29,789 bases of DNA from a virus. Below, piece after piece: positions 1 to 29,789 of the stretch; position 1 is the first letter of the stretch; the number at the start of each line of letters is the position of its first letter. The notes under the pieces are model-generated. The model ran no database searches and had not been told where the DNA came from. It worked only from the letters and a program-made list of their open reading frames with translations. The position numbers and the translations under genes are program-made. The stretch spans positions 1 to 29,789 of IMG/VR virus record IMGVR_UViG_3300007735_000589; one strand, 5' to 3'.

Positions 1-2
1 AT

Positions 3-146
3 CACGACATCAAGGTTGCTATTAATAAGGCTAACGAGGACTATCATGCCCTGTCTATTACGTTGGACAGCCTCCCTAATATTGCGGCTTATGAAATCTT
101 GGACAAAGACGGCAACGGCGCTCTTGTCTATCCTGATTGGAACTAG
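3..146 (+). CDS. 3' end of an unidentified protein (cut by window start)
   Basis: An open frame runs in from the left edge and ends at TAG 144-146, giving 47 residues beginning HDIKVAINKANEDYHALS and ending in GALVYPDWN. Codon choice looks natural and the peptide mixes charged and hydrophobic residues like a real protein end. The product cannot be identified from this fragment. A second frame starting at 91 overlaps its last 56 bases, an arrangement used by spanin pairs among others. No start or upstream context is available. Confidence 0.55.
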   Translation, partial: HDIKVAINKANEDYHALSITLDSLPNIAAYEILDKDGNGALVYPDWN

Positions 147-339
147 CTGTTCCTCTCAGATTCGCTACAGAAAGAGCGAGCCTTGGAATTTTCCCCCAGC
201 CAGCGAATGGAACCAACCCTTGGAGACTAGCTGGAATAACGCTGTGGAGATGTATCGCAGGCTCACTGCTCCGAAGGGCAAGATGTGGGATCCTCTGATG
301 GGGAACTACCAGCCCGATCTATCGTATGAACATCGATAA
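91..339 (+). CDS. small putative lipoprotein or secreted protein (o-spanin-like?)
   Basis: The 82-residue frame starts at ATG 91 inside the end of the preceding gene, in another frame. Its N-terminus (MKSWTKTATALLSILIGTSC) has a basic start, a hydrophobic stretch and a Cys at about residue 20, as in a lipoprotein signal. The -3 residue is Gly, not the usual Leu/Val/Ile, so the lipobox is imperfect. The rest is rich in Trp, Pro and Asn without membrane segments. Nested small proline-containing lipoproteins are typical of outer-membrane spanins (Rz1 type), but the recognisable lysis genes lie about 19 kb away. Its 3' end overlaps the convergent HNH gene by 77 bases. The open frame also extends upstream to 16, but that part overlaps the better-supported first frame. 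No identification is secure. Confidence 0.4.
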   Translation: MKSWTKTATALLSILIGTSCSSQIRYRKSEPWNFPPASEWNQPLETSWNNAVEMYRRLTAPKGKMWDPLMGNYQPDLSYEHR

Positions 340-634
340 TCCACCCATTTTTTCTGCCTTCCTTGGGATTGTGGTGGATAAAATCATGACACTGGCGACA
401 GAGTGCCGCGAAATATTCGTAGCGACAAAGCCATTGACCAACCCTGCCAGCCTTGTGGTGGAGATCGGTTGCTTTCTTAGTCTTGCAACGCTCGCACTGT
501 GGGTGGAGGGCAAGATACGCCTTCTTCTCCTTTGCGTACTGATTGTATTCACGTTGGCGTTTTGGGGATGCGCTCCGCAGCCTGCCTGATCTTTTTAGCC
601 CAGAGTTTGAACGACTTAGCGAGTTTCTTGTCAT
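263..634 (-). CDS. HNH endonuclease (phage type)
   Basis: This 123-residue protein has the zinc-binding HNH layout: CERC at 47-50, the HH pair in DLHHKAGR at 57-64, ALCRQCHDFIH at 77-87 and a following NP/GWI segment. The N-terminal 30 residues are basic and Ser-rich, as in NinG-like and related small phage HNH proteins. Such enzymes cut DNA, often acting in packaging, recombination or homing. Start 634 was chosen because it leaves 7 bases to the divergent ATG at 642; an upstream ATG at 679 would overlap that gene. It lies alone on the minus strand among plus-strand genes, which fits a mobile or accessory insertion. Nuclease family is confident; the exact role is unknown. Confidence 0.8.
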   Translation of the reverse strand: MTRNSLSRSNSGLKRSGRLRSASPKRQREYNQYAKEKKAYLALHPQCERCKTKKATDLHHKAGRVGQWLCRYEYFAALCRQCHDFIHHNPKEGRKNGWIIDVHTIDRAGSSPSEDPTSCPSEQ

Positions 635-641
635 ACTATAT

Positions 642-872
642 ATGATGTGGAATAAATACGAAGACCGCAAGCCCGTCAAGAGCGGGGTTTACCTTATATC
701 CAACGAATTTATAGATCCTCCATTGAGGGCCTGTTCATACTACGATCCAGTCCATGGATGGACGGGAATTGGTCATGTTCTTGAAAAAGCCATTGATTGT
801 TGGGCCGAGTTTCCGCTAGCTTCTTCATTTCAAGATCGTGTCAAAATTCAAAGTTGTTCTTACAATAATTAA
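642..872 (+). CDS. DUF551-like small protein
   Basis: The 76-residue protein begins MMWNKYEDRKPVKSGVYLIS and contains a run ending in HVLEKAIDCWAEFPL. The layout, a Pro-Val-x-x-Gly-x-Tyr-Leu start, a Tyr-Tyr/Gly-Trp centre and a final Trp-x-x-(F/L)-Pro, resembles DUF551, a short phage and prophage domain of unknown function. ATG 642 was preferred to the frame's earliest ATG at 543 because the upstream part lies antisense to the HNH gene. The C-terminus overlaps the next gene by 35 bases. Family assignment is by pattern only. Confidence 0.55.
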   Translation: MMWNKYEDRKPVKSGVYLISNEFIDPPLRACSYYDPVHGWTGIGHVLEKAIDCWAEFPLASSFQDRVKIQSCSYNN

Positions 873-1065
873 TGAAGACTCCGTCTCCCCATTCGTGGTT
901 GGCCCACGGTTTCGCAAAGGAAGTCCCATGCCCATGGAACTACTCTACGCTGAACGTGGAGGTTACTTCTTTGACCCAGTGGCCGAAATCGATATGGCCA
1001 GAGATTGCTGCGAGCTTTTTGAAAAGTACATCAACCAAGCAGAAAAAAAGAAAGGCAAAAAATAA
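838..1065 (+). CDS. hypothetical protein, GTG start
   Basis: The 75-residue product begins MSKFKVVLTIINEDSVSPF and has a beta-rich N-terminal half, an acidic helix near residues 48-62 and a Lys-rich tail. GTG 838 is the only plausible start, since the frame's first internal Met lies well inside the coherent part. It overlaps the preceding gene by 35 bases, and its TAA abuts the ATG of the next gene, so it is probably co-translated. A competing frame at 872-1069 gives a Ser/Lys/Trp-rich peptide with poor protein character. I do not recognise a family. Confidence 0.55.
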   Translation: MSKFKVVLTIINEDSVSPFVVGPRFRKGSPMPMELLYAERGGYFFDPVAEIDMARDCCELFEKYINQAEKKKGKK

Positions 1066-1251
1066 ATGACATTCCTAGTCTGTTACGGAGAGAAAGTGGT
1101 CGAGCTTCACAAGTCTGGACTCGACAAAGAAGCGGCTGAACTTGAGGCGAGCAAGCTCATGGGGCATGGATACAAGAACGTGCGTGTTCGCATGGAAGAT
1201 CCCCACCATCGCACATGGCCGCTTAATTTTGACTTGCAGGAGGATAAATGA
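1066..1251 (+). CDS. hypothetical small protein
   Basis: This 61-residue protein begins MTFLVCYGEKVVELHKSGL. A predicted helix (LDKEAAELEASKLMGHGY) is followed by a beta strand (KNVRVRMED). The start directly follows the TAA of the previous gene, and the stop overlaps the ATG of the next gene as ATGA. The segment just upstream of that junction (gcaggaggataa) is a strong Shine-Dalgarno for the next gene. The size and alpha-beta pattern are typical of phage early-region proteins. No function can be assigned. Confidence 0.65.
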   Translation: MTFLVCYGEKVVELHKSGLDKEAAELEASKLMGHGYKNVRVRMEDPHHRTWPLNFDLQEDK

Positions 1252-1601
1252 GCGACACACCCGAAACGGATAAATACTGTGGGGAAGATTTGTGGATTGG
1301 CGAACCAGCACTTGTCTCGTCTGACTTCGCCCGCAAGCTGGAACGCAAGCGGAACAACCTAAAGCAGGAAGTTGAACGCCTAAAGACCATGAGCGTCTGC
1401 GAACTTGGGGCATACAACAACAGTGTGCGTGACTATATGGGACATTGGGAGGGCCGCGCTTTGACGGCAGAACGAGAACGCGATGAGGCGCGGGAGACAC
1501 TCCGCGAAATAGCCGCAGCAGATTGGAAGACCTCTGGTGAACTGCGAGGCATGGCGCGGAAAGCACTGGAGGCAATAAATACCTTGGGGGATCTTCAATG
1601 A
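1248..1601 (+). CDS. MSDTPETD-family coiled-coil protein, copy 1
   Basis: This 117-residue protein opens with MSDTPETD, followed by an FARKLERKRNNLK segment and a heptad-like Leu/Glu/Arg-rich helix including AERERDEARETLREI. This N-terminal signature followed by a coiled coil recurs in many phage hypothetical proteins. Two relatives lie at the far end of the window (29122 and 29523); the 29523 copy is nearly identical over the first 100 bases. A strong Shine-Dalgarno (aggagg) lies 6-7 bases before ATG, and the stop overlaps the next gene's ATG. Function is unknown; an oligomerising accessory role is inferred from the coiled coil only. Confidence 0.75.
   Translation: MSDTPETDKYCGEDLWIGEPALVSSDFARKLERKRNNLKQEVERLKTMSVCELGAYNNSVRDYMGHWEGRALTAERERDEARETLREIAAADWKTSGELRGMARKALEAINTLGDLQ
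1291..1346 (+). repeat. long direct repeat, copy 1 (within MSDTPETD gene)
   Basis: These 56 bases are identical to 29566-29621. Both lie at the same place in paralogous genes, coding for the WIGEPALVSSDFARKLER segment. The flanking sequence back to each ATG is also nearly identical, with a handful of differences over about 100 bases. The identity then stops abruptly. This is more than protein-level conservation alone would need, since synonymous positions match too, and it suggests recent duplication or gene conversion. Confidence 0.85.
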
Positions 1602-2566
1602 ACATCGTCTTTGCTTACCATAATGGAGACTGCGAGTTAGCCATGGAAAGTGCTCAAGCTATTACTTCTATGGGTGTTAACATGCGACACAAGGCTTATG
1701 TGTGCGCCACCAACGATACTCCACTTATTTGGGAGATCACCAAGGAACTTGAAAAGAGTTTTCCAGAGGTTGGGCGAATTGTGGCTCAAGATGGGTTCAA
1801 TGGATGGCCGCTTGGCCCGAACCAGATGTTTGTCGATGCCTCGACTTATTGCTACCGCCACGAAGATCCTTGGTATTTCTGGGAGCCAGATTGTGTTCCA
1901 ATGGTCAATGGGTGGGTTGATAAACTTGAGGAGGAATTCAAGAAGCATCCAAACAAGATCATGGGGTCGATGGTAAATGGAGGGATGGCATCTAGTGGAA
2001 AGAATGTCTACCAACTGCTTGTTGGAAGCGCCATCTATCCAGCAAAGTTTCTCAACTACTGCGGACTGGCCGCAAGTCTGTGTAATTACAATATAGCCTA
2101 CAGACAGGCTGGAACAATTCCAGAGCCTTGGGATGTCAGATGCAGATGGACATTCATGGAAAACGGGAGAAATACCGATTTGATCAAAGCCTACTGGAGA
2201 AGTTGCAACTACCAATACATCGGAGAGGATCTTGTATTTTTTGCCGAAGGCCCCGAAGCCCAAGAGATACAGAGCGTCACATGTCCAGAGCGCAAGGTAG
2301 ATCCACGGGCCATTGTTGTCCACGGGTGCAAGGACGGATCTCTCCATCGAATGGTTATCGGTGGGGTTGATAAATCCGCCACAAAAGACGAATCAAAAGC
2401 ACAACCAATTGTCAATTCGCAAGTAAAGACGAGCAAGCCAAAGAATGAGAAGCCCAGCGATCCTGACGAATTCATCAAGCAGCTTCGCAAACTTGCAGAC
2501 AATCTTCAAAATTCCGCAAAGAAAAAGAAGAAAAAGACTGAACGGCCAGCACAAGATGCTGTCTAA
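1598..2566 (+). CDS. putative GT-A-type glycosyltransferase
   Basis: The 322-residue protein starts MNIVFAYHNGDCELA, a first beta strand and helix like nucleotide-sugar-binding folds. At residues 92-106 it has WYFWEPDCVPMVNGW, matching the acidic metal-binding strand (E96, D98 as the DxD equivalent) followed by Pro and a GW as in GT-A glycosyltransferase-like proteins of environmental phages. A late HGCKDGSLHR segment could supply the C-terminal metal-binding His. The last 60 residues are Lys/Ser-rich and probably disordered, including a six-Lys run. Phage enzymes of this kind modify DNA bases, virion proteins or host glycans; the substrate is unknown. It is coupled to the preceding gene by overlap and precedes the helicase by 8 bases. 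Confidence 0.65.
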   Translation: MNIVFAYHNGDCELAMESAQAITSMGVNMRHKAYVCATNDTPLIWEITKELEKSFPEVGRIVAQDGFNGWPLGPNQMFVDASTYCYRHEDPWYFWEPDCVPMVNGWVDKLEEEFKKHPNKIMGSMVNGGMASSGKNVYQLLVGSAIYPAKFLNYCGLAASLCNYNIAYRQAGTIPEPWDVRCRWTFMENGRNTDLIKAYWRSCNYQYIGEDLVFFAEGPEAQEIQSVTCPERKVDPRAIVVHGCKDGSLHRMVIGGVDKSATKDESKAQPIVNSQVKTSKPKNEKPSDPDEFIKQLRKLADNLQNSAKKKKKKTERPAQDAV

Positions 2567-2574
2567 TTAGGTCT

Positions 2575-3888
2575 ATGAGTCAAGAAGCTATCTACGAGCA
2601 AACAGCCGAAACTGCCGTCCTTTCCTGCTTGTGCCATGCGCCAAGCGATGTGCAGAGAGAAATCCTGACCTCCATCAAGGAAGACCACTTCTACTTACAG
2701 GAACACAAGATCATCTTTCGGGCAATCATGCGGGCGATTGCCAAGGGACTTCAGGCCGACATCATCAATGTCAGGGCCGAAGTCGAGGGGGCTGGTGAAT
2801 ACGAGCAGGTGGGTGGAGACGAAAAGCTGAAGGAGGTGGCTGCATCATGCGCTGCCCATGGCAACTGGAAACGCTACTATCCCAAGCTGGAAGAGGCCCG
2901 CTATCGCAGGAGTCTGGAATACCTAGCTTCCGACATGGTTCACAAAGCCCGTGATCGCGAACTAAAGCTGGAAGAACTAAAAAACTGGTCTGAGACCAGC
3001 GTGATGAAGGCAGACTATCTTATCGATGATGGAGAAAGGCTTTCCATTGCCAACGCGCTCAATCGCGCTGCCGAAAACATCGAATCGACAATAGCTGGAA
3101 AACCATGTGTCGGAGTCCGCACTGGTTTGGCCCCAGTGGATGATCTCCTCATCTTTGGAATGAGAGGAGGGGATATGGTTGTTGTTGCCGCCCGTCCAGC
3201 AGTTGGAAAAACATCCACTGCCATGCAGATTGTCGAGCATATTGCCCTTGAGCAGAACAAGAGGGTATTGATTTTCTCCCTAGAGATGACATCCGTAGCT
3301 CTGATGGAAAGGCTCATGCGTAGCAGGGCCAGAGTCAGGGCTGCGGACATTTTAGCAAGGACAGTTACCGACCAGCAGAAGAAGGCTTTGGCAAGAGCGC
3401 ATAGCGATATCCAGACCTCTTCGATACTCTGCGATGATGCATCGGCAAAGTCGATTGGCTATCTCAAAGCAGTGGCTCGCCGCGCCCATCAGAAGGAACC
3501 TCTGGATCTCATCGTTATCGACTATCTCCAGCTTGTGAGAGGAGATAGCAAACGCGGAAAGGAAAACAGGGTATGCGAAGTTGAGGAGATTTCTGGAGGC
3601 ATCAAAGATCTGGCCAAGACCCTGCGCGTACCAGTTTTGGTGCTGGCTCAATTGAATCGCGATCCCGATAAACGCGGAGGAAGGCCAAGCCTTGCCGACC
3701 TCAAGGGATCAAGCGCCATTGAGATGGATGCGGATATCGTGATGATGCTCCATTGCGATGAGACTGACGCTGCCGACCATAGCGCCCATCCAAGGATGGA
3801 GTTTATTGTGGCAAAACATCGCGAAGGCCCGACAGGAGTAGCCTCCATGGTGTTTAATAAGGCTATTACCCGATTTGAGGTGGGTTAG
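2575..3888 (+). CDS. dnaB-like: replicative DNA helicase, DnaB-like
   Basis: The 437-residue protein has the usual two parts of DnaB: an N-terminal helical primase-interaction domain (about residues 5-110, starting with EQTAETAVLSCLC) and a RecA-like ATPase. Visible motifs are Walker A ARPAVGKTS (206-214), SLEM (235-238), Walker B DLIVIDYLQL (311-320), a sensor-like AQLNR (358-362) and the arginine-finger region KHREGPTG (414-421). Length matches phage and bacterial DnaB (about 430-470). It unwinds the fork during phage replication as a hexamer. No phage primase, polymerase or loader is in this window, so these are elsewhere or supplied by the host. The 3' end overlaps the convergent gene by 23 bases. 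Confidence 0.95.
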   Translation: MSQEAIYEQTAETAVLSCLCHAPSDVQREILTSIKEDHFYLQEHKIIFRAIMRAIAKGLQADIINVRAEVEGAGEYEQVGGDEKLKEVAASCAAHGNWKRYYPKLEEARYRRSLEYLASDMVHKARDRELKLEELKNWSETSVMKADYLIDDGERLSIANALNRAAENIESTIAGKPCVGVRTGLAPVDDLLIFGMRGGDMVVVAARPAVGKTSTAMQIVEHIALEQNKRVLIFSLEMTSVALMERLMRSRARVRAADILARTVTDQQKKALARAHSDIQTSSILCDDASAKSIGYLKAVARRAHQKEPLDLIVIDYLQLVRGDSKRGKENRVCEVEEISGGIKDLAKTLRVPVLVLAQLNRDPDKRGGRPSLADLKGSSAIEMDADIVMMLHCDETDAADHSAHPRMEFIVAKHREGPTGVASMVFNKAITRFEVG

Positions 3889-4459
3889 GCCGCTTCCAGC
3901 ACCACTCTGGAAAATCAAGATCATCGCCACCCTGCACCTCAACTGGAAGATGGACTGCTACTGCGTTGTAACACCCACACACCCCGCAAGCCTTTAGCTG
4001 GGCATCTACAGATGTTTTACGCGCACCAGCAATGGCTGGTAGCATTCCAGCAATACCCTTGCACCCCCAACATCCAGAAGTTGACATCTGCATTGGACAC
4101 CGCATGCAAATATCAGCCCTTCTTTCGGCCTCCTCTTGAGGGACGGTTGTGAGTTTTCCATGAGTGGCGAAGGCATACATAGCCTTAACCCACCTTACAA
4201 TAGCCATGAATCCCAAGGTCTGAACCATTTTATTGCACGGTTTGCATTGGGTTGGAATGCGATCACATAGGGCCGTTTCAACTTGATTAGGAAGATTTGG
4301 AGATGGGATCTTTCCAAGGCTTACGGTCAACTTCTGGCAATTGTCTACAAGATCCCACCAATCCCCTCCGTGGACTTCTTGCCCCTCCCAAATGACAAAC
4401 CATCCAAGAGGTGGAACATAGTTTTTGGTTGTATAGCAGAGCTTTAGATTCTCATTCAT
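3866..4459 (-). CDS. cysteine-rich zinc-ribbon-like protein
   Basis: The 197-residue protein has paired cysteines typical of zinc ribbons: CKPC (72-75), DICMRC (116-121), CWGC (130-133), ACGVCGC (157-163) and a final WCWKR (186-190). The N-terminal 60 residues are Trp-rich without cysteine pairs. The xDICxxC...CxxCGC pattern also occurs in the minus-strand gene at 22320-22784, so the two may be distant paralogues. ATG 4459 (MNENLKL) was chosen because it overlaps the upstream TGA as ATGAATGA, which suggests coupling to the small terminase; a start at 4468 is also possible. Such proteins are frequent in phages and unassigned; a nucleic-acid or protein-binding role is an inference. Confidence 0.7.
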   Translation of the reverse strand: MNENLKLCYTTKNYVPPLGWFVIWEGQEVHGGDWWDLVDNCQKLTVSLGKIPSPNLPNQVETALCDRIPTQCKPCNKMVQTLGFMAIVRWVKAMYAFATHGKLTTVPQEEAERRADICMRCPMQMSTSGCWGCKGIAGMLPAIAGARKTSVDAQLKACGVCGCYNAVAVHLPVEVQGGDDLDFPEWCWKRPNPPQIG

Positions 4460-5219
4460 TGACCACAAGTTCCGCTTCGTAGGTATTGTTTTCTGGTATC
4501 TTCACCGATTCAAGTTTGGTGGCGATATTGATCTGAACTGCGTTTTGTTGAGTCGTTCCATCGGAGAAGTTGATGGAGGCCGCTTCTGCCAATTGCTTGA
4601 TATTCCTCATCATGCCAAGAGCCTCCATGCCATCTAGCTCTTGTGCGGCATCTGCGGCCTTTACCAAAACCTTTCCAGTGAGGAATTTCACCGATTTCTT
4701 CATTGCTTCAAGAGAGGCTGTGATGTCTGAGATGAGGCTTGGAACTCCTTCGTCCTCCCAAGGGGCTGGAGCGCCTTCGTTAACCAGTCGATCCCGACAT
4801 ACCTTCCACCGCTGGGAATCTTTCCATACATCTATAGTTGAATGGCTAACCCTCAGTTCTTGGGCAATATCGTTGATGGATCGTCCAGAGCAATACATGG
4901 AGAAGGCTTTGATGCAATCCAGCCTCTTCTGTTTATCCATGTCCTCCATCTTTGCAGGAGCAAATTCCATGATTCGCGGGCTTTCAACCTCCCAAGGATA
5001 GGGCATTTCAGTATCGGGATTGTTTCGCCATATCTCTGCATGGGATTCCCACTTTTCGCTGTGGATCATCTTATCAAGCATTTGTTTGCTGTCTGTTTCA
5101 AGCGCATTCATCATCTCCCCTTTTTTGCGTTTGGCGACATAGAGACGAAATGCGTTTTGCTTTCTGATTCGGTTTTCGGGACTATCCCAGTCTCGCGAGT
5201 TCTTGCTTGTTCTTCCCAT
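4452..5219 (-). CDS. terS: probable terminase small subunit (HTH)
   Basis: This 255-residue protein has a helix-turn-helix around residues 104-140: a CIKAFSMYCSGRSINDIAQ segment, then LRVSHSTIDVWKDSQRWK. This is the DNA-recognition module seen in small terminases and Nu1-like proteins. The later part (about 165-225) is helical and Ala/Met-rich, fitting an oligomerisation domain, with a Thr/Gln/Glu tail. It lies immediately next to the large terminase gene but in the opposite direction, with only 28 bases between the starts. It would select the genome for packaging. The HTH is clear; the terminase assignment rests on fold pattern plus neighbourhood, and a regulator with a similar HTH is the main alternative. 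Confidence 0.65.
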   Translation of the reverse strand: MGRTSKNSRDWDSPENRIRKQNAFRLYVAKRKKGEMMNALETDSKQMLDKMIHSEKWESHAEIWRNNPDTEMPYPWEVESPRIMEFAPAKMEDMDKQKRLDCIKAFSMYCSGRSINDIAQELRVSHSTIDVWKDSQRWKVCRDRLVNEGAPAPWEDEGVPSLISDITASLEAMKKSVKFLTGKVLVKAADAAQELDGMEALGMMRNIKQLAEAASINFSDGTTQQNAVQINIATKLESVKIPENNTYEAELVVNE

Positions 5220-5247
5220 ATGGATTAGTTTAGTAGAAATTTATCAA

Positions 5248-7089
5248 ATGGCAACAGCGGAGCAGGGGATACAGAAATACGGAAGGCTATGGAGGCCCAA
5301 GGACGGGATGGCGATCAGTCCTATCCGTATTGAGATGGATGCATTTTTAATGGGATTGACCCTCGAAGAAGGAGGACTTGGCAAAGCCCGTCACTACAAG
5401 AATATCGTTTCAGCTATCTGGCCAACCTTTCAATGGCATAAATGGGCAGAACTATCGGCGCAGGCTTTTTGCAATAGTGTCCATGAGGTAGATGAGGCTT
5501 CTGGTAATAGATTTATCCGAAGTGTTACGGGGCTGGCTGGAGGAACCGACTCAGGAAAGTCCTACGGAATGGCCGCATTTGCTTTGGTCAATTGGTTCTG
5601 CGATCCAATCAACACCATGTGCATTGTGGTCTCTACGAGCAAAATAGACGCAAAGCAGCGTATCTGGGCTGCCCTTGTAAAGATGTATCGCGAAGCCCGA
5701 ACACTTGGAATCGCATCAGGCCGTCTTATCGAATCCATGGATATCATCAAGCTATCTGAAGAGGAGGGAGCTATTATCGACCCACAGACTGGGGTAAGCG
5801 ATGCCTCATCGATCATGCTTCTAGCGGCTGGCGATGAATACAAAGACGATGCCCAGAAGCGTCTTCAAGGTAAAAAGAATCGTCGTATCGTATTGATTAT
5901 AGATGAGTTACAAGATTGTTCGGCTTCTGTAATTAACGAGGCAATCTGGGGATTTAAGGGAGCGCAAGAGCTTTACGTTGTTGGGGCGGGCAACCCCGCA
6001 TCCATATTTGATCCCCATGGAAAGTTCTGTGAACCCATCAAGGGATGGATGAGCGTGGATGAGGAAACACCCAATTGGAAGATACGGGTGGCTGGTATTG
6101 AGGGTATATGCATCCGCTTTGACTCCGAAAAGGACAATCCCAATCAACAAGCCTTTGAACAGGGAAAGGGCCTTCGCTACCCATTCCTTCCGAAACCAAA
6201 TGATGTGGCATTGGCCAAAAAAGAGTTGGGAGAGCTTAACCCTCAGTATTGGAGAAAGTTTAGGGGATTCTGGCCTCCAGCAGATGCTGATGATTCCACT
6301 ATTGTGTCTGATATCCTTCTAGCTCGCCATGGGGCTTTGGATAAACCCATCTGGGATGGAACCCCGAAAGATATAGCTGGAATCGACCCTAGCTATACAG
6401 AAGGAGGAGATAGGTTTGTCTTCACCCATATGAAGTATGGAAGGCTCATCTCTGGTAAGTGGGCTATAGGAGTAGAAAAACAATACGTCCTTAATAGAAG
6501 GGCGGGATCTCAGGAGGACTTCCAGTATGAGATGATTCAGCAAATTCACGATCTATCTTTAAAACTGGGAATACCAAATCAATGGATGGGGGTAGATGCT
6601 TCGGCTGGAGGTATTTTTTGGTCTATTGGAGAGAGGGATCTTCTCAAGGGATGGCACGCTGTATCCTTTGCTGGGGCGGCTTCAGATCTTCCTGTTAGCG
6701 CCCAATACGCCATGAGAAATGAGACTACTGGAAAGCCCCAAGTTGGAAAGGAACTGTTCCACAACATGGCTAGCGAACTCTGTTTTGCTGCCCGTTATTT
6801 CTTGGAGTGCGAGCAATTGAAGGGGATAACTCCCGATCTAGCTTGGGAGATGACCCAGAGAAAGTATGTGCGCCGCACCCGAAAGATCATTGTCGAGTCA
6901 AAGACCGACATGAAAAAGAGAATAGGCAAGTCTCCTGACTTATTCGATTCCTTTGCTGTAGGACTGTTTGTCGCCCGCAAAGTATTTGGAGCCATGGCTG
7001 GATCAGAAGCTATAGCAGAAAAGAAACGGCTTAATACAGAGTCATTTAAGAAACTCAAACAGACCTTGACTTTGAGACATAATTGGTAG
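5248..7089 (+). CDS. terL: terminase large subunit
   Basis: The 613-residue protein has both packaging-motor domains. ATPase: Walker A GGTDSGKS (98-105), Walker B RRIVLIIDELQD (212-223, acidic D219/E220) and a coupling-type GAGNP (246-250). RNase H-like nuclease: acidic strands at AGIDPSYTEGGDR (377-389), MGVDASAGG (447-455) and SPDLFDSFAVG (562-572). It translocates DNA into the prohead through the portal and cuts it. ATG 5248 was chosen over an in-frame ATG at 5203 because the upstream codons overlap the divergent gene and read as non-conserved hydrophobic sequence. The start sits 28 bases from the divergent small-terminase start, so promoters must lie partly within coding DNA. Confidence 0.93.
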   Translation: MATAEQGIQKYGRLWRPKDGMAISPIRIEMDAFLMGLTLEEGGLGKARHYKNIVSAIWPTFQWHKWAELSAQAFCNSVHEVDEASGNRFIRSVTGLAGGTDSGKSYGMAAFALVNWFCDPINTMCIVVSTSKIDAKQRIWAALVKMYREARTLGIASGRLIESMDIIKLSEEEGAIIDPQTGVSDASSIMLLAAGDEYKDDAQKRLQGKKNRRIVLIIDELQDCSASVINEAIWGFKGAQELYVVGAGNPASIFDPHGKFCEPIKGWMSVDEETPNWKIRVAGIEGICIRFDSEKDNPNQQAFEQGKGLRYPFLPKPNDVALAKKELGELNPQYWRKFRGFWPPADADDSTIVSDILLARHGALDKPIWDGTPKDIAGIDPSYTEGGDRFVFTHMKYGRLISGKWAIGVEKQYVLNRRAGSQEDFQYEMIQQIHDLSLKLGIPNQWMGVDASAGGIFWSIGERDLLKGWHAVSFAGAASDLPVSAQYAMRNETTGKPQVGKELFHNMASELCFAARYFLECEQLKGITPDLAWEMTQRKYVRRTRKIIVESKTDMKKRIGKSPDLFDSFAVGLFVARKVFGAMAGSEAIAEKKRLNTESFKKLKQTLTLRHNW

Positions 7090-7107
7090 ACCATAGGCCG
7101 ATTTTCT

Positions 7108-7488
7108 ATGGCCGAACTACCTATTGCACAGGCGGATATCTGCATCTTTCAAGGAGCCACCTTCAACCAGACTCTTTTCTGGGAAGTTGGCAATCCTCCT
7201 GCGCCCGTCAATCTGACTGGATATTCTGCTAAAATGCAGATTAGATCTAGCCATAAATCAAAGGCCGTTATACTTGAGCTATCCTCTCCATCTAATGGAA
7301 TTACTCTTGGAACTAGTGGGGATTACACTACTGGAGCTATTAATTTGACCATTGGCGCTACAGCTACAGCGCAATTAAGTGTTTGCGATGATGTCAAACC
7401 AGTTTATGATCTTGAGATGACAAGTGGAGGAGTGGTTACCCGCATACTCCAAGGAAACGTAATTATAGCCCCAGAGGTTACACGATGA
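7108..7488 (+). CDS. BppU-N-like baseplate/fibre adaptor, copy 1
   Basis: This 126-residue beta-rich protein contains FQGATFNQTLFW (14-25), NLTGYSAKMQIR (35-46), NGITLG, a YDLEM strand, and the ending RILQGNVIIAPEVTR. That order (QG.TF, LTGY..xMxIR, NGI.LG, Y(D/E)(L/I)E, final EVTR or EIVR) recurs in the gene at 9481, so they are paralogues. It resembles small phage tail/baseplate proteins with an N-terminal BppU-like domain, often placed just before fibre genes. A role joining a fibre to the particle is inferred from this and from the downstream fibre. Its stop overlaps the next start. Confidence 0.6.
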   Translation: MAELPIAQADICIFQGATFNQTLFWEVGNPPAPVNLTGYSAKMQIRSSHKSKAVILELSSPSNGITLGTSGDYTTGAINLTIGATATAQLSVCDDVKPVYDLEMTSGGVVTRILQGNVIIAPEVTR

Positions 7489-7790
7489 GCAGAATTTGCA
7501 TACCAGTCCCAGCTTCAACGGTTATCGGAGTTAGTTCTACTCCCGCAACATCTCCGAATTCAAATGTATTCAGAGTTGATTCTACCATAACAACACTTTC
7601 TGGATTAAAGGCATTGATTACTGCCACTGGAGTCTATCCAACTGGTATTTGTATATTTCTTCCGAATCTTGCCACTCCAGCCACATATCAATTGGTTAGT
7701 GGAACCGATGCGGAAAACTCTCCATTTATCATTTGGCCCAATGATTACAATCCATCGACAAATGCAAAAGTGTGGAAACAGAGGATGTAA
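7485..7790 (+). CDS. hypothetical protein between adaptor and fibre
   Basis: The 101-residue product starts MSRICIPVPASTVIGVSSTP. A Ser/Thr/Pro-rich N-terminus leads to a compact alpha-beta part ending in an IIWPNDYNPSTNAKVWKQRM region. Similar short proteins with a WPNDY.P..NAKVW end occur beside phage fibre genes. The start overlaps the preceding stop (ATGA), and the stop is 6 bases before the signal-peptide fibre start. No catalytic motif or membrane segment is visible. A virion or fibre-accessory role follows from position only. Confidence 0.55.
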   Translation: MSRICIPVPASTVIGVSSTPATSPNSNVFRVDSTITTLSGLKALITATGVYPTGICIFLPNLATPATYQLVSGTDAENSPFIIWPNDYNPSTNAKVWKQRM

Positions 7791-7795
7791 CATTT

Positions 7796-9484
7796 ATGAA
7801 ATTTATCGCAACAATATTATTTTTCTTTTTGTTTCTAGCTGGAGCTTTTTCTCAGACTCGCAATGTTCTTGTCAACACAAGTAGCGTTGTTATTCAACCG
7901 ACTAATTTTTGGAGCGTGGATGCTAGCAATGCTCGGAGTGGTTTGGGCCTTGGAAGTGCAGCCACAAATCCATCCACGGCATTTCAGCCATCTTCTACAA
8001 TTCTGAGCAATTTTGCATTGAGCAATACAATTTATACCGATGGAAACAACATTGCACTATACATTTCTGGCAATGGATCAGTTTTTAACATTGTTGCCTC
8101 TGACGAACTTCTGACGGCTGGGTATCCCGCAAGTGTTGGCTCAATAGGTTTTGGCGGAAATGTGTTTCAGTATAAATATGGAACAAATTCTACGGACTGG
8201 GGAAATGTAGTATATTTGAATCAATCTGGATGGGCTGGAATTAGAACAAATTTGGAACTTGGAGAATCAAATGACGTAACTTTCAGCAATGTAAATACGA
8301 TTGGATTGACAATTGTGGATGAAGTTGGCTCTCAGATTGCGTTTGAAGGAAGTTCTGCTGATATTACGCGCACAAATCTTGGTATTGGCGCTACTTGGCT
8401 TACAAACACCAGCGTCACAAATTTCCGCTCTGCAATTGGTCTTGTTTTATCCGCTTTAACAAATACCAATATAACTAATTTCCGATCCGATATTGGGTTG
8501 AGTTGGTTTGCTCTGACCAACACCAATGCTTCAAATTTCCGCACATCTGTTGAGCTTGGACTTTCTGCTTTAACAAATACCAATATAACCAACTTCCGTT
8601 CTGCTGTCGGATTGGGTTGGTATGCTCTTACGAATACCAACGCAACTAATTTCCGTTCTGATATTGGACTTGGTCTAGCGGCTCTCACAAACACCAACGT
8701 CACAAATTTCAGATCTGATATCGGCATCGGATGGTCTGCGTTAACAAATACCAATGCCGAAAATTTTAGATCAAGTATTGGCCTTGGTTGGTCAGCATTA
8801 ACCAATACCAATACCGAAAATTTTCAGTTGGCACTTTATGGAAGTGGCACTAATCCAGTTTTGGTAAACTCAAATGGAGGTGTTGTTTTTCCGACAAATT
8901 TCTGGCAACAGGCCCCAATTCAAACATATGTTCAGACATTTATTCCTGCTGCAACTACCAATAGTTATGCAACAAACGCAAGGAATCTATATGTATATTC
9001 AATGACATCAAGCATTTCTGGTGTTACAAATACCATCGTTTTGCCAACAGATGCAGCAACATTCAATGGAGATTCGGCTACCGTAACACACACTGGAACA
9101 ACAAACAGTGTTACCAGTATTTCTGGCGATGGGGGTAGCACCATTCTTGTATCTATTAGCAATAATGCAGAATCAGTAAAATTTATATATGAAGCCAATC
9201 AATGGACATTCTACCATAATATTTCTTTTACTGAACCGTTCAGATTTGCTGATGGAAATATCGAAGAGAATAAAGCAACAAGCAGAACAAATCTTGGCCT
9301 CGGCTTCCACGCATTGACAAATGTCAATACGACCAACTTTCAAGCTGCTATTTTCTCAACAAATACTGCACCAACAAATACTGGAAACATTGCATTTGGA
9401 AGTGCTGCTGCTTGGATTGAGATTAATGTCCATACCAATGGTACAACAAACAGCTTTCGTATACCGATATTCAAAGCGCCATGA
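7796..9484 (+). CDS. repeat-bearing tail-fibre protein with Sec signal peptide
   Basis: The 562-residue protein begins MKFIATILFFFLFLAGAFSQ, a classic Sec signal peptide: basic start, about 15 hydrophobic residues, A-x-S cleavage site before Gln 20. The mature part is Asn/Thr/Ser/Gly-rich. Seven consecutive 19-residue units (about 209-341) follow the pattern NFRSxIGLGWxALTNTNxT, and further LGLG units occur near residues 43-50 and 500-520. Such LGLG/TNTN repeats are typical of trimeric phage fibres. The ATG at 7796 was preferred over an in-frame GTG at 7772 because it gives a proper signal sequence. The gene is more AT-rich than terminase or capsid DNA, suggesting separate acquisition. Why a structural protein carries an export signal is unexplained. 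Confidence 0.75.
   Translation: MKFIATILFFFLFLAGAFSQTRNVLVNTSSVVIQPTNFWSVDASNARSGLGLGSAATNPSTAFQPSSTILSNFALSNTIYTDGNNIALYISGNGSVFNIVASDELLTAGYPASVGSIGFGGNVFQYKYGTNSTDWGNVVYLNQSGWAGIRTNLELGESNDVTFSNVNTIGLTIVDEVGSQIAFEGSSADITRTNLGIGATWLTNTSVTNFRSAIGLVLSALTNTNITNFRSDIGLSWFALTNTNASNFRTSVELGLSALTNTNITNFRSAVGLGWYALTNTNATNFRSDIGLGLAALTNTNVTNFRSDIGIGWSALTNTNAENFRSSIGLGWSALTNTNTENFQLALYGSGTNPVLVNSNGGVVFPTNFWQQAPIQTYVQTFIPAATTNSYATNARNLYVYSMTSSISGVTNTIVLPTDAATFNGDSATVTHTGTTNSVTSISGDGGSTILVSISNNAESVKFIYEANQWTFYHNISFTEPFRFADGNIEENKATSRTNLGLGFHALTNVNTTNFQAAIFSTNTAPTNTGNIAFGSAAAWIEINVHTNGTTNSFRIPIFKAP
8420..8818 (+). repeat. tandem 57-bp repeat, seven units
   Basis: Seven contiguous 57-base units encode 19-residue repeats with consensus NFRSxIGLGWxALTNTNxT, bounded by partial units on both sides (a TNTSVT end before, NFQ after). 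Units differ at the third, fifth, ninth, tenth and last residues and at many synonymous positions, so the array is old and not a recent slippage product. Gly and hydrophobic spacing suits a triple-stranded beta or collagen-like fibre shaft, but this is inferred. Confidence 0.9.
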
Positions 9485-9849
9485 CCAACTACTGGAGAAT
9501 TGAGCGTGATATTGATATTGTCCAAGGAAAGACTTGGACGGCAAAATTCCGTTATCTGACAAAGTCCTGCAATGGAAAAACTAATGTGCCATTTGATCTT
9601 ACGAGCTATGGGGCAACCATGGTTATCAGAGAGTGCGCTAATGATAGCACCGCACTGCTAACGCTTACTTCTGGAAACGGGATTACCTTGGGTGGGACTG
9701 CTGGCACTATTGATATAACAATCACAGCAACTCAGGCCGCAAACCTAACGGCAGGAGAAAATGTATACGAGATAGAGCTTTATCAAGGCTACACCTACAC
9801 TGGCTTCGCCACAGGCAAGGCCAATGTCTACCAAGAGATCGTAAGGTAA
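9481..9849 (+). CDS. BppU-N-like baseplate/fibre adaptor, copy 2
   Basis: The 122-residue protein shares order and spacing of motifs with the 7108 gene: IVQGKTWTAKF (13-23), DLTSYGATMVIR, GNGITLGG, TIDITITATQAANL, YEIELYQG and a final EIVR. It is a divergent paralogue and, like it, is immediately followed by a fibre. Its ATG overlaps the preceding fibre stop (ATGA) and its TAA overlaps the next ATG (TAATG), so the module is translationally coupled. A connector between fibre and virion is inferred. No enzymatic motif is present. Confidence 0.6.
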   Translation: MTNYWRIERDIDIVQGKTWTAKFRYLTKSCNGKTNVPFDLTSYGATMVIRECANDSTALLTLTSGNGITLGGTAGTIDITITATQAANLTAGENVYEIELYQGYTYTGFATGKANVYQEIVR

Positions 9850-11387
9850 TGGAAGTCATTGAGGTCATCGACACTCAAATTGAGGTTATACAGATAACCG
9901 AAAGAGAGGTGGAGGTAGTTGAGGTTATTGAGCAAGGGCCACAGGGGGAAGGCGTTCAGGTTCTAACAACTCAGGGAGATATTGTTTATCGCGGTTCTTC
10001 GGCGGTGCAACGTCTTGCTATTGGGACTGCTGGCCAGTTCCTCAAAGTAAACACAGGAGCCACGGCTCCCGAATGGGCAACAATCACCAAGTCCACAGTC
10101 GGACTAAGCAATGTAGACAATACTTCAGATGCCAGTAAGCCCGTTTCAACAGCTACCCAAACGGCCTTAGATTTAAAGGCTAATCTGGCCTCACCCACAT
10201 TTACAGGAACGGTATCTGGCATTACCAAGTCGATGGTCGGTCTTAGCAACGTTGACAACACTTCAGATGTTAACAAGCCAATTAGTAGTGCCGTACAAAC
10301 CGCCTTGGATGGCAAGGCAAGTTCTGCCGCCGCTGTTCCTTCTGGTGGAACTACAGGTCAGGTGCTGCGTAAGAAAACGAATTCCAATTATGACACGGAG
10401 TGGGGTACGGAATCGGGCGGCGTCCCAACCTCCCGCACAATTTCCGCAGGAACTGGCCTCACAGGCGGCGGAGATCTATCGGCCAACCGCACGCTGGCGG
10501 TGGCCTACGGCACAACCGCAGGCACGGCGTGCGAGGGGAATGACTCAAGACTTTCGGACAGCAGGACTCCAACATCTCACGCATCGTCGCATCAAGCGTC
10601 TGGAAGTGATCAGATCACATCGCTTGATATGACTTCGCTAACAGTCACTAATGCTTCTAATAGTCCACAGGTAAAATTTAAGGCAAAAACATTTTTTGGA
10701 AATTCCACTGGAACCGTTGGCATACTTGCAGAATCAACATCTATTTTTGGGCTTGAACCAGCATTTGGATTTACGGGAGTTGATGAAGCAGTTTCAACTT
10801 ATATAAATGTTGGATTTAGTGGAAGCGGAACCGCGCAATTAAATTTAAATACCAATGGAAATGTAGCAGTTAATCACACATTTCCAACAGAAATATTGGA
10901 TATTAATGGAAACTTGTTACTAAGAGACACAAATGCTGAATCAAAGGCTAGTTATACTGGCACTCCTGATGGAGCAAGTACCGAAGTTACAATAGAAGCT
11001 CTTGCGTTTGGTGTTGCGGGAAATGATATTGAGATTACCTTTGATGGTGAATATACAATTGATGGCGGTATTGAGAATTGGAATGGATCAAATCCAACTA
11101 ATAAAGTTTATTTGGTTAGCGGTGATGGAACACAAATACCAAATGCTGGAAGCGTATCTTTAAGCGGTGGATATAGCGCAAGCGCAAAATTTAATGTTCT
11201 TGGATCCCTTACAGGATACCGCACCTATAATCTTCCAGATAGTAGCGGCGCTGTAGCACTAACATCACAATCTGCGGATTACGAAGTTACCGATGCAACC
11301 AAAGGTGTTATCCTGAAATCTCCCGACAGCTCTCGGTGGCGCATAACTATTGACAATGACGGTAATCTTTCCTCTACAAAGCTATGA
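9849..11387 (+). CDS. modular tail fibre / receptor-binding protein
   Basis: The 512-residue protein begins with a Glu/Val/Ile-rich region (about 1-30), likely a coiled or beta attachment segment, then GPQGEG and QGDIVYRGSSAVQRL. Two copies of a shaft repeat follow (KSTVGLSNVDNTSDASKP and KSMVGLSNVDNTSDVNKP, each followed by QTALDxKA), a signature common in phage tail fibres. Next come TGQVLRKKTNSNYDTEWG, a TGLTGGGDLSANRTL element and a distal beta-rich part ending RWRITIDNDGNLSSTKL. No signal peptide is present, unlike its fibre neighbours. DNA from about 10640 to 11220 turns clearly AT-richer, marking a distal module that may have been swapped. Confidence 0.8.
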   Translation: MEVIEVIDTQIEVIQITEREVEVVEVIEQGPQGEGVQVLTTQGDIVYRGSSAVQRLAIGTAGQFLKVNTGATAPEWATITKSTVGLSNVDNTSDASKPVSTATQTALDLKANLASPTFTGTVSGITKSMVGLSNVDNTSDVNKPISSAVQTALDGKASSAAAVPSGGTTGQVLRKKTNSNYDTEWGTESGGVPTSRTISAGTGLTGGGDLSANRTLAVAYGTTAGTACEGNDSRLSDSRTPTSHASSHQASGSDQITSLDMTSLTVTNASNSPQVKFKAKTFFGNSTGTVGILAESTSIFGLEPAFGFTGVDEAVSTYINVGFSGSGTAQLNLNTNGNVAVNHTFPTEILDINGNLLLRDTNAESKASYTGTPDGASTEVTIEALAFGVAGNDIEITFDGEYTIDGGIENWNGSNPTNKVYLVSGDGTQIPNAGSVSLSGGYSASAKFNVLGSLTGYRTYNLPDSSGAVALTSQSADYEVTDATKGVILKSPDSSRWRITIDNDGNLSSTKL

Positions 11388-12190
11388 TTAAGCATCTCAT
11401 TGCCATTTTGCTCACAACCTCGGCTGCATACTCGCAGACGATCAAGACTCTTGGTTACAACACGACCAATGGGAAGGTTGCGTATTCTGGATCGAATACT
11501 CTCACATTTACTAATCCGCTGGGTTTTAGTGACGCCGCCACAACTCGCACTAACCTCGGTCTTGGCTGGCTCGCTCTTACCAACACCAATGCTTCAAACT
11601 TCAGAACTGCCATTGGTCTTGGTTCCCTTGCAACAAACAATACCGTTCCAAGCGGTGCGGCAGCGTCGAACTCTATTCTTACGGCAGATGGTGCTGGTAG
11701 CAGTTCGTTTGTAGCGAGCAAGACGGTTACTGTTGTTAAGTCGTCGGATCAATCACGAACCAATACTTCGGATATGACTATTACCAATAACAATGACCCA
11801 GAACTTACTCAAACAGTAACAGCGGGAGATATTTATTATATTGGAGTTAGGCTTGAAATTACCACTGGTACTAACTCTGGCTTCAATGCTGGTATTTTTA
11901 CTGGAACAAATAACGTGTTTAGCTCAACAAGTCAGACCGTTGGAACTGCTATGCGCCACAATTTAAACGTGACTGGTTTTTATGTATCTACTGGAAACCC
12001 AGTAGCTCAGATAACTTTCGGTGGTAATGGTATAACAGGTGCAGCAACAAGAAGTGCTTGGACTGGAAATGGTATATTTCGTTGTGCTACCAATGGAACT
12101 CTAACCGTCCGATGGTCGCAATTTGTTGCCTCAAACAGCGCAACCACTCTCCATGCTGGATCATCATTCACTCTAACTAAACTAAACTAA
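11384..12190 (+). CDS. signal-peptide protein with fibre repeat
   Basis: The 268-residue product starts MIKHLIAILLTTSAAYSQ, a Sec signal peptide with A-Y-S/Q cleavage. It then carries one and a half copies of the same repeat as the 7796 fibre (TRTNLGLGWLALTNTNAS followed by NFRTAIGLG). The remaining 180 residues are a Thr/Asn/Gly-rich beta domain with no cysteine pairs or enzyme motif, resembling a C-terminal head domain of a fibre. Start ATG overlaps the preceding stop. It is probably a receptor-binding or surface-displayed fibre paralogue of the 7796 protein with a short shaft; export is inferred from the signal. Confidence 0.65.
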   Translation: MIKHLIAILLTTSAAYSQTIKTLGYNTTNGKVAYSGSNTLTFTNPLGFSDAATTRTNLGLGWLALTNTNASNFRTAIGLGSLATNNTVPSGAAASNSILTADGAGSSSFVASKTVTVVKSSDQSRTNTSDMTITNNNDPELTQTVTAGDIYYIGVRLEITTGTNSGFNAGIFTGTNNVFSSTSQTVGTAMRHNLNVTGFYVSTGNPVAQITFGGNGITGAATRSAWTGNGIFRCATNGTLTVRWSQFVASNSATTLHAGSSFTLTKLN

Positions 12191-12192
12191 TT

Positions 12193-12594
12193 ATGAAAAA
12201 ACTAATTATCATCACTATCTTTGCATTAGCTCAGACACTCCACGCTCAACTCGTCCCTCAAACGCAGCTTGAGCAAGACCTCTTCGCCATCAACCGCGCA
12301 GCGCAGGGAACTACCTATTATGGACAACTGCTTGTCCAGAGTCTGAATGCCGCCCATGCCGCTGTGTGGAATCTTCCCGATGATCGCCTCACAGCCGTTC
12401 TCAATCACCTTGGCCCCCAAACTGTTGCTAGCCTCGTTCAACTTCAAGCTGCTACCGCAACCGCACTCAACCAGTCCCTTGATGCTGCTGGAGATACTGG
12501 ATCTCGCGCTATTGCCGATCCATCCCGCGAGTTTTCATGGGATGGGAGCAATGTTGTATTGGTTCCCACTATAGAGGATCAGGTTCAGAATTGA
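12193..12594 (+). CDS. secreted helical protein, unknown
   Basis: The 133-residue protein starts MKKLIIITIFALAQTLHAQ, a Sec signal peptide (Lys-Lys, hydrophobic core, L-x-A before Gln). The mature part is Ala/Leu/Gln-rich and mainly helical (about 25-110), with an acidic/aromatic tail (FSWDGSNVVLVPTIEDQVQN). No lipobox, cysteine or catalytic motif is visible. It follows the signal-bearing fibre by 2 bases and precedes the portal leader. It could be a periplasmic chaperone, a fibre-associated protein or a superinfection-exclusion protein; none of these is shown by the sequence. Confidence 0.65.
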   Translation: MKKLIIITIFALAQTLHAQLVPQTQLEQDLFAINRAAQGTTYYGQLLVQSLNAAHAAVWNLPDDRLTAVLNHLGPQTVASLVQLQAATATALNQSLDAAGDTGSRAIADPSREFSWDGSNVVLVPTIEDQVQN

Positions 12595-12630
12595 CTTTAA
12601 AATAAATTAACTTTAATATCTTAATTTCCA

Positions 12631-14913
12631 ATGGCTTCTAACGGCAACGCAGAACTGGAAAATCTACCAGAAGCAGGCGCTCCACCTAAAAAGCGGATCA
12701 AATCGTCTGACTCTCTTGTTTCGATTGCTGATAAGTATATCGAACAGGACGAGAATGCTTCCTATCTTCGGGCTAGAGCACAAGCTCTTGTCAATGGAGA
12801 AGCTCCTTATGATTCCGAAGAGTTGAAATCCAAGGGGCTGACTCATGTGGTTAATGCCAACTTCGGTGAGGCTAGTGCTATTCTAGAGGCGGCATTGGCT
12901 CCTTATATTGAACTTCAAAATGGAGTTCCTCGTATTGCCAATGTTATCATGGAGTCTTACGAGGGCGAGTCAAACGAGGATTCCGAAATCATCTCTGAAG
13001 AGTTTGATTGGATGATCAAAGAGTGGAGTGATTACTCCTATAACATGCAGCTTCTTTCCCGCGAGTTTGTTGGTGATGGAGTTGGGGTGGCCATGTGGCC
13101 AGATGAACGAAGTGTTTTCTGGGAGCCATGTGGACTCAAAGACTTTAAGGTAGCCCGTGACACAAAAGTATCAGATGAGGCTATTGAGGTGGCCATTGTT
13201 CAACGCTCCATGAGCGTAAGCGAGCTATACAACTATATCCGAAATCCCGAAGCAGCCAAAAAGCTTGGCTGGAATATCAATGCGGTTAAGCAGGCGATTT
13301 GGAAAGCTTCTACCAAGTCAGATCGCTGGAAGAACTACAATGCCCATTGGGAGGACTTTGAGCGCGAGATTAAGGAGAACGACCTTTATCAAGGTGAGTC
13401 GGCCTACCATCGCGCTGAACTTATCTATGGATACAATCGCGAATTTGATGGCAAGTTTACACAGCTTATCGGAAGTCGCGATTCTTCAGATTTTCTTTAT
13501 GAGCGATACAGCCGCTATGGCAACGTCAATCAATGCTTTGTCATATTTACCTATGGAGTTGGACAGGGAACATTCCACACCATTCGCGGTCTAAAACAAA
13601 AGATCTACAATCAGATTCAGATTAGCAACCGAGTTCTATGCCAAGCAGCGCAAGCTGCAATTACCTCTGGATTGATCCAGCTTCAGGGGGATGCCGAAGC
13701 CATTCAAGACTTTCAATATATTGAGGTGGGGCCTTATACATTCATCCCTAGTGGATTAACTCCCATCCAACTTCAACCTCCAGCAGTGGCCACGCAGGGA
13801 CTTCCAGTCTACAATCTGATGAGTCAAGTGCTACAAAACAACACTGGAAGCTATCGTTCTCGCCAAGCAACTCCAGATGGCCAAGCTCGTTCCGCTACAG
13901 AGGTTGTTCAGCAGGCCCGTCAGGAATCAACGCTCAACGCCGCAGCATTGGAACTTTTCTATACTCCGTACAATAAGTTGCTGACAGAGCAATATCGCAG
14001 GGCGGTTAATCCCCTTCTTACAGCAAACGACAAGGGTGGAAAACTCGCCCTAGAATTTCGCCGCCGTTGTGCTCGTAGAGGCATCAGCATTGAGCGTATG
14101 CGTAGCTTCTTAAAGGTTACCGCCTTTAGGGCCATGGGAGACGGAAGTCCCGTTATGACCGAAATGGCCTCCAAGCAACTCATGGAGCTTTATTCCCTGA
14201 TGGATGAGAAGGGCAAGGAAAATACACTCCGCTCAGTTATCGCTGGCATTTCTGGAGTTGGTTGGCAGAAGGTGAATCTGTTTGTTTCTGAGAAAGGCCC
14301 GCGCCGAACAATTGACTTTGATATCGCCAATCTTGAAAATGGAAACCTCCGTCAAGGTATTCCCCAGATGGTGCATGATAGCCAAAATCATGCAGTACAT
14401 ATTGAGGCTCATATTCCGATGATTGCCGAAATCATTGAAGCCCATCGCCAGCAACAGATTCCCGATGAGCAGGCAATGGCAATCCTTCGTCCAGCTTCAG
14501 ATCATGTTACGGAACACTTGGTCATGTTCTCGACCAACAGCTTCCGCAAGCAGGAGGTAAATGAACTCAAGCGCCAATTGCAGAATCTCACTGCTTATAT
14601 TGATGAGCTTGAGCAACAGGTGATTAATCGCGCCATGGCCGAACAGAGCAAGATGCAGGAACAGGCTATGCAGCAAGTTCCTCAAGGAGGACAGATGGAT
14701 CCCAAGATGGAAATGGAACTTCAAAAGGCGCAACTCAAGTTGGCTGAGATGCAGGAAAAGCGCATGATGAATCAGGAAACCCACGCCCAGAAGATGGAAA
14801 CCATCCGCCAGCAGATGGCCCTTAACGACCTCAAAACCCGCAGTTCCATCCTACAAAAGGCATCTAGGCCAGCACAGGCTGGTGGTCGCCCACCATTAAT
14901 TGCGACAGCATAA
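12631..14913 (+). CDS. portal protein
   Basis: The 760-residue protein has the size and composition of podovirus-type portals. A polar Lys/Glu-rich N-terminus leads to a central alpha-beta region with EFVGDGVGVAMWPDE and VFWEPCGLKDFKVARDT, typical of portal wing and clip. Helical regions follow, and a long Gln/Met-rich helical C-terminus runs from about 625 (e.g. ELKRQLQNLTAYIDELEQQ), suited to a barrel-like or disordered tail. It forms the dodecameric ring at one vertex through which DNA enters and to which tail proteins attach. Position before the scaffold and capsid genes supports this. Not all motifs are diagnostic by eye, so the assignment rests on size, composition and order. Confidence 0.8.
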   Translation: MASNGNAELENLPEAGAPPKKRIKSSDSLVSIADKYIEQDENASYLRARAQALVNGEAPYDSEELKSKGLTHVVNANFGEASAILEAALAPYIELQNGVPRIANVIMESYEGESNEDSEIISEEFDWMIKEWSDYSYNMQLLSREFVGDGVGVAMWPDERSVFWEPCGLKDFKVARDTKVSDEAIEVAIVQRSMSVSELYNYIRNPEAAKKLGWNINAVKQAIWKASTKSDRWKNYNAHWEDFEREIKENDLYQGESAYHRAELIYGYNREFDGKFTQLIGSRDSSDFLYERYSRYGNVNQCFVIFTYGVGQGTFHTIRGLKQKIYNQIQISNRVLCQAAQAAITSGLIQLQGDAEAIQDFQYIEVGPYTFIPSGLTPIQLQPPAVATQGLPVYNLMSQVLQNNTGSYRSRQATPDGQARSATEVVQQARQESTLNAAALELFYTPYNKLLTEQYRRAVNPLLTANDKGGKLALEFRRRCARRGISIERMRSFLKVTAFRAMGDGSPVMTEMASKQLMELYSLMDEKGKENTLRSVIAGISGVGWQKVNLFVSEKGPRRTIDFDIANLENGNLRQGIPQMVHDSQNHAVHIEAHIPMIAEIIEAHRQQQIPDEQAMAILRPASDHVTEHLVMFSTNSFRKQEVNELKRQLQNLTAYIDELEQQVINRAMAEQSKMQEQAMQQVPQGGQMDPKMEMELQKAQLKLAEMQEKRMMNQETHAQKMETIRQQMALNDLKTRSSILQKASRPAQAGGRPPLIATA

Positions 14914-14961
14914 TTTTCTTCTAGACAGATTATATTTTCCAGCTAGGTTAACTCATTATTA

Positions 14962-15261
14962 ATGGATTGGACGCCACAGGATTCCCGTGAATGGGCTAAA
15001 GTTTGGTCAATGCCCCATATGCAGAAGGGGCTTAAATTTATCGCAAGGCGTGTCCGTCCAAGGAAGTCCGCTGGCCCTGTGGCCCAAGGGTTCGATCTGT
15101 CGCCCGTGTTCATCAAGAGTGCTGGTTTTTATGAGGGCGCTCAAGAGGTTATGGATCTCATTGAAATTTTGGCAACTGGAGAAGTGGAAAACAAAATGAA
15201 ATTCGACTTGCCAGAGCCGTTCTCCCATATAACTTCGGAAGACAAACAAACAAACAAATAA
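14962..15261 (+). CDS. small protein between portal and scaffold
   Basis: This 99-residue protein begins MDWTPQDSREWAKVWSMPHM. A basic segment (FIARRVRPRKSAG) is followed by an acidic helix (AGFYEGAQEVMDLIEIL) and an FDLPEPF loop. The gene ends in a CAAA tetranucleotide run (coding DKQTNK), which could vary in length. Short proteins in this position are common in podovirus-like head operons and may have minor structural roles. I do not recognise a family. The ATG is preceded by a 48-base AT-rich spacer after the portal stop, without an obvious Shine-Dalgarno. Confidence 0.6.
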   Translation: MDWTPQDSREWAKVWSMPHMQKGLKFIARRVRPRKSAGPVAQGFDLSPVFIKSAGFYEGAQEVMDLIEILATGEVENKMKFDLPEPFSHITSEDKQTNK

Positions 15262-15273
15262 CATTAATATACT

Positions 15274-16590
15274 ATGGCTGACATTCTTAACTCTGCTTTG
15301 ACTGGTGATGCTGATTTTGCTAGTTCTGTTTTTGGCAAAGGCCCAGAACCCACCGAAGCTCCGACCAATGAAACGAAGGAAGTTGCCCAAGAGGAATCTG
15401 CTCCCCTTAAAGAGGAGGCCCAACCCGAAGCGGAGGTCAAAAAGCCCGAACCCAAAGTTGAACCAAAGCCCGAAAAGAAGGCTAAAGCTACAAAAGAAGA
15501 GGCAGCGAAGGTAGTCGAGAAACTTACCGAGACATCCAGCACAAAGGAAGAAAGCAAGAAAGTTGAGTCTTCTGAAGATGATCTTCCTATCAACCCTCAC
15601 TTCCAAGATAAGCTAGTTGCCGACAAACCCGAAGGCGATGATTCTGATAAGGGTGTATCAAGCTGGAAAGAGATCAAGTCTGAAATGAAAAAGGCCCGTG
15701 AGGAGCGGGATCGCTTGAAGGCCGAACTTGAAGCTACCAAGGAAAAGGTTGGAAAATATGAGGGAGAGACCGTCAAATCCCTTCAGGAGGAGCTTGAGTC
15801 ATACAAGACCCGCATGGCTGAACTCAACCGCGAGCTAAAGACCGCCAACTTTGAAAGAAGCCCAGAGTATGTCGAACAGATTAAAAAGCCTCTGGCGGGC
15901 CTTCAAGGCGATTTGAAGGCCATTGCCGAAGCCAATGATGCGGATTTCTCTAAACTTTGGCAGGCCCTGACCGAACCCGATGTCCGCAAGCGCACCGACT
16001 CCCTTGAGGATCTGACTATGGATTTCAAGCGCATGGAGCAGTTGGCTATTGTCAAAATGGCTGATCGTTACCATGAGTTGGCCCAATATCACCACAGGTT
16101 CCAAAACGAGGCCGAATCCTTGGCAGAAGCCGAAGCGGCCCGCAAGGCCCAAGCCGAACAGGAGTTCATCGATAATGATCTTCGCCTCCAGAAGGCATTT
16201 ACGGCCAAGACTTGGACAAACCTTGAGGATCGCTATTCCTTCCTCCAAGAGGTGGATGGGCAGGATGAGTGGAACAGCCATATCCGTAGTGCCAAAAAGG
16301 CCGCATCCGAAACAAACCTTGATCGTCTGTCGGTGGAAGATCGTAGCGCCATCCTTGCAAGGGCTGCTGTTGTACCATTCCTAGAGAGCGCCATCTCCCA
16401 TTATAGCGCCCAACTGGAGAAGATTTCTGCTCAAAAAGATTCCAAGATCAAAGAACTTCAAGAACAATTGGAGGGACTTGTCGGGGCTACGCCAAGCTTG
16501 GGCAAAGCCACTGATACCGATTCATCCAGTGATGATGACGAAGATCCCGATAGCTTGATGAACTTTGGTAGGAGTATTTTGGGACGTTAA
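15274..16590 (+). CDS. capsid scaffolding protein
   Basis: The 438-residue protein is very rich in Glu, Lys and Ala, with a Pro/Glu/Lys-rich stretch (about residues 25-85). Long coiled-coil helices follow (about 130-200, e.g. KKAREERDRLKAELEATKEK), and further helices run to about 410, where an acidic Asp/Ser tail begins before a C-terminal MNFGRSILGR. The absence of cysteine and the high charge fit a scaffold that organises capsid subunits and then leaves the prohead. It lies directly between portal and major capsid, as in many phages. Alternative: an internal core protein that stays in the virion. Confidence 0.75.
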   Translation: MADILNSALTGDADFASSVFGKGPEPTEAPTNETKEVAQEESAPLKEEAQPEAEVKKPEPKVEPKPEKKAKATKEEAAKVVEKLTETSSTKEESKKVESSEDDLPINPHFQDKLVADKPEGDDSDKGVSSWKEIKSEMKKAREERDRLKAELEATKEKVGKYEGETVKSLQEELESYKTRMAELNRELKTANFERSPEYVEQIKKPLAGLQGDLKAIAEANDADFSKLWQALTEPDVRKRTDSLEDLTMDFKRMEQLAIVKMADRYHELAQYHHRFQNEAESLAEAEAARKAQAEQEFIDNDLRLQKAFTAKTWTNLEDRYSFLQEVDGQDEWNSHIRSAKKAASETNLDRLSVEDRSAILARAAVVPFLESAISHYSAQLEKISAQKDSKIKELQEQLEGLVGATPSLGKATDTDSSSDDDEDPDSLMNFGRSILGR

Positions 16591-16802
16591 TAAATTACCT
16601 ATTGACATTAAATAGGAATTAATGTAGCCTTTATCTCAAGACTTGAGTCTGAGTTGGTCGCAGACACCTTGCTGGCGGGTTAGCGCCTTCTCAAAATTTG
16701 TAGCCGTTAATCTCTGGTCGCGGCCCAGAAACCTTAAACCCGAATATTGGGAGCAATCCTGCTATTCAAAAACTAACCTTAAACTAGAAAGAAACTAATA
16801 TC
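16591..16802 (+). promoter_or_regulatory. structured leader before the major capsid gene
   Basis: This 212-base gap is the longest between the scaffold and lysis genes. It holds an inverted repeat CTCAAG-A-CTTGAG (16635-16647), hairpins GTCTG/CAGAC (16647-16665), GGCG/CGCC (16674-16687) and TCTGG/CCAGA (16713-16729), and a direct AACCTTAAAC repeat at 16730 and 16775. No open frame of note is present. It is probably a promoter and 5' leader that raises or times capsid expression; a riboswitch or sRNA cannot be excluded but nothing specific matches. Confidence 0.5.
16602..16630 (+). promoter_or_regulatory. possible promoter for the capsid gene
   Basis: TTGACA (16602-16607) matches the sigma70 -35 consensus exactly. 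A 17-base spacer leads to TAGCCT (16625-16630), a weak -10. It would start transcription about 165 bases before the capsid ATG, giving the structured leader. The poor -10 and lack of host data keep confidence low. Confidence 0.3.
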
Positions 16803-18059
16803 ATGTCAGCACCTGTTGCTACAAGCTGCGAAGCGATCAACGACAATTTCCAAAGGGAAACTAATCGTATCGCTCTCGGCACTTACCGTTTGGGTCTCTA
16901 TAAAGATCCTTATCTCCGTTTCGTTACCCAGTCGGCCTTCCCCGACAATATGGGTAGCGTCATCAAAAACACCATCTCCCAGCGCACTCTTGCCACTGGA
17001 AGCGGATGGACTGATGTTGGCGTCAGCAATGGCTCGTCCACCGATGCCTGCTTGGCCCCTGTCAAAACTGTTGGCTATGCCTTCGATCAGAAGCAGTTCA
17101 ATCTTCGCCATCAAGCGATTGAGTCGAACTGGATCTGCTTGGAAGACGTTCGCACCTCGGCGTTCCCGATTGACGATGTCAACAACTACATCAAGATCCT
17201 TGCCGATAACGTCAACGTCGAATGGACGAAGCGTTACGACAACGACTATCTCCTAGGAGCTAGCGACGCTGGCACTTTGCTCAGTGTAGAACCTGGCCTC
17301 GACGACAGCGGCACTGCCACTGTTACCAGCGATCTCGCTACCATCACGGGAACGGCTGCTCCCACGAGCGTCCTGACTCTTGGTGTGCTGCGTGAGATCT
17401 ATGATCGTCTGTATCAGGACAACGCTGGCGATGACGGTGATGCGGTCTCCGATGACGGCTCGCCTGTCTTCAACGTGTTCTCCGAACGCGCTACGATTGA
17501 GAACCTGATCAAACTCAACGCTGATGTCCGTCAGGATATCCGCTGGAGTGATCGCGTTAACGATCTGCTTGGTGCAAACGGCTCCTCGCTCCTGCCCCGC
17601 AAGAGCTATGGTGGCTATGTGTTCCACAGCCGCCCGTTCCCGAAACGCTTCAACGACAACGGCTCTGGTGGCTTTGTCGAAGTTGCCCCTTATGTCGCCA
17701 CCACTGGTGCGACCAAGGGAACGAAATATACCATCAACCCCGCCTACAAGGCCGCGAAGTACACCTCCACGGTTATCTTCCACCCGAAGGCGATGGAGTG
17801 GCTCGTCCCGAACCCCAACATCAAAGTTGGTAAGCTGACTTATGATGCTCAGAACTATCGCGGAGACTTCCGCTGGGTCAACGAGTATGATAAGCATTGC
17901 AACCCTGATCGCAACAGCGGTTACTGGCGTGCGAAGATGGCATGCGCGGTGAAACAGGTGTTCCCCCAGTGGGCCTACTACCTGATCCACTTGCGCTGCA
18001 ACTTGGCCAATGACCTCGTTGCTTGCGCCAGCGGTTCTGGCTACGGGTATCTCAGTTAA
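16803..18059 (+). CDS. major capsid protein
   Basis: The 418-residue protein begins MSAPVATSCEAINDNFQRET. It has a mix of beta strands and Gly/Asp/Asn-rich loops (e.g. DDSGTATVTSDLATITGTAA, NDNGSGGFVEVAPYVA) and a C-terminal YWRAKMACAVKQVFPQWAYYL region. Codons look biased to C-ending forms compared with the neighbours, as expected for a very highly expressed gene. It lies after the scaffold with a dedicated leader and a hairpin after it. The assignment to an HK97-like fold is inferred by context and size; no single motif proves it. Confidence 0.75.
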   Translation: MSAPVATSCEAINDNFQRETNRIALGTYRLGLYKDPYLRFVTQSAFPDNMGSVIKNTISQRTLATGSGWTDVGVSNGSSTDACLAPVKTVGYAFDQKQFNLRHQAIESNWICLEDVRTSAFPIDDVNNYIKILADNVNVEWTKRYDNDYLLGASDAGTLLSVEPGLDDSGTATVTSDLATITGTAAPTSVLTLGVLREIYDRLYQDNAGDDGDAVSDDGSPVFNVFSERATIENLIKLNADVRQDIRWSDRVNDLLGANGSSLLPRKSYGGYVFHSRPFPKRFNDNGSGGFVEVAPYVATTGATKGTKYTINPAYKAAKYTSTVIFHPKAMEWLVPNPNIKVGKLTYDAQNYRGDFRWVNEYDKHCNPDRNSGYWRAKMACAVKQVFPQWAYYLIHLRCNLANDLVACASGSGYGYLS

Positions 18060-18081
18060 CAGTTAGATTCCCTTCATCAAG

Positions 18082-18111
18082 GCTTGCCTCGGAGTAAAAT
18101 CTGAGGCAAGC
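18082..18111 (+). terminator. hairpin after the capsid gene
   Basis: GCTTGCCTC (18082-18090) pairs perfectly with GAGGCAAGC (18103-18111). Two more inner pairs (one G-U) give an 11-base stem and an 8-base loop. There is no T run after it, so it is more likely a processing or stabilising hairpin at the end of the capsid message, or a weak attenuator, than a full terminator. Confidence 0.55.
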
Positions 18112-18134
18112 TCTATGAGAGGAAATAACTTATT

Positions 18135-18392
18135 ATGAAAATCGAAAAACCCGAAAACTACGAATTGCCCGCCGATGTCAAAGACGGCGAAACCTTTGAA
18201 GAACTCGTCACCTTCAAGGTCGAGGGCGAATACCTCGTCCCGACCATGATTGCTGGTGTTGAGATCGCTTCTGAAGATGACAGCGAGAAGTCCATGGCCG
18301 AGAACGCCACCCCCGAAGAAGAGGCTGCTGCCTCCGAAATGGAGAAGGCTCCGATGAGGGGAATGGGTCGCCGCATCATGGGCATGGCTTAG
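18135..18392 (+). CDS. small acidic protein after capsid
   Basis: The 85-residue protein starts MKIEKPENYELPADVKDGE. It is strongly acidic to about residue 75 (EDDSEKSMAENATPEEEAAA), then ends in a basic Met/Gly/Arg tail (PMRGMGRRIMGMA). A Glu-rich helix and a basic end might bind the capsid or DNA, e.g. as head decoration or a portal plug, but nothing identifies it. It lies between the capsid hairpin and the next virion-like gene and uses a weak Shine-Dalgarno (gagaggaa, about 9 bases upstream). Confidence 0.55.
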   Translation: MKIEKPENYELPADVKDGETFEELVTFKVEGEYLVPTMIAGVEIASEDDSEKSMAENATPEEEAAASEMEKAPMRGMGRRIMGMA

Positions 18393-18414
18393 TTGGGTTA
18401 GGGTTCCATAGGCT

Positions 18415-18810
18415 ATGGCCCTTCCCACACTAGACGCTACCTTCGCTTCGCTAGCAGATCTGCCCCGCAAGCAGATGTTGGCCAAGTGGATTATTACACA
18501 ACTTGCCGATGGAACAATTGCGGACTATTGCACCCTTCCAGAGCATTACCTTTGGGCCAAAATAGCAGCGGCTCATAGTGCTGGGCTTTCAGAGCAAGAT
18601 TATATTTCACTTCCAAAAAAATATATATGGAGTGACATTTACAATATATTTTCTGGATCAAGTGGCCAGCATATTGACTGGAGTGAAAATGTGGCCTTGG
18701 GTCATATTGCTGCCGCACTTCGTGGAGACACAGGAAATCCAGCCAACCTAGCGACCTATATCGATTGGCCTTGGAGGTATAAGGTAACTTCTATTATTCT
18801 GGCAGTATGA
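18415..18810 (+). CDS. hypothetical virion-like protein
   Basis: This 131-residue protein begins MALPTLDATFASLADLPRKQ. It is helical, with an aromatic/Leu middle (TLPEHYLWAKIAAAHSAGLS, SLPKKYIWSDIYNIFSG) and a C-terminal AALRGDTGNPANLATYIDWP followed by WRYKVTSIILAV. The (x)LP(E/K)xYxW motif appears twice (about 41-47 and 66-71), suggesting an internal duplication. Such a protein beside the capsid gene may be a neck or head-completion protein. No recognised family. Its stop overlaps the next start (ATGA). Confidence 0.6.
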   Translation: MALPTLDATFASLADLPRKQMLAKWIITQLADGTIADYCTLPEHYLWAKIAAAHSAGLSEQDYISLPKKYIWSDIYNIFSGSSGQHIDWSENVALGHIAAALRGDTGNPANLATYIDWPWRYKVTSIILAV

Positions 18811-19079
18811 GCATCCAACCAGTCCGTAATGAAAGAGGGGTCAGGCTCACCATGAGTGAGTTGATTGCGGGCGTGGCTCTTATTATTACAGCATTTTCGG
18901 CCCTCAATGGATGGATAGTCCTTCCAGAACAGATGAGGGCGGTGCAGGGCAATGACGCCAAACAAGATGCGAAGATTGAGCTTATCCAAAGGGATGCCCA
19001 GACTCGCAGCGAGACGCTGGCTCGCATTGACGAACGCACACAAAGAATCGAAGAATACTTGCAATCCAAGGGATTCTGA
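18807..19079 (+). CDS. small membrane protein with coiled coil (holin/spanin-like)
   Basis: The 90-residue protein has one membrane segment (about 16-40, SELIAGVALIITAFSALNGW) and a charged, Gln/Arg-rich coiled coil (about 41-86, ending RIEEYLQSKGF). One-helix proteins with a periplasmic coiled coil resemble inner-membrane spanins or small holin-associated proteins. It opens a run of three small membrane proteins before the endolysin, so a lysis role is likely. Which member is the holin cannot be told from sequence alone. Start overlaps the previous stop (ATGA). Confidence 0.65.
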   Translation: MSIQPVRNERGVRLTMSELIAGVALIITAFSALNGWIVLPEQMRAVQGNDAKQDAKIELIQRDAQTRSETLARIDERTQRIEEYLQSKGF

Positions 19080-19094
19080 CCTAGCTTACTAGCC

Positions 19095-19376
19095 ATGAAA
19101 TCATTCTTAGCAAAACTCGCTGGCATCCCTTCCATCATCTGGAACTTCTATACTCCCATTCTCAAACAACTCATTGCCGATGGGGTGGCATCACTGCTTC
19201 CGCTGGCTCTTGATATTGTTCGCGATCTGGCTGATACTGACAAAACTGGAAGTCAAAAGCGCGAGGCCGCAGTCAAAGCTCTGACTAAAGCCGCTGTCCG
19301 CAATGGCATCGATGCTTCCGAATCTCTGATCCGCTTCACTATTGAATCGGCAGTCCAGAAACTAAAAGACGAATGA
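19095..19376 (+). CDS. holin-like protein (LLH-holin resemblance)
   Basis: This 93-residue protein starts MKSFLAKLAGIPSIIWNFYT. A hydrophobic part (about 9-45) is followed by GSQKREAAVKALTKAA, then NGIDASESLIRFTIESAVQKLK. The (K)R..A...L......G(I/V).....I...IE.AV..LK pattern is that of the Phage_holin_6/LLH holin family. The stop overlaps the next ATG. It is one of three candidate holins in the cassette; the family match is by eye. Confidence 0.55.
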   Translation: MKSFLAKLAGIPSIIWNFYTPILKQLIADGVASLLPLALDIVRDLADTDKTGSQKREAAVKALTKAAVRNGIDASESLIRFTIESAVQKLKDE

Positions 19377-19720
19377 AAAATAAGATCCTAGCATTTCTGG
19401 TCAGCAAGGCTGGCGGAATCATCACTCCCATTGTCGCCACTTTGGTGGCTTCGGTTGTGGCCAAACTGGCAATGTTTGATCCCAAGCTGGCCGAGACAGT
19501 CGATCAAGTTTCACTCACTGGGTTCATCGTCGCCCTCATTCTTTCGGCAGTCAACTACTTCACCAATGAGGCCAATGCCTCTGGCATCAAGAAGATCCAA
19601 GCTTTGGTCAATACTGACGAAGATGGTGTGGCTGGCCCCGTTACCTACACTGAGGTTCGCCGCGCCATTGAAATCCCGAAAGCCAAGAAACCCGCTTGTA
19701 GCCGCAAGAAGAAACGGTGA
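19373..19720 (+). CDS. membrane protein with peptidoglycan-binding-like tail
   Basis: The 115-residue protein has two hydrophobic segments (about 16-34, ITPIVATLVASVVAKLAMF, and 47-63, LTGFIVALILSAVNYFT), fitting a holin hairpin. The next segment, ASGIKKIQALVNTDEDGVAGP followed by VTYTEVRRAI, matches the core of a PG_binding_1 domain (I..IQ..V....DG..GP.T). A basic tail (KKPACSRKKKR) ends it. The combination suggests a holin or anchor that also touches peptidoglycan. The stop overlaps the next gene's GTG. Confidence 0.6.
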   Translation: MKNKILAFLVSKAGGIITPIVATLVASVVAKLAMFDPKLAETVDQVSLTGFIVALILSAVNYFTNEANASGIKKIQALVNTDEDGVAGPVTYTEVRRAIEIPKAKKPACSRKKKR

Positions 19721-19896
19721 AATCACTCTCCCATGAAACCCTCAAAGCAATATTCTCAAAGCCCGCAACTCAAGAAGATCGCAGAAGTTTCTTTGTACGC
19801 CTTGTCCGTTCCCTCCGATTCTATGCCAAAGGCAAGCGGAGCAATGATGGAAAAACTTCCCTCACCATCGGAATCAGAGGTGGAGCGGATTTCTAG
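19717..19896 (+). CDS. small basic protein between holin and endolysin (GTG start)
   Basis: A 59-residue frame starts at GTG 19717, overlapping the previous stop as GTGA, and ends at TAG 19896. It reads MKSLSHETLKAIFSKPATQE, then a basic RRSFFVRLVRSLRFYAKGKR segment and SLTIGIRGGADF. Codon use and the exact GTGA overlap make it more credible than the alternative frame at 19733, which gives a Ser/Pro-rich peptide. The basic amphipathic middle could bind membranes or nucleic acid. No family recognised. Confidence 0.55.
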   Translation: MKSLSHETLKAIFSKPATQEDRRSFFVRLVRSLRFYAKGKRSNDGKTSLTIGIRGGADF

Positions 19897-19934
19897 GAAC
19901 TGGGATATTGGACGCCGCCGTTGCGGCTGGTAAG

Positions 19935-20516
19935 ATGACAAGTAGCGAAATCATGGCCATGCAAAAGGCCATTGGTGTTACGCAGGATGGATGGTGGGGG
20001 CCGAAGTCGATAGAGGCTTGCAAGAGGTATCTGAAGAAGATGATGCCTTCTCCCCATCCTTGGCCAGCACCAGATCAATCCTCAATGGATAAGTTTTACG
20101 GCCCAGTGGGTAATGTTGAAACAGTTGGGGTTCCCATCCCATTTAAGATGTATCTTTACGATGGGCCTTCCATGGTCAAATCCATAACCGTCCACAAGAA
20201 GGTTGCATCCAGTTTTTCCCGTGTTCTTGATTCCATAAAATCCCGCTACCCCACAGACGAGGAAAGGACACAGGCTGGAATCAACAAGTTCTTTGGAAGT
20301 TATGTGGTTCGTCCCATGAGGGGTGGCAGGGCTTGGAGTAAACACGCTTGGGCTGTGGCCATTGATTTTGATGCCAATCGCAATGGACTCAATACAAGCT
20401 GGCCGACAAAAGCCAAGATGCCACTGGGGGTTATGGAATGCTTTGCAAAAGAGGGGTGGTTGAATTTAGGCTGGACAATAGGTCGCGATTCCATGCATTT
20501 TCAGGCGACTCAATAG
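19935..20516 (+). CDS. endolysin: PG-binding plus M15 peptidase
   Basis: The 193-residue protein has an N-terminal PG_binding_1-like domain (about 4-34, MAMQKAIGVTQDGWWGPKSI). A C-terminal M15/VanY-type metallopeptidase carries AWSKHAWAVAIDFD (133-146, zinc ligands H137 and D144) and RDSMHFQ (184-190, H188). It would cleave peptide cross-bridges in the cell wall at lysis. ATG 19935 was chosen. An in-frame TTG at 19908 has an AGGA about ten bases before it and would add nine residues (LDAAVAAGK), so it remains possible. No signal peptide is present, so it depends on the adjacent holin. It follows a run of three membrane proteins, the usual lysis order. Confidence 0.85.
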   Translation: MTSSEIMAMQKAIGVTQDGWWGPKSIEACKRYLKKMMPSPHPWPAPDQSSMDKFYGPVGNVETVGVPIPFKMYLYDGPSMVKSITVHKKVASSFSRVLDSIKSRYPTDEERTQAGINKFFGSYVVRPMRGGRAWSKHAWAVAIDFDANRNGLNTSWPTKAKMPLGVMECFAKEGWLNLGWTIGRDSMHFQATQ

Positions 20517-20519
20517 TTT

Positions 20520-20684
20520 ATGGATAATAGCAGTAACAAACCTCCTAAACCCCGAAATAAACCCCGCCACCAGAAACCCAAAGAAGAAGTCTGCTACTAC
20601 TGTGGCGGAAAAGAATTTGAACGCTTTCACGCGGGCCATGTCGGAGTAATCAGGGTATGCAAAAACTGCCGAGAGGAACAATAG
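20520..20684 (+). CDS. mini zinc-ribbon protein
   Basis: A 54-residue frame starts at ATG 20520, three bases after the endolysin stop, and ends at TAG 20684. After a basic, Pro-rich start (NKPPKPRNKPRHQKPK), it has CYYC (25-28) and CKNC (47-50), the two knuckles of a treble-clef or zinc ribbon. Such miniature proteins bind nucleic acid or regulate transcription in phages. The compact CxxC-x18-CxxC spacing and tight packing support a real gene. Confidence 0.65.
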   Translation: MDNSSNKPPKPRNKPRHQKPKEEVCYYCGGKEFERFHAGHVGVIRVCKNCREEQ

Positions 20685-20687
20685 GCC

Positions 20688-20942
20688 ATGGCAGAGCATT
20701 GCCCGAAATCCCAAGAGGTATTGAATCGTCTGGTCAGGGAACTTATCGAACACTTCGATTCGGGAATTGTGATAGTTACATTTCAAGAGGGCGGAACCAC
20801 TAAAAATGGATTCATCAAATTCGGCAATGACTACACAGTCGAAGGAATAGTTGCCAACATCCACGACATACTCTATGGTCAGGAAGAAGATGATGACGAC
20901 GAAGGTGGAGAGCCTTTGAAGAAAGCCATCAAAGTCGTTTAA
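20688..20942 (+). CDS. hypothetical acidic protein
   Basis: The 84-residue protein starts MAEHCPKSQEVLNRLVRELI. A helix is followed by beta strands (IVIVTFQEGGTTKNGFIKFG), then a helix (VEGIVANIHDILYG) and an acidic run (EEDDDDEGGEP). The start is three bases after the zinc-ribbon stop. It resembles small phage alpha/beta proteins of unknown role; no motif identifies it. Confidence 0.55.
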   Translation: MAEHCPKSQEVLNRLVRELIEHFDSGIVIVTFQEGGTTKNGFIKFGNDYTVEGIVANIHDILYGQEEDDDDEGGEPLKKAIKVV

Positions 20943-20954
20943 TTTACACACACA

Positions 20955-21563
20955 ATGAAACTATATTTATGTGGCCCCATGACTGGGTATACCGATCTCA
21001 ATCACCCTGCTTTTTACAAGGCTGAAACCCACCTTATGTCCATGATGTATGATGTGGTCAATCCTGCCAGAATGGACGAGGAATTGGGTTTAGACCCCCA
21101 TAGAGGGGTAATGGAGCCAGAGTTCCTAAAAGACGCTGTAAAACGCGATCTGGAGGCCGTAATGGCCTGTGATGGACTTGCCTTACTCCCCGATTGGGAG
21201 AAATCCAAGGGGGCTAGGGCTGAACTGGCGGTGGCCCAGTGGTTGGGAAAGCCAGCCTATCTCTATCCATCAATGGTGGAGCTTGGTAAAGAGTCCATGC
21301 TTGATGAGGCAAAGCGCCTCACCTCAAATGACAGGCAAAAGAACTACGGCCATCCCAAGGACAACTTCAAGCGGACTGCCGATTTTTGGAATACCTACCT
21401 ATCCAGCCGCAAAAATCCCGAAGCAGAGATAACCAATGAGGATGTGGCTTGGATGATGGTGTTGCTCAAGATAGGACGCGATCTGAATAAGCCGACTAGA
21501 GACAACCTTGTGGATGCTATTGGCTACACCAGAACCCTAGCCATGATTCGCAATCTTGAATAG
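20955..21563 (+). CDS. DUF4406-DUF6378 fusion, nucleotide-metabolism-like
   Basis: Residues 1-110 match DUF4406: KLYLCGPMTGYTDLNHPAFY, DVVNPARMDEELG, then CDGLALLPDWEKSKGARAEL and AQWLGKPAYLY. DUF4406 has a nucleoside 2-deoxyribosyltransferase-like fold. Residues 115-202 match DUF6378: DEAKRLTSNDRQKNYGHPKD, NFKRTADFWNTYL, then MMVLLKIGRDLNKPTRDNLV and DAIGYTRTL. Both domains recur in phages, together or separately, and suggest salvage or breakdown of nucleotides, but the reaction is not proven. It belongs to a run with an exonuclease, fitting nucleic-acid metabolism. Confidence 0.8.
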   Translation: MKLYLCGPMTGYTDLNHPAFYKAETHLMSMMYDVVNPARMDEELGLDPHRGVMEPEFLKDAVKRDLEAVMACDGLALLPDWEKSKGARAELAVAQWLGKPAYLYPSMVELGKESMLDEAKRLTSNDRQKNYGHPKDNFKRTADFWNTYLSSRKNPEAEITNEDVAWMMVLLKIGRDLNKPTRDNLVDAIGYTRTLAMIRNLE

Positions 21564-21568
21564 ATTTT

Positions 21569-22318
21569 ATGAAAACCAACAGACGAAGGCTGTTTTTCGA
21601 CATCGAAACCAGCCCTAATGTAGTCCTGTCTTGGAGGACGGGCCACGAGCTAACCATCCCCCACGACAACATACTAGAGGAGAGGGCCATCATCTGTATC
21701 TGCTGGAAGTGGGAGGGAGAGGATAAGGTCGATAGTTTGACTTGGGATCGTCGCCACTGCGACAAGAAGATGCTGAAGGAATTTATTCCCATCATCAATT
21801 CGGCAGACGAGGCCATTGGTCACAACTCGGATCGCTATGATCTGAAATGGCTGAAGACCCGCTGTCTCTACCATCGAATCCCGATGTATCCCAACTATAC
21901 AACCTTGGACACGCTCAAGATGGCCAAGGGGCAATTCCTCTTCAATAGCAACAAGCTGGACTATATAGCCAAGTTTTTAGGATTTGGAGGGAAGATGGAG
22001 ACTGGTGGATTTGACCTGTGGAAGGCTATTGTCTTGGATAATTGCCGAGAAAGCCTCAACAAGATGGTGGCCTACTGCCAGAAGGATGTGGTGCTGCTTG
22101 AGCGAGTCTACCAAGAACTTCGCACCTACGCTCCCCATAAATTCCACTATGGGGTGGCCTATGGAGGGGAGAAGAGCGACTGTCCGAATTGCGAGTCAGC
22201 CCGAACTCGCATCAGCAAAACAATTACCACAGCCAGAGGAATAATCAAGCGCCAGATGAAGTGTAAGGACTGCGGGTCTTATTTTACTATAAGCGATAAG
22301 GCTTATTCGCAGAGCTAG
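21569..22318 (+). CDS. DnaQ-like 3'-5' exonuclease with zinc ribbon
   Basis: The 249-residue protein has a DEDD-type RNase H-like exonuclease: FFDIETSP (9-16, D11/E13), AIGHNSDRYDLKWL (82-95, D91) and AYCQKDVVLLERVY (168-181, D173). The C-terminal part has CPNC (205-208) and CKDC (232-235) with a basic ARTRISKTITTARGIIKRQ linker, a zinc ribbon. Exonucleases of this family degrade DNA or RNA; phage examples serve replication or host DNA breakdown. The zinc ribbon probably guides binding. The gene ends one base before the convergent zinc-ribbon gene's end. Confidence 0.8.
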   Translation: MKTNRRRLFFDIETSPNVVLSWRTGHELTIPHDNILEERAIICICWKWEGEDKVDSLTWDRRHCDKKMLKEFIPIINSADEAIGHNSDRYDLKWLKTRCLYHRIPMYPNYTTLDTLKMAKGQFLFNSNKLDYIAKFLGFGGKMETGGFDLWKAIVLDNCRESLNKMVAYCQKDVVLLERVYQELRTYAPHKFHYGVAYGGEKSDCPNCESARTRISKTITTARGIIKRQMKCKDCGSYFTISDKAYSQS

Positions 22319-22319
22319 T

Positions 22320-22784
22320 CTACCACTTACCAATAGGACAATTTTGTGTCCTCATTGCTGCCTTTACCTTAATAAAGCAACCGCATTTCGTACATCTATC
22401 ACCTTGTAAAAACTCACAAGAGTTGCATATATCAACCCTTGAAACATAGTCTTCTTTTGAAACGGGACTATCCCCTCGTAGCATTGCCATTCCCTCATCT
22501 TTGATTGCTCCAGCAAATGTTTTGAACATTGTAGTCTTGGATGGCATTTTTTGATTACAGCAACTTCCACTTCCATCAAGCAATATTTCCTCACCATTTT
22601 GTGGTGGCTGCTTTGATGAATCTTTTACTCCTTGTGGATTTTCTTTATCAAATGCTTCTGGAGTATTTTTTCTATCTGCCATGCATTTAATGCAATTGCC
22701 ATAGTGAGGTTTCCCATTATACCATCCAAGTGAGCATGTGAATGGGCCGACATCTAATTTGCGAGATTGATATTTGCAGTTCAT
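22320..22784 (-). CDS. cysteine-rich zinc-ribbon protein
   Basis: This 154-residue protein has CIKC (31-34), a CC pair (75-76), then VDICNSCEFLQGDRCTKCGC (117-136) and NCPIGKW (148-154), a pattern common in uncharacterised phage zinc proteins. The VDICxxC...CxxCGC core is shared with the minus-strand protein at 3866-4459 (ADICMRC...CGVCGC), although their N-termini differ. It is the last gene of the minus-strand unit starting near 26047 and overlaps nothing. The function is unknown; metal binding is nearly certain. Confidence 0.7.
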   Translation of the reverse strand: MNCKYQSRKLDVGPFTCSLGWYNGKPHYGNCIKCMADRKNTPEAFDKENPQGVKDSSKQPPQNGEEILLDGSGSCCNQKMPSKTTMFKTFAGAIKDEGMAMLRGDSPVSKEDYVSRVDICNSCEFLQGDRCTKCGCFIKVKAAMRTQNCPIGKW

Positions 22785-22785
22785 T

Positions 22786-23586
22786 TCAGAATGGAAGAAC
22801 TTTTATAGTAAGACCACCATTAATATAAGTTCCAGCAGGAGTTCCTTGATCTCCAGATTTTGCTCCAAGCCATAAATATGGATTAGATGCTACCCACTGA
22901 CTTCCATAGGCTGTGCCAGTGGATCCTTCTTCTAAGTCTGCGCTACCATCTTTAACAGGTAAAAAGAAATATCTTAAATATTCAATACCAATATAAAAAA
23001 TACCTGCTATGCTTTCTTCTAAAAAATATGCGGCAATTCCTGTTTTATTTGCTGTGAATGTTCCCGATTCACCGTAAACGTTCCCAAAAGCATCGCTTTT
23101 ATCTTCTACATAAACTTGAATAGTATCTGGAAGGGCGCAGTCGATTGTATTTGTTCCCCACTCAAACAGACATCTTTGTGCAGAAATAATGTTTCCATTT
23201 TCATAAATATTCCATGAGCCATTTTCTGCAAATACACCATTTACATTTGTTCCATAGCCATTGCCAGATTTGGCAATTTTTACTCCATTTAATAAAATAT
23301 AATCTGGTATTCCCTTGCTAAATAACTCTATTGGATAGAGGCAACCAACACAGCATGTGTCATACGCTATTCTAAGATCTTCATTAAAACATTGATGCGA
23401 CTCTTGTTGCTCTGGATTATCCAAAGTGATGCCCGTGACGGTGGAATATGTCCACCTTTGTGGCATTTCCTTTATTCTACATGGGCAATTGGATTGTCCT
23501 TCGACAAACTGAGTTTTCGGACTTGTGTCGCAACGGCATTGTGGATAATAGACATCATTGATGTCCCAAGCTTTGATTGATATCAT
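22786..23586 (-). CDS. hypothetical protein, Cys-rich N-terminus, beta-rich
   Basis: The 266-residue protein begins MISIKAWDINDVYYPQCRCD. It has several cysteines in the first 85 residues (CRC, CPCR, CCVGC), then a Gly/Tyr/Trp/Asn-rich beta region (GSWNIYENGNIISAQRCLFE, AYGSQWVASNPYLWLGAKSG). The composition suggests an extracellular or virion surface protein, possibly a carbohydrate-binding head domain, but no family is recognised. No signal peptide is visible. Start overlaps the end of the next upstream gene by one base, so it is part of the same message. The DNA is visibly AT-rich. Confidence 0.55.
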   Translation of the reverse strand: MISIKAWDINDVYYPQCRCDTSPKTQFVEGQSNCPCRIKEMPQRWTYSTVTGITLDNPEQQESHQCFNEDLRIAYDTCCVGCLYPIELFSKGIPDYILLNGVKIAKSGNGYGTNVNGVFAENGSWNIYENGNIISAQRCLFEWGTNTIDCALPDTIQVYVEDKSDAFGNVYGESGTFTANKTGIAAYFLEESIAGIFYIGIEYLRYFFLPVKDGSADLEEGSTGTAYGSQWVASNPYLWLGAKSGDQGTPAGTYINGGLTIKVLPF

Positions 23587-24047
23587 TATAAATATCTGGC
23601 GAATCCGCCATAAACTTTAAATATGGCTGGTTTGCCATTGTAGCAAACATTGACCATAAAAGACTCCAGTTCCCTTGGAGCTATTGGGTTTTGCAGTCCT
23701 TGTTGTGGGGATGACTTTTGTACTGGTTCAAGTATTTTTTCCTCTATTTCTATTTTGGATTTTCTGCTTTGTTGCCTTCCATGCTCAATGGCATCGGTAA
23801 ATGTATCGCGTATTCTTTTATCGTCTCCTATTGATTTGGCGAAATTCTGCAATGCTGCTGATGTCGCTTGATTTTTTGTTTTTTCTGAAAGCCTTCCTCT
23901 TTTGAGGTCACGAATCAACCTCTCTTGAAATCTTTTTTGATCCTTTTCGGGATCGACTGGCTTTTGCTTTGTGGATACAATTGACCCAGAAAATTTATTC
24001 TCTTGAAGTTGCTGGTATTGAGATTTGTCCGACTGTTGATTGTCCAT
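23586..24047 (-). CDS. hypothetical coiled/charged protein
   Basis: The 153-residue product begins MDNQQSDKSQYQQLQENKFS. It is highly charged and Gln/Lys-rich, mostly helical or disordered (RFQERLIRDLKRGRLSEKTK, DAIEHGRQQSRKSKIEIEEK). A C-terminal beta part (VNVCYNGKPAIFKVYGGFAR) may fold. It starts two bases after the stop of the 665-residue gene (minus strand). It may be a partner or scaffold for the neighbouring beta-rich proteins. No family recognised. Confidence 0.55.
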   Translation of the reverse strand: MDNQQSDKSQYQQLQENKFSGSIVSTKQKPVDPEKDQKRFQERLIRDLKRGRLSEKTKNQATSAALQNFAKSIGDDKRIRDTFTDAIEHGRQQSRKSKIEIEEKILEPVQKSSPQQGLQNPIAPRELESFMVNVCYNGKPAIFKVYGGFARYL

Positions 24048-24049
24048 AA

Positions 24050-26047
24050 TTAAGCAAACATTGATGCATCTACAACTTCTACATAAACTTTATAAAAACC
24101 AAATTTGTACGGTTCAACCTTGTAGTCAACCATATAATAATCCTTTCTTGGTACATTTGGAGGATTTGTTGCCGATAGGTTATAATTTGATGTTGCCTTA
24201 ACTTCTTCATCAATATGTTTTTCTGGAAGGCTTACATTTACTCTTCCAGTAATATTCACGCTTACATCTAATTTTAAATTAGCCGTTTCCTCCAATTTCC
24301 CTTCTATTTTTTCATGTAGACATAGTGGAAGCGTCAAAAAGGTTGTTTTTGTTTGTACGTCTGTACCCTCTCCAATTCCAGTATTATAGGATCTTGAATA
24401 ATTAGTCAGCCCCCAAGATGTTTGAGAGTTAAAATCTCTTTGTGCATTTACTGTTTTTCTGTTTGTTACAATTGTAATAATGTGAGATTTTGGTTTAAAA
24501 ATTGGCCACTCATACAAGTTTTTGGTTAAGCCCAATACAGTTTTAGTTTTGGCTATAATGCTGGAAACTGTAACTGGATCTCCCAAAAAGAAAAAACATG
24601 ACATACTTGGTATGTTTGTTGTATTAATTTCCTCAAGTTCTATTTCGTAAGATGGATCGAAGGAAACACTGCTATCCGCCCTTCCCGTTCCAGAGACCCC
24701 TAAATTTCCAGAATCTCCATCACCATCACCGTTTCCACTATTACTATATGATCCACTAGATGTAGATTTGTTGAATTTTATGTCGAATTTTTTAAGAACT
24801 GGAGGCACTCCTGTAATCGTTGTTCTGGACGGCATTGAAAAATAAGATCTGCTCAAATTAGCCGCGATGGACGACTTTCTGTATCTTTTGACCAAATATT
24901 TACCACCTCCAAGAGGGTCGGCTTCGTAGGCATATTCGGTGCTTGCAGCAGGAACTGATGTAGTTATGTATTCATCAAATGGTATTTGAACATCAAGCGA
25001 TTCGTCATAGTCGGTTCCACTGAGTGTGCCAAACGATGACAGGCTTTGTGTGCGCGTAATTGTCCTCTTTTTGTGTACATCTATTTTCTGTTTTTGCTGG
25101 GATATAGTGTCTCCAGATGACGATACATTCATCTCCCCATCTTCACCCGTTATAACGGAAACAACCGATGTTGTGGTTATAGGTTTGGTGACAAGGTATC
25201 TTTCGGGTATGGCTACAGGGATTTCTGAGGAAACAGATATCTCGTTAAATAATTCTGGTGTGTCCACCACCCTTTCGACCACCGATTCCGCATCCTCTCG
25301 CGAAACCTCAACCGTCCTCAGTGCTGTGGGTGTGGGTGGTTCGTAGTCCTTTGAAGCCTTCCTTTGGGTTGTTACTGTAACAAGCTGTCCGTCATTTCCT
25401 GTGGCTTGGCCGACAAGTTGCGGCCCGTCAACAGCATAGGTTTGAACTATCTTGTAAGAAAGGTATTCATTGTAAACATCGTAGGATGTTTGTGTGATTA
25501 TTCCATCTACATTTTCAAGTGTGCCAACCTCTTCTCCAGTTGGGACAAATAGCTGTCTGCGCTCTTCAACAGCCCCGCGAGATGGGTCGTAAAAATCGCG
25601 AACCTTGACGGGAAAAAGAGAATTGCCATCATCGTCGGTTTTAATCGACCAAGTCTCTTCCGATTCAATAAGAACAAGGGATGATCCCTCGCGCCCCTCA
25701 TAGCTTATTTTTGTTGATGATGTGAGGGAGGCTTGCTGTCCTTCATTTTTGACCGAACGCCGCCTTCCTTGAACTGGGCCAAGATCGTCATCATAGCGGG
25801 TAAACGGAACCCAAGGAGAGGGGAGGATTTCCCAAGTGTGGCGCACCCTTTGGTCTCCAGAGATGGGTTGCGCTCCAGTGAAGATATGGTTGAGGTAGCG
25901 TTTATCTGGGCAGGCTGAAAAGTCCTCTGGAACCTTGTATCCCGCAACGCGAGGGTCGAGGAGTTGGTTAAGGATCGGATAGTCCTTGTCATTGGCCGAA
26001 TAGCCAACAACATGGATCTTGGATAAAGGAGGATATTCTGTAGCCAT
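24050..26047 (-). CDS. large unknown protein heading the minus-strand unit
   Basis: The 665-residue protein starts MATEYPPLSKIHVVGYSAND and shows no membrane segment or known motif. Residues to about 240 carry Pro/Arg/Tyr-rich text (e.g. HTWEILPSPWVPFTRYDDDL). The middle is Thr/Ser/Glu-rich and probably beta-repetitive or disordered, with a Gly/Asp/Ser stretch (SYSNSGNGDGDGDSGNLGVS). The end is beta-rich. Size and composition suit a virion or tail protein. ATG 26047 was preferred to ATG 26158, because the extra 37 residues overlap the intergenic region and read poorly (GKCTCRTTFFRVG). DNA is AT-richer toward the 3' end. It leads a four-gene operon on this strand. Confidence 0.6.
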   Translation of the reverse strand: MATEYPPLSKIHVVGYSANDKDYPILNQLLDPRVAGYKVPEDFSACPDKRYLNHIFTGAQPISGDQRVRHTWEILPSPWVPFTRYDDDLGPVQGRRRSVKNEGQQASLTSSTKISYEGREGSSLVLIESEETWSIKTDDDGNSLFPVKVRDFYDPSRGAVEERRQLFVPTGEEVGTLENVDGIITQTSYDVYNEYLSYKIVQTYAVDGPQLVGQATGNDGQLVTVTTQRKASKDYEPPTPTALRTVEVSREDAESVVERVVDTPELFNEISVSSEIPVAIPERYLVTKPITTTSVVSVITGEDGEMNVSSSGDTISQQKQKIDVHKKRTITRTQSLSSFGTLSGTDYDESLDVQIPFDEYITTSVPAASTEYAYEADPLGGGKYLVKRYRKSSIAANLSRSYFSMPSRTTITGVPPVLKKFDIKFNKSTSSGSYSNSGNGDGDGDSGNLGVSGTGRADSSVSFDPSYEIELEEINTTNIPSMSCFFFLGDPVTVSSIIAKTKTVLGLTKNLYEWPIFKPKSHIITIVTNRKTVNAQRDFNSQTSWGLTNYSRSYNTGIGEGTDVQTKTTFLTLPLCLHEKIEGKLEETANLKLDVSVNITGRVNVSLPEKHIDEEVKATSNYNLSATNPPNVPRKDYYMVDYKVEPYKFGFYKVYVEVVDASMFA

Positions 26048-26169
26048 TAGAGGGCTAGAACCTACCCTAAAAAAAGTTGTGCGGCAAGTGCATTTTCCCC
26101 TTGCAATGGGTTGGCTCCATGGTAGATTGCCTGCTGTTTCATGTTCCTGTGTGTTCATGTGTGTGGGGG

Positions 26170-26207
26170 GAGAGAGGTCTCAGCAATGGGGCCTCTCTCT
26201 TTTTTTT
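26170..26207 (+). terminator. strong intrinsic terminator, plus strand
   Basis: GAGAGAGG (26170-26177) pairs perfectly with CCTCTCTC (26192-26199). Four inner pairs (two G-U) give a 12-base stem and a 6-base loop. Eight T follow immediately (26200-26207). On the minus strand the same element has an A run before it and no T tract, so it acts on plus-strand transcription. The nearest plus-strand gene upstream ends at 22318; the next starts at 26255. Confidence 0.85.
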
Positions 26208-26254
26208 CAAAAAAAGATTGAACAAATCCCGAATCATAGTGTCTGCTCTCTTTG

Positions 26255-26887
26255 ATGAATAAATCCACACCACCCAAAGATCCGATATTGTCCCACAGCC
26301 AGTTGGTTAAGTCTGGAAGACCGCGACTGGTAGTCATTAGTGAAGGCCCCAAGTGGGTCAAGAACGGAACCCTCTGCGTCATCAAGGTGATTGTTGACGG
26401 GGTTGCCCATGTCTACTTCACCAACAACAAGGAGATTGCGAACAGGTTCTCACAGCACATTGGTCAGTCGGTAGTCCTTATTGCCTCTGGCAATAGCAAA
26501 CAGGGAACTGATTCCATGGAGATTCAGTCTGCTGGAATCAAGGCTTCCGAGCTAATCAAGCCAAAGGAGGCTCCGCAATCGCACCAGAATGCCCCACAAG
26601 AGGAGATCAAGAGTCCCGAACCCAAAGACCGCGAGGCCAAGGTATTTCTTTGTCAGGCGGCAAATTTGATGAGGCTGTGCGTCAAGAAAGCCAACGACAT
26701 TGCGGTGGAACTTGGATTGCCGAATGAACATAGGCAGGGAATAGCAATGGGCCTTTTTATTCAAGCTGATAGACAGGGTCATATCTTCAAGATGCCAGTC
26801 AGCGCCTATAGTCCCGATCAATTGGGGTGGGGTGCAAGTAAGGCCGATTCTCCTAAAACCCCGCAACCAGAGGAGGATAATGACTAG
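26255..26887 (+). CDS. putative nucleic-acid-binding protein (OB-like?)
   Basis: The 210-residue protein begins MNKSTPPKDPILSHSQLVKS. Residues 23-90 form beta-rich text (RPRLVVISEGPKWVKNGTLC, then VIKVIVDGVAHVYFTN and VVLIASG) compatible with an OB-like fold. A Pro/Glu/Lys-rich linker leads to a helical C-terminal part (AKVFLCQAANLMRLCVKKAN, AMGLFIQADRQGHIFKMP). This C-terminal block resembles one seen in other phage hypotheticals. Replication or recombination (e.g. single-strand DNA binding) is inferred, not proven. ATG 26255 was chosen; an in-frame TTG lies one codon upstream. Stop and next start overlap by 8 bases. Confidence 0.6.
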   Translation: MNKSTPPKDPILSHSQLVKSGRPRLVVISEGPKWVKNGTLCVIKVIVDGVAHVYFTNNKEIANRFSQHIGQSVVLIASGNSKQGTDSMEIQSAGIKASELIKPKEAPQSHQNAPQEEIKSPEPKDREAKVFLCQAANLMRLCVKKANDIAVELGLPNEHRQGIAMGLFIQADRQGHIFKMPVSAYSPDQLGWGASKADSPKTPQPEEDND

Positions 26888-27119
26888 CCATGGAAAAGGC
26901 ATTGAGGTTCTGCCACATGATCCGCTCACATTTCTTGTCCAGTCACGCTCCAATAGAGAAGACTACTACCTCGTTGACCTCAGTGAAGAAAGGCCCTCCT
27001 GCACTTGTCCAAGCTATCAATTTCGCAAGGAGTGCTTCCACATCCGATACATTTGTAAACTCTTGGGCGTCAAAACGCCGCAAGCAACCAACAACAACCA
27101 ACTAGAAAGAGCAGCATAA
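26880..27119 (+). CDS. stand-alone SWIM zinc-finger protein
   Basis: The 79-residue protein has the SWIM signature CTCPSYQFRKECFHI (about 42-56; C-x-C-x8-C-x-H, C42/C44/C53/H55). It is preceded by beta strands (PLTFLVQSRSNREDYYLVDL) and followed by a short helix (RYICKLLG). SWIM domains bind DNA or proteins and usually sit in transposases, helicases or Srs2-linked complexes; here it stands alone. ATG 26880 has a good Shine-Dalgarno (gaggagg) and overlaps the prior gene by 8 bases; an upstream ATG in the frame (26832) would lie within that gene. Confidence 0.75.
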   Translation: MTSHGKGIEVLPHDPLTFLVQSRSNREDYYLVDLSEERPSCTCPSYQFRKECFHIRYICKLLGVKTPQATNNNQLERAA

Positions 27120-27121
27120 CT

Positions 27122-27307
27122 ATGGCTAGCAAGAAAAACTGGATCGCTGGAGCGATCAAAAAAGAGGGCGCACTTCGTAAATCGATGGGCGTTAAAAAAG
27201 GACAAACCATTTCCAAGAGCAAGCTGGAAGTTGCCGCTAAAAAAGGCGGTAAGACTGGCAAGCGAGCCAACTTGGCAATGACACTTAGCAAACTTCGCAA
27301 GAAATAA
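27122..27307 (+). CDS. small basic phage protein
   Basis: The 61-residue protein reads MASKKNWIAGAIKKEGALRK, then a run through KKGQTISKSKLEVAAKKGGK to a final LSKLRKK. It matches a widely distributed set of tiny lysine-rich phage proteins of unknown function, typically ending in a Leu-Arg-Lys tail. It may bind nucleic acid or the host machinery. It follows the SWIM gene by 2 bases and precedes the similarly basic 27309 gene by 1 base. No residues suggest catalysis. Confidence 0.7.
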   Translation: MASKKNWIAGAIKKEGALRKSMGVKKGQTISKSKLEVAAKKGGKTGKRANLAMTLSKLRKK

Positions 27308-27308
27308 T

Positions 27309-27494
27309 ATGAAGAAGAAATCAGCACAACAGAAGAAGATCGGTAAAATCATGTCAGAATACAAAGCTGGCAAACTTCACGGAGGGGTCAACCCCAAGGG
27401 GCCGAAAAAAGCTCCTATCGTGAAAAGCCGCTCCCAAGCAGTCGCAATTGCGTTGCGCTCGGCTGGCGTCAAGCCTAAGAAGAAAGGCAAGTAA
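27309..27494 (+). CDS. DUF6496-like small basic protein
   Basis: This 61-residue protein begins MKKKSAQQKKIGKIMSEYKA and contains GKLHGG, then KAPIVKSRSQAVAIALRSAG. The (K)IGKIM.E(Y/F)K.GKLH.G ... V..R.QAVAIAL..AG pattern matches DUF6496, found in phages and bacteria without known role. The Lys-rich ends suggest nucleic-acid contact. It closes a coupled run from 26255 and is followed at once by a terminator-like hairpin. Confidence 0.75.
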   Translation: MKKKSAQQKKIGKIMSEYKAGKLHGGVNPKGPKKAPIVKSRSQAVAIALRSAGVKPKKKGK

Positions 27495-27501
27495 GCCTTT
27501 G

Positions 27502-27575
27502 GCGGGGTGCGTTACTGTTCGCAAGGACGTAGTTGCGCTTAAAGTGGAGTCGCTCCGCGCCCCGCTACTTTTTTT
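27502..27575 (+). terminator. terminator-like structured element
   Basis: GCGGGGTGCG (27502-27511) pairs with CGCGCCCCGC (27556-27565) with one G-U. The 44 bases between can form further helices, notably GGAG/CTCC around 27546-27555. A T7 tract (27569-27575) starts 3 bases after the stem. The long-range stem and T run end the 26255-27494 operon. The large internal loop is unusual for a plain terminator and may be a small structured RNA. Confidence 0.6.
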
Positions 27576-27608
27576 GAACGCCGAAACAAAACCACAGTCT
27601 AAGCATAT

Positions 27609-27803
27609 ATGATCACAAAACTATTGGCAGTAATGGCAGTCATCGCAATGGCTATCACGATAAATGTTGTTACCCTTATCTTCGGGTGGGGGCTTGAGCC
27701 TAAAAGTTGGCTTGTAATTGTGTGCGTTGGATTCTTTGGACAACTTACAGTGTCCATCGTTAGCCAGCGCGTATTCAAAGAAGTGACCAAAGAAAATAAC
27801 TAA
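27609..27803 (+). CDS. small two-helix membrane protein
   Basis: The 64-residue protein has hydrophobic stretches at about 5-26 (LLAVMAVIAMAITINVVTLI) and 32-52 (KSWLVIVCVGFFGQLTVSIV), with charged ends. It could be a second holin-like or superinfection-related membrane protein; it is not beside the main lysis cassette. Start ATG is preceded by 33 bases of mixed sequence with no clear ribosome site. No family recognised. Confidence 0.6.
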   Translation: MITKLLAVMAVIAMAITINVVTLIFGWGLEPKSWLVIVCVGFFGQLTVSIVSQRVFKEVTKENN

Positions 27804-27806
27804 CCA

Positions 27807-28085
27807 ATGAAAAAGCAATGGAAAAAAACTGATACTGGTATTCCCTATGTTAGGTTTACCAGAGAAAAGAGCGGCTTTTTATTTGAAGCTCACATTTTTA
27901 GTGATGGTTCGGGATTTGTGTCATTTTCCATAAAGGTTGGACACAGATATGAAGTTCTCTACCAATCTCAACAAGGCAAGATTAAAGACTGGATCAAAGA
28001 AGTCACAAAAACATCTCACGCTTATGACGAGCTTGAATATCTTCTTATTGAAACAAGTGGCAATTTTGAACACATCAATTTTTGA
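27807..28085 (+). CDS. hypothetical protein
   Basis: The 92-residue product begins MKKQWKKTDTGIPYVRFTRE. A beta-rich half (GFLFEAHIFSDGSGFVSFSI, KVGHRYEVLY) is followed by a helical part ending EYLLIETSGNFEHINF. AT-rich codons match the surrounding small genes. The start lies 3 bases after the membrane-protein stop. No function can be assigned. Confidence 0.6.
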   Translation: MKKQWKKTDTGIPYVRFTREKSGFLFEAHIFSDGSGFVSFSIKVGHRYEVLYQSQQGKIKDWIKEVTKTSHAYDELEYLLIETSGNFEHINF

Positions 28086-28097
28086 TACATAAAAATC

Positions 28098-28295
28098 ATG
28101 GCTAAAAAACTATATTCGCGACACGCTCCCAAAGAACTGTGGGTAATTTTTGACTTTCTTGATGGGGCGCACCTTTTTGCGTCTGAATCAGCGGCTAAAA
28201 GACAACTCAAGTCTTGGGAAAACGAGGCTGAATCACCATTTGATTCCGTTTGGGAAATGGCGGGGCCATATAAATACGAAAAATCAAACAACTAA
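28098..28295 (+). CDS. hypothetical protein
   Basis: The 65-residue protein starts MAKKLYSRHAPKELWVIFDF. An aromatic strand and a helix (SESAAKRQLKSWENEAE) precede a WEMAGPYKYEKSN end. The compact beta-alpha-beta layout (strand, helix, strand with W/Y) is typical of tiny phage accessory proteins. No recognised family; a 12-base gap to the previous gene supports co-transcription. Confidence 0.55.
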   Translation: MAKKLYSRHAPKELWVIFDFLDGAHLFASESAAKRQLKSWENEAESPFDSVWEMAGPYKYEKSNN

Positions 28296-28325
28296 TTAAC
28301 CACAAATTAGCACAAAAATAGCACT

Positions 28326-28760
28326 ATGAGTATACCCATACGCGATTGTCCCGAATGTGGCGTTGTAACGCCTTGCAGATGTGCCAAACGTATCAACCAA
28401 CTGGAAGAGGCGTTGCGTAGCATCGTCAACGGCGACATCCTAACGTCAAGAGAGAGGGAGAAAATGGCTTTGGAGGGAACTTTCCTTCTTGTGGACGAAA
28501 AGCCTCAACAAGAAGCCAAAAGCCACGGCAACGTGAAAGACCCCTTCTACTTCAAGGGATACTGGTATCAGGAGTATCTGGAAATGCGCGAAAAGTATTG
28601 GAAGCAGATGGGCGAAAACTCCGATCAGGCACAGCGAATCCGCGAGTTGGAGGAGCATTCGTCCAAGCAGGACTTCCTCATAGATGAACTCGCGGACTCG
28701 CTACGAGCCATGGTCGCTCACTGCGAGGGTTTTATATCGAACTTAAAGGAGGGCAAATGA
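28326..28760 (+). CDS. zinc-knuckle plus coiled-coil protein
   Basis: The 144-residue protein starts MSIPIRDCPECGVVTPCRCA. Four cysteines in the first 20 residues (C8, C11, C17, C19) form a likely zinc knuckle. A helical part with LEEALRSIVNG and a C-terminal coiled coil (RIRELEEHSSKQDFLIDELA) follow. The layout recalls the MSDTPETD family in its charged helices but lacks that start. Its stop overlaps the next start (ATGA). Function is unknown; a nucleic-acid or protein-binding regulator is possible. Confidence 0.6.
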   Translation: MSIPIRDCPECGVVTPCRCAKRINQLEEALRSIVNGDILTSREREKMALEGTFLLVDEKPQQEAKSHGNVKDPFYFKGYWYQEYLEMREKYWKQMGENSDQAQRIRELEEHSSKQDFLIDELADSLRAMVAHCEGFISNLKEGK

Positions 28761-29125
28761 CCAACGAACAAATCAACATCGCCATCGCCAACATCGCCAT
28801 CGCGGAGGCGTGTGGGTGGACTGAGATAACTCTAAAACCCCATGACATGGGAGAGCTACCGCCACGCTTGGTCGGTTTCCATAAAGAAACTGGGGAACGC
28901 AAGTTCTTGCCAAATTATTGCGGAGATCTCAACGCAATGCATGATGCGGAGAAAACAATGGTCTTCAGCGAGCGGAAGAAGTTTGTTTGCGAATTACAGA
29001 AAGCGATAGGGCGGCAATTTGCTCTTGGAGCGATGGTTTGGCTCAATGCCTGCATTCATGCCACCGCCCAACAACGAGCCGAGGCGTTTCTGCGGACGAT
29101 TGAGAAATGGGAGGAAGGCAAATGA
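28757..29125 (+). CDS. Phage ABA sandwich-domain protein
   Basis: This 122-residue protein contains LPNYCGDLNAMHDAEKTM (about 51-68), and, near its end, WLNACIHATAQQRAEAFLRT followed by IEKWEE. That is the order of the phage ABA-sandwich domain: LP.Y..DLNA...AE..., then A.ATA..RA.A.L.... The domain is common in phages and has no proven activity. The ATG overlaps the preceding stop and its TGA overlaps the next MSDTPETD gene as ATGA. Match made by eye. Confidence 0.65.
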   Translation: MTNEQINIAIANIAIAEACGWTEITLKPHDMGELPPRLVGFHKETGERKFLPNYCGDLNAMHDAEKTMVFSERKKFVCELQKAIGRQFALGAMVWLNACIHATAQQRAEAFLRTIEKWEEGK

Positions 29126-29526
29126 GCGACACACCAGAGACAGATGTCGCTCAATGGGGCACAGGCAGGGTCACAACCTATTTCGCTCGACGACTTGAGC
29201 GTGAGCGCGACGAGCTTCGAGACACTGTTGCTGACGTTTTGCTCGCTCTTGGCGCATTTGACTACGAGGGGCCGCGAATGGCGGCATTGCGCGTCGTGGC
29301 CGAACGGAAGAGCCTCCAAGACCAGCGCGACTTCGCTATGAGGGAGATTGAGCGGTTGCGGACAGAGTATTTTGAAATGCTGGACTCGGCATGGGGTCTG
29401 ATCGCAAACGCTGGCGGCGGTAATTGGGATTTGCAGACTGAGGAATGGCGTCAGGCTGCGAGACGTTGGTGTGAAAATTATTTAACTACGCCAGCTTCTA
29501 AAGAGGAAAAGGAGGACGCGCAATGA
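29122..29526 (+). CDS. MSDTPETD-family coiled-coil protein, copy 2
   Basis: The 134-residue product starts MSDTPETDVAQWGTGRVTTY and continues FARRLERERDELRDTVADVL, then a long charged helix to RIEYFEML-type sequence and LTTPASKEEKEDAQ. It shares the MSDTPETD start and an FARxLERER helix with copies at 1248 and 29523 but differs between these motifs. ATG 29122 is the right start because it overlaps the preceding stop and follows a GGAGG; an in-frame start at 29107 would add five residues. Function unknown. Confidence 0.7.
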   Translation: MSDTPETDVAQWGTGRVTTYFARRLERERDELRDTVADVLLALGAFDYEGPRMAALRVVAERKSLQDQRDFAMREIERLRTEYFEMLDSAWGLIANAGGGNWDLQTEEWRQAARRWCENYLTTPASKEEKEDAQ

Positions 29527-29789
29527 GCGACACACCAGAAACAGATAAATACTGTGGGGAAGCTATGTGGATTGGCGAACCAGCACTTGTCTCGTCTGAC
29601 TTCGCCCGCAAGCTGGAACGCGAGCGCAACTGTTATAAATCCGCCGTCGAAGTTATAACGAAAGAGCGCGACGAGGCGCGGGAGGCGTTGCGCTTCATCG
29701 CGGAATGGGGTGGTCGCACTCTTGAAAGCGAATACGGCGACATTGAGTGCAACGGGAAGTGGTGCGCCGAGCAGGCAAAGGAGGCTGCA
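29523..29789 (+). CDS. MSDTPETD-family coiled-coil protein, copy 3 (3' cut)
   Basis: The frame starts at ATG 29523, overlapping the preceding stop, and runs open to the window end (89 codons). It begins MSDTPETDKYCGEAMWIGEP and continues ALVSSDFARKLERERN, nearly identical to the 1248 copy for the first 35 residues. After this the two diverge (here NCYKSAVEVITKERDEAREA). A Shine-Dalgarno (aggagg) lies about 5 bases before ATG. The C-terminus is outside the window. Confidence 0.75.
   Translation, partial: MSDTPETDKYCGEAMWIGEPALVSSDFARKLERERNCYKSAVEVITKERDEAREALRFIAEWGGRTLESEYGDIECNGKWCAEQAKEAA
29566..29621 (+). repeat. long direct repeat, copy 2 (within MSDTPETD gene)
   Basis: These 56 bases are identical to 1291-1346, located at the same point of the paralogous gene. 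The preceding bases back to ATG also match with few changes (including a shared ATAAATACTGTGGGGAAG). Confidence 0.85.

Follow-up and report, generated by a model that had tools for sequence, protein, structure and literature searches.

Why would a tailed phage place secretion signals on its tail fibres? Tail fibres are normally assembled in the cytoplasm, and no report of Sec-exported tail fibres was found in the open-access literature. The question is raised by a 29.8-kb virus record, referred to here over its whole length as the window, which contains genes for TerL (terminase large subunit), a portal-sized protein and an MCP-type protein. Three genes in the operon between TerL and the portal-sized gene start with what appear to be Sec signal peptides, and two of the three code for fibre-like proteins.

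The fibre operon and its relatives

From TerL to the portal-sized gene, all of the features described here lie on the + strand. TerL (5203-7089, phrog_2) is followed by an LtfC-like small beta-sandwich protein without a signal (7108-7488, phrog_1084/phrog_3304) and by a conserved 101-aa protein without a convincing signal (7485-7790). Fibre A (7796-9484, 562 aa) comes next and consists of a signal peptide and a fibre with TNTN/LGLG repeats. A second LtfC-like protein (9481-9849, phrog_1084/3304), also without a signal, is located upstream of fibre B (9849-11387), which matches tail-fibre PHROGs and ends in a KSPDSSRWRITIDNDGNL module. Fibre C (11384-12190, 268 aa) overlaps fibre B by an ATGA and has a signal peptide, the repeat and a C1q/TNF-like tip. 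Protein D (12193-12594, 133 aa) is made of a signal peptide and a 115-aa helical hairpin. The portal-sized protein (12631-14913, 760 aa) is named for its size and position, and the MCP-type gene (16803-18059) is assigned by size and order; neither has a family match. Three paralogous genes of the window, at 1248-1601, 29107-29526 and 29523-29789, all start MSDTPETD...ARKLERER.

The phage group is widespread, uncultured and tailed. At least 181 close relatives of TerL were found in IMG/VR. No relatives of TerL, MCP, the window fibre A or D were found in the annotated phage collection (50,697 phages for TerL). In searches of annotated phages fibre C gave only weak repeat matches, with E no better than 0.7, in fibres of E. 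coli phages, the N-terminal query gave chance matches only, and the matches of the junction of the fused B-C genes described below were all short and fell mostly in the B module. Defence-system models had no match. Many of the loci are fragments and some are overlapping copies of one contig (L002/L108, L009/L104/L267), so the locus counts are larger than the number of independent genomes.

In the long relatives (records of 67-73 kb) the order and sizes of the portal, scaffold-like and MCP genes resemble those of N4. These records also code for a roughly 3000-aa protein (G004 (L091-L092) 15032-24265, G001 17438-27082, G003 44933-53890). Membership of the N4-like phages is suggested by the gene order but is unsupported by hhalign, which against N4-like Schitoviridae gave nothing but a weak match for the giant protein (probability 19%, E 0.0013), with portal, MCP and TerL all showing no similarity. 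A Cys/His-rich stretch (SVHCHSRAHCRACRSDPAWR-SVGAPDECPHGIRGLGD) is near identical in two otherwise distant phages, at G001 12750-13043 (also in L002) and at G003 34299-34562 on the - strand.

Signal peptides on fibre A, fibre C and protein D

With a slash at the predicted cleavage site, the three N-termini read MKFIATILFFFLFLAGAFS/QTRNV for fibre A (signal peptide at 7796-7852), MIKHLIAILLTTSAAYS/QTIKT for fibre C (11384-11434) and MKKLIIITIFALAQTLHA/QLVPQ for protein D (12193-12246). The preliminary description of this DNA had picked out the open reading frames at 7796, 11384 and 12193 for such signals, and they are present with N-termini of the Sec/signal-peptidase-I type. Signals were called with a purpose-written rule-based scorer that uses a simple rule set. 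It flagged A, C and D and did not flag 9849 (fibre B), 9481, TerL, the portal or the MCP. The LGLG/TNTN repeat that had been described as common to two of the genes was recovered as well, in 7796 and 11384; by tblastn the N-terminal part of 11384 matches window positions 9221-9328 with 53% identity (E 8e-5).

The signals go well beyond what chance would give. The signal on fibre A is kept beside the terminase and portal genes in 26 of 26 TerL-to-portal regions, each time at the fibre A position, even though the fibre A body ranges from about 530 to 1650 aa. A profile of the fibre A N-terminus identified 156 related places, and the best 80 of the 156 all aligned from residue 1 or 2. Homologues of fibre A that start downstream of the signal region, which the preliminary description had named as contrary evidence, were looked for and none were found. 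Across viral contigs all 73 distinct fibre A N-termini have a signal, 72 of them by the scorer; the lone formal miss, L249, has a plainly visible MKTILSLIISAALAISGYS/Q.

Among 72 distinct sequences, fibre A homologues have the features expected of a Sec/signal peptidase I substrate, with a positive n-region, an uncharged hydrophobic h-region and small residues at -3 and -1. Lys2 does not vary, charges are absent from the core, position -3 is G/A/S/V, position -1 is G/A/S only and +1 is Gln in all 72. When the search pattern did not ask for Gln, it was still found at +1 in 51 of 52 cases, the remaining one being off register only. In the same 72 sequences dN/dS rises from 0.49 for the n-region to 0.68 for the core, then falls to 0.23 for the c-region and to 0.05 over the first 26 residues of the mature protein. 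The most conserved part of fibre A is its mature N-terminal motif QTRNVLVNTSSVVIQPTNFW (7853-7912, dN/dS 0.05). As judged from these sequences, the fibre A N-terminus evolves as a true signal peptide would. Cys makes up 0.012% of fibre A and 0.37% of fibre B; a low Cys content is expected of an exported protein, and the TN-rich repeats may contribute to it. The signals, their conservation and selection and the cleavage motif are well supported at the sequence level, and Sec export of fibre A, fibre C and protein D is very probable.

In the window clade 728 N-termini were examined, and 63 of the 74 that were flagged have Gln right after the cleavage site. In a related control clade of 80 loci (TerL 46-100% identical to G001 TerL, MCP/fibre region covered in part only), 5 of 584 N-termini were flagged and 0 of 584 had Gln. 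The five appear to stem from a wrong choice of start or from ORFs in the wrong frame. Known Bacteroidota phages (seven loci from six phages) carry signals on spanin-/lipoprotein-like or small secreted proteins and none on fibres. A short ORF starting VALAATAAMALSAYIVFD in L029/L055/L087 was considered as a frameshifted signal and was dropped, as it lies in another frame at the end of the Gly repeat.

Glutamine at +1 and the likely host

The predicted mature forms of A, C and D all have Gln at +1, in agreement with the Bacteroidetes Q-rule. About 71% of the signal-peptidase-I sites in Bacteroidetes expose Gln, while such sites typically make up <20% in Chlamydiae and Spirochaetes and a few cyanobacteria are high (PMC5837995). 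About ten further signal-bearing protein types of the phages studied here also have Gln, and small unrelated proteins of the QDGSF, QRYES and QNAVM types carry a signal with Gln. The QDGSF type is a conserved non-fibre Q-rule protein of about 95-130 aa, with the site ...A/QDGSF, whose gene lies upstream of TerL in many relatives (L058:152-550, L069:232-627, L079:2908-3303, L040:4278-4556 and others). In G003 (L099) two adjoining small ORFs with secretion signals are located at 11209-11693, one for a Q-rule protein (MKKLLALLLLTTTCLG/QRYES) and one for a lipoprotein-like protein (MKRLVPLLVIVVCGGCG).

Ribosome-binding sites are found at 5-21% of genes here and at 0-19% of genes in the Bacteroidota phages tested, the comparison being with Bacteroidota phages only, and such sparse sites are compatible with a Bacteroidota host. 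A host search in 84,980 genomes with a TerL sequence and a TerL alignment gave no relative, so the Q-rule argument is one made from the phage genes themselves. Because Gln is found on A, C, D and the small proteins and because ribosome-binding sites are sparse, we infer that the host is likely a member of the Bacteroidota.

Fibre identity of A and C

The window fibre A gives only weak, unnamed matches. Fibre A of L087, however, matches the tail-fibre PHROGs phrog_11393 (4e-26, the best), phrog_5481 and phrog_1591, and has shaft repeats in common with a cyanophage fibre that lacks a signal, that of Cr-LKS3. The Cr-LKS3 fibre is also preceded by a small gene, whose likeness to the LtfC-like genes was seen by eye. 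The fibres of PHROGs 11393, 5481, 1591 and 35419 and of the Cylindrospermopsis phage Cr-LKS3 resemble the proteins described here in their shaft repeats, C1q/TNF-like tips and LtfC-like small neighbour. The Cr-LKS3 fibre, the only one checked, has no export signal, whereas in A and C a signal and a QTRNV...PTNFW motif replace the Cr-LKS3-type N-terminus.

For fibre C, a sequence profile found nothing significant among PDB sequences. Its tip (aa 108-268, 11705-12187) is modelled as a C1q/TNF-like sandwich with moderate confidence (tip pLDDT roughly 45-80), and fold matches were obtained with phage fibre tips and with a TNF-like lectin. The tip is also homologous to the C-terminus of a fused B-C protein in L008 (52% identity, E 4e-41). 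The assignment of both A and C as fibres is well supported by these sequence and fold matches.

Exported and cytoplasmic fibres within a genome have no common tip. B-C fusions aside, the sole overlap between the two kinds is a shaft segment in L009, where the exported fibre A (L009:2494-4947) and the fused B-C protein (L009:5309-8290) have a Gly-rich segment in common (44% over 133 aa), which suggests a recent exchange within one genome. No Pfam/NCBIfam match to an autotransporter membrane-anchor domain or to a T9SS C-terminal sorting domain was found in window A, C and D or their relatives. A lipobox Cys is absent from the cleavage site, where +1 is Gln in all fibre A homologues. Glycosylation was considered as a reason for export and is unsupported because the periplasmic O-glycosylation motif D[ST][AILMVT] is depleted in fibre A (69 seen vs 133 expected).

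Fused B-C genes and protein D

It had been stated that the fibre at 9849 has no signal and that exported and cytoplasmic fibres would coexist. Fibre B of the window indeed lacks an N-terminal signal, but close homologues hold an internal one, and the two kinds of fibre, although they coexist in one operon, are not always separate genes, as in several relatives one gene codes for both and has the signal within it. In the window, and likewise in the distant phage G001/L002, whose TerL and MCP are about 32% identical to those of the window, fibre B ends in ...KSPNNSRWRITIDNDGNLSSTKL and a stop, and C starts in the ATGA overlap. Fused genes are found in L004, L008, L009, L030/L034/L036, L103, L105, L106 and L107 and, in the G001 clade, in L131/L144, which amounts to about eight distinct records. 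In these the B module, which in the window occupies 11316-11387, is followed in frame by an intact signal-like segment that includes A-x-A/Q and then by a mature fibre of the C type, as in ...RWRLTIDDSGSL-IRTIITLIFLMSFICGSQA/QVRDLVYGTNNVV. This internal signal is unexpected and was absent from the preliminary description.

The B module and the position of the junction do not differ between the fused and split forms, and the n-region of the internal segment lacks a start codon. The dN/dS of this segment is 0.35 compared with 0.14 and 0.17 in the flanks, while the Arg, the hydrophobicity and the final AQ are kept. Either signal peptidase would split a polyprotein at this segment or the segment would form a joint inside one fibre; the Cys content is the same before and after it, so the sequence cannot choose between the two.

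If the fused protein is split by host signal peptidase, B would remain cytoplasmic or anchored by its C-terminal helix and C would be released to the periplasm; the two-gene form of the window would lead to the same two products via translational coupling at the ATGA. The common module and junction position fit this, as does a hydrophobic segment that keeps its Arg, core and AQ while diverging. With Cys equal on both sides and a small number of distinct fused records, such processing is a real possibility but falls short of probable. It concerns the fused relatives and is compatible with the reading preferred below.

Protein D comes after C in every locus with a KSPN-type B-C junction where the contig continues, and B-C-D therefore behaves as a cassette common to distant phages. 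It is placed before the portal in one phage and after the MCP in the other, the capsid proteins of the two being about 32% identical. A high-confidence model (pLDDT 89) shows the mature part of D as a helical hairpin, and this part has no Foldseek match at E <= 0.001 in the PDB. The VIA-align rows for D (Z 5.2 or less) are within chance level for helical hairpins and were set aside. D of L110 is about 80% identical apart from the signal, which has a different core (MKKLLLLVAALALALTAHA/Q) that BLAST left unaligned, and the signal is intact; this is a second case, beside fibre A, of an N-terminus that evolves as a signal peptide would. The simplest guess is that D is a co-exported partner or chaperone of C.

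Possible roles of exported fibres

We tentatively favour a reading in which A, C and D leave the cytoplasm through Sec and mature in the periplasm, and in which the fibres among them dock on the virion at lysis. Proteins A, C and D would be made with N-terminal Sec signals and moved across the inner membrane by host Sec. Signal peptidase I would cut before the Gln, and host glutaminyl cyclase would cap the Gln as pyroglutamate in accordance with the Q-rule. The mature proteins may then fold in the periplasm, with D assisting C in the manner proposed above, while fibre B and the LtfC-like adaptors would stay behind in the cytoplasm, alongside the particle under assembly. We infer that the periplasmic fibres would meet the virions released at lysis and dock via their conserved mature N-terminus.

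Late docking is preferred because the mature N-terminus is conserved, because tips are exchanged among fibres with and without an export signal and because B and C are fused in relatives. The mature N-terminus of fibre A has 74% identity while the mid-shaft and C-terminal parts have about 41-45%, and a conserved N-terminus (74%) with a variable shaft (45%) fits a part whose docking partner is itself conserved. The mature motif also recurs inside fibre A, however, and may therefore be an element of fibres in general rather than a dock. The benefit of exporting virion fibres is hard to see, which counts against late docking. A combined form holds that fibre segments leave through Sec, mature in the periplasm with the help of a co-exported protein and are attached to particles only at lysis, and that in some members the proximal and distal fibre form one polyprotein which host signal peptidase splits at the internal signal; taken as a whole, it is rather unlikely.

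It has also to be considered that exported A, C and D are not part of the virion. As soluble or envelope-bound receptor blockers they could occupy the phage's own receptor, either late in the infection or, once the cell has lysed, on its debris, which would exclude other phages and spare the progeny. The conserved export signals are consistent with this, and exported exclusion proteins such as T5 Llp are a precedent. T5 Llp and phi80 Cor are small lipoproteins and P22 SieA is a membrane protein, all involved in superinfection exclusion. In each case, as here, a phage protein is sent to the envelope, but the proteins described here are fibre proteins of 250-1650 aa with no lipobox. The genes lie in the terminase-portal operon among LtfC-like adaptors, C is fused to the virion-type fibre B in several phages and no lipobox, T9SS or autotransporter anchor was found. 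A simple decoy is further weakened by the lack of a common tip between exported and cytoplasmic fibres within a genome. A blocking role is on balance unlikely, although phages of Porphyromonas gingivalis do encode Q-rule secreted proteins of unknown function (PMC10367356; PMC10653852). In the P. gingivalis phages of the Nixviridae (PMC10367356), as here, a signal-peptidase-I site exposes an N-terminal Gln; the carriers here, in contrast to those genes of unknown function, are tail-fibre-like proteins and a partner in the terminase-portal operon.

Could the hydrophobic helices, N-terminal and internal, simply stay in the fibre as joints or membrane-active elements, with Sec left unused? The segment within fused B-C has no start codon at its n-region, as would be expected of a joint, and the part after it is not Cys-depleted. 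A joint would have no need of a conserved A-x-A/Q, an invariant Lys2 and a freely varying core, and signals of this kind, likewise with Gln, are found on unrelated proteins (the helical D and small proteins of the QDGSF and QRYES types), which makes this explanation quite improbable. The idea in the preliminary description that the genes were captured from a host adhesin, without a virion role, would explain signal peptides as such but is very improbable, as shafts and tips alike fall into families of phage tail fibres, the gene neighbours are phage-type, no autotransporter/T9SS domain was found, and there was no match in plasmids, the bacterial sequences searched with these proteins.

Significance for tailed phages

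Virion proteins with Sec signals are familiar from filamentous phages, whose coat proteins pIII and pVIII have such signals and are assembled at the membrane. Here the signals are found instead in a tailed phage with TerL and portal. According to the Hankyphage paper, phage DGR proteins have no signal peptides.

A conserved Sec signal on fibres implies either an extra-cytoplasmic step in the assembly of tailed phages or exported exclusion factors derived from fibres, and either would be a new role for fibre proteins. The internal signal peptide of the fused B-C proteins is an unusual gene arrangement in which the question of export can be addressed within one protein. For phages without cultured relatives, Gln at +1 may serve as a hint of a Bacteroidota host that is obtained from sequence only. 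The lineage in which the fibre signals occur is common and uncultured.
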